Below, piece by piece: positions 1-64,000 of a stretch of 64,000 bases of DNA. The notes under the pieces were generated by a model. That model saw only the letters and a list, made by a program, of their open reading frames with translations. It had not been told where the DNA came from and made no database searches. The stretch spans positions 330,001 to 394,000 of the forward strand of contig CM068325.1 of NCBI GenBank assembly GCA_034766995.1. The letters run 5' to 3'. Positions within the stretch are counted from its first letter, which is position 1. Each line of letters starts with the position of its first letter. The translations under genes were made by a program, and so were the position numbers. The DNA is from Acanthacorydalis orientalis. Taxonomy: Eukaryota > Arthropoda > Insecta > Megaloptera > Corydalidae.

Positions 1-574
1 CCTAAAAAAATTTGTGATTATCATAACACTATATTTATAATACACCATAATATCATATTTACTCGTGACAATTTCGTGTAACTTCGTGTGTCGTCGTCAA
101 TAATATTTTAATTCAACTTTTTTTTAGTGAAGTTTTACGAAACTTTATATATATATATATAGAAAACAGATTTTGCATTGAAATATCGTTTATTATAAAT
201 AATAGTTGGCGATATGCCATTTGTAAATGAAATACAATATCGTGTAAGTAACCGTCGCGTGCTTTCTTACTAGTAACCGTTCTTTTTTTGAAATTTTTAA
301 TGACATCCGTAGACGACCGGGGCTTTATTTCACTAATTACAATTCGGATTTCATCTTTTTTTGTTGGAAATTGTTTCATGATACGTACATCAATACTTTG
401 ACGCGACCCCAAAAAAAGTAGTCCGAGAATCGATGCATACTTTGCAAAACAGACTATTCAAAGACAACAATGAATGTAAAAAAATGTAACGTAAGGGTGT
501 GCTGCAACAACAAAAAAAAATGTTTTGTTTTCATCGATACCTAGTAACATAATGTAAAGTGTAACATAATGTAA

Positions 575-603
575 GAGATTATGGAAGTTACTTCCATAAT
601 CTC
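575..603. repeat. perfect short palindrome (14-bp arms, 1-nt centre)
   Basis: The arms GAGATTATGGAAGT and ACTTCCATAATCTC are exact reverse complements around a single T at 589. Such symmetry suits a dimeric protein site or the footprint of an excised element. Nothing nearby decides which. Confidence 0.7.
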
Positions 604-1227
604 ATTTTGCACGATTATTAGTTTGTAGTAAATGTGGAAATGATATCTGTCTGTACGTTTCTAGCATGAATTTAATTGTTTATACGCTTGAAATTAATTC
701 GGTCACAAAATGGTTGAATTGGAGAAATGTTCACAGTATACGCACGCCGATGAGATTACTATCTCCACATTTTTAATTGTGATAGAATTGCATTGTATTG
801 GTCGATGAATATATTTACTTGTTGAAAGCATTAAAAGCAGAATCGTTGTTAGAATTTCGAAAATCAGTGGTCGAACAGAGTATACGGTTACGACAAATAT
901 TTGCTGAAGACAATAAGAATTATTCGATTAGAAGACAGTGTTAAGATCGGACTTAATTGTAGAGTATAATTGCATAAACGAGACGGATCGATCAGATATA
1001 TTTATACGATGACATTTTGAGAAAGTTCACTAAATGGACTAATAAAATCGATATCTGTCGATTGGTTCGTGCCCTATTTAATGAATTTTTACTATACAGA
1101 TGTCCTTAATATCGGTTATTGTTTTTTTTTTACGAATATAAACTACGATTACAAATAAAAATAAACTTTATAATCGATCTATAATTAAAAATCGGTCCCA
1201 CCGCTATGCGTGCGTTTTATTCGGTCA

Positions 1228-1277
1228 CCGATCGGTCGATATCGGGCACGTGGTCTGTGCTCCGATCGGTCGATATC
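1228..1277 (+). promoter_or_regulatory. 16-bp direct repeat next to a possible initiator
   Basis: The 16-mer CCGATCGGTCGATATC occurs at 1228-1243 and again exactly at 1262-1277, 34 bp apart. The second copy runs straight into TCAGT (1276-1280), a match to the arthropod initiator core. A GC-richer stretch with few long A/T runs follows (about 1290-1400) and could be a short 5' noncoding exon. This is a candidate promoter for the large gene at 3.1 kb, supported by position and motif only. Confidence 0.2.
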
Positions 1278-1496
1278 AGTTACGACTTACAGTTCGCGCG
1301 GATTTTTTTCTGTGTATAATTTGTTAATTTCTGTTAATCGTTGAGGGGCGCGGTACGAAGTTTCTTCGAGAGTTTGCGAGCGCAGAGCCGCCTAGTTTTT
1401 ACTAAATGCTCGATACGTGTGATCGTAAACATTTACTTTTAAAAAGTCATCTCGACGGAGTGACGTCGTTCTGGCACTCGCAAATATAGGGTGATA

Positions 1497-1605
1497 AATT
1501 TAGGCTTCCACATGAAAGTATTAAAAAAAAAACGCAAAAGTACAAAGAATCGTGTTATTTTTTAATTTTTGGGTTTATTTTAAGTTTCATGTGGAAACCT
1601 AAATT
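1497..1605. repeat. short inverted repeat, possible MITE
   Basis: Arms of about 21 bp at 1497-1517 and 1585-1605 (core TAGGTTTCCACATGAAA) are inverted with one mismatch around about 67 bp of A/T-rich sequence. The layout fits a tiny terminal-inverted-repeat element. It lies just beside a decayed DDE transposase, but no link between the two is shown. Confidence 0.5.
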
Positions 1606-1844
1606 GACTCGTTCTTAATTTGCCCCTTTTTCAACGTTTCGAGTTACCTTTTCCAACGTTTCAACCGTTAATTATAAAATTTCCGTTCAAATATTCCTTT
1701 TAAGGTGTTCCGACCTTTGTAGATGTAAACCTTATCCTTTAAATCGCTCCGAAGAAAAATGTCCGCGGCCATTAAATCTAACTATGTCGTTACATCGCAC
1801 CGATTTAAAAATATCATATTTGGAAAACGATGTCCTAAGATATC

Positions 1845-2216
1845 GATCGTGTCTTTTTCTGCATGAAAAATGTATCGTCTTGCTGAAACCGAACCTCTTC
1901 GTGCTCTTTCAGCTGTGCCGAAATATTTTTCTACGATTGTTATGAACCATTCACTATTAAGAGTTCATGTCACAGCACGACAAAAACGACAGTCCTTGGC
2001 CATCTTCAAAAGAATATGGTTCGAAGTAATCTTTTGTAATGTTACTGTACACCGAACAAGAAACTTTATTGTGTCCAAGGGCCGTCGGTGGCCTTGATAT
2101 GGATTATTAATGTCGAAGAATGGCATATTTTTTTTGTTGACAAGGCCGTTTACGTGCAAAGAGGCTTCGTCGTTCATCCATAAACTTTTCGAATATGAGT
2201 CATTACGTTCAACCAT
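1845..2216 (-). pseudogene. Tc1/mariner-like DDE transposase remnant
   Basis: On the minus strand the frame from 2216 reads WMNDEASLHVNGLVNKKN followed by INNPY. This resembles the block around the first catalytic Asp of IS630/Tc1/mariner-type transposases (SDEASFHVNG...NPH). Further down, near 1880-1905 and in a different frame, comes RFQQDD, which resembles the FQQDGA block around the second Asp. Stops and frame shifts lie between them, so the gene is dead. The exact subfamily cannot be set from so short a piece. Confidence 0.5.
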
Positions 2217-3068
2217 GTCGATTAAAGTTCTACTTTAACTGAAGTGCACTCGATGGTCGTTAGGCATTGTTTTTTACGCCAGTTGAATCTTATATGAACA
2301 CAACTTCAAAATTCTTTGTATTGAACTCTTTGTTATTCCGACGTGAGTTGAATGGCTGCGAGTGAAAGATTTAATTTTTAACCACGCTTTCGGCTGCACT
2401 GTTTATGTTTTCAGCTGACCTTGTATTCCGTATTTAAATTTCGCAACCGACCTGTGAATTTTCAGGGCAGAGGCGTATTTCTTATATTAAAAATTCTATG
2501 AAATCTTCTTTGAGTTGAAACTCTACTCCGATTCCTTACTAAATAAATCGTACCTATTTATATGCATTTCTTAAGCTGATAGTACATCGTTTAGAATTCC
2601 TTACGTTTCAATCTACAAAAAAAATTTCAACGTGTATGGAATAATATAAAAGTTATGAATAGTTCAGTTTATTAATAGACTTTTAGCGCTGCCTGTAAAA
2701 GAATTTAAACGACGACGAAATTCGGCACAATTTCTATAGCACGTTGCATTTGAATTCACGAAACAACACGATATTGAAAATTAAAGGTTAATCGAAGAAT
2801 GGCCTTTTAGTAGTAGCAGTGTAAAATCAAGCTCATCGATAAAATGTGTTCCTTTAAAATGACTAGCCGTAGATTTAAGAAAATAAAGACTAGTAAAACT
2901 ATTACTGGCGGTCAGGTGAAAAAAAGATCTCGGCAGACGATAGTGTGTACGACTGATAAAAAAATGTCGCGGCTCAGATGATTCGCAAAGTGTTATATAA
3001 TGATTATCACCTCACAGCATATGCGTTCTATTCTGAATTTGGTTTCAATATAAATATTAAATACGCCC
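2217..3068. other. noncoding DNA upstream of the NACHT-ankyrin gene
   Basis: AT-rich with no open frame of note. Because a strong 3' splice site sits just before the next start codon, much of this stretch is probably the intron separating a 5' noncoding exon from the coding exon. That is inference. Confidence 0.5.
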
Positions 3069-3130
3069 ATGTACGTTTCTGACACCAGACTACACTCGAA
3101 TAAGAAACATTTTTCACTTGAATCATCGCT

Positions 3131-3145
3131 GTTCTTTTTTTGCAG
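3131..3145 (+). promoter_or_regulatory. 3' splice site before the large coding exon
   Basis: A pyrimidine tract (GTTCTTTTTTTGCAG) ends with AG at 3144-3145, eleven bases before ATG 3156. It makes the first 29 in-frame codons upstream of that ATG likely intron sequence, and so decides the start of the protein. Exon sequence starts at 3146. A short out-of-frame ATG at 3148 precedes the chosen start. Confidence 0.65.
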
Positions 3146-3155
3146 ACATGCGACG

Positions 3156-6100
3156 ATGCCGTCCTCAACAAACAATCAAGTTTCCATCGTATCAGCCGAC
3201 GAACATAATGTCGATCCTTTCGAAAATAGTTATACTTCCTCAGGGGACAAGATATGCTCCCACGGCCGTGACTATCAGTATAAAGTCATCGTTTACCTCA
3301 TGTGTAAGCAACTGAATGCGAATTCTGAAAATTTTCGTCTGGCGTGTGAAATGGATGACGCTGGAAAATTCGACGACATTGTCTTACATTATGTGGAAAA
3401 TAACGAATGGAAATACAAATTATACCAACTTAAACACATATCCGGTAAGAATAAGAAAATAAATTCCAACAAGATATTCGAAAAAGAATCGAAAAACTCG
3501 AGATATTCTCTAAATATGTACTTTGATTCGTTTGAAAAGGAAATTAAAGCAAAAAATTTCGAAAACAAACACGAAGGTAAAATAGTCGAGGTCATTTTAA
3601 TGACAAATGTCGGATTAGATTTCAGTAATGACCTCCATAAAAATATATTCGAGAAGTGTAACGAAGAAATCGGGGTAGTTTACAAGTTCAAGAAAGGCCG
3701 CGAAGTACTCGTACACTTTTTAAAATACGAGCACTCTCTTCGCGGAAAAGTTTTGAACGAGAACGGCGACTTATCGGTCGATGCTGAAGATTTTTTTAGT
3801 AAATTACGGATCCGTGTTGATTTTTGCGACGAAGAGGCCGAACGAAAAACTAAAGACGAAATAAAAAAGTTTCTTCGGGTCGACGACGAAGAGTACGTCG
3901 ATAACGTATACAAGGATCTTTACAATAACATCGCTAGGTGGGTGTGCGATCCCCGAGGATATTTTGTCGGTAGACGAAAATGCATGGAATGGTTTACTGA
4001 AGCTAAAGAAAAAATAAAGAACCCGTCGGACGTCTTCAGTGAATTCCATTTGAATCGAATTAGAACGCACGATGTTCGATTCATCGAAGAAAGTTTACGG
4101 AAATTCAGGAATATTTTCGAGCAGAATGCACACGTTTGTCACGTGAAGACGCGTTGCAGCGTCGACTTTTCACTTGTGAAAGTGGCGCAGTGCTTGGAAG
4201 AAGGAACATTCCGCTTGATCGGCGACGATGAGTTTATCACTTACGATAAAAACAAACTTATAAACGATCTGCGATTAAATGAAATCCGTGTGTTGGTGAT
4301 CGCTTGTTTTTCGTGTAAAACACTCGACATTCCGTCTTGGGAACGTATAAAGTTCATAATCGTCGCGAAATCCATATCTCTAACTGTAAATAACGTGCAG
4401 TGCATCGACGATGAGTTTAAATTTATTGAACTCGTACCATCGAAGCAAGAAGAACTCTTAGAGAAAGAAATTCGGTTTCAGACACGTTGTAGGAAAGTGC
4501 AACAAGTGTTTCGCCCGGACATCCGTCACATCATCGGTAATGATTTTCTGTTTAAGCTCGTCACATCGGCCGATCCGGTCGAGATCGACTCGTCCGCGGA
4601 CAGGCTCAGATCGACGGACGCTTTTTATATCGACAGACGCGTGTCCTACGGAAACGAAATCGACATGGCTCGGTTCGGACTGAACGACAGGGACGACGTC
4701 TACGTCTTCAGCGGGATGACGGAGACGCAGTTAAGAGAACTCCGCGAGGAAAAATCCGTGCGGAGACGAGACGATTTCTCGAACAGAGGCGCGCGGCTCG
4801 ACGATTCGAAAAGGGACGAGCGCGAGAGCAACGGCGCCGGCGAAACCGACGGCGAGGCCGACGACGAGGCCGACGTGATATTCTTATTACCGGAACGGAA
4901 TCCGGAGGAACAATTCAAACGGTTCTGCGAATCGTACGCGGGGAAGAACGTCGTGTGGATCGAGCATTCCGAGACGAGATTCTATCTGAGGAAGGCGTCC
5001 CGATCGATCAGGCGCGTCAGGGATTTCGTACGTGAAGGAATCACGAACCGCTTCGACGACCGTCTGTTGACCGATCTGAACGACGATATAATCATCGTAT
5101 GCGCGGACCCCGGAATGGGGAAGAGCACGTTGCTGTCGAGACTCGCGTCGAAACTCATCGAGGACGAAGATCGTCACGCGTGGATATTGCACGTGAATCT
5201 GACGGATCACGTGAAAGACTTCGGAGATCGAAAGGCGTTCGACGTCGATTCCGCCACGGAATTCATCGCCGACAGCCGTCGCTTCGGCGCGTTCGAAAGG
5301 AGTCTCTTCGCGGAGTGGCCGGAAGTCACGATACTGTTCGACGCGTTCGACGAGATCGCCCCGGATCACAGGCGAGCCGTCGTCGAGCTCGTCACGAGTC
5401 TGAACCGAAAAGAGAGATTCAGAATGTTCCTCACGTCGCGACCGAACGAAAAAGAATATCTCGAGGACGTATTCAACCGTCTCTGCTATCGGCTCGATCC
5501 GTTCGATAAAGAAAACATGGCGTCGTTTCTCACGAACCGATGGAATCCGAGCGGCGACGTCGACCGAGATCGTTCGACGAGATTCATCGACGCGCTGATA
5601 GATTCGGTGAAATCGTCGACCGTCGACAGATCCGAACGACTCATGAACACTCCGCTCGAATGCAGGTTGATCGGCGACGTGTTCGAGAAGGAACATGAGG
5701 TTTTCGTCGAGGGACGCGACGATCCGCCGTTACCTAATCGCGTCGACGTGTTGGAACTCTTCGAAGAATTCGTGCTACTGAAATGGAAAATATACGTCGA
5801 AGAGAAAAAAAAGCAATACATTCATCCCGCTTCGCCGCTAGAAAGGAAACATCTCGAGGATAGTTTTATTCTGTTTAAAGAAAATCACAGACTGGCGAGT
5901 GTATATCTGCTGTTCGGAGATAAAATCGATTTGGACAATTTAAAAAGAAACGATTCCGAATGCATCCTAGATAAGAAAGAAAAACGCCAGCTGAAACGTT
6001 TCTTGGCCGAAATCGAAAGCGGCGACGAGAAGACCGGCGTGATTCAATCCGTACGCGACGGTATTCCCAAATACACGCATAGAATGTTCGCGGAGTATTT

Positions 6101-9100
6101 CGCTGCGGAGTTCTTTCACGAACTCGTCGAAGACGATCGAGAAAAATCGAGAGAGTTTCTCGCCGAAGCCATGTTTCATTCCGAAAGAAAAACATTTAAG
6201 CTTTTTTTCGACCGTCTTTCCATTAAAGATCAAACATCATCAAAAATATTCAAAATCTTATTGAACTGCGATGAAGATCGGTTCGATGATTCCATCGACA
6301 AGGAAGAAAGCAGTACGTTTGTCAGCTCGACCGACAAATTCGGCCGAAATGCACTTCACTTATGTGCCACGTATGAATTCAACAACATCTTTCAACAGTT
6401 GCTCCGACGCGAGTTCGACATGAATGCAAGAGACGACTTCTTCGGATACACGCCAGTGCAGTACGCATGCGTCGCACAGATGTGGAAGAATCTAGACTTG
6501 CTGTTGACGAAAAGCGACGAAAACATAACTGATTTCATTTCTGACAAAATTCAGTGCTTACTTCACGCATCGAAGAACGGATATAAGGAAATAGTCAGAA
6601 ACCTAATGGAGCACACGGAAGCAACTCACAGAGACGAATTGATCAACACGATAGACGAAGACAAAAAGACGCCGTTGTATTATGCAGCAATCTCCGGACA
6701 CGTGTCTCTGACAAAGTACCTAATGGCGGAAACTAATGTGAATTTAAGTCATAAATACGACTATGACGGGAACACCATTCTGCATTCACTAGCACGAATA
6801 TCCGAGGAACGAGACGGATCGGTGGAGATAGTGCGACTATTGGCAAACACGGATTTGGTCAATACTAGAAATATTGAAGGTCGGACTCCACTTCATTATG
6901 CAGCCAATTGCGCATCGAAATCTGTCTATGAGTGCCTGTTAAATGCAAACAAAGCAGATGTTTTCGTTACCGACAATTCCAAGCTAACAATTTTACACAT
7001 GCTGGTAGCAACACACGATGAACAGAAAATCGGAATTGTAAAAGAACTTAAATCTAGAGGCATTTCGATCGATGCTCGTGACGAATCCGGAAGAACGCCG
7101 CTTCATATCGCCTGCGAATTCGGTTCTCGCGCACTCTGCGAGTACCTGATCACAGAAATGCGAGCGGATATCGAGGCGGTCACTAACAGAAACTGGACAG
7201 CGTTACATTATCTGGCGAAGAACAAGAACGACGACGTGGTCGAAGTCGCACGTTCGCTGATCTCCAAAGGCGTCTCGATCGAAGCTCGTCACGACAACGG
7301 AAGTACGCCTCTTCTCGTCGCTTGCTCGTACGGCTCTCGCGCGCTCTGCGAGTACTTGATCATGGAGATGAAAGCGGACGTCAAGGCGGTCAACAACAGT
7401 AACTGTACTACTTTACACTCTCTGGCGGAGAACAAGATCGAAAACATGATCGAAGTCGCACGTCTGCTGGTTTCCGAAGGCGTTTCGATCGAAGCTCGTG
7501 ACGCAGACGGAAGGACGGCTCTCCATATCGCTTGCAGATTCGGATCTCGCGCGTTCTGCGAGTACCTGATCACAGAAATGCGAGCGGATATCGAGGCGGT
7601 CAATAACAGAAACTGGACAGCGTTACATTATCTGGCGCAGAACAAGAACGAAAACGTCGTCGAAGTCGCACGTTCGCTGATCTCCAAAGGCCTGTCGATC
7701 GAAGCTCGTCACGACTACGGAAGTACGCCTCTTCTCGTCGCTTGCTCGTACGGCTCTCGCGCGCTCTGCGAGTGCTTGATCACGGAAATGAAAGCGGACG
7801 TCAAGGCGGTCAATAACAAAAACTGGACTACCTTGCACTCTCTAGCGGAGAACACGAACGAAAACATGATCGAAGTCGCACGTCTGCTGATTTCCGAAGG
7901 CGTTTCGATCGAAGCTCGTGACGAAAACGGAAGAACGGTTCTCCATATCGCTTGCTCATTCGGATCTCGTGCGTTCTGCGAGTACCTGATCACGGAAATG
8001 CGAGCGGATATCGAGGTGGTCAATAACAGAAACTGGACAGCCTTACATTATCTGGCACAGAACAAGAACGACAACGTGGTCGAAGTCGCACGTTCGTTGA
8101 TCTCCAAAGGCCTGTCGATCGAAGCTCGTCACGACTACGGAAGTACGCCTCTTCTCGTCGCTTGCTCGTACGGCACTCGCGCATTCTGTGAGTACTTGAT
8201 CACGGAAATGAAAGCGGACGTTAAGGCGGTCAATAACAGTAACTGGACTACCTTACACTCTCTGGCAGAGAATAAGAACGAAAACATGGTCGAAATCGCA
8301 CGTACGCTGGTGTCCGAAGGCGTTTCGATCGAAGCTCGTGACGAAAACGGAAGAACGGCTCTCCACGTCGCTTGCTCGTCCGGCACTCGCGCGTTCTGCG
8401 AGTACTTGATCGCAGAAATGCGAGCGGATATCGAGGCGGTCAATAACAGAAACTGGACAGCGTTACATTATCTGGCGCAGAACAAGAACGAAAACATGGT
8501 CGAAGTCGCACGCTCGCTGATCTCCGAAGGCCTCTCGATCGAAGCTCGTCACGACTACGGAAGTACGCCTCTTCTCGTCGCTTGCTCGTACGGCTCTCGC
8601 GCGCTCTGCGAGTACTTGATCACGGAAATGAAAGCGGACGTTAAGGCGGTCAATAACAGTAACTGTACTACCTTACACTCTCTGGCGGAGAACAACAACG
8701 AAAACATGTTCGAAGTCGCACGTCTGCTGATCTCCGAAGGCGTTCCGATCGAAGCTCGTGACGAAAACGGAAGGACGGCTCTCCATTTTGCCTGTTTGTT
8801 CGGATCTCGTGCGTTCTGCGAGCGCTTGATCACGGAAATGCGAGCGGATATCGAGGCGGTCACTAACAGAAACTCGACTACCTTGCATTGTCTCGCGGAG
8901 AATAAAAACGATAACATGATCGGAGTCGCACGTTCGCTGATCTCCAAAGGCGTCTCGATCGAAGCTCGTCACGACAACGGAAGTACGCCTCTTCTCGTCG
9001 CTTGCTCGTACGGCTCTCGCGCGCTCTGCGAGTACTTGATCATGGAGATGAAAGCGGACGTCAAGGCGGTCAACAACAGTAACTGTACTACTTTACACTC

Positions 9101-11597
9101 TCTGGCGGAGAACAAGATCGAAAACATGATCGAAGTCGCACGTCTGCTGGTTTCCGAAGGCGTTTCGATCGAAGCTCGTGACGCAGACGGAAGGACGGCT
9201 CTCCATATCGCTTGCAGATTCGGATCTCGCGCGTTCTGCGAGTACCTGATCACAGAAATGCGAGCGGATATCGAGGCGGTCAATAACAGAAACTGGACAG
9301 CGTTACATTATCTGGCGCAGAACAAGAACGAAAACGTCGTCGAAGTCGCACGTTCGCTGATCTCCAAAGGCCTGTCGATCGAAGCTCGTCACGACTACGG
9401 AAGTACGCCTCTTCTCGTCGCTTGCTCGTACGGCTCTCGCGCGCTCTGCGAGTGCTTGATCACGGAAATGAAAGCGGACGTCAAGGCGGTCAATAACAAA
9501 AACTGGACTACCTTGCACTCTCTAGCGGAGAACACGAACGAAAACATGATCGAAGTCGCACGTCTGCTGATTTCCGAAGGCGTTTCGATCGAAGCTCGTG
9601 ACGAAAACGGAAGAACGGTTCTCCATATCGCTTGCTCATTCGGATCTCGTGCGTTCTGCGAGTACCTGATCACGGAAATGCGAGCGGATATCGAGGTGGT
9701 CAATAACAGAAACTGGACAGCCTTACATTATCTGGCACAGAACAAGAACGACAACGTGGTCGAAGTCGCACGTTCGTTGATCTCCAAAGGCCTGTCGATC
9801 GAAGCTCGTCACGACTACGGAAGTACGCCTCTTCTCGTCGCTTGCTCGTACGGCACTCGCGCATTCTGTGAGTACTTGATCACGGAAATGAAAGCGGACG
9901 TTAAGGCGGTCAATAACAGTAACTGGACTACCTTACACTCTCTGGCAGAGAATAAGAACGAAAACATGGTCGAAATCGCACGTACGCTGGTGTCCGAAGG
10001 CGTTTCGATCGAAGCTCGTGACGAAAACGGAAGAACGGCTCTCCACGTCGCTTGCTCGTCCGGCACTCGCGCGTTCTGCGAGTACTTGATCGCAGAAATG
10101 CGAGCGGATATCGAGGCGGTCAATAACAGAAACTGGACAGCGTTACATTATCTGGCGCAGAACAAGAACGAAAACATGGTCGAAGTCGCACGCTCGCTGA
10201 TCTCCGAAGGCCTCTCGATCGAAGCTCGTCACGACTACGGAAGTACGCCTCTTCTCGTCGCTTGCTCGTACGGCTCTCGCGCGCTCTGCGAGTACTTGAT
10301 CACGGAAATGAAAGCGGACGTTAAGGCGGTCAATAACAGTAACTGTACTACCTTACACTCTCTGGCGGAGAACAACAACGAAAACATGTTCGAAGTCGCA
10401 CGTCTGCTGATCTCCGAAGGCGTTCCGATCGAAGCTCGTGACGAAAACGGAAGGACGGCTCTCCATTTTGCCTGTTTGTTCGGATCTCGTGCGTTCTGCG
10501 AGCGCTTGATCACGGAAATGCGAGCGGATATCGAGGCGGTCACTAACAGAAACTCGACTACCTTGCATTGTCTCGCGGAGAATAAAAACGATAACATGAT
10601 CGGAGTCGCACGTTCGCTGGTTTCCGGAGACGTTTCGGTCGAAGCTCGTGACGAATACGGAAGGACGGCTCTTCATATCGCTTGCGCGTACGGATCTCGC
10701 GCGTTCTGCGAGCGCTTGATCACGGAAATGAAAGCCGATATCGAGGCGGTCGATAACAGAAACTGTACTACCTTGCATTATCTGGCACAGAATCAGAACG
10801 GAAACACGGTCGAACTCGCACGATCGCTGATTTCCGAAGGCGTTTCGATCGAAGCTCGCGACGAATACGGAAGGACGGCTCTCCATATCGCTTGCGCGTA
10901 CGGAACTCGCGCGTTCTGCGAGTATTTGATCGCAGAAATGAAAGCGGATGTTACGGCAGTCGGTAACGGAAACCGGACTGCCTTACATTATCTGGCACAG
11001 AATAAAAACGACAACACGGTCGAAGTCGCACGTTCGCTGGTTTCCGAAGGCGTTTCTATCGAAGCTCGCGACGAATACGGAAGGACGGCTCTCCATATCG
11101 CTTGCTCGTTCGGCTCTCGCGCGTTGTGTGAGTATTTGATCGCGGAAGTGAACGCGGATATCAAGGCGGTCAGTAACAGAAACCGGACGACCTTACACTC
11201 TCTGGCAGATAATGAGAACGAAAATATCATCGGAGTCGCACGTTCGCTGGTTTCCGGAGGCGTTTCGATCGAAGCTCGCGACGAAGACGGAAGGACGGCT
11301 CTCCATCTCGCTTGCTCGTCCGGAACTCGCGCGCTCTGCGAGTACTTGATCGTAGAAACGAGAGCGGACGTCAAGGCGGTCGATAACGGAAACTCGACCG
11401 CCTTACATTGCTTGGCGGAGAACAAGAATGAAAAAACGGCCGAAATCGCACGTCTGCTTGTTACGGAAGGCGTTTCGATCGATGCTCGTGATAAAAACGG
11501 AAAGACTCCTCTCGACATCGCGCGTGAGTTCGGTTCTAGCGCGTTCCGCGAGTTCGCGAGTACGGAAACGGAAGCGAATATCGAAGCGGTCGAGTAG
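3156..11597 (+). CDS. giant nuclease-NACHT-ankyrin protein (STAND/NLR-like)
   Basis: One uninterrupted exon of 2,813 codons; residue numbers below count from the longer in-frame ATG at 3069, so the chosen start is M30. Residues about 60-200 resemble a Cap4/DUF4297-type PD-(D/E)xK nuclease: G66-x2-Y69-Q70, then FDDI (D102, D103) and YQLKH (Q120, K122). Residues about 640-1040 form a NACHT STAND NTPase: Walker A ADPGMGKST (679-687), Walker B ILFDAFDEI (755-763), LTSRP (788-792) and the helical-domain signature HRMFAEYFAAEFF (1004-1016). Ankyrin repeats, about 50, fill 1085-2842; from about 1338 they form near-identical 70-residue pairs. Such architecture suggests a repeat sensor, an NTPase switch and a nuclease effector, as in bacterial Avs proteins; function here is inference. 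The N-terminal third of the exon is AT-rich, the NACHT and late ankyrin parts CpG-rich. The exon ends at TAG inside a repeat. No signal peptide or membrane segment is evident, so a cytosolic or nuclear protein is likely. Confidence 0.85.
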   Translation: MPSSTNNQVSIVSADEHNVDPFENSYTSSGDKICSHGRDYQYKVIVYLMCKQLNANSENFRLACEMDDAGKFDDIVLHYVENNEWKYKLYQLKHISGKNKKINSNKIFEKESKNSRYSLNMYFDSFEKEIKAKNFENKHEGKIVEVILMTNVGLDFSNDLHKNIFEKCNEEIGVVYKFKKGREVLVHFLKYEHSLRGKVLNENGDLSVDAEDFFSKLRIRVDFCDEEAERKTKDEIKKFLRVDDEEYVDNVYKDLYNNIARWVCDPRGYFVGRRKCMEWFTEAKEKIKNPSDVFSEFHLNRIRTHDVRFIEESLRKFRNIFEQNAHVCHVKTRCSVDFSLVKVAQCLEEGTFRLIGDDEFITYDKNKLINDLRLNEIRVLVIACFSCKTLDIPSWERIKFIIVAKSISLTVNNVQCIDDEFKFIELVPSKQEELLEKEIRFQTRCRKVQQVFRPDIRHIIGNDFLFKLVTSADPVEIDSSADRLRSTDAFYIDRRVSYGNEIDMARFGLNDRDDVYVFSGMTETQLRELREEKSVRRRDDFSNRGARLDDSKRDERESNGAGETDGEADDEADVIFLLPERNPEEQFKRFCESYAGKNVVWIEHSETRFYLRKASRSIRRVRDFVREGITNRFDDRLLTDLNDDIIIVCADPGMGKSTLLSRLASKLIEDEDRHAWILHVNLTDHVKDFGDRKAFDVDSATEFIADSRRFGAFERSLFAEWPEVTILFDAFDEIAPDHRRAVVELVTSLNRKERFRMFLTSRPNEKEYLEDVFNRLCYRLDPFDKENMASFLTNRWNPSGDVDRDRSTRFIDALIDSVKSSTVDRSERLMNTPLECRLIGDVFEKEHEVFVEGRDDPPLPNRVDVLELFEEFVLLKWKIYVEEKKKQYIHPASPLERKHLEDSFILFKENHRLASVYLLFGDKIDLDNLKRNDSECILDKKEKRQLKRFLAEIESGDEKTGVIQSVRDGIPKYTHRMFAEYFAAEFFHELVEDDREKSREFLAEAMFHSERKTFKLFFDRLSIKDQTSSKIFKILLNCDEDRFDDSIDKEESSTFVSSTDKFGRNALHLCATYEFNNIFQQLLRREFDMNARDDFFGYTPVQYACVAQMWKNLDLLLTKSDENITDFISDKIQCLLHASKNGYKEIVRNLMEHTEATHRDELINTIDEDKKTPLYYAAISGHVSLTKYLMAETNVNLSHKYDYDGNTILHSLARISEERDGSVEIVRLLANTDLVNTRNIEGRTPLHYAANCASKSVYECLLNANKADVFVTDNSKLTILHMLVATHDEQKIGIVKELKSRGISIDARDESGRTPLHIACEFGSRALCEYLITEMRADIEAVTNRNWTALHYLAKNKNDDVVEVARSLISKGVSIEARHDNGSTPLLVACSYGSRALCEYLIMEMKADVKAVNNSNCTTLHSLAENKIENMIEVARLLVSEGVSIEARDADGRTALHIACRFGSRAFCEYLITEMRADIEAVNNRNWTALHYLAQNKNENVVEVARSLISKGLSIEARHDYGSTPLLVACSYGSRALCECLITEMKADVKAVNNKNWTTLHSLAENTNENMIEVARLLISEGVSIEARDENGRTVLHIACSFGSRAFCEYLITEMRADIEVVNNRNWTALHYLAQNKNDNVVEVARSLISKGLSIEARHDYGSTPLLVACSYGTRAFCEYLITEMKADVKAVNNSNWTTLHSLAENKNENMVEIARTLVSEGVSIEARDENGRTALHVACSSGTRAFCEYLIAEMRADIEAVNNRNWTALHYLAQNKNENMVEVARSLISEGLSIEARHDYGSTPLLVACSYGSRALCEYLITEMKADVKAVNNSNCTTLHSLAENNNENMFEVARLLISEGVPIEARDENGRTALHFACLFGSRAFCERLITEMRADIEAVTNRNSTTLHCLAENKNDNMIGVARSLISKGVSIEARHDNGSTPLLVACSYGSRALCEYLIMEMKADVKAVNNSNCTTLHSLAENKIENMIEVARLLVSEGVSIEARDADGRTALHIACRFGSRAFCEYLITEMRADIEAVNNRNWTALHYLAQNKNENVVEVARSLISKGLSIEARHDYGSTPLLVACSYGSRALCECLITEMKADVKAVNNKNWTTLHSLAENTNENMIEVARLLISEGVSIEARDENGRTVLHIACSFGSRAFCEYLITEMRADIEVVNNRNWTALHYLAQNKNDNVVEVARSLISKGLSIEARHDYGSTPLLVACSYGTRAFCEYLITEMKADVKAVNNSNWTTLHSLAENKNENMVEIARTLVSEGVSIEARDENGRTALHVACSSGTRAFCEYLIAEMRADIEAVNNRNWTALHYLAQNKNENMVEVARSLISEGLSIEARHDYGSTPLLVACSYGSRALCEYLITEMKADVKAVNNSNCTTLHSLAENNNENMFEVARLLISEGVPIEARDENGRTALHFACLFGSRAFCERLITEMRADIEAVTNRNSTTLHCLAENKNDNMIGVARSLVSGDVSVEARDEYGRTALHIACAYGSRAFCERLITEMKADIEAVDNRNCTTLHYLAQNQNGNTVELARSLISEGVSIEARDEYGRTALHIACAYGTRAFCEYLIAEMKADVTAVGNGNRTALHYLAQNKNDNTVEVARSLVSEGVSIEARDEYGRTALHIACSFGSRALCEYLIAEVNADIKAVSNRNRTTLHSLADNENENIIGVARSLVSGGVSIEARDEDGRTALHLACSSGTRALCEYLIVETRADVKAVDNGNSTALHCLAENKNEKTAEIARLLVTEGVSIDARDKNGKTPLDIAREFGSSAFREFASTETEANIEAVE
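7060..11597 (+). repeat. homogenised ankyrin-coding tandem array, 210/420-bp modules
   Basis: The array steps in 210-bp units (two ankyrin repeats, 70 codons), about 21.5 copies. Over much of it two module types alternate, one with GRTALHIAC and one with GSTPLLVAC, giving a 420-bp super-period. Sequence between modules is far more alike at DNA level than ankyrin structure requires, pointing to unequal exchange or gene conversion. Upstream repeats (about 6340-7060) are divergent. Confidence 0.9.
7260..10619 (+). repeat. 1,680-bp tandem duplication inside the ankyrin array
   Basis: Copy A is 7260-8939 and copy B 8940-10619, each eight 210-bp modules. Reading the two copies line by line I found no difference; identity also runs about 16 bp upstream of the nominal join, so the breakpoint is only known within that interval. 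Either the duplication is very recent (or converted), or it is an assembly artefact. Confidence 0.85.
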
Positions 11598-11740
11598 AGA
11601 AACGAGCTTCGTTGCGTTATCCGGTACGACGAGGACGAAAGCGTGATCGAAATCACACGGTCGCCGGTTTCTAAAAGCGATTCGATCGAAACTCGTAACG
11701 AAGATGAAGACACGCCTCGAAGACGACGATGAAGAACGAA
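11598..11740 (+). pseudogene. decayed ankyrin module beyond the stop codon
   Basis: After the TAG at 11595-11597 the sequence still aligns with the 210-bp module: a GAGAAACGAGCTTCGTTGCG region where modules have the second helix, then GATCGAAATC, TCGCCGGTTTCT and TTCGATCGAAACTCG in the usual order. The stop occupies the place of an AAC codon in other modules. The protein was therefore probably longer once, and the remnant is now 3' untranslated sequence. Confidence 0.7.
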
Positions 11741-11802
11741 GATGAATACACGGGTTACGAGCCGAGTTAAGAAAACCCTAGTAGAAAGAAAAGTTCATAA
11801 AT

Positions 11803-11808
11803 AATAAA
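11803..11808 (+). terminator. poly(A) signal AATAAA
   Basis: The canonical hexamer lies about 205 bp after the stop codon of the NACHT-ankyrin gene, in an A-rich patch following the decayed module. It is the first good poly(A) signal downstream. Confidence 0.45.
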
Positions 11809-12309
11809 CACACGGCGTTAACCTCGAAACTCGAAAACGTCCGAGGAAATAGAAAAACATCGAATTCCGCTTTACGACGGAACAAACGTCGACGACCGGA
11901 AGTTTCGTATCGAAACTTCACCAAACGAGTCGGACCAGCTCCGGTTCGTCGAAACCTCGTGTCGTGGAACGGCGACGTCGTTAGATACGGATACGTCGCC
12001 GGAGAGAAAGAGGAAAGAGCTACCGATCGCCGTAAATCGGAGACGCAGACGACTCGAAGGATCGCCGACGGTCACCCGGAAAGCGCCGACGATAGAGACA
12101 CGGCTTTCGACTCGCGGAAAGCTCCGTGCGGAACGTTCGAAAGAAAAGGACCGGCTCGTTTCGCGTAAGTCGTCGCTCGGTATGAAATATAATCGAAAAA
12201 CGAGTCGCTCGCCGGTCGTTTTCTAAAATTCGATAAATCGATTCGAGATTCGAAGTCGACCGGAGCGAGCTCACAAGAAGTCGACATAGTTCGTCGTCTT
12301 CGTCTCGCC
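11809..12309. other. CpG-rich intergenic DNA
   Basis: CpG-rich sequence with many short frames on both strands but no convincing gene. A GTAAGT donor-like hexamer occurs at about 12166. It could belong to a transcript with the doubtful ORF that follows. Confidence 0.4.
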
Positions 12310-13578
12310 GTGCCGTCCGAGTACGACGGCGCAGTCACGGCCGTCGAAACTTTCGCTCGGGATAAACCGAACGTCGGTTTCGTCGAGAATCGACTTCCGG
12401 ACGAAGAATCTAAGAAGAACGACACAAGAAAAACGAGCGAGGAAGAATCGCCTCCATCGACGGCATTCACGTCGCAACGGAGACGGAAGAAGTCGGACGC
12501 ACCGCAGCGAAACTCGAAGAATAGAGGAAACGACGAATCCGGATTCCAGTTTGAACGTGATTACTGTCGAAGAGTCGGACGCAGACCGGCAGAACGCCGA
12601 GGCGGAATTCGAGATGTCGGAAATAAAAATCCGCATAGCGCGAACGCGGTATCGGGTTCTAACGACGAGGCCGATTCGAATCGTTATCGTTTTTCGGCCA
12701 CGATCGAACGGCTTCTCGATTCCGGAGCGACAGAGCGTCCGATCGGCGGTCGCGATCGGCTCGGTAACGAAAAGGAACTCGAGGTTCCTGTACGAATCGA
12801 AGTCGCCAAGACCGGAGCACCGCTTCGAGACCGAAAAACAGGACAAGTTCGACTGACGAGCATCTTCGATGCTCGTTTCGCGCGTTTCAACTCTGATTCG
12901 AGTTGTTTCAGATGCGACGTCGGTAGAGAGTACGTTTGGAAACAGGTAAAGTGGAGCTTCGGAGACGAACGGATCCGGTTCGAATTCACCGTCCGGTATA
13001 CGCTCAGGCGGAACGGCGTCGCCGAAAAGACGAACGGACCCGTTTTAGAACGAGCCCGATGCACGTTACTCGACGGCGAGCTCGAAAAAACGTTTCGACC
13101 AGAAGCGGTCCTCGTGGCCGCGTATCCGATCGATCGAAGTCCCGCGTCGTCCTTGAATCGTAAAGTCCGAGCGGCTGTTCGGTTCGACGAAAAACCGAAC
13201 CTCGCAGGACCGAAAGTATTCGTGTGTGTCGCACGCTCACGACTTCCGAAAGAACCGATACCTGGAAAATTCGACTGTAGATTGTTCGTACGCTGTTTTA
13301 TAGGACACCGTCCGAGCCCTAACGATCGAAAAGTAATTTTCGGACGAGACTCGGTTTTCGAAGAAACGAAATTCACTATCGAGAACCTCGGCGGCGAACG
13401 ATCGGTAAATCGAGAGGAACCAGGAGAGATAAATGAAGAATACCGAACAGAAGAAGAGGACGAAAAAGAACGTGGACACGACGATAAAGAACGAGAAGAA
13501 ACGAAGAAGAGAAAGCCGAAGGGTCGACAAAGCAACCGTACACCGATACGTCTCGTAGATCGACGAGACGAACCATGA
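12310..13578 (+). CDS. doubtful 422-codon open frame, no recognised domain
   Basis: The frame is open from ATG 12310 to TGA. Its product is Arg-, Glu- and Lys-rich with a charged C-terminus (EEDEKERGHDDKEREETKKR). I recognise no family. A DSGAT string near residue 138 resembles an aspartic-protease active site but lacks the surrounding pattern. The opposite strand is open for 305 codons over much of the same DNA, as expected when CpG-rich sequence lacks stop codons by composition. A possible acceptor (GTTTCAG, about 12911) and donor (CAGGTAAAG, about 12945) could mean spliced use. Probably not a real protein; listed because of its length and its position just after the large gene. Confidence 0.2.
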   Translation: MPSEYDGAVTAVETFARDKPNVGFVENRLPDEESKKNDTRKTSEEESPPSTAFTSQRRRKKSDAPQRNSKNRGNDESGFQFERDYCRRVGRRPAERRGGIRDVGNKNPHSANAVSGSNDEADSNRYRFSATIERLLDSGATERPIGGRDRLGNEKELEVPVRIEVAKTGAPLRDRKTGQVRLTSIFDARFARFNSDSSCFRCDVGREYVWKQVKWSFGDERIRFEFTVRYTLRRNGVAEKTNGPVLERARCTLLDGELEKTFRPEAVLVAAYPIDRSPASSLNRKVRAAVRFDEKPNLAGPKVFVCVARSRLPKEPIPGKFDCRLFVRCFIGHRPSPNDRKVIFGRDSVFEETKFTIENLGGERSVNREEPGEINEEYRTEEEDEKERGHDDKEREETKKRKPKGRQSNRTPIRLVDRRDEP

Positions 13579-13759
13579 AACCACGATACCCCGAGAACCA
13601 CGTGTATACTCTCTCTCTCTCTTAGACTTTAACCGTTCACTCTCGTCGTCGTCACAGTCATAATAACGGATCTGTCTTTTATCGTTTTATTTGTTTGAAA
13701 TATTCTACTTGTGATTAGTTAGCAATCCTAGTAAATATAACTCGACAACCTGCGCATAT
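13579..13759. other. noncoding with a short CT tract
   Basis: AT-rich sequence with a CT dinucleotide run at about 13609-13622. Nothing else seen. Confidence 0.5.
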
Positions 13760-14330
13760 TTCAGCACGTTAAGAATATTCTTATTACAGATGATTTAATT
13801 CGAACTGGTACGTCGTCAAACATTATTATTTACAAGAATAGGGGTTCGAATATTTAACAAATACATACGATATCATCTGTTTTTAATTCGAATTGGCATT
13901 TCGAGTTCTAACTCTGATGCACTCGTAACCGAAACATATCGTTTAAGAATAAAGTTATCGTAGACGATTTAAATTAAACTGCGAGTCATTTAACTTCAAG
14001 ATACACAAAGGCCGGGTCCGAATATTCAACAAATACGTACGATATCATCGACTTTTAATTCGAATTAGTATTTCGAGTTCTAACTACGACGCATACGAAA
14101 CGGAGACATATCGTTTAGGATTATTCTTGTCGAAGATGATTTAAATTAAACCGGTAAGTATTTAACTAAAGTACACGAGGAAGGTGTCCGAATATCCAAT
14201 AAGTGCGTTAAATAACACCGCTTTTGAATTTCGATTAGCGTTTAGATTCTAAATATGATAAATTTGAAGTTGATGACATTCTATTAAGAATATTCTTATT
14301 ATAGATGATTTAAATTGAACTCATATGTCA
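13760..14330 (+). repeat. degenerate tandem repeat of about 172 bp
   Basis: The block GATGATTTAAATTAAAC recurs near 13788, 13962, 14135 and 14305. Between them come shared stretches in fixed order: GGTCCGAATATTCAACAAAT, CGATATCATC, TTTTAATTCGAATTAG and ATATCGTTTA. About three full units and a partial one, clearly diverged. It looks like a small satellite; no coding frame. Confidence 0.7.
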
Positions 14331-14361
14331 TGAATCATCTATATATATGTCTGTGTATATA

Positions 14362-14652
14362 TGTAGGGGCTTCGCCGCCAACTGCGAGCGTCGCTAGAGG
14401 GCGGCGTAAACAGACGCTGATACCACGCGCCATCTACGCAATAGAGGAAGCGGGGCGTCGAGAAGGCCATTTCCGTCTAGCACGCTTAACGAGCAGCACG
14501 CGTCTCACTCTCGGCTCGGCCAGATAGGAATCCGCCACACGTGTGGTTTCTAGAGTCTTGTGTGCGTTTTAACAATAAAGCATTTTTATATATCAACATT
14601 TCGTTTACTAAGAACCTGCACTCCCACGATCCTCATCCTCGCGCTAATAACA
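14362..14652 (+). mobile_element. gypsy-type LTR, isolated
   Basis: The sequence starts TGTAGGGGCTTCGCC and ends AATAACA, a TG...CA LTR of 291 bp with AATAAA at about 14574. It matches the LTR joined to gypsy pol at 48759-48909, which lacks about 140 internal bases. No pol sequence and no target-site duplication flank this copy, so it is not a clean solo LTR but the edge of the inverted duplication. Confidence 0.65.
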
Positions 14653-14696
14653 ATCAGGGAACTGATCGCCCGGCGATAAGTCTCCAAATTTATATA

Positions 14697-15698
14697 GGTA
14701 ATAGTTCAGTTTAAGGACTTTAGTGAAAACGCACTTAAAAAATTCACATTTTTTGCTAAATTGATTAATTATAATGTAAAACGTGATTTAAAGTCGGGGA
14801 GCAAGACTTTTGCAATAAATAATATGAAAAAAATGTAAAAAAGTGTCTCACTGACGGATGGTACGAACTGCAAAATATGTCTTTTTTTTTCTCAAAAAGG
14901 GGCTTTTCTATCTCAAAAAACGGATTTTCACTAAACAATTAGTGGTATAAGCAGTAAATAACCACTTGCGCAATATATTTTGTTACGTTTTAAAACAAAA
15001 AAACTGCGCGTAAAAAAATAATGAAAGTAGACATTGGCGTGACTCGCGCTGTTTCCATTCTGCGCGGCGCAGCCATATGCATACGCATCCGTTGTAGTGC
15101 GTTTATATGCATGTAATTTAGTGACGCTATTAAAGTGAACGTTTTAAGTAGTCAATATTTATCGTAATATATAACATTAAAAATAGGCCTCCTTCCCAAC
15201 ACTTTCCTCCATCGTCACTCTCACCTCACCCTGACCTTCACCACACCCTCACCCGTATACAATTAAAAATAGACCTCCTTCCACACCCCTTCCTATAAAA
15301 ACGTCACTTGTTTACAGCATATGAACGCGCCATAACGGATGCGCCGCACGAAATGACATAGCGAATCACGCAAACATCTACTTTCATTAAGTTTCTTACA
15401 CGAACTTTTTCGCTTTGAAATGTACCAAAATGTATTATACAAGTGATTATTTGGTGCTTTTACCGGTAATTGTTTAATGTACAAGCCTTTTTTGAGATAA
15501 AAAAGGCCTTTTTGGTGATAAATTGCAGTTTGTACCATCTGTCCACTGAGACACTTTTTTTACATTTTTTTCATATTATTGAAAAAGTGCTACTTTCCTG
15601 ACTTTAAATCACGTTTTACATTGTAATTAATCGATTTAGCAAGAAATTTGAATTTTGAAAGTGCGTTTTCACTAAAGTCCTTTAACTGAACTATTACC
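14697..15698. mobile_element. long-TIR (foldback) MITE, copy A
   Basis: It begins GGTAATAGTTCAG and ends CTGAACTATTACC. Inverted similarity extends about 450 bp inward from each end, including AAAACGTGATTTAAAGTC near both ends, so most of the element could fold on itself. A TA is present on both sides, a possible 2-bp target duplication. No ORF. Related copies: 19172-20117, 39882-40825 and 47703-48714. Confidence 0.75.
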
Positions 15699-15845
15699 TA
15701 ATTAACTAAACTCGATATAATGTAAGAACGAAATGTTTGGTATATTTTTTAAGGTTATAAATTTATGGTTAATGCCCGATTCTAATATATCGATTACCGT
15801 ATTTGGTTACACGCACAGATGAAATCGATATATAGTGATAGGAAT
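15699..15845. mobile_element. one end of the TTAA MITE (truncated copy)
   Basis: TTAACTAAACTCGATATAAT onward matches the terminal inverted repeat of the TTAA-flanked element at 46217-47692. Only one end is present here; the interior and the other end are missing. Confidence 0.6.
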
Positions 15846-16011
15846 TAATAATTAATTAGGAATTAAAAATTTAAACGTTTCATAATAAAACGAGCGGAAA
15901 TCTTTGTCACAGCTAGTCGTATGGAAACTTTTTTGATCCGGTGCATACGTATATACAGTATGGGCCATGAAGTTCTGGCACATTTTGAGAAGGTATAAAA
16001 AATGAACAAAG
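15846..16011. other. noncoding segment of the left arm
   Basis: AT-rich sequence mirrored near 45410-45590 of the right arm. Nothing coding seen. Confidence 0.4.
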
Positions 16012-16640
16012 CTATCGATTTAGAAAAAAAAATGTATTTATTTCTGAATTTAATTTAACAGGCGTTTTACAGTGAAAAAGATCGAACGTATCGAGAGATC
16101 GAGAACTCGTGCCGTTCGGAAGGAAGTCGAAGACCGTCTCTCGTTTCGACAGCGCGTGTTCGATATATCTTCGTCGTAACCGCACGTATCCGGTATCGGA
16201 TCGGTATCTACCGAAACGCCTTCGATCCGTTTCGGATATAGATCCGCCTCGAATATCGTGTCGTGAAGGACCGCACAATTATCGTTTCACCGAGTATCGA
16301 GTTTTCATTTAAATCCGAGTACGTAGCGTGTCCCGAATCGATCGACGATCTCGATCGGGTCGGACCGTAACGGAGCTGAAAAACAAAACCGAACCGAACG
16401 GTACCTGCTCGGAACGTTGAATATTTATCGACGGACGAACAACGATCCAAATACGATCCGAGACCGAACGATCTCGCTTCTCGTGCGACGGCGCATGCTT
16501 CCTCGGTTACGCCCGCGTGTAGGAGAACTTCTCGCAGACCTCACACCTGTGCTTCCGTTCGCCGGCGTGGCTCCGGAAGTGGACCTCGAACTCGTGTACG
16601 TGCACGAGGTCTGAAGCCCCGTGCACACTACTGACACGTC
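16012..16640 (-). pseudogene. C2H2 zinc-finger gene remnant (left copy)
   Basis: On the minus strand, near 16490-16620, a frame reads FRSHAGERKHRCEVCEKFS, which is the end of one C2H2 finger, the HTGEKP-type linker and the CxxC of the next. A TAG follows soon (YTRA-stop-PRKH), then PRKHAPSHEK keeps a finger-like His pattern. The rest down to 16012 has no recognised domain. The mirror copy is at 44834-45386. The stop and missing residues make a working protein unlikely. Confidence 0.5.
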
Positions 16641-16839
16641 ACGTACAATTACGTGATAAGACCGTACGTGAGAGCTACTTTTTCACTGGTTTCGGTGGTA
16701 TCGATGCACACTACAGTCACTGTATGCATATCACGCACGACACATACGGTTCTTATCTCGACGAGTGTCGACACGTTCTCATATGTATCTGTTTCTGCAG
16801 ACATTTCGTGACACAATAACACTTCTGAATCTTCGAAGC

Positions 16840-17385
16840 TCGCGTAGTCTTTTCGTGCATGTCCGTTCGTTATGTAATTTTTATATACTCTATTTTTCGA
16901 TGTTCGAGTCGTTCGTAATTTCTATAGTCTATTTTTCGACGTCTATAGTCTATTCTATGGCCGAGCAGGAGATTCCCGAAGTACATCCGCTCCGGCCGAC
17001 GTTAAACTCCGTAAACGTCCGGGAAGTTCTCTTTCGATCGAAAAACAAAGCCGTTCCGTAAATATATGTGTTTTCATTTCCTTTTTTTATTATGTAAAAA
17101 CATAAGACTGTAAAGCATGAGCGATGACACGAGTCATAGAAGCCGACGCTCTTCGGTTCTCGCCGTGCACCGTTCGCACCGACTGAAAATCACCCCGACC
17201 GACGAGGAAGAGTGAGGCCGTGCCGTTCGGATCGCGTTGCCGACGGTCGAGTTTTCAAATGATTAGAAGCTCGCGTACTCTTTTCGTGCATGTCCGTTCA
17301 TTATGTAATTTTTATATACTCTATTCTTTGACGTCCGAGTCGTTTGCAATTTTTATATAGTCCATTTTTTGATGTTCGAGTCGAT
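16840..17385. repeat. pair of about 115-bp direct repeats
   Basis: The block beginning GCTCGCGTAGTCTTTTCGTG (about 16840-16955) recurs with a few changes at about 17268-17385, roughly 430 bp apart; both contain TTTTCGTGCATGTCCGTTC and TTATGTAATTTTTATATACT. The pair is mirrored in the right arm near 44105-44220 and 44530-44660. It could be remnants of short LTRs or a local duplication. Confidence 0.6.
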
Positions 17386-17539
17386 TATTATTGTAATAAA
17401 GTTAACGCTTAATTTATTTTATATCCTCGACCTGGTTTTATTTCGTGGCGTAACCTTAAGTCACAGAACAAAAGCGAGGAGCATCACAGAGAACAGGCGA
17501 ATATCTCAAAAAAATGATAAACAGACCCGACCTCGCTCG

Positions 17540-18085
17540 ACATAGTACAAACAATCTACGTTAAGATACAACCTCCTATCTATATATTCACGGTCATCCG
17601 AGAGGACGTAGGAATTTTTTCGACATAGTTCAAACAATCTATGTTAAGATACAATCCCTTATCTATATTAATGGTCATCCGTAGGTACCTTTTGAACATA
17701 GTTCAAACAATCTTCGTTAAGATACAACCGTGTATATACATTCACGGTCATCCGAGAGGACGTAGGAGTTTTTTCAACATAGTTCAGACACTCTACGTTA
17801 AGAAACAACCCCTTATCTATATTCATGGTCATCCGAGAGGACGTAGGAATTTTTTCAACCTAGTTCAGACACTCTACGTTAAGAAACAACCCCTTGTCTA
17901 TATTCATGGTCATCCGAGAGGACGTAGGAATTTTTTCAACATAGTTCAGACACTCTACGTTAAGAAACATCCCTGTATCTATATTCAGGGTCATCCGAGT
18001 GGACGTAGGAATTTTTTCAACCTAGTTCAGACACTCTACGTTAAAACACAACCCCTTGTCTATATTCACGGTCATCCGAGAGGAC
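17540..18085. repeat. 81-bp minisatellite, left array (about 6-7 units)
   Basis: Units share CGGTCATCCGAGAGGACGTA, GTTCA(A/G)ACA and CTACGTTAAGA. The spacing is 81 bp (for example 17775 to 17856), a multiple of three, so frames stay open through the array; in one plus-strand frame each unit reads like VQTLYVKKQPLIYIHGHP. This open frame is a by-product of period and composition until expression is shown. The mirrored right array (42965-43950) has about 12 units. Confidence 0.85.
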
Positions 18086-18595
18086 GTACGTGCGATCCGA
18101 TGTCGATTCCTGGATCTCCTCGTCGTTCGACCTCGCCGCCAAGATCTCTTCGTCGTCCAAGCTCGCCGCCGCCGGGATCCACGCGCTGTCCGAATAGGTC
18201 GCTCCTGTCGGTTCATCTCGCGGTACGGCGTTCCGGGAGACGCGTTCGCTCACGGCCTCGTCCGACGTTGCTCCGCTCCCGTCGCGGTCGACGACGGTGT
18301 AGACCGTCGGACGCTACGCTCGACGTCTGTGACCGCCGATCGTCGCACACTACCGTATCGTCGTAATACGCTATCGACACTATCACGTAAAGCCCCGTGC
18401 ACACGACCGGCGATTTGTTTGCGCACCACTATCGTACGGCCGGACGCCGCCGATTTTATTATCGAAATTATAACGGAGAGCGAAACGAGCGGTTCATCCG
18501 AGTTCGATGGAGAAATAACAAGCGTCTGTACCGTGAGAGCTCATGATCGAATTCGTAAGAAAAAAATCCGGGTTCGTGAGCTAAATTTATAAAGG
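18086..18595 (+). pseudogene. unrecognised gene fragment (left copy)
   Basis: CpG-rich sequence with a plus-strand frame ending ESETSGSSEFDGEITSVC then RIRKKKIRVREL and a TAA at about 18590. The acidic-then-basic composition looks protein-like but fits no family I recognise. The mirror copy at 41404-41658 (minus) keeps the same reading. Compared with the right arm, about 815 bp are missing here, with the join near 18345. Confidence 0.3.
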
Positions 18596-18601
18596 GAAGG
18601 A

Positions 18602-18786
18602 AAGGCCGAGTTCCATCGTCTCGTGGAGGAGCTTCAAAAGCACCCCGATCGGTACGAGATGTACTTCGGCACGTCGAAAGAAAAATTCGAGTACCTGCGG
18701 CGCCTTATCGAAGACGATACAAGATCCGAGAACACACGACAGCGAGACGCCGTCGGTACGGAAGAAGAACTCGCCCCGTGTTCAAG
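18602..18786 (+). pseudogene. PIF/Harbinger transposase N-terminal exon (left copy)
   Basis: The frame reads HRLVEELQKHPDRYEMYFGT then SKEKFEYLRRLIEDDTR and NTRQRDAVG. This is the pattern of the N-terminal region of HARBI1-like proteins (short YFRMS...F.YLL..I, then a T..R.AI block). It ends at a good splice donor, TCAAG|GTAAGT. No catalytic DDE exon follows, so only this exon survives. The mirror copy is 41211-41406. Confidence 0.5.
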
Positions 18787-19171
18787 GTAAGTTTAACACG
18801 AAACAACTATCTCGATTTACTTATTTATTATTTTCTCACGACGCCACAACCGTACGGCGTACTTTGCTCTCGGAAGTAGAGTGCGAAGCGGAACGTAGAG
18901 CCGTCGACGAACTTTCTACGTTCTCGATGTCCGTCGTCGTTTTTCGAGTACGTGAAGACGGTATCGGAAAATACATTCCCCTCTCGAACTTCAGGTGGCT
19001 GTGAAATGCGACACTCGCCGTGCGGCGTCTCCACTTTTTTCTGCCGTTCACGAAACTTTTTAAATCGAATATCTTATTTTTAGATTTCTTGCCGCTGGAA
19101 GCTCTTCCGAGAGCTCTAAATTCAATCATCGCGTGGGATTCAGCGCAGTAGGTTATTTTCAATTAGAATCT
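18787..19171. other. noncoding between Harbinger exon and MITE
   Basis: Mirrored at about 40826-41210. Short frames only; no recognised product. Confidence 0.4.
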
Positions 19172-20117
19172 GTAATAGTTCAGTGGAAGGACCTTTGTGG
19201 AAACGCACTTTAAAAAATTCAAATTTCTTGCTAAATCGATCGATTACATTGTAAAACGTGATTTTAGGTCGGAAGAGAAAGACTTTCGCAATAAATAATA
19301 CGAAAAAACAGTAAGAAAAGTGACCGACTGACAGAAGGTACAAAATGCAAAAAGAGTCTTTTTTTATCTCAAACGATTTTCCATTGAACAATTACCGGCG
19401 AGAGCACCGAATAATCACTTGCATAATACAATTTTCTACATTTAAAAGCTGAAAAGTCGCGTAAGAAACCTAATGAAACTAGATATTCGCGTGATTCGCC
19501 CATCACTATTTCGCGCCGCGCATCCATTATGGCGCGTTCATATGCGTGTGAACAAGTGACGCTTTTATAAATAATTATTATCACAAACTATTTGCACTCA
19601 GGGCTGTATACCTACACTTGGCCGGGACAAAAAAGTGTGAAGGTAGTCTAATTTTAATTCTATAAATCAGAATATAACACTGACTAGTCGAAATCGGACT
19701 TTAAAACCGTCACTAATTTACATGCATATGACCGCGCCACGACGGATGCGTAAGCAAATGGCCGCGCCGCGCAGATAAATAACAGGGAGTCAAGCGAATG
19801 CCCGGTTTCATTAAATTTTTCACGCGAACTTTTTCGCCTTTAAATGTAGAAAAATGTATTATGCAAGTGATCATTCAGTGCTTTTATCGATAAATGTTCA
19901 ATGAAAACGCGTTTTTTACGATAAAAAAGGGCCTTTTTCAAGATTAAAAAAGACCATTTTATACAGTTCGTTCATTCTGTCAGTCGGTCACTCTTTTGAC
20001 TGTTTTTTCATATTATTTATTGCAAAATCCTTGCTGCCCCGACTTAAAATCAATTTAGCAACAATTCTGAATTTTTAAAGTGCGTTTTCACTCGAGTTCT
20101 TAAAATGAGCTCTTACC
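19172..20117. mobile_element. long-TIR MITE, copy B
   Basis: It starts GTAATAGTTCAG and ends near GAGCTCTTACC. Conserved subterminal blocks (AAAACGCACTTT, TTGCTAAATCGAT, TTATTTATTGC) place it in the same family as 14697-15698, though clearly diverged in the middle. No ORF. Confidence 0.65.
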
Positions 20118-20792
20118 TTAAGATCGGCACGTTTTCAACGTATCTCGAAACTTTTCAGACTGAGATGTCGACTAACAACTGCAAGATGTAACGTAGTTCG
20201 CGATTCCCCGATTACGACGTACACCTCCCGTTCCGGAAACCAAATCTGTCCGCCGGCTGGCGAATCAAGAGCCGCACGACGTCGATCTAAGAATCTGTAG
20301 TGTCGCTCTGGTTTGTTTCTCTACTGATACAGCGCTATCTCAGAGGGTCTTTCCTCCGTATCCGATTATTTTCATATGGTCTTGTACTGTTTTCATCCTA
20401 TCAGAGGATCGAGTCGTAACAAAATACACGAATAATATTAAAATACTTTAAACTCTATTCAATGAACAATGGATGATGCAAGATGCAATTGGTAATATTC
20501 TGCTATGTTATGCAAGTCGAGTCAGCGTCTTCACCATAGATAAAAAGCAGGCCGGTGAAAGTAACAGGAAAATATGAGAATATAATTTAGTTTCGCTCAC
20601 ATAAGTAGATGGCGTTAGTTGTTCGATTTGTAAGTCATTTTATGTATCTTTCTACTGTTGGCGGAGAACATGAGCAAATATAACATAAATGGCTCTGATT
20701 GGTCGAACAAGAATTGCGCATTCTTGCAAAAAACGTTTGAAACTTCATCTGTTTCATATTGTTTATTATCGGTGCTCGGTCGCTCTGTAAAA
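20118..20792. other. upstream region of the THAP/P-like gene
   Basis: No separate gene seen. An in-frame ATG at 20670 could extend exon 1 of the following gene upstream by 41 codons. The whole stretch is mirrored at 39207-39881. Confidence 0.4.
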
Positions 20793-21930
20793 ATGAATTT
20801 TGCTCGGCGTTGTTGTTATATTTGTGATGTCCCGAGGGATAAATTATTTTATTGTCCGAGGACGAAAAGCAGGTGAGTTATATTTTAATTTTGTTAACAT
20901 TCATTGTTAATAGTTACTTATATGTGCAATAGTTCATTATACTTGTATCGTACAGCACGACTATGACTTCAAGCGATGGGAATCGGTGAAGAACATGCCG
21001 ATGCAGAATCTAAAATGATGAGTTTGTGCAAACGTCTTTTAGAAACAAGCGACTTTACCAATTCCCTACGAAGCCGCTTAAATAGATCAGCCGTCCCATA
21101 TTTGTGCTCGGAGAGACAGGTATAAAATGTTTTTTTATTCGTTAACGTAACCTACATCTGTTAAAAATAAATAAAGTGCTTTATTAGATACGGTTTTGAA
21201 AAATAACAATTTTTCAAAATCACGATACGTGAGACGCGACGATCCGATAGTATCGAATTTGTTTTCGCGTAGCGATAAACATTTGTATGATTAGTGCTGT
21301 TTAAATTTTAGTCACCGTCTGCAGTGTTTCGATCGACCGGCACGATGGAAACACCGATCGCTCCTACCGTTGCAGGCGAGATCGATCTGCCAGTAAATGT
21401 AAGTGTTCACAACTTTAATATCGTAATTTATTTTGTAAAATTATAAAAGACTCTATTATAATCATTCGAATTGTAGCCACCGTCTACAATGACTCTGTTA
21501 TTATTTTGAATGGAAACATTGCTCGTATAAGTTAATTTATTAATTCAAAACAGTACAATGTTAAATGTGATATATGTACATTTTAGATCGCAACTTCGGA
21601 GGAGCCGTCAGAAATCGCCACACTCCGCACGAACTCGATCGAAACGAGTGCCGACGACGAAGCGACGCCTTTAGTAGCTGTTCCTTCCGAAAAATCTCGT
21701 GTGAGTAGTTGTTACTCTTTAGCATGATTTCAACATCTGACGTTGAAAATCTATTAATTTTATTTATATTTTAGAAACCGACACTGATATCTCTTCGAGA
21801 TATTAGGAAACGCATGCCGAACACGTCGAGTACAGATAAATTTATGAAGATCTTAAAACAGAAACCAAAATATATCTGTACTCTGAAACGTGTCTGTGCA
21901 GAAAATAAGAAAAATATGAAGGCGTCTTGA
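20793..21930 (+). CDS. multi-exon gene, THAP/P-element-like (left copy)
   Basis: Four exons join in phase 0: 20956-21119 (ATG 20976), 21312-21398, 21587-21700 and 21775-21930 (TGA), giving about 166 residues. Each boundary shows AG before and GT after. A further exon at 20793-20872 ends AGCAG|GTGAGT and encodes RRCCYICDVPRDKLFYCPR, resembling the start of a THAP zinc finger (CxxC...LFxxP). It does not splice in frame to the next exon, and the same mismatch occurs in the mirror copy, so it may be decayed or belong to another isoform. The last exon (SLRDIRKRMPNTSSTDKFMK) is basic and helical, as in the segment after the THAP domain of P-element-type proteins. No catalytic domain is present. Three copies occur in the window. 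The THAP/P assignment is tentative; the exon structure is well supported. Confidence 0.5.
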
Positions 21931-22359
21931 ATGTTGTTAATTAGAAAAAATATTTAATTACAGTTTTATTTCACCGGGTGAATGCACTTTCGTAAATTGT
22001 TTTTTTCACTCCTCAAAAGATACATTTTTTTCTGATTATCGCACATATCCATCTCACTAGGCATTGCCGCATCATCATTGAAACGTTAAAGCAAAGGGAA
22101 GTGTTTTTATTATTCTTTTACAAAATTTTCTTCTCGATTTCGCCGCTTTAAGGTCGCGATCACTGTTGTGTATGAACAATAAACAAATTATCAACAATCA
22201 ATTTTTCAATACTTGGCAAAAAATGTGCGATTTGTGTATTCAGTGGAAATTTATTTGTGAAATCCGCTGAAATGAAAATTACCGTCTTGTGTTCTCATAT
22301 GTTTATCAATGATATTTAACAATAATAATTTATAGGAACATTGATGATCAAAATATAAA

Positions 22360-22364
<5 letters not shown>
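21931..22364. other. 3' flank of the THAP/P-like gene
   Basis: AT-rich; an AATAAA-type signal lies in ACAATAAACAAATT near 22178. Mirrored at 37646-38064. Nothing coding. Confidence 0.4.
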
Positions 22365-22432
<68 letters not shown>

Positions 22433-22517
22433 ATATGTGTATGTGAGTGTGTGTATGTGATGTGTGTGCATGTGTGCGTGTGAGAGCGTGTGTGTATGTA
22501 TATATATATACATATAC

Positions 22518-22557
<40 letters not shown>

Positions 22558-22597
22558 ATGTATACATATATATATATATATATATTTATATATACAT

Positions 22598-22668
<71 letters not shown>

Positions 22669-22680
22669 CTCGTATATATA
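22365..22680. repeat. TA/TG/CA microsatellite
   Basis: Long (TA)n with an interior of TG- and GT-rich repeats. The imperfect interior is recognisable in mirror image at 37440-37645, so the inverted duplication extends through it. Confidence 0.9.
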
Positions 22681-24215
22681 TATTAGTTTACTACCTACGA
22701 TATATAAGATCTTTACAAAAATAATTTCGAAACGTCTACAAGTGCAACTAGATTTCGCCCAACCAAGGGAACAAGCAGGATTTAGAACCGGATTTAGTAC
22801 AATGGATCATATTCAAGTAGTGAGAGAAGTAATAAGCCGGTCAAATGAATACCAAATACTAGTGTGTCTTGGATTTATAGACTACGAGAAGGCTTTCGAC
22901 TCCATCACCACCTTGTCGGTAATATCTGTATTGAAGAACCAGGGCATAGAGGACACATATATCGAGCTGCTAGATAACATCTATAAAAAAGCAACGATGT
23001 CGGTGAAGCTACATGAAGAAACAAGAAAGATATGATAAGGATGGATGTGTCTGGGATAAACTTAATGAACAACACTTGGTTATAAAAATAGTGAATCTCC
23101 GATTTATTTCCAATTTTAGTACAGACAACCTCTTCGTATTCTTGTGAGCAGCGAACAGACCGACGCCGACGCGTCGAGCGTTGTCGCTACCAACATCAAT
23201 CTGTACAGAACCTTGTGCGTCGACGCACGTAGGTCTAGTACACTGACGTGCTGCTCTCAGCGGCAGCGCACGAGAACTTAAACATTAACAAGATAAAAAT
23301 CGAGAAAGGTGTGAGACAGGGACTTGCAATTTCTCCGAAATTGTTTACTGCGGCCTTGGAAGAAGTATTCAAATCGCTTGACTGGGAGGATAAAGGAATC
23401 GAAATAATGGGCGAAAGATTAAGCCATCTCAGGTTTGCCGATGATATAGTTATTTTCGCAAATACTCCTGAAGAGTTGCAAAAGAGAATAAAAGAACTAA
23501 ACGATGCCAGTCAAAAAATCGGCCTCAACATGAATCATACAAAGACAAAAGTACTGTTCAATGCGTTTGTTTGTCCGAAGAAAATTGAAATTAAAGGAAC
23601 GGAAATAGAAGAAGTCACGAAATATGTCTATCCAGGCCAGCTTATCAACAGACATGGATCATTCACTGAAGAAGTAAATAGGAGAATAAAAATGGGTTGG
23701 AGATCTTTTGGACGAAACGCCTCGATATTTAAATCAACAATCCCACTCTGTTTAAAGAAAAAAGTATTCGATCAGTGTATACTACCGGTCCTTACCTACG
23801 GCAGCGAAACATGGGTGCTTAACGCCAAAATAGTTCAAAGACTCCAAACAACACAACGAAGTATGGAACGATGCATGTTGGGAATAACAAGAAGAGATAG
23901 AAAGAGAATAGAATGGATACGAAAACAAACAGGAGTCACAGATATAATAAGAAGAGTAAAGAGTCTGAAATGGAAATGGGCAGGTCATATCGCAAGAAGA
24001 GAAGACAACCGATGGACAAGAGGAATTATTGACTGGGAACCAAGGAATATGAAAAGACCGAGAAAGAGACCAATGAACAGATGGGATAAGGATATTAAAA
24101 ACTTTATTGGAAAACTATGGAAAAGAGAGACACTGAATCGAACAGAATGGAAAATCATGGGAGAGGCCTTTATCCAGCAGCGGATTAACAGGGGCTGAAG
24201 ATGATAATGATTATG
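22681..24215 (+). mobile_element. RTE/BovB-type LINE, 5'-truncated and broken
   Basis: Reverse transcriptase is recognisable: [26 protein letters not shown], then GVRQGLAISPKLF, LRFADDIVIFA and the C-terminal LTYGSETWVLN and WKWAGHIARREDNRW blocks typical of the RTE clade. The first part (to 23035) and second part (from about 23285) are separated by about 250 bp of unrelated sequence with stops. The endonuclease domain is missing. The 3' end GATGATAATGATTATGATGA fits the short ATG-type tails of RTE elements. The element lies between two TA microsatellite tracts. Confidence 0.8.
23034..23285. other. insertion inside the RTE reverse transcriptase
   Basis: Unrelated sequence of about 250 bp lies between TRKI and KIKIEKGVRQG, which are normally almost adjacent. 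CpG content rises in its second half. No inverted repeats or target duplication are obvious. Confidence 0.5.
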
Positions 24216-24229
24216 ATGATATATCTATA

Positions 24230-24452
24230 TGTTGACTATGGATGTGTTGTGCGTAAATAAAATACTTTAGTTGAATTATAGAAAACGTTTTATTATAAGA
24301 AAAACTTCTGTACACCGGGACGCTAGATTGTCGGTATATAACTAACTCTGGTGGCTTCGCTATTAACATTGCTCTATATCGTGGCCACCGAATACACGGT
24401 ACCAACATACAGGTACAGAAGAACATCCGAGTAATGTTAAACAACCTCAACA
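24230..24452 (-). repeat. copia 3' LTR
   Basis: A 223-bp LTR, 3' end of the minus-strand element. The adjoining CTTCCGCC (24453-24460) is the polypurine tract GGCGGAAG on the coding strand. Confidence 0.95.
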
Positions 24453-24468
24453 CTTCCGCCGTTTAAAA

Positions 24469-26046
24469 TTACTCGATGACCATCTTGTGCAATCCAAGAC
24501 TCTCGCGCAATCTTAAAAACGAGTTTTTCGATAATGCCTTGGTAAAGATGTCCGCACGCTGATGCTCTGTAGATACATACTTCAAAGCGATTTCTTGATC
24601 TTCTACTTTTTCTCTGACAAAATGATACTTTATATCGATGTGTTTTGACCTCTGGTGGAACTGAGGATTCCTTGCCAGACGAATAGCGCTCTGATTATCG
24701 ACATGAAGTACGGTGCTTGATTTACAATGACGACCGATGTCACTTAACAAATTTCGCAACCATACAGCTTCTTTTGCCGCACTAGCAGCAGCTACATATT
24801 CCGATTCGGTGGTACTTAATGACACCGATTTTTGACGCTGTGACGACCAAGTCACTGCTCCGTTTGCCAGAGTGAATACATAGCCAGTCGTAGACCTTCG
24901 CGTCGCCAAATAACTCGCATAATCTGCGTCCGAATATCCCAATAAATTGGATTCCGTACCAAATTTTTGATATTCAATTCCTACATCGATATTATTTACC
25001 AGATACGCAAATATTCTTTTTACTGCTAGCCAATGACCCATATTATGGCGATTTAAGAACCTGCTTACAGAATTGACAGCGTATGCAATATCAGGCCGTG
25101 ACACAATTGCTAGGAACATTAAAGACCCGACCGCCTCTCGATACGGTACATTTGTGATTTCCTCATCATCTGACTCAACGGGACTTAACACAGTGTGAGG
25201 ATCTGCGGGAACTGACACACCTTTCGCATCTTTCATGCCATATTTTTCGACTATTTGTTTCGCATACGCTTGTTGATGGATGAACATTGTCTTCTTCATT
25301 CTGTCGCGACAGATTTGTAACCCAACGAAGGTAGTACAATCGCTCAGGGTGATCTCGAACGTTTCGCGCAGCGACGTGACGATTGACTCGAGAACTTCTG
25401 TCGACCTCGCTGCAATAATCCCGTCATCAACAAAAAGCGCCAAATAGATTTCGCATCCATTGTAATATCCGAAAAATATGCATTTATCCGCGTCGGTCTC
25501 CTTGAGTTTATATTTGTGCAGGAAACTGGAGAACTTCAAGTTCCAACACCTTGGTGCTTGCTTTAACCCGTACAGGGATTTATTAAGTTTGCACACCACG
25601 TTACCGCAATCGCTGACGACGAGGCCCTCAGGAGCTTCCATGTGGATATCCTCCTGAAGATCTCCATAGAGGAACGCCGTGCGAACGTCGAACTGCACAG
25701 CTTCGAGGTCGTCGTGAGTGATGATCGCCAGGAGCACTCGAAGTGAGTCGTATCGTACTACGGGTGCAAATGTCTCCGTGTAATCGATGCCTTCGCGCTG
25801 CAAGAAACCTCGCGCACATAGGCGAGCTTTGAAGCGATACACCTTTCCTTTTTCGTCTCGCAGCAATTTGAAGACCCATTTCGAATCGATCGTCTTCTTC
25901 TTCGCGTCTCTTGGTACAATCGACCACGTTTTGTTTGTTTGATGTGCTTCGAGCTCAGATTCGATTGCTTTGATCCACCTCGGAGCGTCTGGTCCTACTA
26001 CTGCTTCCTGGAACGTGGAAGGAACTTTATATTCGACCAAATTCAA
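24469..26046 (-). CDS. copia reverse transcriptase-RNase H
   Basis: 525 codons from the first Met after the TAG; the frame is the same as Gag-integrase, so this is the rest of a normal single copia polyprotein. Features: SKWVFKLLRDEKG, FAPVVRYDSLR, QFDVRTAFLYGDL (first catalytic Asp), ALFVDDGII (VDD box, about residue 204) and HVDNQSAIRLA in RNase H (about 448). No shifts or further stops. Translation would need read-through of the TAG or an independent start; both are unproven. Confidence 0.9.
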   Translation of the reverse strand: MNLVEYKVPSTFQEAVVGPDAPRWIKAIESELEAHQTNKTWSIVPRDAKKKTIDSKWVFKLLRDEKGKVYRFKARLCARGFLQREGIDYTETFAPVVRYDSLRVLLAIITHDDLEAVQFDVRTAFLYGDLQEDIHMEAPEGLVVSDCGNVVCKLNKSLYGLKQAPRCWNLKFSSFLHKYKLKETDADKCIFFGYYNGCEIYLALFVDDGIIAARSTEVLESIVTSLRETFEITLSDCTTFVGLQICRDRMKKTMFIHQQAYAKQIVEKYGMKDAKGVSVPADPHTVLSPVESDDEEITNVPYREAVGSLMFLAIVSRPDIAYAVNSVSRFLNRHNMGHWLAVKRIFAYLVNNIDVGIEYQKFGTESNLLGYSDADYASYLATRRSTTGYVFTLANGAVTWSSQRQKSVSLSTTESEYVAAASAAKEAVWLRNLLSDIGRHCKSSTVLHVDNQSAIRLARNPQFHQRSKHIDIKYHFVREKVEDQEIALKYVSTEHQRADIFTKALSKNSFLRLRESLGLHKMVIE

Positions 26047-26262
26047 TTCATACCTTGAAGGCCGCTGAAGAGAGCCCCGATCTCGTAGGACTCGTGGTTC
26101 GATTCTCGACTGCTGGTCTTCCTCGACGACAGGAACATTATTGATTTCCGCTGCTGCTTCTACAACCTCGTTGTCACCTCGTGTTTCGTCTGCTTCCTCC
26201 TCAGTCTCCAGATGCGACGGTAATAGGATTTCTGCTTCCGTTGTTACTCTCCCCTCTCGATC

Positions 26263-28563
26263 CTACCTACCCACTCGCTCATCGAAAACTACATCTCTGG
26301 AAACAGAAATAGCGCCTGTTTCACGATTGTACAGCCTGTAGTTTGACGAGTCGCCCTGGTAGCCGACGAGAATCATCTTCTTCGACCTCGCATCGAATTT
26401 CTTGAGGAACTGCTTGGGTGTGTGGGCGTAGGCCACCGAACCGAAGATCCTCATGTGACCAACATCCGGCTTTTTACCCCTCCATAGCTCATATGGTGTG
26501 TTGCTTCCGCCCGGGCTCGACCGTCCTGCTCGATTCAAGGTGTAAACCGCTGTGTTCACGGCTTCCGCCCAAAGATTTATAGGCAAGTTCTTCGCCTGCA
26601 GCATTGTTCTGGCACATTCTATAATCGTTCGAATGTCGCGTTCCGATCTTCCATTCTGTGCGGGGGTGTATGGAGCCGTGTTCTCCAACTTTATGCCCCG
26701 TGACGCCAGGTATTCTCGCATCTTGTTACTGCAATACTCACCACCATTGTCAGCGCGGAGAGTTGTCATTGTCTGATCAAATTTGTTGACGAGCATGCGA
26801 TCGTATTCCATGAATCGATCGAAAACATCTGCTTTGTGCTTTAGGAAAAACACATGACGAAAAGCTGTAGCATGGTCTTTGAAGATCACGAAATACTCTG
26901 CACCGCCAAGAGATCGCGTTTGCATAGGCCCGCACACATCGCTGTGGACAAATTCTCCAGGTTTTCTACTTACGTTCACAGTTAGTTTGTTAAATGGTAA
27001 TTTGTGTAGTTTTCTTAGCTGGCACGCTTCACAAAAAAACTCTGTAGTATCCTTCACGGTCACTCCACCTATGAGTCCTTTTCTCGCTAGCTCGCACAGC
27101 GATCGTTGATTGATGTGCCCAAGTCGCTCATGCCACACTTTGATACTAGTCTCTGAAACATTTACTTCATTACGCGGACGCGAAACACGGAAAAACATTC
27201 GAAAGATTTGATTTGACTGTCTCGCGCCAATGGCTAAGACTTGCCCGTCTCGTTCGACTTTTACACTGGTACCCTCGAACTTCACGTCGTAGTCTTTAAC
27301 AGTGCAAACCCCGACTGAAAACAAATTCTTTCGGACACCTGGCACATAGAATACGTTTTCGATCACGCCATCGACCCATATACCGTTCACAAGTTTTTCG
27401 ATCTTAATTGTTCCGACACCTTCAATCGCGCACTCACCGTTGTCACCTAGAGAGACAGTCTCACCGTGCACTTGACGAAACTCGACGAACCAGTCTTTCC
27501 GAAAAGTTATGTGAGTAGATGCGCCACTGTCAGTAAGCCAGACGTCGCTTGTCTTGACGCGCATCAAACGATCTACTTCTTCGATTGTCGGTTCACTATA
27601 TCGACTCACCTCTCGAAACTTTTTGTCTTTCGCGGATGTCGTTACAACGAACGCGCATGCGCCACCGCCTTGACCTAGAACACTTTTACCTTTGTCTTTC
27701 GTCGGACAGGTAGCTGCGTAATGGCCTTTGGCTTGACACCGATAGCACACTATACTCTTCTTCGGGCGTCGTTTCCCTTTATCACTACTGTATTTGTCCC
27801 TGCCATCTGTTTTCGGCGCATTTTGCTTCGTCACAAAAAACGCACTTGTGGCTTCCTTATCCGCGCTCAGCCTGGATTCTTCACGAATTAGCCTCTCAGA
27901 CAAATTTTCAACTGTTTGTCTCGCGGGGTCAACGCTTTCCCAAGCCGTGGTGAAGGAGCGATACTTCGTCGTTAGACTAGCTAAAATCTTTGCCATGACT
28001 GTTAGATCTGAGATATGCTCACCTAGATCTGTGAGTTGTCGCGCCATATTCTGCACCTTCGACACGTGCTGAACAACTGAGTCTGTCGGGTCCATGCGAT
28101 ACTCGTGAAATCGCTGCGTAAGTGTGAGCTTATTCGACTCCGATTTTTGTTCGTGAATTTGACTGAGTTTGTCCCAAATGGCTTTTGCAGTGACACAGAC
28201 GAGTATCGTCTCGATTTCTTTACTCTCCATCGCCGATGAGATGATCGCCATGGCTTTCGCGTTATCTCGAATCCATGTTTTTGTCCGGGCCTCGTTCCCA
28301 CCTTCTCGGTTCGCTGGCTTGACACGCGATCCATCCACGATGTCGTATAAATCATTCGCCATAAGGACGGCGGTGATTTGAAACTTCCACGCCTGAAAAT
28401 TTGACCCGTCGAACCTCCTTATTTGTCTCACCGAAAAATCTTCCGCCATTTTCGCGTAATTTACTATGCTTCTTCGCAAAAAAAAATGCGTACGCGAACA
28501 CGATTCTGCTCGTAAAAATATGGCGACCACACCGATGCACAGAGATTTTTGCGCCGTTTTCAC
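26263..28563 (-). CDS. copia Gag-protease-integrase
   Basis: 766 codons. A Gag region is followed by a CCHC knuckle CYRCQAKGHYAATC (about residue 273), protease active site WLTDSGASTH (about 345), the GAG-pre-integrase zinc motif WHERLGH...CEACQ (about 478-510) and the integrase core: HSDVCGPM (about 539), RADNGGEY (about 605) and GRSERD (about 640). The frame ends at TAG 26263-26265, and the same frame reopens immediately into the reverse transcriptase. The first 38 codons are variable; an internal Met (MAEDFSVRQIRRFDG) may be the usual start. Single-copy age and open frame suggest very recent activity. Confidence 0.9.
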   Translation of the reverse strand: MKTAQKSLCIGVVAIFLRAESCSRTHFFLRRSIVNYAKMAEDFSVRQIRRFDGSNFQAWKFQITAVLMANDLYDIVDGSRVKPANREGGNEARTKTWIRDNAKAMAIISSAMESKEIETILVCVTAKAIWDKLSQIHEQKSESNKLTLTQRFHEYRMDPTDSVVQHVSKVQNMARQLTDLGEHISDLTVMAKILASLTTKYRSFTTAWESVDPARQTVENLSERLIREESRLSADKEATSAFFVTKQNAPKTDGRDKYSSDKGKRRPKKSIVCYRCQAKGHYAATCPTKDKGKSVLGQGGGACAFVVTTSAKDKKFREVSRYSEPTIEEVDRLMRVKTSDVWLTDSGASTHITFRKDWFVEFRQVHGETVSLGDNGECAIEGVGTIKIEKLVNGIWVDGVIENVFYVPGVRKNLFSVGVCTVKDYDVKFEGTSVKVERDGQVLAIGARQSNQIFRMFFRVSRPRNEVNVSETSIKVWHERLGHINQRSLCELARKGLIGGVTVKDTTEFFCEACQLRKLHKLPFNKLTVNVSRKPGEFVHSDVCGPMQTRSLGGAEYFVIFKDHATAFRHVFFLKHKADVFDRFMEYDRMLVNKFDQTMTTLRADNGGEYCSNKMREYLASRGIKLENTAPYTPAQNGRSERDIRTIIECARTMLQAKNLPINLWAEAVNTAVYTLNRAGRSSPGGSNTPYELWRGKKPDVGHMRIFGSVAYAHTPKQFLKKFDARSKKMILVGYQGDSSNYRLYNRETGAISVSRDVVFDERVGR

Positions 28564-28604
28564 GCTTTCACTATTTTTACAAAAAAATTACGCAGTCAGG
28601 GTGC

Positions 28605-28618
28605 CTGGGCCCATAACC
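28605..28618 (-). promoter_or_regulatory. copia primer-binding site, initiator-Met tRNA type
   Basis: Directly inside the 5' LTR the coding strand reads GGTTATGGGCCCAG, complementary to the anticodon-arm sequence of initiator-Met tRNA. Drosophila copia is known to prime from an internal cut of that tRNA rather than its 3' end, and this site matches that mode. Confidence 0.8.
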
Positions 28619-28841
28619 TGTTGACTATGGATGTGTTGTGCGTAAATAAAATACTTTAGTTGAATTATAGAAAACGTTTTATTATAAGAAAAACTTCTGT
28701 ACACCGGGACGCTAGATTGTCGGTATATAACTAACTCTGGTGGCTTCGCTATTAACATTGCTCTATATCGTGGCCACCGAATACACGGTACCAACATACA
28801 GGTACAGAAGAACATCCGAGTAATGTTAAACAACCTCAACA
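28619..28841 (-). repeat. copia 5' LTR
   Basis: A 223-bp LTR with no difference seen from the 3' LTR. It presumably carries the element's promoter. Confidence 0.95.
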
Positions 28842-28849
28842 CTATATAC

Positions 28850-28915
<66 letters not shown>

Positions 28916-28918
28916 ATT
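28842..28918. repeat. TA microsatellite
   Basis: (TA)n with a few C and T interruptions; continues the tract that the copia element split. Confidence 0.9.
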
Positions 28919-29148
28919 TCTGAACATCCCGAAAGAAGCGTTCATCTAACGCTGGCCGCGCTATGTCTCTGCACTATAGACCGTTCATCTCGAGCTGGTC
29001 TGTAGTGCACAGCTGCATTATTCGGGCTGTGTTGCGACAATCAAGAGATTGTTGATGTTAAAGAATTTAGTTAAAGTCAATACAGTAACCGTACCGGCCG
29101 CATCCCACTTCCCCCTTGGTGGCGTGTGCATAAGTATATCCCCACCTA
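28919..29148. other. noncoding with a 12-bp-arm hairpin
   Basis: GCACTATAGACC and GGTCTGTAGTGC around 28970-29008 form a hairpin with one mismatch. Otherwise unremarkable. Confidence 0.3.
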
Positions 29149-29466
29149 GTGATCCGCCTGGGGGTACATAAGTGCGGTCGCTTCAACCCTCCGGGGGTCG
29201 TGACGTATGCAAGTACTGCCTGGGCCTACAACCCGACTAACATCAAGCGGCTTCAGGTGTTCCAAAACCGGGTCATGCGCCTCATCACCGATGCGCATTA
29301 CCTAGTGAGGAACACCACTCTTCACCGGGACCTCCGCCTCCCTACTATCGACGAGTTTGTCCGCCGAAAGGCTAGCCGATTTTACGGGCGGGCGAGGTCC
29401 AGCGAAAACGCCCTAGTCCGCGGACTGGGAACAAACGACCTCGTCGCCGAGCACTGCAAACACTAG
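29149..29466 (+). pseudogene. Jockey-like LINE, C-terminal RT fragment
   Basis: The frame reads VVTYASTAWAYNPTNIKRLQ, VFQNRVMRLITDAHYLVRNT and TLHRDLRLPTIDEFV, then SSENALVRGLG. This is the thumb and C-terminal stretch of Jockey-clade reverse transcriptases. The catalytic part is absent, so it is a 5'-truncated dead copy. Confidence 0.8.
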
Positions 29467-30207
29467 CGGCCTAGCCTGCTGGTGGCGCAGCGCGAGACGG
29501 ACGACGGTCAGTGACCTGGCGTCAGCCCTCCCCGATGGCCAGTAAGAGGTCAGCCTTCACTGGTCGACCTGGAGCTCCGCTGGCCCAACAGCTAGAGACG
29601 ACCTCCTGGAGGGGGTAGAAATGCTCCAAAAAATGAGAATCTCCGTACCCAGCAACATCCCAGGAAATACGAGAAACGCGAGCCCTGAGCGTATATCGCT
29701 TGGTGCTCAAGCAAGCATGGGCCCCTCAGGCCCTCGCTACAGACGATGATCCCTCCGGGGGGATTATTCTGAATTAATCATTCTCGCTCGAACCGTCGTG
29801 CTGCATAGACGTGTCTGCTTGCTCGTTGCTGTTGTTGTTGCTGCATCGTGATTGGACCGCGCGTCGAACAGTCATCCGAGCCGCAGTGTGCTGATCAGGG
29901 ATAACGCAAAAGTTGTTGCTGTTCAGTCTCTAGTAGGCTCGCGTATATTTACGTGTAGTGCTCGCGCCGCTTTCTTCGCCGCTTTTGCCGTCGTCGAAAA
30001 ACCACCGGCTCGGTATATAGTTCAGTGCCAGTGACCGTTGTGTGTGCGTTACGTTTGTAACTCTCCGCCGCCGTCTCTGCTGCTAACCATAGCACAGCTT
30101 CTTGAGTAGCTAGCCTGTGCGTTCGTGTCTCGCTGTTCCTGTGTACTGGAGAGTGCTGCTGGGAGGACCACCATCAGGACAACATCCCGTCTCCCAAGTA
30201 CGTAAAA
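29467..30207. other. LINE untranslated regions, probably end to end
   Basis: Sequence to about 29775 looks like the 3' untranslated part of the Jockey-like fragment. From about 29780 a GC-rich leader with many CGT and GTTG runs begins and leads to a short ORF at 30208, as a second LINE's 5' leader would. No domain evidence; inference from layout. Confidence 0.35.
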
Positions 30208-30470
30208 ATGAACTGTGCTTCGCCGGCCCGGAGGTCTGAAGAGCCCCGACCGCCTAGCCCTGTCGCCGGCCCGTCCGGCGTCAAGACGAAGCGGGCGCGC
30301 CACAGCTCGTCGGATGACGAGGAATCGGGAGCAGTCACGTGTCCTCGCAAACGAGAACGCGAGGCTGCGCCGCGGTTTGGGCTTCTTTTCCAGAAAGACA
30401 TACACAGCAACTTTTCTCCTTCTGTCCACCGTCTGCCTGACTGTGCCACATCCCTGACACGAAGCTATAA
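30208..30470 (+). pseudogene. possible LINE ORF1 start, truncated
   Basis: ATG 30208 begins MNCASPARRSEEPRPPSP and continues with GPSGVKTKRARHSSSDDE, a proline/serine/acidic N-terminus typical of Jockey-type Gag proteins. Homology ends before the reversed THAP/P-like exon at 30493. No zinc knuckle present. The assignment is weak. Confidence 0.3.
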
Positions 30471-30492
30471 AAATATACATACGTTTATTAAT

Positions 30493-30768
30493 TTATAAAC
30501 GACAATGTAAACATTTAATAACTTGAAAAATTAATACTTGCGAGGCCAACAACATTCGGGCTGTAGCAGGAAGATCTTTGAAAATTAAATTCAGGTGATC
30601 TGCACTGCTTCGTAACAACGCCTTTATATTTTTCTTGTTTTTTGCACAAACACGTTTCAGAGTACAGATGTGTTTTTGTTTCCTTTTTAAAAGTTTCATA
30701 AATTTATCTCTACTCGACGTGTTTGACATTTCTTTCCTAATATCTCTAAGAGATATTAGTGTTGGTTT
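30493..30768 (-). pseudogene. last exon of a third THAP/P-like gene copy
   Basis: After a minus-strand acceptor (ATATTTTAG) the exon reads KPTLISLRDIRKEMSNTSSR, closely matching the final exon at 21775-21930. Unlike the arm copies it continues past NKKNIKALL to RSSADHLNLIFKDLPATARM and LLASQ, ending at TAA 30493. The longer tail resembles the segment that follows the coiled coil in THAP-type transposases. Upstream exons are not found, so it is an orphan exon, but it shows that the arm copies stop early. Confidence 0.55.
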
Positions 30769-32327
30769 CTAAAATATAAATAAAGTTATTAGATTTAGAA
30801 CTGTTGAGTATTGGGTACATTTGCACTTAGCACTGTACTGTTATTATATACTGATTATTTATACAATATTATTGTATACAAGATAGACACTTTATCTATG
30901 CTGGGGTGTCTTTGTATACGAATAGCCACGCAGTTGTCGACTGATTATTGTAGTGTACGCATGTGGTAACGCAAGAATATAAAATGAATGTATTATTAGT
31001 ATATGAATAAATATCGTTGTAATATATTAAATGTTAATTATTATTCATCCTCGTAAATCCCAAAAGGCAATTCTAACACTCATGTTACTTTTTACCTAGT
31101 TGCTAGCATAGATAAAGTATGTTGTTAGGGTTGCTAGCTATGGTTATCTTAAAGATAAAACTAAGATACACTGTCGTGCAGAGATGTCTGGCATTAGTGT
31201 GTGATGTTCAGTCGATCTGTTCTCGGTTATGTAGATGCTAAATATTTAATAAATTGTTTTCATGTTAATGAATTAGTTCAGTTAATATATACACCTGCAA
31301 TTCATCAACAGATATAAAAAAAAACATTTTGGATTTAAAAATAAAATATATAACACGTCCTATATGTCATGTGTTTGCATTTGATGATATTGAATGATTA
31401 TTTTAGCGATAGACGATCGAATGTAAAAATACGCGCTTTTTCGAAATCTTAAATTTCGTTTTTCCCATATACTTTTCGATTTTTATCATTCTTTATTAGA
31501 TATTCAGTCCGCTTCGAATTAAATCACGTTTGTTTTTCAGTTTTTTAAGATGCGGTTTTTCGTCGTAAGTTCGGTGTTGCGAGTGGGAACCGATTGTAAC
31601 CGATCTCTTCCGAAATATTCATTCTGTAGAGTACTCTCTGTTTGTGTCTCCGCTGTACGTTCAGTGCGGAACTGAACATGCTCGCGGTACCATCTAGCTC
31701 GCGGTTCCGGACTATTTCTCCCCATACGAAATTAATCGTATCGTACGACTGCGAGATCCTTCCGCAGTAAAACCGCACGTTGTTCCGTGTGAAAAACGAT
31801 TGAAAATCCTTTTCCTTATCCCGGTTTTTTGAAAATTTTTCCCGGAACGCAAGTAGAGACACTAATAAAAATCACCAAAACATCACACACAAAACCACAC
31901 ACACATAGCGGATAAATACCAAATTTGGTAAGGGCACCGCACCAAATCATGGAACATAAGGCCAAACCCGGCCCTGTATTAAATTTCAAATCAATAAAAT
32001 TCATTTTTATTTTATTTATTATTCTTTTCCTTATTTATCAAGGCATCTAGGTTTTTTGAAATTTTTCCCAGATCATGACCACAAGCGATGAATAACAATT
32101 CTTATTGTTCCCAACTTATGGCGTTCGTTACATCTGAAGATACATACTGGTTTTCGGGTCTTTTATGGCTCCCGGCACTATAGAGACGCCCAGAGTTCTC
32201 ATCCGTTAACACCACAAGGCAAGATCTCGCCTAAACTCTGGCTCCAAAAAAAAAAACTCCCTTTCCCTATCAGATCAAAGCATTAAATTGTAAGTTTTGA
32301 TGAACAATGTGGTAAAGAATTATTTTT
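30769..32327. other. AT-rich noncoding spacer
   Basis: No gene recognised. A direct repeat of about 45 bp (TTTTCCTTAT...GGTTTTTTGAAA...TTTTTCCC) occurs at about 31806-31852 and 32026-32072. Confidence 0.5.
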
Positions 32328-32590
32328 TTTTGGTATATTTGGCCGCTTTTAGTTTGAACCAGTAGAGCCAGAGCCTGCTTCTCCGCGTTCAGCGTCTGCC
32401 AACGACTTTATTTCTTCTACTTAAGGATAAAAGATTTTTTCGCAGATGAGTTGAGCGATGATACGATCTCCCTTATTTCCCTACGAACGTCAATCTGCCC
32501 ACGTAAAGTCGTTGGCAGACGCTGAACGCGGAGAACTAGGCTCTGGCTCTACTGGTTCAAATTGAAAGCGGCCAAATATACCAAAAAAAA
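32328..32590. repeat. long hairpin: 85-bp inverted repeat
   Basis: TTTTTTTTGGTATATTTGGC at the left end is the mirror of GCCAAATATACCAAAAAAAA at the right end, and the arms stay complementary through CGTTGGCAGACGCTGAACGC, apart from small differences, for roughly 85 bp on each side. About 75 bp lie between the arms. It ends just before the R2/Utopia-type LINE. It may be a MITE or part of the LINE's leader. Confidence 0.8.
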
Positions 32591-32664
32591 TCGTCGGTCC
32601 ACGGCACCGACGCTTCCCGAACGCAAGACCTGTTCGTCGGGAGCGTTGGCGACCGGTAAACGAG

Positions 32665-33816
32665 GTGCCAAATTTCGACCCCGTGGAGGCAGCGAAAATT
32701 CAAAAACTGTACCGGGTCAACAAGCGAAAGGCAATGGTGCTGCAGATTCTCCGTTCAGAGAACGGCACGCCGTACTGCGAGGCGCCCACGGCGGTGGTCG
32801 AGGACCACTTCCGTGGGATGTTTGCCGAACGGGACCGGGAGGAGGTGGAGATGCTTGATCTCGTTCGACAGGCGTTTAACCGCCCGCAGTGCGACGTGGC
32901 CGAGGATTCTTTCGTTGAAGAATTCTCGGCGGAATCTGTACTTCGCCGGTTGGCCCGGACGAAGGACACCGCCCCGGGAAGAGACGGAATTAAATATTCT
33001 TTCTGGAAACGTCTTGACCCTGGGTGGGTTGTACTCACGTATATTTTCAATCGCTGCTTTCACGAGGAGCGGACCCCACTGGCGTGGGCCGATGCCCGGA
33101 CGGTGCTCGTGCACAAAAAGGGTGGCCGAGAGGATCTGGACAACTGGAGGCCGCTCACGCTTGGTGGCGTAATGTCTAAGTTGTATGCTGGGGTCCTGGC
33201 GGACAGGGTGACTTCGTGGGCGAAGACAACTGGGAACATTTCGCCAGTGCAGAAAGGGTTCCTGGAGCACGAGGGGTGTTACGAACACAACTTCGTGGTC
33301 CAGAGCGCCCTTGATGACGCACGTCGTGAGGGCAAACAGATCGTGTTGACATGGCTCGACCTTGTCAACGCGTTCGGGTATGTTCCTCATGGTCATATAC
33401 GGCGGGTGCTCTCCCTGTTGAATTTGCCTGTGAAGCTACAGGGCGTGGTTGCCGAACTCTACTCCCGGGCTTTTACCACGGTTCGGACATCGACCGGGGA
33501 GACCCAGCCGATTCCGATCCGTGTCGGGGTAAGGCAAGGCTGCCCGCTCTTCCCCCGTGCTGTTCAACATGGCCATCGAGCCACTGGTGAGGGCGGCCCT
33601 CAGTATGTCCGGGTCGCACGGTTACTAACCATTCGATCATCACTTCTCGATCCTGGCGTACGCCGACGACGTGGTGCTCCTCACCAAGGACCCCTCGTCC
33701 ATGCAATCTTTGCTGGACGAGGTGGGCGCAGCCGCCACCTAGATGGGCATCAAGTTCAACGCCTCCAAATGCGCCTCGCTTCACGTCGACTGCCGGCGCA
33801 AGAGGAAGGCATGTGA
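32665..33816 (+). pseudogene. RT part of the R2/Utopia-type LINE
   Basis: The open stretch covers the fingers and palm up to GVRQGCPL. After about 33550 this frame is out of register (FPRAVQHG) and the true continuation, including YADD, lies in another frame. The thumb and following region reopen at 33743 (MGIKFNASKC...SRLDFALCG) to a stop at about 34303. Inactive. Confidence 0.75.
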
Positions 33817-34327
33817 CACTCGGTTCACGCTCCTGGGAGACCGGTTGGAAGCTCTGCAGGAGGAAGAATACTATGAACATCTTGGTGTACCCACTGGGTT
33901 CCGCGTAACCCAGACCCCCCTACAAACTATTAACAACATTAGGGGGGACGTTATGCGGGTACACCAGTCCCTCCTGGCCCCCTGGCAAAAATTAGAGGCC
34001 CTCAACATGTTCATCCTTTCTCGTCTTGACTTCGCGCTCTGTGGGTGTAATATCCGAAAGGGTCCCCTCACGGAGCTCGATAAGATCATACGAAGCAAGG
34101 CGAAGAAATGGATGAACCTTCCGCAGAGGGCCTGCGCTGATATTTTATACATAACATCGTACCAGGGGGGTGCAAACTTGCTCCAACTCGGCGACTCCGC
34201 GGACGTGAGCTGCGTGGTACATGCTTTCCGCCTACTGTCCTGCCCAGACGAAGTGGTCAGGACGGTAGCTTGGGCCGGCCTACAACGTGCAGCGAGGCGG
34301 TAGATTGGAGGCGAGCCTGATAATTCT

Positions 34328-35370
34328 ATGCTGGCGGCGTACCTGAGCGAGTCGCTGGAGGGTGCTCTGGGGCGTGACGGTGGGGATGTTTCGAGTCTAT
34401 GGACCCAGGCTCGAGGCGCCTGCCGCGGCCTCAGAGCCAAGCTGGATGTAAGCTTCCGGTGGTCCGACGTCACAGAGGACATGTCGGTCGTCATCGGCCA
34501 CCCTGGACAGGTGCCGGATCGTGTGGTGGTCCCGAAGGCGTCGCGGGCCTTTGCACTTTGTTCGTTGAGAGCGGCCGTCCGAGCATACCACCATCGTCGC
34601 CTCGTCGGCCTTCGCGACCAAGGCAAGGTGATCGAGACAACCGGAAAGACATCGATCTCCAACCACTTTCTACTGAATGGAAAGTACACGCGGTTCTGCG
34701 AGTACCGTTTTATCCACCGCGCTCGGCTCGACGTCGTGCCACTTAATGGCACGCGCCGATTCGGGCACGGGGATAAACGATGCCGACGCCGCGGCTACGC
34801 CAACGAGACGTTGCCGCACGTCCTTAACCACTGTACGGTCCATTCGGCAGCATGGCAGCACCGACATAACAACGTATAGAACCGTCTGTCGCGTGCTGCC
34901 AAAGTGGGCGGACCCGTTTCCATCCGGGTCAATAAGGAGGTTCCGGGAGTCGACAGTCGCCTTCGTCCTGACATCGTGAGGATCGACGAGACGACGAGGA
35001 GGGTATAACGATCGTCGACGTGTGCATTCCATTTGAGGGATGCCGTGTCGCCCTGGAGGGGGCTCGGCAGCAGAAAATAGCCAAGTATAGCGGTCTTGCT
35101 GCCCAGCTCACCCTCCAGGGTTTCACGGTGTCCGTGGATGCATTCGTCGTCGGTTGGCTCTCGTCGAATGACAAGGTCGCGGCGTCCCTGGGCATCGCAC
35201 CCCGATACCTGTCCACGATGGCCAAGCTGATGGTGGCCGATACGATCCGCTGGTCGCGAGATGTCTACATCGAACACGTGTCCGGGGTCCGGCAATATCA
35301 TCCGCCGGACACTACCCCGCCTCCACCAGCGGCAGCGCCGACCCTGCCCAACATCCTGCCGAGGAATTAG
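34328..35370 (+). pseudogene. C-terminal CCHC and RLE part of the same LINE
   Basis: The frame from 34328 carries the degenerate CCHC-like motif and stops at about 34879. The endonuclease PD...D block follows in two more frames: RPDIV near 34962 and VDVCIPFEG at about 35015-35045. The final frame runs to TAG at 35368. Order and motifs match R2-type endonucleases; at least three frame breaks make it non-functional. Confidence 0.7.
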
Positions 35371-35561
35371 CTGAATAGGAACAATGATTCCTAATTTGTT
35401 TCTCTTTTTTATATATAATGTTTTAAAAATTATCTTTTAATATGTTATGTTATATAATTTTTAAAATAACTACACTTGCTCTGCGACATTCTAATTATGC
35501 TCTGTATTACTATTGTACTTTTACTATTCTCTAAATAAAATTCTTTAAATAAAACTGCTTA

Positions 35562-35713
35562 ATCTGTTCTTATCAGCTTAATATCTGATACGTCCTGCAT
35601 TGCAGGACCAGTATATTAACTGATTTTTGCAAAATGGCGGAGTGCTTTTAGAGGAGCTTGCTCCACCTCCGCCGCGGGTTGGCCCGGTATTGCAGTACCG
35701 CCGGGATCCGGCC
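35562..35713 (+). ncRNA. U2 snRNA, 3' part (about 150 nt)
   Basis: ATCTGTTCTTATCAGCTTAA starts the match, followed by TATATTAACTGATTTTTG (Sm-site region), the stem GGAGTG...GCTTGCTCCACCTC and CGGGTTGGCCCGGTATTGCA with GTACCGCCGGGATCCGG, the conserved 3' stem-loops of insect U2. The first roughly 38 nt, including the branch-site-pairing upstream part, are missing; LINE sequence stands there instead. The copy is thus a disrupted U2 gene. A search of the window's start-side flank of the LINE did not reveal the missing 5' part. Confidence 0.9.
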
Positions 35714-36130
35714 TACATTACTTTAATTCAAACATCAAAAAAATCTCTCAGGATCATGAAAAGAGAAGGTCTCTCTGAATTGAAATGTCCCTCTGCTGAA
35801 GTCGATCCAAGATCTTGCAGGGAGTCTCTCGAAAAGCCCTCACCGAACAACTCTCTCTATTTCTTATTATACATATAATTTAAACAGCCATAATATATAA
35901 TAATACAACAAAGAAATGTACAAACCAGTAAGAAATATATTCCTGAAGTTATAAAAAAAATATATAAATTCTAACATAGTATCGGGCAGCCACTCAATTT
36001 AAAAAGAAAAAAACAACACAGTACTCACTTGCATTATAAAATTGCGATTACTACAAGAAATCTCACAAAATAATTGTGGCACTGTAATTAATTCACTTTC
36101 ACAAATTCTTTTTCAATTCCACAACCAACC
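35714..36130. other. flank of the U2 fragment
   Basis: AT-rich; would be the natural 3' flank of the interrupted U2 gene, or flank of a U2 retrocopy. No recognised snRNA 3'-box or gene. Confidence 0.4.
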
Positions 36131-36277
36131 ATGTACATATATATACGTATATATATATATATATACATATATATAGTATATATATATACATATATATATA
36201 CATATATATCATACATACATATATATATATATATATATACATATATATATACGAGTATTCATATATATATATACATA

Positions 36278-36346
<69 letters not shown>

Positions 36347-36358
36347 ATATACATATAC

Positions 36359-36405
<47 letters not shown>
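36131..36405. repeat. TA/CATA microsatellite
   Basis: Dinucleotide and CATA repeats; the mariner that follows inserted at a TA within it. Confidence 0.9.
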
Positions 36406-37327
36406 CGAGGTCAGACAATTAAGTAATGCGACAAAATTCAAAAATCGAGTATATTTAAAAATTAAGGTACATCGCTGCGATCCCCTTCAAAGTAGTCCCC
36501 TCCCGCATCTATACACTTATTCCAGCGAGTTTTCCAGTTTTCGTAACAATTCTGGAACACTTCTTGTGGGACCTCTCCGAGTACCCTCGTCACAGATTCT
36601 TGGATATCTTCAACGGAGTCAAAATGTCGACCTTTGACGAATTTTTTCATATGGGGGAATAGGAAAAAGTCGCACGGTGACATGTCCGGTGAATAGGGCG
36701 GTTGTGGTAACGATGCGATGCCTTTAGACGCCAAAAACTGAGAGACACTGAACGCACTGTGACAGGGAGCATTGTCGTGATGCAGAACCCAAGTCTTCGC
36801 GATCTCTGGACGCACTCTGAGCACCCTTTTTCGTAATTTTTCGAGCACATTGCGGTAGAATACTTGATTTACGGTTTGTCCAGGTGGTACGAACTCTTTG
36901 TGAACCACCCCTTTGCTGTCGAAGAAGCAAATCAACATGGTTTTCACTTTGGACTTGCTCATTCTCGCCTTCTTTGGCCTTGGTGCTCCAGGGGACAGCC
37001 ACTGTTGGCTTTGTCGTTTAGTTTCGGGGTCATATTGAAAGAACCAACTTTCATCACCAGTAATAACTCGATCGAGAAGAGTAGGATCACTTTCAACCTG
37101 CTCGAGACAATCTTGAGCGATGTTCATTCGGTGACATTCGTGACATGCACTACTCGCGCGTTGTTACAAAACACTAAACAGCTGGCGAAGAAATGATCGT
37201 ACGAGGGTGGTCAGGGTCTCAATCGAGAGAGTAGGGATCTGCTATTACGGTGGCGGAGTTACAGGTTCGCAGTGTTACCACAGGCCGAGAAAAAAAATCG
37301 GTCGCTTTACTTAATTGTCTGACCTCG
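36406..37327 (-). mobile_element. mariner deletion derivative, copy 1 (922 bp)
   Basis: Terminal inverted repeats CGAGGTCAGACAATTAAGTA at each end, flanked by TA. It is shorter than a full mariner (about 1.3 kb) because the N-terminal helix-turn-helix part of the transposase is deleted. The same deletion is seen in copy 2 (46521-47450), so an already deleted form was mobilised by transposase made elsewhere. Confidence 0.9.
36462..37127 (-). CDS. mariner transposase, catalytic part only
   Basis: 221 codons. The D,D34D triad is intact: [10 protein letters not shown] (D25), LHHDNAPCH (about D117), and [11 protein letters not shown] with exactly 34 residues between the second and third Asp. The DNA-binding half is missing; the frame begins at [10 protein letters not shown] just after the deletion joint. 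A protein of this kind could not bind the ends normally. The otherwise clean frame suggests the deletion is recent. Confidence 0.8.
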
Positions 37328-37609
37328 TATATATATACATGTATATATATATATATATACATGTATATATATATATATACATGTATAGATATATATATAT
37401 ATATATATACATGTATAGATATATATATATATATATATACACATACATATATATACATATATATATATACATACACGCGCACACGCACGAGCACGCACGC
37501 GAGCGGATGCACACGCGCATACATCATATACACATACACACACATATACACATACATACACATATACACATATCCATATACACATACACATATACACACC
37601 CATACACAT

Positions 37610-37645
<36 letters not shown>
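37328..37645. repeat. TA/CA microsatellite, inner edge of the right arm
   Basis: TA and CATA repeats with a CACACGCACG interior that mirrors the TG/CG-rich interior at 22420-22490. Confidence 0.9.
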
Positions 37646-37647
<2 letters not shown>

Positions 37648-38064
37648 ATCATCAATGTTCTTATAAATTATTATTGTTAAATATCATTGATAAACATATT
37701 AGAACACAAGACGGTAATTTTCATTTCAGCGGATTTCACAAATAAATTTCCACTGAATACACAAATCGCACATTTTTTGCCAAGTATTGAAAAATTGATT
37801 GTTGATAATTTGTTTATTGTTCATACACAACAGTGATCGCGACCTTAAAGCGGCGAAATCGAGAAGAAAATTTTGTAAAAGAATAATAAAAACACTTCCC
37901 TTTGCTTTAACGTTTCAATGATGATGCGGCAATGCCTAGTGAGATGGATATGTGCGATAATCAGAAAAAATGTGTCTTTTGAGGAGTGAAAAAAATAATT
38001 TACGAAAGTGCATTCACCCGGTGAAATAAAACTGTAATTAAATATTTTTTCTAATTAACAACAT
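37646..38064. other. 3' flank of the right THAP/P-like copy
   Basis: Mirror of 21931-22340. Nothing coding. Confidence 0.4.
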
Positions 38065-39206
38065 TCAAGACGCCTTCATATTTTTCTTATTTTCTGCACA
38101 GACACGTTTCAGAGTACAGATATATTTCGGTTTCTGTTTTAAGATCTTCATAAATTTATCTGTACTCGACGTGTTCGGCATGTGTTTCCTAATATCTCTT
38201 CGAGATATCAGTGTCGGTTTCTAAAATATAAATAAAATTAATAGATTTTCAACGTCAGATGTTTAAATCATGCTAAAGAATAACAACTACTCACACGAGA
38301 TTTTTTGGAAGGAACAGCTACTAAAGGCGTCGCTTCGTCGTCGGCACTCGTTTCGATCGAGTTCGTACGGAGCGTGGCGATTTCCGACGGCTCCTCCGAA
38401 GTTGTGATCTAAAATGTACATACATTATACCATATAACATTGTACTGTTTTGAATTAATAAATTAACTTATACGACCAATGTTTCCATTCAAAATAATAA
38501 CAGAGTCATTGTAGACGGTGGCTACAATTCGAATGATCATAATAGAGTCTTTTATAATTTTACAAAATAAATTACGATATTAAAGTTGTGAACACTTACA
38601 TTTACTGGCAGATCGATCTCGCCTGCAACGGTAGGAGCGATCGGTGTTTCCATCGTGCCGGTCGATCGAAACACTGCAGACGGTGGCTAAAATTTAAACA
38701 GCACTAATCATACAAATGTTTATCGCTACGCGAAAACAAATTCGGTACTATCGGATCGTCGCGTCTCACGTAGCGTGATTTTGAAAAATTGTTATTTTTC
38801 AAAACCGTATCTAATAAAGCACTTTATTTATTTTTAACAGATGTAGATTACGTTAACGAATAAAAAACATTTTATACCTGTCTCACCGAGCACAAAGAGG
38901 GGGGACGGCTGATCTATTTAAGCGGTTTTGCAGGGAACTGGTAAAATCACATGTTTTGAAAAGACGTTTGAACAAACTCATCATTTTAGATTCTGCATCG
39001 GCATGTTCTTCACCGATTCCCATCGCTTGAAGTCATAGTCGTGCTGGACGATACAAGTATAATGAACTATTGCACATATAAATAACTATTAACAATGAAT
39101 GTTAACAAAATTAAAATATAACTCACCTGCTTTTCGTCCTCGGACAATAAAATAATTTATCCCTCGGGACATCACAAATATAACAACAACGCCGAGCAAA
39201 ATTCAT
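38065..39206 (-). pseudogene. THAP/P-like gene, right copy, frame-shifted
   Basis: Exons on the minus strand: 39127-39206, 38878-39043, 38600-38686, 38295-38408 and 38065-38220, with the same splice sites as the left copy. Exon 2 differs: a run of six C (left copy has three) puts it out of frame, so it reads a TGA before the donor, and other changes alter its codons. Exons 3 to 5 remain open. The right copy is therefore the more decayed one. Confidence 0.55.
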
Positions 39207-39881
39207 TTTTGCAGAGCGACCGAACAGCGATAATAAACAATATGAAACAGATGAAGTTTCAAACGTTTTTTGCAAGAGTGCGCAATTCTTGTTCGACCAA
39301 TCAGAGCCATTTATGTTATATTTGCTCATGTTCTCCGCCAACAGTAGAAAGATACATAAAATGACTTACAAATCGAACAACTAACGCCATCTACTTATGT
39401 GAGCGAAACTAAATTATATTCTCATATTTTCCTGTTACTTTCACCGGCCTGCTTTTTATCTATGGTGAAGACGCTGACTCGACTTGCATAACATAGCAGA
39501 ATATTACCAATTGCATCTTGCATCATCCATTGTTCATTGAATAGAGTTTAAAGTATTTTAATATTATTCGTGTATTTTGTTACGACTCGATCCTCTGATA
39601 GGATGAAAACAGTACAAGACCATATGAAAATAATCGGATACGGAGGAAAGACCCTCTGAGATAGCGCTGTATCAATAGAGAAACAAACCAGAGCGACACT
39701 ACAGATTCTTAGATCGACGTCGAGCGGCTCTTGATTCGCCAGCCGGCGGACAGATTTGGTTTCCGGAACGGGAGGTGTACGTCGTAATCGGGGAATCGCG
39801 AACTACGTTACATCTTGCAGTTGTTAGTCGACATCTCAGTCTGAAAAGTTTCGAGATACGTTGAAAACGTGCCGATCTTAA
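39207..39881. other. upstream flank of the right THAP/P-like copy
   Basis: Mirror of 20118-20792; no separate gene seen. Confidence 0.4.
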
Positions 39882-40825
39882 GGTAAGAGCTCATTTTAAG
39901 AACTCGAGTGAAAACGCACTTTAAAAATTCAGAATTGTTGCTAAATTGATTTTAAGTCGGGGCAGCAAGGATTTTGCAATAAATAATATGAAAAAACAGT
40001 CAAAAGAGTGACCGACTGACAGAATGAACGAACTGTATAAAATGGTCTTTTTTAATCTTGAAAAAGGCCCTTTTTTATCGTAAAAAACGCGTTTTCATTG
40101 AACATTTATCGATAAAAGCACTGAATGATCACTTGCATAATACATTTTTCTACATTTAAAGGCGAAAAAGTTCGCGTGAAAAATTTAATGAAACCGGGCA
40201 TTCGCTTGACTCCCTGTTATTTATCTGCGCGGCGCGGCCATTTGCTTACGCATCCGTCGTGGCGCGGTCATATGCATGTAAATTAGTGACGGTTTTAAAG
40301 TCCGATTTCGACCAGTCAGTGTTATATTCTGATTTATAGAATTAAAATTAGACTACCTTCACACTTTTTTGTCCCGGCCAAGTGTAGGTATACAGCCCTG
40401 AGTGCAAATAGTTTGTGATAATAATTATTTATAAAAGCGTCAATTGTTCACACGCATATGAACGCGCCATAATGGATGCGCCGCGCGGAATAGTGATGGA
40501 CGAATCACGCGAATATCTAGTTTCATTAGGTTCCTTACGCGAACTTTTCAGCTTTTAAATGTAGAAAAATGTATTATGCAAGTGATTATTCGGTGCTCTC
40601 ACCGGTAATTGTTCAATGGAAAATCGTTTGAGATAAAAAAAGACTCTTTTTGCATTTTGTACCTTCTGTCAGTCGGTCACTTTTCTTACTGTTTTTTCGT
40701 ATTATTTATTGCGAAGGTCTTTCTCTTCCGACCTAAAATCACGTTTTACAATGTAATCGATCGATTTAGCAAGAAATTTGAATTTTTTAAAGTGCGTTTC
40801 CACAAAGGTCCTACTGAACTATTAC
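39882..40825. mobile_element. long-TIR MITE, copy C
   Basis: Mirror counterpart of copy B (19172-20117) with only scattered differences; begins GGTAAGAGCTC and ends CTGAACTATTAC. Confidence 0.65.
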
Positions 40826-41210
40826 AGATTCTAATTGAAAATAACCTACTGCGCTGAATCCCACGCGATGACTGAATTCAGAGCTCTCGGAAGAGTTTCC
40901 AGTGGCAAGAAATCAAAAAATAAGATATTCGATTTTAAAAGTTTCGTGAACGGCAGAAAAAAGTGGAGACGCCGCACGGCGAGTGTCGCATTTCACAGCC
41001 ACCTGAAGTTCGAGAGGTGAATGTATTATCCGATACCGTCTTCACGTACTCGAAAAACGACGACGGACATCGAGAACGTAGAAAGTTCGTCGACGGCTCT
41101 ACGTTCCGCTTCGCACTCTACCTCCGAGAGCGAGGTACGGCGTACGGTTGTGGCGCCACGAAAAAATAGTAAATAAGTAAATCGAGATAGTTGTTTCGTG
41201 TTAAACTTAC
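40826..41210. other. noncoding between MITE C and Harbinger exon
   Basis: Mirror of 18787-19171. No recognised product. Confidence 0.4.
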
Positions 41211-41406
41211 CTTGAACACAGGGCGAGTCTTCGTCCGTACCGACGGCTTCTCGCTGTCGTGTGTTCTCGGATCTTGTATCGTCTTCGATAAGGCGACGCA
41301 GGTACTCGAATTTTTCTTTCGACGTGCCGAAGTACATCTCGTACCGATCGGGGTGCTTTTGAAGCTCCTCCACGAGACGATGGAACTCGGCCTTTTCTTC
41401 TCTTTA
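41211..41406 (-). pseudogene. PIF/Harbinger transposase N-terminal exon (right copy)
   Basis: The frame MEELQKHPDRYEMYFGTSKE, KFEYLRRLIEDDTR and QREAVGTDE ends at a minus-strand donor CAAG|GTAAG at about 41210. Same exon as 18602-18786; a few substitutions, no catalytic exon. Confidence 0.5.
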
Positions 41407-41658
41407 TACATTTAGCTCACGAACCCGGATTTTTTTCTTACGAATTCGATCATGAGCTCTCACGGTACAGACGTTTGTTATTTCTCCATCGAACTCGGAT
41501 GAACCGCTCGTTTCGCTCTCCGTTATAATTTCGATAATAAAATCGGCGGCGTCCGGCCGTACGATAGTGGTGCGCGAACAAATCACCGGTCGTGTGCACG
41601 GGGCTTTACGTGATAGTGTCGATAGCGTATTACGACGATACGGTAGTGTGACGATCAC
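41404..41658 (-). pseudogene. unrecognised gene fragment (right copy)
   Basis: Mirror of the fragment ending at 18592, reading ESETSGSSEFDGEITNVC then RIRKKKIRVRELN. Homology with the left arm breaks off near 41655 where the extra 815-bp segment begins. Confidence 0.3.
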
Positions 41659-42012
41659 GTTCGTGTCACGATTCGTTTTCCGAATATCGGAAAACGTTCC
41701 GAGAAACGAGTATCGGTCGTTCCGCCCGCGGTTCTCGTTTTGAGGACCTTCTCTGTCGCGAGCGGTCGCTCTCTTACTTTAGTTTCAAAAAGTTCTTGCG
41801 CGTTTTAATTGTCGGCTCTATTTATCGTTATTTATCGATGATTTTTATCGTGTCGATCGTCGTGGTTAATTAATTTTGTCGTCGTGCAGTTTCCGTCTAC
41901 GAAACGTATCCTCACGAGTAAGCGTTTCCTTTCGCTTTCCTCCGGCTTGCCGTGGACGATACCGTCGGCGAACATTTGTCTAAAATGTCGTCGGGTCGAA
42001 TGTGAATTACTC

Positions 42013-42460
42013 GAAAGTGAGGATTAATCGTGCGGTTTAGGTCGCTCTGTTCGAATCGAGAGGACGATCTAATCGTCGACTATATTAAAAGTAGACCGTA
42101 CTTTCCGCGAGGGCGAAAGTTCCGGGCGGACTTCGTTAGTGAGACCGAGTTATTTCACCGTGTACTGTTTATAGACCCCGTTTCGCTGAAGATCCGACCG
42201 GCACGTAACGTACGTAACTCTGTAGGGTCTTCGGCGATCCTGGAGGAGCGTGAGGTCCGGGTTCATAGAACGCATCGTACCCGAGTCGACGAACGGGCGG
42301 CGTTTCCGAAACGTCTCGGACGAAGAAGCGTGGTTTATTCCGAAACGGTACGAGCCATGTGGAGAGCGACCGGTGTTCGCGATGCCGACGAGGAAAATTT
42401 ATCGAAGCGCTGTTTTTGCGATTACATCCGCTCGACGTCGCCGCCGTAGTGATCCGCAGA
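42013..42460 (+). pseudogene. Rap1-type-Myb-like exon within the right-arm insertion
   Basis: After a possible acceptor (CGGTTTAG, about 42040) the plus-strand frame reads NREDDLIVDYIKSRPYFPRG. This resembles the first helices of the Rap1-type Myb domain (DD..IL.YVK.N). The second half of the domain is poor. Further on, PVFAMPTRKIYRSAVFA (about 42375-42425) is shared almost exactly with the repeated cassettes at 56.5 and 57.6 kb. The segment is absent from the left arm. Coding status is uncertain: frames change between the two parts. Confidence 0.4.
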
Positions 42461-42964
42461 TGCGCACGACGATCGGCGGTCGCAGACATCGAGCGTCGCA
42501 TTCGACTCTGTTGTCGACCGCGATGAGAGCGGAGCGACGTCGGACGAGGCCGTGAGCGAATGCATCTCCCGGAACGCCGTACCGCGAGCGGAAACGACAG
42601 GAGAGACCGATTATGACAGTGTGTGGATCCCGGCGGTAGCGTGCTCGGACGACGAAGAGATCCTGGCGACGAGGTCGGACGTTGCGGTCGGTGGGGCTGA
42701 CGACAAAAAGCGGAAAAGTCTAACCGGTACAGTACGCTCGCTCGTCGCGACTCCGACAGCGAGTTTGACGGTGAGAAAATCCTTCGAGCGTCGTTTGTAC
42801 GTACCGATCGATTAACGGACGGTCGGTTTTTTCCGACGACTCGTCGAGCGGCGCTCAGTTTGTATACCGTCGAACTACAGACTCGTCCAGGCCCTCAATG
42901 GCGGACAGCCGATATGGCACGCCCGTACCGTGTCGCTCGAAACTGACTGAACGGTGGCTGTCGA
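42461..42964. other. CpG-rich segment shared in part with the left arm
   Basis: From 42466 to about 42690 it mirrors 18100-18340. A short open frame (MSECISRNAVPRAETTGETD) spans it on the plus strand; no family recognised. Confidence 0.35.
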
Positions 42965-43950
42965 AAATTCATAGTAAGAACGATGGTAGATCGGTCGGCC
43001 GAATCGATGCATTTAAATCGAGTATCTTAACGAAGGTTGTTTGAAATATGTTGAAAAAGTTCCTACGTCCTCTCGGGAGACCGTGAATATAGATAAGGGG
43101 TTGTATTATAAAGTAGTATGTTTGAACTATGTCGAAAAAGTTCCTACGTCCTCTCGAATGACCGTGAATATAGATAAGGGGTTGTTTCTTAACGTAGAGT
43201 GTTTGATCTATGTTGAAAAAATTCCAATGTCTTCTCGGATGGCCGTGAATATAGGTAAGCGGTTGTATCTTAATGTAGATTGATTGAAATATTTTGAAAA
43301 AATTCCTACATCCTCTCAAATGACCGTGAATGTAGATACGGCGTTGTATCTTAACGTACGGTGACTGAACTATGTCGAAAAAATTCCTACGTCCTCTCGG
43401 GTGACCGTGAATGTAGATAAGGCGTTGTTTTTTAACGTAGAGTGTTTGAACTATGATAGAAAAAATTCCTACGTCCTCTCGGATGACCGTGAATGTATAT
43501 ACACGGTTGTATCTTAACGAAGATTGTTTGAACTATGTTAAAAAGGTTCCTACGTCCTCTCGAATGACTGTGAATATAGATAAGGGGTTGTTTCTTAACG
43601 TAGATTGTTTGATCTATGTCAAAAAATTCGTACGTCCTCTCGGATGACCGTGAATATAGGTACGGAGTTGTATCTCAATGTAGAGTGTCTGAACTATGTC
43701 GAAAAAATTCCTACATCCTTTCGAATGACCGTGAATATAGATAGAGGGTTGTTTCTTAACATAGTATTTGATCTATTTCGAGAAAATTCCTACGTCCTCT
43801 CGGATGACCGTGAATATAGATACAGGGATATTTCTTAACGTAGAGTGTCTGAACTAGGTTGAAAAAATTCCTACGTCCTCTCGGATGACCGTGAATATAG
43901 ATAGGAGGTCGTAGCTTAACGTAGATTGTTTGTACTATGTCGAGCGAGGA
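42965..43950. repeat. 81-bp minisatellite, right array (about 12 units)
   Basis: Units on this strand share CCTACGTCCTCTCGGATGAC and CGTGAATATAGATA. Same repeat as 17540-18085, inverted, with nearly twice as many units. Some units carry small length changes that break the open frame. Confidence 0.85.
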
Positions 43951-44833
43951 CGGGTCTGTTTATCATTTTTTTGAGATATTCGCCTATTCTCTGTGATGCT
44001 CCTCGCTTTTGTTCTGTGACTTAAGGTTACGCCACGAAATAAAACCAGGTCGAGGATATGAAATAAATTAAGCGTGAACTTTATTACAATAATAATCGAC
44101 TCGAACATCAAAAAATTGACTATATAAAAATTGCAAACGACTCGAACGTCAAAGACTAGAGCATATAAAAATTACATAATGAACGGACATGCACGAAAAG
44201 AGTACGCGAGCTTCTAATCAATTGAAAACTCGACCGTCGGCGACGCGATCCGAACGGCACGGCCGCACTCTTCCTCGTCGGTCGGGGTGATTTCCAGTCG
44301 GTGCGAACGGTCCACGGCGAGAACCGAAGAGCGTCGGCTTCTATGACTCGTGTCGTCGCTCATGCTTTACAGTCTTATGTTTTTACATAATAAAAAAAGG
44401 AAATGAAAACACATATATTTACGGAACGGCTTTGTTTTTCGATCGGAAGAGAACTTCCCGGACGTTTACGGAGTTTAACGTCGGCCGGAGCGGACGTACT
44501 TCGGGAGTCTCCTGCTCGGCCAGTGAATAGACTATAGACGTCGAAAAATAGACTATAGAAATTACAAACGACTCGAACATCGAAAAATAGAGTATATAAA
44601 AATTACATAACGAACGGACATGCACGAAAAGACTACGCGAGCTTCGAAGATTCAGAAGTGTTATTGTGTCACGAAATGTCTGCAGAAACAGATACATATG
44701 AGAACGTGGCATAGATAAGAACCGTATTTGTCGTGCGTGATATGCATACAGTGACTGTAGTGTGCATCGATACCACCGAAACCAATGAAAAAGTAGCACT
44801 CACGTACGGTCTTTTCACGTAATTGTACGTGAC
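43951..44833. other. noncoding, with direct repeats of about 115 bp
   Basis: Mirror of 16640-17535, including the pair of direct repeats (about 44105-44220 and 44530-44660). AAATAAAACCAGGTCG near 44037 looks like an old retroelement end but is not enough to assign. Confidence 0.4.
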
Positions 44834-45386
44834 GTGTCAGTAGTGTGCACGGGGCTTCAAACCTCGTGCACGTACACGAGCTCGAGGTCCACTTCCGGAG
44901 CCACGCCGGCGAACGGAAGCACAGGTGTGAGGTCTGCGAGAAGTTCTCCTGCACGCGGGCGTAACCGAGGAAGCATGCGCCGTCGCACGAGAAGCGAGAT
45001 CGTACGGCCTCGGATCGTATTTGGATCGTTGTTCGTCCGTCGATAAATATTCTACGTTTCGAACCGGTACCGTTCGGTTCGGTTTTGTTTTTCAGCTCCG
45101 TTACGGTCCGACCCGATCGAGATTGTCGATCGATTCGGGACACGCTACGTACTCGGATTTAAATGAAAACTCGATACTCGGTGAAACGATAATCGTGCGG
45201 TCCTTCACGACACGATATCCGAAACGGATCGAAGACTTTTCGGTAGATACCGATCCGATACCGGATACGTGCGGTTACGACGAAGATATATCGAACACGC
45301 GCTGTAGAAACGAGAGACGGTCTTCGACTTCCTTCCGAACGGCGCGAGTTCCGATCTCTCGATACGTTCGATCTTTTTCAATGTAA
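44834..45386 (+). pseudogene. C2H2 zinc-finger gene remnant (right copy)
   Basis: FRSHAGERKHRCEVCEKFSC appears near 44890-44950, followed by the same TAA-type break as in the left copy. Downstream the frame 45021-45386 reads TYSDLNENSILGETIIVRSF and DTCGYDEDISNTRC, of unknown nature, and stops just before an AATAAA at about 45410. One finger linker and half-fingers only. Confidence 0.5.
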
Positions 45387-45919
45387 AACGCCTGTTAAAT
45401 TAAATTCAGAAATAAATACATTTTTTTTTCTAAATCGATAGCTTCGGTCATTTTTTATACCTTCTCAAAATGTGCGAGACCTTCATGGCCCATACTGTAT
45501 ATACGTATACACCGGATCAAAAAAGTTTCCACACGACTAGCTGTGACAAAGATTTCCGCTCGTTTTACTATGAAACGTTTAAATTTTTAAACTTTTTACG
45601 GTCGATCGTAGCCTAAATAGTAACTTGAACGAGCCACTGTGAAATCGACCGCACTTATGTTATTTTAAAAGTGACGTCATGTTAAACGACGCCACGTCAC
45701 TGACTGAAACTGTCTCGGTGCACCTCCTCGTTCTAGCCACTTCGCCGATCGTCGTAGAGTATCCACTCATCGTCACGCGTGACAACGCGATCGACAAAGA
45801 GTTCGTTTTTGTTACAGAGAAGAAGCGTAGAGCAGACTTCGACGATGCGGTCCAGAGACGCCGCGGTCGCGAACGCTACCGACAGTACCGCTCGGCCTCC
45901 GCACGGTTTTTAAACAGGA
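45387..45919. other. junction and right-arm-specific DNA
   Basis: To about 45590 it mirrors the left arm; after that it is specific to the right arm. A frame from 45679 is open into the gypsy fragment but its first part has no recognised domain. Confidence 0.4.
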
Positions 45920-46215
45920 TCACCGAGCGTCACCGGCTGAAATTGTTTTCCGGCATGTTTCTGCGCATCCGAGGAGAGCTTTCGCTGTCGAAGCCCTTCG
46001 GCCGGTCTTGGCGGCTAGACATGTCGAGTGCCGGCCTTTCACCTTCGAGGGCCTACAAACTTGCTCGCACACCTTCTGCAGGCTGGACTCCGTCGAGAAT
46101 CCGCTCGAGCCGTCGACACAGGCCCGCGCAGTCATCCGGCGCCTCGATGAAAGGACGTTCCTCGTCGATGTTAGCGGTGAAGAGGTCATCTCGCGGCGAG
46201 GAGGTCATACGAATT
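45920..46215 (+). pseudogene. gypsy integrase C-terminal fragment
   Basis: A frame at 46008-46217 reads RPFTFEGLQTCSHTFCRLDS then VENPLEPS and RRLDERTFLVDVSGEEV. This is the integrase tail just before the end of pol in Mag/Osvaldo-type gypsy elements (THVF.R.D.V...LE.PY.GPF.V..R....F.I...G). The preceding 45920-45970 resembles 49080-49130 of the other gypsy piece. It ends at the TTAA of the MITE. Confidence 0.65.
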
Positions 46216-46520
46216 AACAACTAAACTCGATATAATTTAAGAACAAAATGTTTGGTATATTTTTTAAGGTTATAAATTTATGGTTAATGTCCGATTCTAA
46301 TATATCGATTACCGTATTTGGTTACACGCACAGATGAAATCGATATATAGTGATAGGAATTGTTCAAACGCAGATATCAACGATGTACGTATGAATTAAT
46401 AATTAAAATGGAAATAATGCAAGCACAAATTGTTAAGTATAAATTTATATATAAAGTCTGATTCTAATATATAAATAGCCGAATTTGTTTTCAGACAAAG
46501 ATGGAACGGACGGATGGATA

Positions 46521-47450
46521 CGAGGTAAGACAATTAAGTAATGCGACCGATTTTTTTCTCGGCCTGTGGTAACACTGCGAACCTGTAACTCCGCCACCGT
46601 AATAGCAGATCCCTACTCTCTCGATTGAGACCTTGACCACCCTCGTACGATCATTTCTTCGCCAGCTGTTTAGTGTTTTGTAACAACGCGCGAGTAGTGC
46701 ATGTCACGAAAATGGAACAGATTTCGCTCAAGAGATCGCTCAAGATTGTCTCGAGCAGGTTGAAAGTGATCCCACTCTTCTCGATCGAGTTATTACTGGT
46801 AATGAAACTTGGTTCTTTCAATATGACCCCGAAACTAAACGACAAAGCCAACAGTGGCTGTCCCCTGGAGCACCAAGGCCAAAGAAGGCGAGAATGAGCA
46901 AGTCCAAAGTGAAAACCATGTTGATTTGCTTCTTCGACAGCAAAGGGGTGGTTCACAAAGAGTTCGTACCACCTGGACGAACCATAAATCAAGTATTCTA
47001 CCGCAATGTGCTCGAAAAATTACGAAAAAGGGTGCTCAGAGTGCGTCCAGAGATCGCGAAGACTTGGGTTCTGCATCACGACAATGCTCCCTGTCACAGT
47101 GCGTTCAGTGTCTCTCAGTTTTTGGCGTCTAAAGGCATCGCAACGTTACCACAACCGCCCTATTCACCGGACATGTCAACCTGCGACTTTTTCCTATTCC
47201 CCCATATGAAAAAAATCGTCAAAGGTCGACATTTTGACTCCGTTGAAGATATCCAAGAATCTGTAACGAGGGTACTCGGAGAGGTCCCACAAGAAGTGTT
47301 CCAGAATTGTTACGAAAACTGGAAAACTCGCTGGAATAAGTGTATAGATGCGGGAGGGGACTACTTTGAAGGGGATTGCAGCGATGTACCTTAATTTTTA
47401 AATATACTCGATTTTTGAATTTTGTCGCATTACTTAATTGTCTGACCTCG
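46521..47450 (+). mobile_element. mariner deletion derivative, copy 2 (930 bp)
   Basis: CGAGGTAAGACAATTAAGTA at one end and the inverse of CGAGGTCAGACAATTAAGTA at the other, with TA on both sides. It has the same N-terminal deletion as copy 1 but lies in the opposite orientation and differs by point changes. Confidence 0.9.
46774..47394 (+). pseudogene. mariner transposase catalytic part, copy 2, damaged
   Basis: The frame reads [14 protein letters not shown], so the first catalytic Asp of the GDE box is replaced by Asn. HHDNAPCH and YSPDMSTCDFF follow with normal spacing. The frame upstream of 46774 differs from copy 1 at the deletion joint. The replaced Asp makes it catalytically dead. Confidence 0.8.
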
Positions 47451-47702
47451 TATATCGCACACATATATATTTAGAACTGTGCTTGCATTATTTCCAATTT
47501 AATTATTAATTCATACGTACATCGTTGATATCTTCGTTTGAACAATACGTATCGCTATATATCGATTTCATCTGTGCGTGTAACCAAATACGGTAATCGA
47601 TATATTAGAATCGGATATTAACCATAAATTTATAACCTTAAAAAATATACCAAACATTTCGTTCTTACATTATATCGAGTTTAGTTGTTAATTAATATGT
47701 GC

Positions 47703-48714
47703 GGTAATAGTTCAGATAGATCACTTTGGTGAAAACGCACTGTAAAAATTCAAATTTCTTGCTAAATCGATTAATTACAATGTAAAACGTGATTTAAAGT
47801 CAGGAAAGTAGCACTTTTTCAATAAATAATATGAAAAAAATGTAAAAAAAAGTGTCTCAGTGGACAGATGTTACAAACTGAAATTTATCACCAAAAAGGC
47901 CTTTTTTATCTCAAAAAAGGCTTGTACATTAAACAATTACCGGTAAAAGCACCAAATAATCACTTGTATAATACATTTTGGTACATTTAAAAGCGAAAAA
48001 GTACGTGTAAGAAAGTTAATGAAAGTAGATGTTTGCGTGATTCGCTGTCATTATTTCGTCGGCGCATCTCTTATGGCGCGTTCATATACGTGTAAACCAG
48101 TGACGTTTTAAGGAGAGAAGGGGGAAGGGGTGGAAGGAGTCTATTTTTAATTATATACGGGTGACAGGTTAGGCGACCGCGAGACGTGAGGGTGAGGTGA
48201 GAGTGACGAAGGGGGAAGGTGTGGGGAAGGAGGCCTATTTTTAATTACATTACGATAAATATTGACTACTTAAAACGTTCACTTTAAAAGCGTCACTAAA
48301 TTACATGCATACAAACGCACTACAACGGATGCGTATGCATACGGCTGCGCCGCGCAGAAACAGTTGGAGTCACGTCAATGTCTACTCTCATTAATTTTCT
48401 ACGCACAGATTTTTTGTTTTAAAACGTAACAAAATATATTGTGCAAGTGGTTATTTACTGCTTATACCACTAATTGTTTAGTGAAAATCCGTTTTTTGAG
48501 ATAAAAAAGCCCCTTTTTGAGAAAAAAATACATATTTTGCAGTTTGTACTATCTGTCAGTGAGACACGTTTTTTACATTTTTTTCATATTATTTATTGAA
48601 AAAGTGTTACTTTACCGACTTTAAATCACGTTTTACATTGTAATTAATCGATTTAGCAAAAAATGTGATTTTTTAAGTGCGTTTTCACTAAAGTCCTTAA
48701 ACTGAACTATTACC
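47703..48714. mobile_element. long-TIR (foldback) MITE, copy D
   Basis: Mirror counterpart of copy A (14697-15698); GGTAATAGTTCAG to CTGAACTATTACC, with long inverted halves. No ORF. Confidence 0.75.
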
Positions 48715-48758
48715 TATATAAATTTGGAGACTTATCGCCGGGCGATTAGTCCCCTAAT

Positions 48759-48909
48759 TGTTATTAGCGTGAGGATGAGGATCGTGGGAGTGCAGGTTCT
48801 TAGTAAACGAAATGTTGATATATAAAAATATTTTATTGTTAAAACGCATGGTATCGTCTGTTTATGCCGCCCTCTAGCGACGCTCGCAGGTGGCGGCGAA
48901 GCCCCCACA
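48759..48909 (-). mobile_element. gypsy 3' LTR, internally deleted
   Basis: On the minus strand it begins TGTGGGGGCTTCGCCGCC and ends AATAACA. It matches the LTR at 14362 except for about 140 missing internal bases. Next to it inside the element is a purine-rich tract (GGGAGGGAAGTGGC). Confidence 0.75.
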
Positions 48910-49978
48910 GCCACTTCCCTCCCAGTGATCTTGGCTGGGAGCGAAGAGAACGTGACCCGTCGTGGAGATCTCGTTGGCGCAATCGGCGCTGACGGAGCTT
49001 GCTGAAGTGGTGATTTTGCTCGTGCAATTGGCGGTGATGGAGGTGATGGTGGCGAAATTGCTCGTGGTTGACTCGTGACAGGGTATTCGCAGAGACGTAA
49101 CGAAAACCATTTCATCCGGTGACGCTTGGAGGTCCTCTTTGAAAACCGTGCGGAGGCCAAACAGTACCGTTGGCAGCATTTGTGGCCATGGCGTTTCTGG
49201 ACTGCATCGTAGCACGGCCTTGAGCGATCGATGCATTCGCTCGACCATCCCGTTCGACTGGGGGTGGTATGGTGTCGTGTGGATGTGCTCAGCTCCTACC
49301 AACTTGCGTTGTTGGGAAAAAAGCTGCGCCTCGAATTGCTTGCCCTGGTCCGAAGTGATCGTCAGAGGCGTACCAAAAAGGCAGATCCAATGTTCGTAGA
49401 GGGCCTGAGCTACTGTCGGCGCGCACACGTCTGTTAACGGCACGGCTAACGGCCAACGCGTGTAGCGGTCGATCACTGTCAGGCAGTGTTGATAACCCGC
49501 CACGAGCGGCATTTTGACCAGATCCACGTGGATGTGGGCGAAACGAGTGTCGGGCGTAGTGAAATTTCCAAACGCTGAGCGGTTGTGATGATGGACCTTC
49601 GCTTTCTGGCAAGGCTGGCACTGATGCGCCCAGCGCTAGACGTCCTTCCGCAGGCCTGGCCAAAAGTAAGTTCTGGAAAGGCGGTTGGCGGTGGCTATGC
49701 CGCTCGGGTGGGCAGGCCCATGCACCAGCTCGAAGGCTCGGCGACGAAGCGATTCCGGTAGATACGATTTGACGCGCTCGTTGACGATGACGCAATGCAG
49801 GTCGTTGTCATCCACCCTGAGATGGTGGAATGCGAGTTTTTTAAGAGGTGTGGTAGCTGAGCGTCGGTCTGCTGTGCAGTGCTGATGGAGGTTGAGTCCA
49901 AGGCTTGTGGCATGGATACTGTTTCCACCCCTGAAAGTGCATCGGCCACGTGGTTCTCCGCACCCGGCGTGTAGGTGA
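48910..49978 (-). pseudogene. gypsy pol fragment: RNase H end and integrase
   Basis: In element order: RNase H end ITYTPGAENHVADALS (about 49925-49978), integrase zinc part ELVHGPAHPSG and SRTYFWPGLRKDV, a TAG at about 49637, QCQPCQKAKV, then the core VIDRYTRWP, TSDQGKQFE and NGMVERMHRSLKA (D, D, E) and ASPDEMVF. At least one frame shift near 49860 and the stop inactivate it. It is cut at 49978 by the tail of the I-clade LINE. Confidence 0.85.
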
Positions 49979-50415
49979 TGATGATGATTATTGGGGGTTA
50001 AGGGCGCATCGACAACAGAGGTCATTAGCGCCCGAACACAAATTATAAATTAAAAACACACCCCGTTTGCGCACTTGCATTCGAATCACCCCTTAATTCG
50101 AAACGCTAATGTATGTGTGCCAAACGCTTAAGAATATTTCATTAAAGCAATATTTCTCTCAATGAGAGATAAAGATAAAACAAAACACATGGAATGAACT
50201 GGACTGTAAAAATACCTAATCTTGATTCGACAATACGTATAAATATAATAAAAGAGATGAACTCTTGAGGGCGGTAAGACATTTAAAATACTGTGATCTG
50301 ATATTAGGATTCACAGAGTTTTTTTTTTGTGTAAAAAAACACTTTAAAATAAGCCCAATGGCTTAACATGTATGACGACACAACATGTTAAAATATATCA
50401 AGATTGGGAAGAACA

Positions 50416-53400
50416 CTAAATCATGCTAAAAAGTCCGGTTTGCTTTACGAAAGTTAAAATGCGATCTGCGGCGTCGTTGTCGTCCCCTAAAATTATGGAG
50501 ATGTCCCCCGACAAACCCAGATTATTCCTAATCCTCGCATAACGATCGCATCGTGTTAAAAGGTGTAACACCGTCAGAGCGGTGCCACACGTGTCACACA
50601 TCGGCTGGCCCTCCTTTTTCAGGATAAAAGAGTGAGTTAGTCTGGTGTGCCCTATGCGAAGCCTCGTGAGAACGACTTGTTCTCTTCGGTTCGGTCGGAC
50701 GGACGTCTTCCAGACACGTACCGAGTCCTTGAGGCTTCGTAACTTGTTAGCGGTTACCGTCACCCAGTCCCGCTGCCAAGCGTCGACGACATGACGCTTG
50801 AAATGCTGTTTCAAGTCGTTGACTTGAACAGCCGGAACGTCCGTGAGGGCAAGATTGGACGCGTGACGGGCCGCTGCATCGGCTCTCTCGTTGTCTGCCA
50901 CGCCAGCGTGGCCGGGCACCCAGCAAAAGACGATAGATTTACCGCACGAGACGATACCAGTCAAGCACTTGTGTATCTCTTGAACGAGATTATCCATCGG
51001 ATACATTCTGCGGATGGCAGAAAGTGCAGATTGTGAATCAGAACAGATGAGGTACCTCGAGTGAGCAGAAGAAGCGACGAAAAGCAGAGCTCGAGAGATG
51101 GCGTAGAGCTCCGCTGTAAATACGCTCGCTATCGGCGACAGTCGCCACTCGTGTATCTCATTCTCACATACAAACGCACATTCCACTGCGTCCCCAGATC
51201 GGGACCCATCAGTGAAGATGTGCTTGTATCCGGGATACATAGAGTATAATTCAAAGAAGCGTTGCTGGTACACCCCTGGACAGGTGTCTGACTTGTGGAG
51301 AAGTGTCAGATCGTCACGGTAACTCGTCTGAGGAACTAGCCACGGAGATGGTAACAAAGAATGTTTAAAATTTGAAACTCTCGGGATAACGAGTCTCAAT
51401 TCGGAAAGGATATCTTTTGCTCTGAGGCAAAGAGACTTGGTCGGTCGTATTCGGGATTCGTACAAACGTCTTCGGGGACAATCGAAGACGGCACTGTGGC
51501 TTATATGTTGGCACTTACCGCTCATACCGGCAACGTAGCTCAAGATGAGCTGCCGGCGGCGGACGCTGAGAGGCGGTTCGCCAGCTTCAGCACAGATGCT
51601 TGGGATCAGGCTGGTGCGGAATGCACCGGTAGCCAGGCGGATCCCTGCGTGATGTACGCTGTCGAGCGTGGAAATATACGAATCCCGGGCAGAAGAATAG
51701 ACGATACTCCCGTAATCGAGTTTCGATCTAACTAATGACCTGTACAGAGTGAGAAGGACAGTGCGTTCTGCTCCCCATTTATTGTTGGAGAGCACTTTGA
51801 TAATATTTAAGACCTTCTTGCATTTGACCTTCAAATCGACGAGATGCTGTTTCCATGTCAATTTTTGATCGAACGTTAACCCTAGGAAACGGGCTGTTTC
51901 CTTGAACACAAGTCGAGAGTCCCCAAGGAATAGATTCGGATCAGGTTGAAGACTGCGAAACTTGTGGAAATGCACACACGTGGTCTTTTGTGTGCTAAAC
52001 CTGAACCCGTTCTCTGTCGTCCAAGAGAGAAGGCGGTTGATGGAGAGCTGCAGCTGCCTCTCGGCTCTGACAATGCAGCTGGACCGGCAGTAAATTGCCA
52101 GGTCATCCACATACAGGCTAGCCTGTACGGGTGCACGGATGTTCTGTGCTATTCCATTAATCGCCACTGCAAACAGAGTTACACTCAATACAGAGCCCTG
52201 TGGGACACCGTTCTCCTGGGTGTGTGCGCAGGAGAAGGTGCTACCAACACGGACTCTGAACGTTCGATCCAACATGAAATTCTCCACGAACTGCGGTAGG
52301 TTACCTCGCAGCCCCCAATCGTGGAGTGTCTTCAAAATTCCGAACTTCCATGTCGTGTCATAAGCTTTCTCCAGGTCGAAGAACACAGCGATGAGGTGTT
52401 GCCTGGAGATGTAGGTGTCTTGTATTGCAGCTTCAAGGTTGACTAAGTGGTCGATCGCGGAACGGTTGTGGCGGAAACCACACTGCACGTTAGTCAACAA
52501 ATCATTTGCTTCCAGATACCACATAAGCCTCCGATTCACCATGCGCTCGAGCAACTTGCATAGACAGCAAGTTAAGGAGATGGGACGATAACTCGACGCA
52601 TGTCTAAGATCCTTGTTTGGTTTTGGAATCGGGACGACGATGGATTCTCGCCATTCGGCCGGAAACATATTCTCGGTCCAAATCTTGTTGTACAGGTCTA
52701 AAATTTTTTGTTTAAAAAGGCACGGCAGGCGTCTGATCATTTCGTACGGAACGGTGTCTGGTCCAGGAGAGGTATCTTTACATTCTTTTAGACAGTTTAA
52801 CAATTCTGCATAGCTGAATCGGACATTGTACTTTTCATTTATGCCACCAGAGAAGTCGATGGCTGTCCGACGTTCCAGTTCTGTTTTCCGCTTCAAGAAG
52901 CGGAGGTCATAGCTGTCAGAACTGGCGACTGCCTGGAAAGTTGCGGCTAGTTCTTCATCTATATGCAGAGGGGATACCTCGAGATCACCGTTTACGAAAA
53001 TGCCTGTTGTATGAGATGGGACGTTTTTACCCGAAATTTTCCTTATTTTTTGCCAGACCTCCGATGACGGAGTGGCACTTGTTACAGTGGAGACGTATCT
53101 TTGCCAAGAAGACTTCTTGGCCTCCATTATTGTTTTACGTGCGACGGCACGTTTACGCTTAAACTCGATCAGATTCTCATCCGTAGGCGCAGTGTTGAAT
53201 CTACGGAGGGCACGGCGTCTGTCGCGGATTACGATGCGACAGTCCTCAGACCACCAAGGGACTGATGGTCGTCGTAGCCGGCCTGACGTTTTTGGGATGG
53301 ATAACTCTGCGGCTTCGACGATTGACGAGGTCAGAGCCTCTGCCACGGAGTCCACGTCTTCTTCGTGCGTCTGATCGAAGTTGAGGGCGTTTTGGAATGC

Positions 53401-54120
53401 TTCCCAGTCGGCCCTAGCGAGACGCCAACGGCGACATCTCGGCTGCTGGGATTGCCGGACAGGCAAATTCACAATAATGGGAAAATGGTCACTACCGCAT
53501 AAATCCTCATGTACGTTCCACTCAAGATACGGGGAAATAGTAGCGCTGCACAAGCTGATGTCGATGGCACTGAATGTGCCTGATGCAGCGCTGAAGTGTG
53601 TGTTATTTCCCGTATTCAGAATAACAACAGATTCTGAGTCACAGAATTCCTCGATGGCTACACCTCTTCGGTTCGTCGTCAATGAACCCCACAAGGGATT
53701 GTGGCAGTTCAAGTCTCCGACGAGGACAAAGGGAGACGGAAGTTGACGTGAGATCATTCTGAGTTGATCAGCAGTGATGATCTCGTCCGGAGGAATATGG
53801 AAACTGACAATTGTGACTCTGAGTGGTAGGGCCAAACGTACAGCTACAACTTGGAAAGTTGTATTCAGCGGAACCTCTTCACAGAAAGTGTCATCCCTGA
53901 CTAATATTGCGACTCCGCCGCGAGGTCGATCATCCGTGACATAGTCCTTTCGAAAAGGGCTATAGCCACGGATTGTGACGGAGGAGGTGTCTCTAAGACG
54001 TGTCTCTTGAAGACAGACACACACGGGATGGATGTCAGAGATTAACATTCGGAGTTCCGCGAGGCGAGTAGTGAGACCATTACAATTCCACTGTAACAAG
54101 GTGTTCATTTTCGGGTTCAT
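50416..54120 (-). CDS. I-clade LINE ORF2: APE endonuclease, RT, RNase H
   Basis: 1,234 codons, uninterrupted. AP-type endonuclease (residues 1-230): LLQWNCNG, CLQETRL, LVGDLNCHNPLWG, GSDHFPI. Reverse transcriptase: SPGPDTVPYEMIRR, FFDLEKAYDTTW (about 577), ASLYVDDLAIY (about 672). RNase H (about 965-1080): IFTDGSRSGD, FTAELYAI, CSDSQSALSA, HAGVADNERAD. C-terminal CCHC: CDTCGTALTVLHLLTRC (about 1180). The presence of RNase H after RT, with a CCHC end, fits the I group. All catalytic residues I can check are in place, so the element may be competent or only recently silenced. Confidence 0.9.
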   Translation of the reverse strand: MNPKMNTLLQWNCNGLTTRLAELRMLISDIHPVCVCLQETRLRDTSSVTIRGYSPFRKDYVTDDRPRGGVAILVRDDTFCEEVPLNTTFQVVAVRLALPLRVTIVSFHIPPDEIITADQLRMISRQLPSPFVLVGDLNCHNPLWGSLTTNRRGVAIEEFCDSESVVILNTGNNTHFSAASGTFSAIDISLCSATISPYLEWNVHEDLCGSDHFPIIVNLPVRQSQQPRCRRWRLARADWEAFQNALNFDQTHEEDVDSVAEALTSSIVEAAELSIPKTSGRLRRPSVPWWSEDCRIVIRDRRRALRRFNTAPTDENLIEFKRKRAVARKTIMEAKKSSWQRYVSTVTSATPSSEVWQKIRKISGKNVPSHTTGIFVNGDLEVSPLHIDEELAATFQAVASSDSYDLRFLKRKTELERRTAIDFSGGINEKYNVRFSYAELLNCLKECKDTSPGPDTVPYEMIRRLPCLFKQKILDLYNKIWTENMFPAEWRESIVVPIPKPNKDLRHASSYRPISLTCCLCKLLERMVNRRLMWYLEANDLLTNVQCGFRHNRSAIDHLVNLEAAIQDTYISRQHLIAVFFDLEKAYDTTWKFGILKTLHDWGLRGNLPQFVENFMLDRTFRVRVGSTFSCAHTQENGVPQGSVLSVTLFAVAINGIAQNIRAPVQASLYVDDLAIYCRSSCIVRAERQLQLSINRLLSWTTENGFRFSTQKTTCVHFHKFRSLQPDPNLFLGDSRLVFKETARFLGLTFDQKLTWKQHLVDLKVKCKKVLNIIKVLSNNKWGAERTVLLTLYRSLVRSKLDYGSIVYSSARDSYISTLDSVHHAGIRLATGAFRTSLIPSICAEAGEPPLSVRRRQLILSYVAGMSGKCQHISHSAVFDCPRRRLYESRIRPTKSLCLRAKDILSELRLVIPRVSNFKHSLLPSPWLVPQTSYRDDLTLLHKSDTCPGVYQQRFFELYSMYPGYKHIFTDGSRSGDAVECAFVCENEIHEWRLSPIASVFTAELYAISRALLFVASSAHSRYLICSDSQSALSAIRRMYPMDNLVQEIHKCLTGIVSCGKSIVFCWVPGHAGVADNERADAAARHASNLALTDVPAVQVNDLKQHFKRHVVDAWQRDWVTVTANKLRSLKDSVRVWKTSVRPNRREQVVLTRLRIGHTRLTHSFILKKEGQPMCDTCGTALTVLHLLTRCDRYARIRNNLGLSGDISIILGDDNDAADRILTFVKQTGLFSMI

Positions 54121-54362
54121 CGCTTCAAACGAACCTTATCTCGTCGTCTTTTGGTCTGAGTATTCTTTTTATCGCTTTCGGATCCAGATGTTTCCATCGT
54201 GGATGCGGAAAGCGATAGACCAGATTTGTGGCTCTCAGAGGAGCCTTCTCTTTTTTTATCTGGATCACTTGCAGCCAGATTGGGGGTAAGATGGAGAGTT
54301 TTGGGAGTCTTTAGGACTGACTCCCTCGGTTTTTCAATTTTTTCTTCTGAAGTTTTTACTGT

Positions 54363-55364
54363 TCATTCTTTGACGACGGACGGTTTCTTCACGACAGACA
54401 CGGTAATGGGCACTGCCGGTGGTGCTTCAGCGAGCGCTGGAGTCGCGGCAGTCTGCGTACTCATGTCCGATGTCTGCGTTGAGGTGCTCGTTGTTTGGCG
54501 TTGTTTCGATACAACGCGAGCAAAAGATGTCTGAAGCGCGACTGGAGTTCTTTGAATATAGATTTTCCTAGCTTCAGCGATCGAGATCCTTTGAATGGTT
54601 TTTATCTCCTGAATCGCACGTTCCTCCTTATATTTAGGGCAGTCGCGGGAGCGAGCTGAATGGCTCCCGTCGCAGTTCACACAGGACATGGGTTCCTTGC
54701 AGATGGAACCCAAGTGAACTGGTTTGCCACAAGCGCAAATAGATGTCTTTGCAGTGCATCGGGCAGAAATATGACCGAATTTCTGACAATGGAAACATCT
54801 CATCGGGTTCGGGATGTAAGGCCGAACTCTCAATGGATGAATTCCTGCGTCGATGCTCGGAGGGAGAAATGGCGTGTTGAACGTTAATATGATGGACGAT
54901 GTTGGTTTCAGTTCGCCATCTCTTCGTGTCAAGATGCGGGATACGTCCTCCACACCTTGACTTGCCAAATTCTCTTTGATCTCCTCGATGGTACAGTTGA
55001 GAAGATCGAAGCACGAGATAACCCCTTTGCTCGAATTAAGGGTCTTGTGCGGAGTTACACTTATCTCGTATTCAAAGAACTTAGTCATCTGTAGCAGTTT
55101 GTTGGATTGTGAATTGCTGACAGATTCAACTAGTAATGTCCCATCTCTTAGTTTTTTGGTTGATTTAACCGTGCCTATTTGTCCATAGATAACTTTTTGT
55201 ATTAGGAAAGGAGAAACTTTCGAAAAGTCTCCCTCCTTTCTGGAGATGACCAGAAACCGGGGAGCAAGCTCCTCCTTCTCCTTGGTCAAGCTCAAACGAC
55301 CCTTATAAACGGGTCGTCTCCTCTTTACCCCAGAGGGAGGGGGTGTGGTTGTTTGTTTTTCCAT
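54363..55364 (-). CDS. I-clade LINE ORF1 (Gag-like)
   Basis: 333 codons. A basic N-terminus is followed by a region reading SKVSPFLIQKVIYGQIG and VRPYIPNPMRC, then three zinc knuckles at about residues 188-240: CFHCQKFGHISARC, CACGKPVHLGSIC and CVNCDGSHSARSRDC. This trio is typical of I/Nimb-type ORF1 proteins, which coat the element's RNA. Ser/Thr- and Ala/Pro-rich C-terminus. No stops or shifts. Confidence 0.85.
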   Translation of the reverse strand: MEKQTTTPPPSGVKRRRPVYKGRLSLTKEKEELAPRFLVISRKEGDFSKVSPFLIQKVIYGQIGTVKSTKKLRDGTLLVESVSNSQSNKLLQMTKFFEYEISVTPHKTLNSSKGVISCFDLLNCTIEEIKENLASQGVEDVSRILTRRDGELKPTSSIILTFNTPFLPPSIDAGIHPLRVRPYIPNPMRCFHCQKFGHISARCTAKTSICACGKPVHLGSICKEPMSCVNCDGSHSARSRDCPKYKEERAIQEIKTIQRISIAEARKIYIQRTPVALQTSFARVVSKQRQTTSTSTQTSDMSTQTAATPALAEAPPAVPITVSVVKKPSVVKE

Positions 55365-56344
55365 GGGAAAATTTTAAAATTTCGTCACCTGGGTCCCCAC
55401 CCACCACGGAGCCCAACAAGGGGACGCCGTATCCGCAAACCGGTACGGACGCCAGGGTTGTCCAGATGATATAGGACCCAAAAAACAAGGAAAACGAGCC
55501 AAACGCGTCCCTGCAGTCCGGGTCCGTCACCCAATCCGTCTCATAAGGAGCACCGGAAGCCGATTGACCCGGGGTGGGTTAGCCCCGGGCCGCCTGTTTA
55601 GCTGAAGCAAGGGCCAAAAAAGTGTATTGGGGCACGAATATAAGTATCCGAAAAAGACGAGCTCCCTCAACTTTCAGGATCCCCGTTTCCAACGACACAG
55701 GTCTCCATGCACGGCAAACACATGGGTGGGCGTTCCGCATCCAGTGAGAGTCAGCATGTTACAAAGAGCAAAAGTGCCCACTTAGTGGAGGACACAGGCC
55801 ACCTATACACAACCCAGAAAAAAGAAAAAAAAAAGAAAAGGTAAACAGAAAAGAAAAGGCTCAAAATAACATACTACACGACAAACACTGGATCCCCCGG
55901 TCACCACGGGAGGAACCCACTTCGACCGGTCTGTGAGAAATCTTCTGCACAGACGCGACCGGACGCCTCCTCCGGGAGAGCGTGCCGGACACAAGCACCG
56001 ACGGAACAGAAATCCTAGATGCGGAAAATTCGGACGACGGGATCCGAGGTGTCTGTGAGAAATCTTCTGCACAGACGCGACCGGACGCCTCCTCCGGGAG
56101 GACGTGTCGGACACGAGCACGGACGGAACAGAAATCCTAGATGCGGAAAATTCGGACGACGGGATCCAAGGTGTCTGTGAGAAATCTTCTGCACAGACGC
56201 GACCGGACGCCTCCTCCGGGAGAGCGTGCCGGACAAAAGAACGGACGGAACAGAAATCCTAGATGCGGAAAATTCGGACGACGGGATCCAAGGTGTCTGT
56301 GAGAAATCTTCTGCACAGACGCGACCATAAGCCTCCTCCGGGAA

Positions 56345-56954
56345 TCTCCAGAGAACGTGGAAGAGCGCCAATTGTCGCTTCAAGTATCACATCCTTCCGC
56401 GTCTGGCAAGAGGACATCGAATCCGCAACTTGTCAGACGCGGATGCGCGTGTTCTTCTGAGGAGGTACGAGTCGTGCGGATGTCGGCCGGAGATACGGTG
56501 TTTGCGATGCCGACGAGGAAAATTTATCGAAGTGCCGTTTTTGCAGGTACATGGACTCATCCCCGCCGCCGCCGCAGCAGCCGCCAGGCGGCGAGCAGCA
56601 GCCGGCACCACCACCAGCACCGGTGCGGCGCCCGGGATAGAGGTGTTCAGACGCTTCTTCCCGGACGTCGTGCCAGAGGATACCGTCGAGATCCTCGCGC
56701 CGGAGACCCCCGGCGGCGACAGGACCGGAGATCCCGGCGAGATCTCGGAGGCGGCGATCCCGGTCTCGACGTCGGCCCGCGAGGGGATGGCGGTGCCATC
56801 GAGCCGTGATGTCCTGGTGGCCGCGACCGGACGCCTCATCCGGGAGAGCGTGCCGAACAAAAGAACGGACGGAACAGAAATCCTAGATGCGGAAAATTCA
56901 GACGACGGGATCCAAGGTGTCTGTGAGAAATCTTCTGCACAGACGCGACCATAA
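56345..56954 (+). pseudogene. repeated gene cassette, copy 1
   Basis: Starts in sequence like the end of a Myb-like exon (LSDADARVLLRRY), continues FAMPTRKIYRSAVFAGTWTH in another frame, then a CAG splice-like site and a CCGCCGCAG-rich stretch. One frame (56430-56954) is open throughout and reads IEVFRRFFPDVVPEDTVEIL and MAVPSSRDVLVAATGRLIRE before running into the 122-bp unit (TEILDAENSDDGIQ). No family recognised. Good codon-like texture in the second half suggests a former exon. Confidence 0.4.
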
Positions 56955-57456
56955 GCCTCCTCCGGGAAGCCGTGCCGGAGACGAGCACGGACGGAACAGA
57001 AATCCTAGATGCGGAAAATTCGGACGACGGGATCCAAGGTGTCTGTGAGAAATCTTCTGCACAGACGCGACCGGACGCCTCCTCCAAGAGAGCGTGCCGG
57101 ACAAAAGAACGGACGGAACAGAAATCCTAGATGCGGAAAATTCGGACGACGGGATCCAAGGTGTCTGTGAGAAATCTTCTGCACAGACGCGACCGGACGC
57201 CTCCTCCGGGAGGACGTGCCGGATACGAGCACGGACGGAACAGAAATCCTAGATGCGGAAAATTCGGACGACGGGATCCAAGGTGTCTGTGAGAAATCTT
57301 CTGCACAGACGCGACCGGACGCCTCCTCCGGGAGAGCGTGCCGGATAAAAGAACGGACGGAACAGAAATCCTAGATGCGGAAAATTCAGACGACGGGTTC
57401 CAAGGTGTCTGTGAGAAATCTTCTGCACAGACTCGACCATAAGCCTCTTCCGGGAA

Positions 57457-57960
57457 TCTCCAGAGAACGTGGAAAAGCGCAAATTGGCGCTTCATGTATC
57501 GCATCCTTCCGCGTCTGGCAAGAGGACATCGTATTCACAACTTGTCAGACGCGGATGCGCGTGTTCTTCTGAGGAGGTACGTGTCGTGCGGATGTCGGCC
57601 GGAGATACGGTGTTTGCGATGCCGACGAGGAAAATTTATCGAAGTGCCGTTTTTGCAGGTACATGGACTCATCCCCGCCGCCGCCGCAGCAGCCGTCAGG
57701 CGGCGAGCAGCAGCCGGCACCACCACCAGGACCGGTGCGGCGCCCGGGATAGAGGTGTTCAGACGCTTCTTCCCGGACGTCGTGCCAGAGGATACCGTCG
57801 AGATCCTCGCGCCGGAGACCCCCGGCGGCGACAGGACCGGAGATCCCGGCTAGATCTCGGAGGCGGCGATCCCGGTCTCGACGTCGGCCCGCGAGGGGAT
57901 GGCGGTGCCATCGAGCCGTGATGTCCTGGTGGCCGCGACCGGACGCCTCATCCGGGAGAG
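57457..57960 (+). pseudogene. repeated gene cassette, copy 2, with a stop
   Basis: Nearly identical to copy 1 at 1,112 bp distance. One clear difference is GGCTAGATC in place of GGCGAGATC (about 57850), which makes a TAG in the otherwise open frame. The part after it (MAVPSSRDVLVAATGRLIRE) is still open into the repeat unit. Confidence 0.45.
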
Positions 57961-58627
57961 CGTGCCGGACAAAAGAACGGACGGAACAGAAATCCTAGAT
58001 GCGGAAAATTCGGACGACGGGATCCAAGGTGTCTGTGAGAAATCTTCTGCACAGACGCGACCGGACGCCTCCTCCGGGAGAGCGTGCCGGACACAAGCAC
58101 CGACGGAACAGAAATCCTAGATGCGGAAAATTCGGACGACGGGATCCAAGGTGTCTGTGAGAAATCTTCTGCACAGACGCGACCATAAGCCTCCTTCGGA
58201 ACGCCGTGCCGGACACGAGCACGGACGGACCAGATATCCTAGATGCGGAAAATTCGGACGACGGGATCCAATGTGTCTGTGAGAAATCTTCTGCACAGAC
58301 GCGACCGGACGCCTCCTCCGGGAGAGCGTGCCGGACACAAGCACCGACGGAACAGAAATCCTAGATGCGGAAAATTCGGACGACGGGATCCGAGGTGTCT
58401 GTGAGAAATCTTCTGCACAGACGCGACCATAAGCCTCCTTCGGAACGCCGTGCCGGACACGAGCACGGACGGAACAGATATCCTAGATGCGGAAAATTCG
58501 GACGACGGGATCCAATGTGTCTGTGAGAAATCTTCTGCACAGACGCGACCGGACGCCTCCTCCGGGAGGACGTGCCGGACACGAGCACGGACGGAACAGA
58601 AATCCTAGATGCGGAAAATTCGGACGA

Positions 58628-58760
58628 CCAGGTCGTGGCGGACGTGGAAGAGCGCAATGGCACGCTTCAAGTATCACATCTTTCCGCGTCTGGCGAGAGG
58701 TGAACGATTCCGCAACGTGTCAGACGCGGAAGCGCGTGTGATATTGAGGAGGTACAAGTC
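58628..58760 (+). pseudogene. Myb-like exon tail fragment
   Basis: The frame reads MARFKYHIFPRLARGERFRN then VSDAEARVILRRYKSC, matching the C-terminal part of the Myb-like exon at 58932-59251. It is bordered on both sides by 122-bp units. Confidence 0.45.
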
Positions 58761-58931
58761 GTGCCGGACACGAGCACGGACGGAACAGAAATCCTAGATG
58801 CGGAAAATTCGGACGACGGGATCCAAGGTGTCTGTGAGAAATCTTCTGCACAGACGCGACCGGACGCCTCCTCCGGGAGAGCGTGCCGGACAAGAGAACG
58901 GACGGAACAGAAATCCTAGATGCGGAAAATT

Positions 58932-59251
58932 CGATGGAGAAAGAAAGAGGAGTACTCGTGTGTTTTAGATTACGTTACACTAGTGAGAAGGACGACCGCA
59001 TCCTTCAATATGTGAAGAACCGGCCGTACAGTCTGACGGGAAGAGGGGCCTGGCAGAACCTCCTCCGCGAGACCGTGAGTTATTATCTCCGGCGAACGTG
59101 GATGGGCGCCAGGTCAAGATTCCGAAATCACATCCTTCTGCGTCTGGCGAAAGGCCATCGATTCCGCAGTATGTCAGACGCAGAAGCGCGTGTGATACTG
59201 AGGAGTTACGAGTCGTGCCGGACACGAGCACGGACGAAACAGAAATCCTAG
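58932..59251 (+). pseudogene. Rap1-type-Myb-like exon
   Basis: After a 3' splice-like GTGTGTTTTAG the frame reads RYTSEKDDRILQYVKNRPYS, GRGAWQNLLRE, RRTWMGARSRFRNHILLRL and SDAEARVILRSY. The spacing (acidic DD, IL.YVK, aromatic W, a second W, then RFR..IL) matches the Rap1/TERF2IP-type Myb domain known to bind DNA or telomere proteins. Copies of the tail recur at 56.4, 57.5 and 58.6 kb. The frame opens in one 122-bp unit and closes in another (RTRARTKQKS). Without flanking exons its function cannot be set. Confidence 0.5.
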
Positions 59252-59654
59252 ATTCAGAAAATTCGGACGACGGGATCCAAGGTGTCTGTGAGAAATCTTC
59301 TGCACAGACGCGACCGGACGCCTCCTCCGGGAGAGCGTGCCGGACAAAAGAACGGACGGAACAGAAATCCTAGATGCGGAAAATTCAGACGACGGGATCC
59401 AAGGTGTCTGTGAGAAATCTTCTACGCAGACGCGACCGGACGCCTCCTCCGGGAGAGCGTGCCGGACACGAGCACGGACGGAACAGAAATCATAGATGCG
59501 GAAAATTCGGACGACGGGATCCAAGGTGTCTGTGAGAAATCTTCTGCACAGACGCGACCGGACGCCTCCTCCGGGAGAGCGTGCCGGACACGAGCACGGA
59601 CGGATCAGAAATCCTAGATGCGGATAATTCGGACGACGGGATCCAGGAGTCTGT

Positions 59655-59905
59655 GTTAACACTTACCCGTGGCGATCCATTTTACAATTGTAAACCATGG
59701 ACAAAATGAAATTATAAAAATTACAAAAAAAACATTGAAATTATTTATCAAATGCAAAAGATACCGACCATCAATGCTTTCAATGTTTTTTTGTAATTTT
59801 TATAATTTCGTTTTGTATAGGTTAGCAATTATAAAATGGTTCGAAGGTAAGTGTTAACGTTTTACTTTTCCTGTCGCCAAATATGTGTAAAATGTGATCG
59901 GTTCG
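59655..59905. repeat. small inverted-repeat element
   Basis: ATGGACAAAATGAAATTATA and the following AAAATTACAAAAAAAACATT at 59697-59740 mirror 59775-59820. The spacer is about 40 bp. A further half copy (TAATTTCATTTTGTCCATGG) lies at about 60817-60837. It looks like a short MITE that inserted into the satellite. Confidence 0.65.
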
Positions 59906-59930
59906 AAAGTGACGAACAATCGTGTGTTTT

Positions 59931-60040
59931 AGATTATTTATTGAAGAGGAGGACAACAGGATCCTAGAGTACGTGCGGAACAGGTCCTTCATGCTGTGGG
60001 AAAGAAGGGTCTGACAGGACCTCGTCCGCAAGACGGACGA
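59931..60040 (+). pseudogene. Myb-like exon start fragment
   Basis: Again after GTGTGTTTTAG, the frame reads FIEEEDNRILEYVRNRSFML and then meets a TGA (about 60014). It matches the first helix of the exon at 58932-59251; the rest is replaced by 122-bp units. Confidence 0.5.
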
Positions 60041-60775
60041 CGGGATCCAAGGTGTCTGTGAGAAATCTTCTGCACAGACGCGACCGGACGCCTCCTCCGG
60101 GAGAGCGTGCCGGACACGAGCACGGACGGAACAAAAATCCTAGATGCGGAAAATTCGGACGACGGGATCCAAGGTGTCTGTGAGAAATCTTCTGCACAGA
60201 CGCGACCGGACGCCTCCTCCGGGAGAGCGTGCCGGACAAAAGAACGGACGGAACAGAAATCCTAGATGCGGAAAATTCGGACGACGGGATCCAAGGTGTC
60301 TGTGAGAAATCTTCTGCACAGACGCGACCGGACGCCTCCTCCGGGAGAGCGTGCCGGACAAAAGAACGGACGGAACAGAAATCCTAGATGCGGAAAATTC
60401 GGACGACGGGATCCAAGGTGTCTGTGAGAAATCTTCTGCACAGACGCGACCGGACGCCTCCTCCGGGAGAGCGTGCCGGACAAAAGAACGGACGGAACAG
60501 AAATCCTAGATGCGGAAAATTCGGACGACGGGATCCAAGGTGTCTGTGAGAAATCTTCTGCACAGACGCGACCGGACGCCTCCTCCGGGAGAGCGTGCCG
60601 GACAAAAGAACGGACGGAACAGAAATCCTAGATGCGGAAAATTCAGACGACGGGATCCAAGGTGTCTGTGAGAAATCTTCTGCACAGACGCGACCGGACG
60701 CCTCCGGGAAGCCGTGCCGGAGACAAGCACGGACGGAACAGAAATCCTAGAGGCGGAGAATTCGGACGACCAGGT

Positions 60776-61149
60776 CGTGACTGCGAATAATAATTTCTTT
60801 TTGAATTCTTCTTTTATAATTTCATTTTGTCCATGGTTTGAAATTATAAAATGGATCGACGCGGATTGAGATACACGAGCTCGGACGGAACAGAAATCCT
60901 AGATGCGGAGATCGTACTGTCCAACCGGTACAGTACGGCCGCGCTATACGGCCCCGGAATCGAGCTGAGCGGGAGCGCGTCGGATGGCGAGAGAATCGTT
61001 CGGGCGTCGTGCGTCGTTTCGAACGACTCTGAAACACGCACCTCTTGGCGCATCTACCGGACAGAGAGGACGCTCCGTCCTTCGACGTCGCTAGCGTTCG
61101 TGTAGGCGAGCGAAAATTCCGCCTTTTTCACGGTTCGGACGCGACACTC
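60776..61149. other. unique sequence after the satellite
   Basis: A frame at 60851-61105 (MDRRGLRYTSSDGTEILDAE) mixes a piece of the 122-bp unit with unknown sequence. No domain recognised. Confidence 0.35.
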
Positions 61150-63255
61150 GACATCTGCGAATTAAAATAGGAATTAATGAAGCTGAGAAATAATTAGCTA
61201 AGAAATAATGAAGATATGTAATAAATAAACTAGGAAATAATTAATCTATGAAATAAACAAACTATGTAATAAATAATCTATGAAATAAGTAAACTAGGAA
61301 ATAATCAATGTAATAAATGAATTAGGGAAAAAATAAGACATGAAATAAATAAACTGTGCAATAAACAAGCTATGAAATAAATAATCTATGAAATAATTAG
61401 GCTACGTAATAAATAAACTAGGAATTAATTCATCAATGTCATAAATAATTTAGGGAAAAATAAAACGCGAAATAAATAAACTGCGAAATAAACAAACTGC
61501 GAAATAAACAAACTGCGAAGTAAACAAACTATGAAATATTGAATTTATGTAATAAATAAATAAGGAAGTAATTAATCAATGTAATAAATAAATTAGGAAA
61601 AAATAAGCTATGTAATAAATAAACTAGGAAATAGTTAGGCTATGTAATAAATAAACTAGGAAATAATTCATCAATGTAATAAATGAATTAGGGAAAAAAT
61701 AAGACTTGAAATAAATAAGCTTCGAAATAAACTAGGTAATAAACTATGAATTAAATAAACTAGGAAATATTGAATTTATGTAAAATAAATAAATAAGGAA
61801 GTAATTAATCAATGTAATAAATAAATTAGGAAAAAAATGAGCTATGTAATAAATAAACTAGGAAATAAATAATCAATGTAATAAATAAATTAGGAAAAAA
61901 ATGAGCTATGTAATAAATAAACTAGGAAATAAATAATCAATGTCATAAATAATTTAGGGAAAAAAGCTATGAAATAAATAATCTATGAAATAATTAGGCT
62001 ATGTAATAAATAAACTAGGAAATAATTCATCAATGTAATAAATAATTTAGGGAAAAAATAAAACATGAAATAAATAAACTGCGAAATAAACTGTGTAATA
62101 AACAAGCTGTGAAATAGATAATCTATGAAATAATTAGGCTATGAAATAAATAAACTAGGAAATAATCAAGTTATGTAATAAATAAATAAGGAAGTAATTA
62201 ATCAATGTAATAAATAAATTAGGGAAAAAATAAGCTATGAAATAAATAAGCTTCGAAATAAATAAACTAGGTAATAAACAAACCATGAAATAAATAATCT
62301 ATGAAATAAACTGGGAAATAGTTAAGCTATGAAATAATGAAGCTAAATATGTAATAAATAAATTAGGGAAAAAATTAGGTATGAAATAAATAAACTGCGA
62401 AATAAATAAACTAGGCAATAAACAAGCTGGGAAATAATGAAGCTATGTAATAAATAAACTAGGAAATAATTAAGCTATGAAATATATAAACTGTGAAATA
62501 TTGAAGTTATGTAATAAATAAATAAGGAAATAATCAATGTAATAAATAAACTAGGAAATAAGCTATGAAATAAATAAGCTACGAAATATTGAAGTTATGT
62601 AATAAATAAGGAAATAATTAATCAATGTAATAAATAAATTAGGGAAAAAATAAGCTATGAAATGAACTGCGAAATAAACGATATACTAGACAAGCTATGA
62701 AATAATGAAAATATGTAATAAATAAACTAGGAAATAATTAAGCTAAAAAATAATTAGCTAAGAAGTAATGAAGCTATGAAATAAATAAATAAGGAAATAA
62801 TGTAATAAACTATGAAATAAACTAGGAAATAATTGAGCTATGAAATAATTAATCAATGTAATAAATAAATTAGGGAAAAAATGAGCTTTGAAATAAATAA
62901 ACTGCGAAATAAATAAGCAATGTAATAAACTATGAAATAAATAATCTATGAAATAATTTGCTATGTAATAAACAAACTAGGAAATAATTAAGCTATGAAA
63001 TAAATAAACTGCGAAAAATTGAAGTTATATAATAAATAAGGAAATAATCAAGGTAATGAATAATTAAGGGAGAAAATAAGCTACGAAATAAATAAACTGC
63101 GAAATAAATAAACTATTAAATAATTTGCTATGTACTAAATGGACTAGGAATGAATTAAGCTACGAGATAAACAAATAAATAATCATGAAATAATTAAGCT
63201 TTAAAATAATTAAGCTATGAAATAAATTGTGAAATAAATCTATGAAATAAATATG
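61150..63255. repeat. degenerate A-rich repeat, about 2.1 kb
   Basis: Built from shuffled short blocks such as AAATAAATAAACTAGG, AATAATTAAGCTATG and AATAATCAATGTAA. The step between blocks is roughly 13-20 bp and irregular. The top strand is very A-rich and C is rare. Contains dozens of AATAAA hexamers and stops in all frames. No coding potential. Confidence 0.85.
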
Positions 63256-64000
63256 CTACCTAAACTAAATTAACACGAGCGATCTGAGGTCGCGTCGCAC
63301 GCCACGGTGTCCGTGCGCTCACCTGTACGAAATCCCGTGTCCGAAGAGGTGCGTCCTCCGTAACGATCTCAACTCGTGCGGTTGGGTGCTCGGACGACGT
63401 GAGCGTGGCCGGCTTCTATTCCCAACTGGACGCGCCGACGTGCACGGATCGGCTCGAACGACGGACAGAGCGATCGGACGGTCCGGTTGCGACGCGCCGG
63501 ACTGGCGGCCTCGACGCGCGCGGACGCTCCTCGTCGCGCGGCACTCACTTCACGGACACAGGTCGCGGGACGCGGACGACGTTCCCGCACCGATGAACGG
63601 CAATCGCTTGAGAATCAGACGGTGGTCGACGCGCTCGTTATATACCCGATCGGGCCGATGCAACGCGAAGCTGTCGACGCCAGACGCCGAATAACGCCCG
63701 TTGTCGGATAGCAAGAATTTATGTAAGCTCGAGACGAATGACGGATCGACGACGTTGTCATTGTACGACGATCCTCTATCCGATGCGCGGTTCCCTTTTC
63801 AGAATTGCGCGCCGATCGACCGCGGCCGTGGATAGAACTCGACGGTTTCGCGGCGTTCGTTCAAAGCGATCATAGGCGAGCGTCGGCGAAACGTGAAATG
63901 TTACGGATCGTCAGAGAGGGCGCTGAATTGTCCGGCGCGACGGATCTTCTTCGAAGTTTTCTAGACGTCGTTATGTTCGTGATCGTCTTCGAAAACGAAA
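63256..64000. other. CpG-rich edge, possible minus-strand exon
   Basis: Composition switches abruptly to CpG-rich. On the minus strand GTACAG|GTGAGC at about 63321 is a good splice donor, and the frame before it reads ARVEIVTEDAPLRTRDFVQ back to a TAG near 63416. No acceptor or family recognised, and the region is cut by the window end. Confidence 0.25.

Follow-up and report, generated by a model that had tools for sequence, protein, structure and literature searches.

Avs proteins combine an N-terminal effector, a STAND NTPase and a C-terminal repeat sensor, the repeats of Avs3 being TPR. Among bacterial proteins, bNACHT25 and bNACHT32 have a PD-(D/E)XK DNase in front of the NACHT domain; according to the available part of their description, DNA is degraded on MS2 infection, a change of the active-site Asp abolishes this degradation, and the Asp is needed for defence (PMC12169576). 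As for animals, the available text of PMC7308585 defines a bona fide NLR by its C-terminal leucine-rich repeats and mentions that such receptors are said to be missing from various arthropods. A NACHT-ankyrin family common to arthropods and phage WO has been known since 2016, and the accessible sections of the paper describing it place the NACHT of phage WO within arthropod diversity (PMC5062602).

The window analysed here is a stretch of 64 kb, C13:330001-394000 of a 548-Mb assembly in 27 contigs. On its plus strand, one frame stays open from position 3054 to the stop codon at 11595-11597 and, read from the ATG at 3156, encodes a protein of 2813 aa. Given the base composition, the probability that a frame of this length occurs at random is about 10^-63. 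The coordinates of all features are collected in Table 1. A predicted nuclease effector, a STAND NTPase and a repeat sensor follow one another in this protein as they do in Avs, so that the Avs-like plan proposed in the initial annotation is borne out by the nuclease match, the NACHT domain and the ankyrin array. The N-terminal motifs reported there are all in place, namely GRDYQ (37-41), GKFDDI (70-75) and YQLKH (90-94); it should be noted that its D103 and K122 are D74 and K93 when counted from the ATG at 3156, since its count agrees with a start at the in-frame ATG further upstream, at 3069.

Table 1. Features of the 64-kb window; residues are counted from the ATG at 3156.
Feature	Position	Strand	Basis
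Polypyrimidine/AG splice-acceptor-like site just 5' of the start codon	3131..3145	+	Sequence and paralogue conservation
Nuclease, linker, NACHT, helical region and ankyrin array in one frame	3156..11597	+	ORF and Pfam
Cap4-type PD-(D/E)xK nuclease domain (predicted), residues about 31-288	3246..4019	+	PADLOC profiles and structure model
Predicted active site: E65 (3348-3350), D74 (3375-3377), Q91-x-K93 (3426-3434)	3348..3434	+	Conservation
Conserved linker, residues 331-600	4146..4955	+	Alignment with Wolbachia and other relatives
NACHT STAND NTPase, residues 646-792	5091..5531	+	Pfam PF05729
HRMFAEYFAAEFF segment, helical region C-terminal of NACHT, residues 975-987	6078..6116	+	
Ankyrin repeats, about 50, from about residue 1130 to the C-terminus	6543..11594	+	Pfam Ank families
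21 head-to-tail ankyrin units of 210 bp (70 aa)	7059..11468	+	Tandem-repeat analysis
Ankyrin-like out-of-frame sequence 3' of the stop, likely remnant of a longer array	11600..11790	+	blastn with L012; eye
Open frame of 461 codons, about 600 bp downstream	12193..13575	+	No Pfam family above cut-off
81-bp tandem repeat, the same one at both places, inverse orientation	17540..18088 and 43022..43943		Orientation by eye
Copia-type retrotransposon, a pair of adjacent frames with domains for gag, integrase and reverse transcriptase	24475..28587	-	
Mariner-type transposase fragment	36468..37163	-	Pfam
Mariner-type transposase fragment, opposite orientation, nearly alike	46684..47391	+	Eye (Pfam support for 36468..37163 only)
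Non-LTR retrotransposon with domains for endonuclease, reverse transcriptase and RNase H; motifs resembling zinc knuckles in an upstream frame (eye)	50422..55373	-	
122-bp satellite array	55929..60770		
AAATAAAC-rich low-complexity array	61172..63227		

The identity of the effector was approached by profiles and by a structure model. The PADLOC profile SAVED_PDDEXK matched the nuclease domain at 2.3e-5 over profile positions 10-126 of 483 alone, and an endonuclease effector profile did so at 2.5e-4. The structure model of the domain was matched by LmuA, HerA-DUF4297, Cap4, Hachiman HamA and Avs3. Thus, the predicted fold agrees with the Cap4/DUF4297-type nuclease first suggested, and the structural match to PD-(D/E)xK on which that suggestion had been staked beforehand was found. 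The domain is predicted to have the restriction-endonuclease core with the D and (E/Q)xK motifs that are characteristic of the Cap4 branch of this superfamily. With CBASS Cap4 and Lamassu LmuA it shares nuclease fold and profiles, and its FDD aligns with that of Cap4; however, Cap4 has a C-terminal SAVED domain where the window protein has NACHT and ankyrin repeats. On the other hand, the Pfam family PF14130 (Cap4_nuclease) gave no match at E 1 in seven family members, and it was absent among the best 25 of the 29 Pfam families for the window protein; a match above its curated cut-off was thus not seen. The same profile had no match in the genome, and neither did it in the control genomes, so that the zero reflects the reach of the profile and not an absence.

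In the 75 nuclease domains of the genome described below, E65, D74, Q91 and K93 are the same residue in 75/75, while D73 and F72 are each kept in 74/75; F72, D73, D74, Q91 and K93 are also without variation in alignment A3, made of 14 sequences. The idea of a dead nuclease is rejected on these intact residues. It is conceivable that the same plan operates with an effector other than a DNase, the nuclease fold cutting RNA or acting as a signalling or DNA-binding scaffold, given that fold and motif are what is known of it and that the structure is silent on the substrate. We regard this as quite unlikely, considering the completeness of E..D..QxK in every copy and the fact that several of the nearest solved structures are bound to DNA, e.g. 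LmuA-DNA and DUF4297-HerA-DNA.

The central module matched PF05729 at 7.3e-7 (29.6 bits vs a cut-off of 26.7), and within the match are Walker A GMGKST (653-658) and FDAFDE (728-733), the complete Walker pair announced before. The helical signature said to follow NACHT was likewise recovered: HRMFAEYFAAEFF begins at residue 975, and its H975, E980 and Y981 are unchanged throughout alignments A1 and A3. Like the nuclease fold, the NACHT fold is predicted from a model. The NACHT part of that model found its best matches in NOD2 and NLRP3, and it is the NACHT module with the following helices that most resembles animal NLRs (NOD2, NLRP3, NLRC4). These receptors, however, contain leucine-rich repeats and a CARD, PYD or Death domain, whereas the window protein has ankyrin repeats and a nuclease; as its C-terminus is ankyrin according to Pfam, it falls outside the bona fide NLRs. 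Compared with Avs3 (PDB 8dgc), the repeat type is another one and the NACHT domain is nearer to animal NLRs. The likeness to bNACHT25 and bNACHT32 lies in the N-terminal PD-(D/E)XK nuclease and the central NACHT; those proteins are bacterial and, in the text available, end in an NCH1 domain (PMC12169576), in contrast to the long ankyrin array found here.

Each 70-aa unit of this array comprises about two ankyrin repeats, and about seven more, counted by eye, precede the units. The 21 two-repeat units and these earlier repeats add up to the total of about 50 previously given, which Pfam also follows to the C-terminus. A segment of 1560 bp recurs without any difference at an offset of 1680 bp within the array, which implies that the array grew recently or that the assembly doubled it. 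A blastn alignment with the paralogue L012 continues to 11717, past the stop codon; in the stretch from the stop to 11790 all three frames are interrupted, and its resemblance to the 210-bp unit was noted by eye. The open frame further downstream may be a separate gene or a lost C-terminal part.

At the 5' end, a T-rich stretch ending in GCAG before the start codon is kept in 14 paralogues and in the broken copy L025, and it is not kept in the divergent copies L014, L015, L019 and L023. A conserved acceptor-like site agrees with the host 5' exon postulated in the initial annotation; the exon itself was not found directly.

No further paralogue of nuclease, linker or NACHT above chance level was detected inside the window. 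Across the genome, matches to the NACHT profile were obtained at a minimum of 76 places, a lower bound, with no stop within any match. The family was counted as nuclease domains upstream of these matches, and at 75/76 places a nuclease lies directly upstream of NACHT (19/20 in the first set, 55/55 in the second, plus the window). The window gene is therefore one of at least 75 nuclease-NACHT genes in a single genome. By author-chosen thresholds of nuclease identity, 18 of these (the window copy among them) were assigned to type A, 15 to type B and 28 to type C, with 14 others; mean identity between types A and C is 29%. The sole NACHT place without a nuclease, L010 (C6:7164210-7174110, ORF 3571-5562 +), has a different architecture and matches the NACHT profile better than any other place in the genome (4.7e-20). 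Its tail is leucine-rich by eye, Pfam names there NACHT and nSTAND3 only, and L010 is perhaps a classical NLR-like gene.

Among close paralogues, flank alignments showed that the arrays differ by whole 210-bp units: the downstream flank of L012 aligns to that of L016 with a shift of 4 units, and to that of L020 with a shift of 14. Hence, the length of the sensor varies and the effector is constant. In near-identical copies of type A (98.6%), frames span 1185 to 2847 codons; these lengths run from one stop to the next and may differ from those of the arrays, and the spread fits array change, to which early stops could contribute. Ankyrin tails were confirmed in the seven proteins read (window, L012, L014, L015, L019, L023 and the type C copy L085), and five type C frames of 903-907 codons, as well as one of 447, may stop short of any array.

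Could the family be a decaying repeat without function, whose open frames belong to copies too young to have been interrupted? A few observations would fit: L025 is split between nuclease and NACHT, L083 has two stops in the nuclease, 3/75 frames are under 900 codons, and dN/dS among 14 young paralogues (ratio of means) is 0.68. Nevertheless, 72/75 frames reach 900 codons or more, that of L025 being counted from after its split, and the active site is invariant over types A and C despite their low identity. On the older split, between the window copy and the same 14 paralogues, residues 1-1000 gave mean values of 0.19 for dN, 0.69 for dS and 0.28 for dN/dS; by part, mean dN/dS was 0.30 for the nuclease, 0.31 for the linker and 0.25 for NACHT. 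These estimates were obtained by the Nei-Gojobori method. Of the 19 loci with a nuclease in L011-L029, 14 were used; L014, L015, L019 and L023 were omitted for their excessive divergence, and L025 because it is broken. As judged from such substitution rates, the window copy is under purifying selection, and we consider functionless decay the most improbable of the accounts weighed here.

The distribution of the copies is far from even. C13, a contig of 9.5 Mb that represents 1.7% of the genome and is the smallest among the long contigs examined, holds 47/75 copies, situated at 0.08-3.13 and 5.55-9.44 Mb, with none listed in the gap. On long contigs, 45/71 copies lie 2 Mb or less from an end vs 9.6% expected, and when C13 is excluded the figure is 14/24 vs 8.8%; four copies on small contigs were omitted from this count, and copies are not independent. 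The copies are thus clustered near chromosome ends. Exact (TTAGG)6 had no match in the genome with the DNA search used, which skips simple repeats. Close paralogues are alike upstream over at least about 1 kb of DNA, and many of them also have downstream DNA in common, which speaks for segmental duplication and leaves retrocopies unsupported. Ordinary kinase genes are present on C13 at three places (4 among the 145 matches listed, 2.8% vs 1.7% of the genome), and consequently the idea that this contig is a gene-free extra (B) chromosome was rejected.

These same kinase genes count against an interpretation of the family as selfish genes, that is, DNA-cutting NLR-like proteins that spread near chromosome ends and bias transmission or kill non-carrier cells instead of acting against microbes. 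The concentration of so many copies, a good number near-identical, on one small contig would be in line with it, and so would the retrotransposons and mariner fragments that surround the window copy. We hold it to be unlikely, since homologous proteins occur in distant arthropods and the related bacterial architecture, as far as the available text describes it, serves phage defence (PMC12169576).

Protein searches yielded 28 relatives, that is, 29 proteins with the window protein. The nuclease was recognized in 22/29 by a profile built from 7 of those 29, and FDD..QxK in 17/29 by a simple pattern; the protein of Blattella germanica misses the pattern, yet its residues are kept in alignment A3. 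Relatives with the nuclease by profile include those of B. germanica, Diploptera punctata, Diorhabda carinulata, Daphnia sinensis, Culex and the Wolbachia of Phasia obesa. Through them, the window protein joins the family of arthropods and phage WO, with a NACHT homologous to arthropod proteins and ankyrin repeats behind it. The Wolbachia protein, P0002, also shows, in residues 1-800, about 800 extra residues N-terminal of the nuclease, ankyrin-like by eye, that the window protein does not have. A second Wolbachia protein, P0017, is without nuclease. The named relatives, together with the transposon content, suggest that the genome is that of an insect or another arthropod.

Since P0002 shares nuclease, linker and NACHT with the window protein at 26% identity and was the best match of the first search, recent capture of a gene from Wolbachia or another symbiont, amplified later in the host, had to be weighed. 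In the NACHT tree (38 rows, unrooted, all 29 proteins and 9 loci of this genome, without bacterial Avs NACHT sequences), the window copy was united with its close paralogues in a single group (100/100), and the other copies of the genome took deep positions between arthropod and Wolbachia rows, with many forks open. The copies of this genome make up several deep lineages, next to proteins from cockroaches, a beetle, Daphnia and Culex, and long branches part the window lineage from Wolbachia, though with those open forks. In the nuclease tree (42 rows, unrooted; 21 retrieved domains and an author-chosen 21 of the 75 own domains), the Wolbachia row joins unnamed environmental proteins and not the window. 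Among the GTDB genome contig matches listed there was one weak NACHT match, in a cyanobacterium, and no family match was found in phages or viral contigs. The phage WO NACHT, moreover, had already been placed inside arthropod diversity in the accessible sections of PMC5062602. For these reasons we find a recent capture very improbable. The acquisition from a bacterium or endosymbiont put forward at first, if meant as recent, is not supported: arthropods at large and this very genome both contain a diversity of family members, the two Wolbachia proteins are scattered singletons in the trees, and neither the searches of proteins, GTDB genome contigs, phages and viral contigs nor the unrooted trees speak for a recent bacterial origin. 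As the trees are unrooted, they do not fix the direction of any ancient transfer.

Going by its description, its sequences not being aligned here, the family of PMC5062602 is alike in having NACHT followed by ankyrin repeats, insect and crustacean homologues and a Wolbachia relative. The differences are that the word "nuclease" is absent from the available text of that paper, whereas here the nuclease is found in most of the proteins retrieved and at nearly all NACHT places of the genome, and that a large expansion near chromosome ends is seen here. A literature search of open-licence full texts, by titles and abstract starts, returned no report of the nuclease of this family or of a comparable expansion. 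The arthropod/phage WO NACHT-ankyrin family is thus already known, and its nuclease and such an expansion are apparently unreported.

Taking all this together, we propose, with a probability of about 0.6, that the family (a Cap4-type nuclease and an NLR-like NACHT, with ankyrin repeats in the copies read) consists of intracellular immune sensors that cut DNA once triggered. The nearest reading by analogy is likely a sensor family like Avs and bNACHT25, with a DNA-cutting effector. Following the behaviour of bNACHT25 and bNACHT32, the ankyrin array would bind a ligand of a pathogen or symbiont, the NACHT module would take up ATP and then oligomerise, and oligomerisation would gather the nuclease domains and lead to DNA cleavage. 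The target might be invader DNA present in the cytosol, or else the DNA of the cell itself, which would then die. Duplication near chromosome ends, together with changes in array length, may keep the repertoire in flux. On a wider scale, it is in our judgement an even bet that arthropods have an NLR arm of their own, made of an Avs-style Cap4 nuclease, an animal NACHT and ankyrin repeats, with at least 75 genes in banks at chromosome ends whose arrays vary and whose cutting domain is fixed. If this is true, arthropods would gain an intracellular sensor system that works like bacterial Avs and bNACHT and that went unseen here by the Cap4 profile of Pfam. It would also give a hint at what the NACHT-ankyrin genes of phage WO copy or counter, and it makes testable the question of DNA cutting as a defence by an animal receptor.
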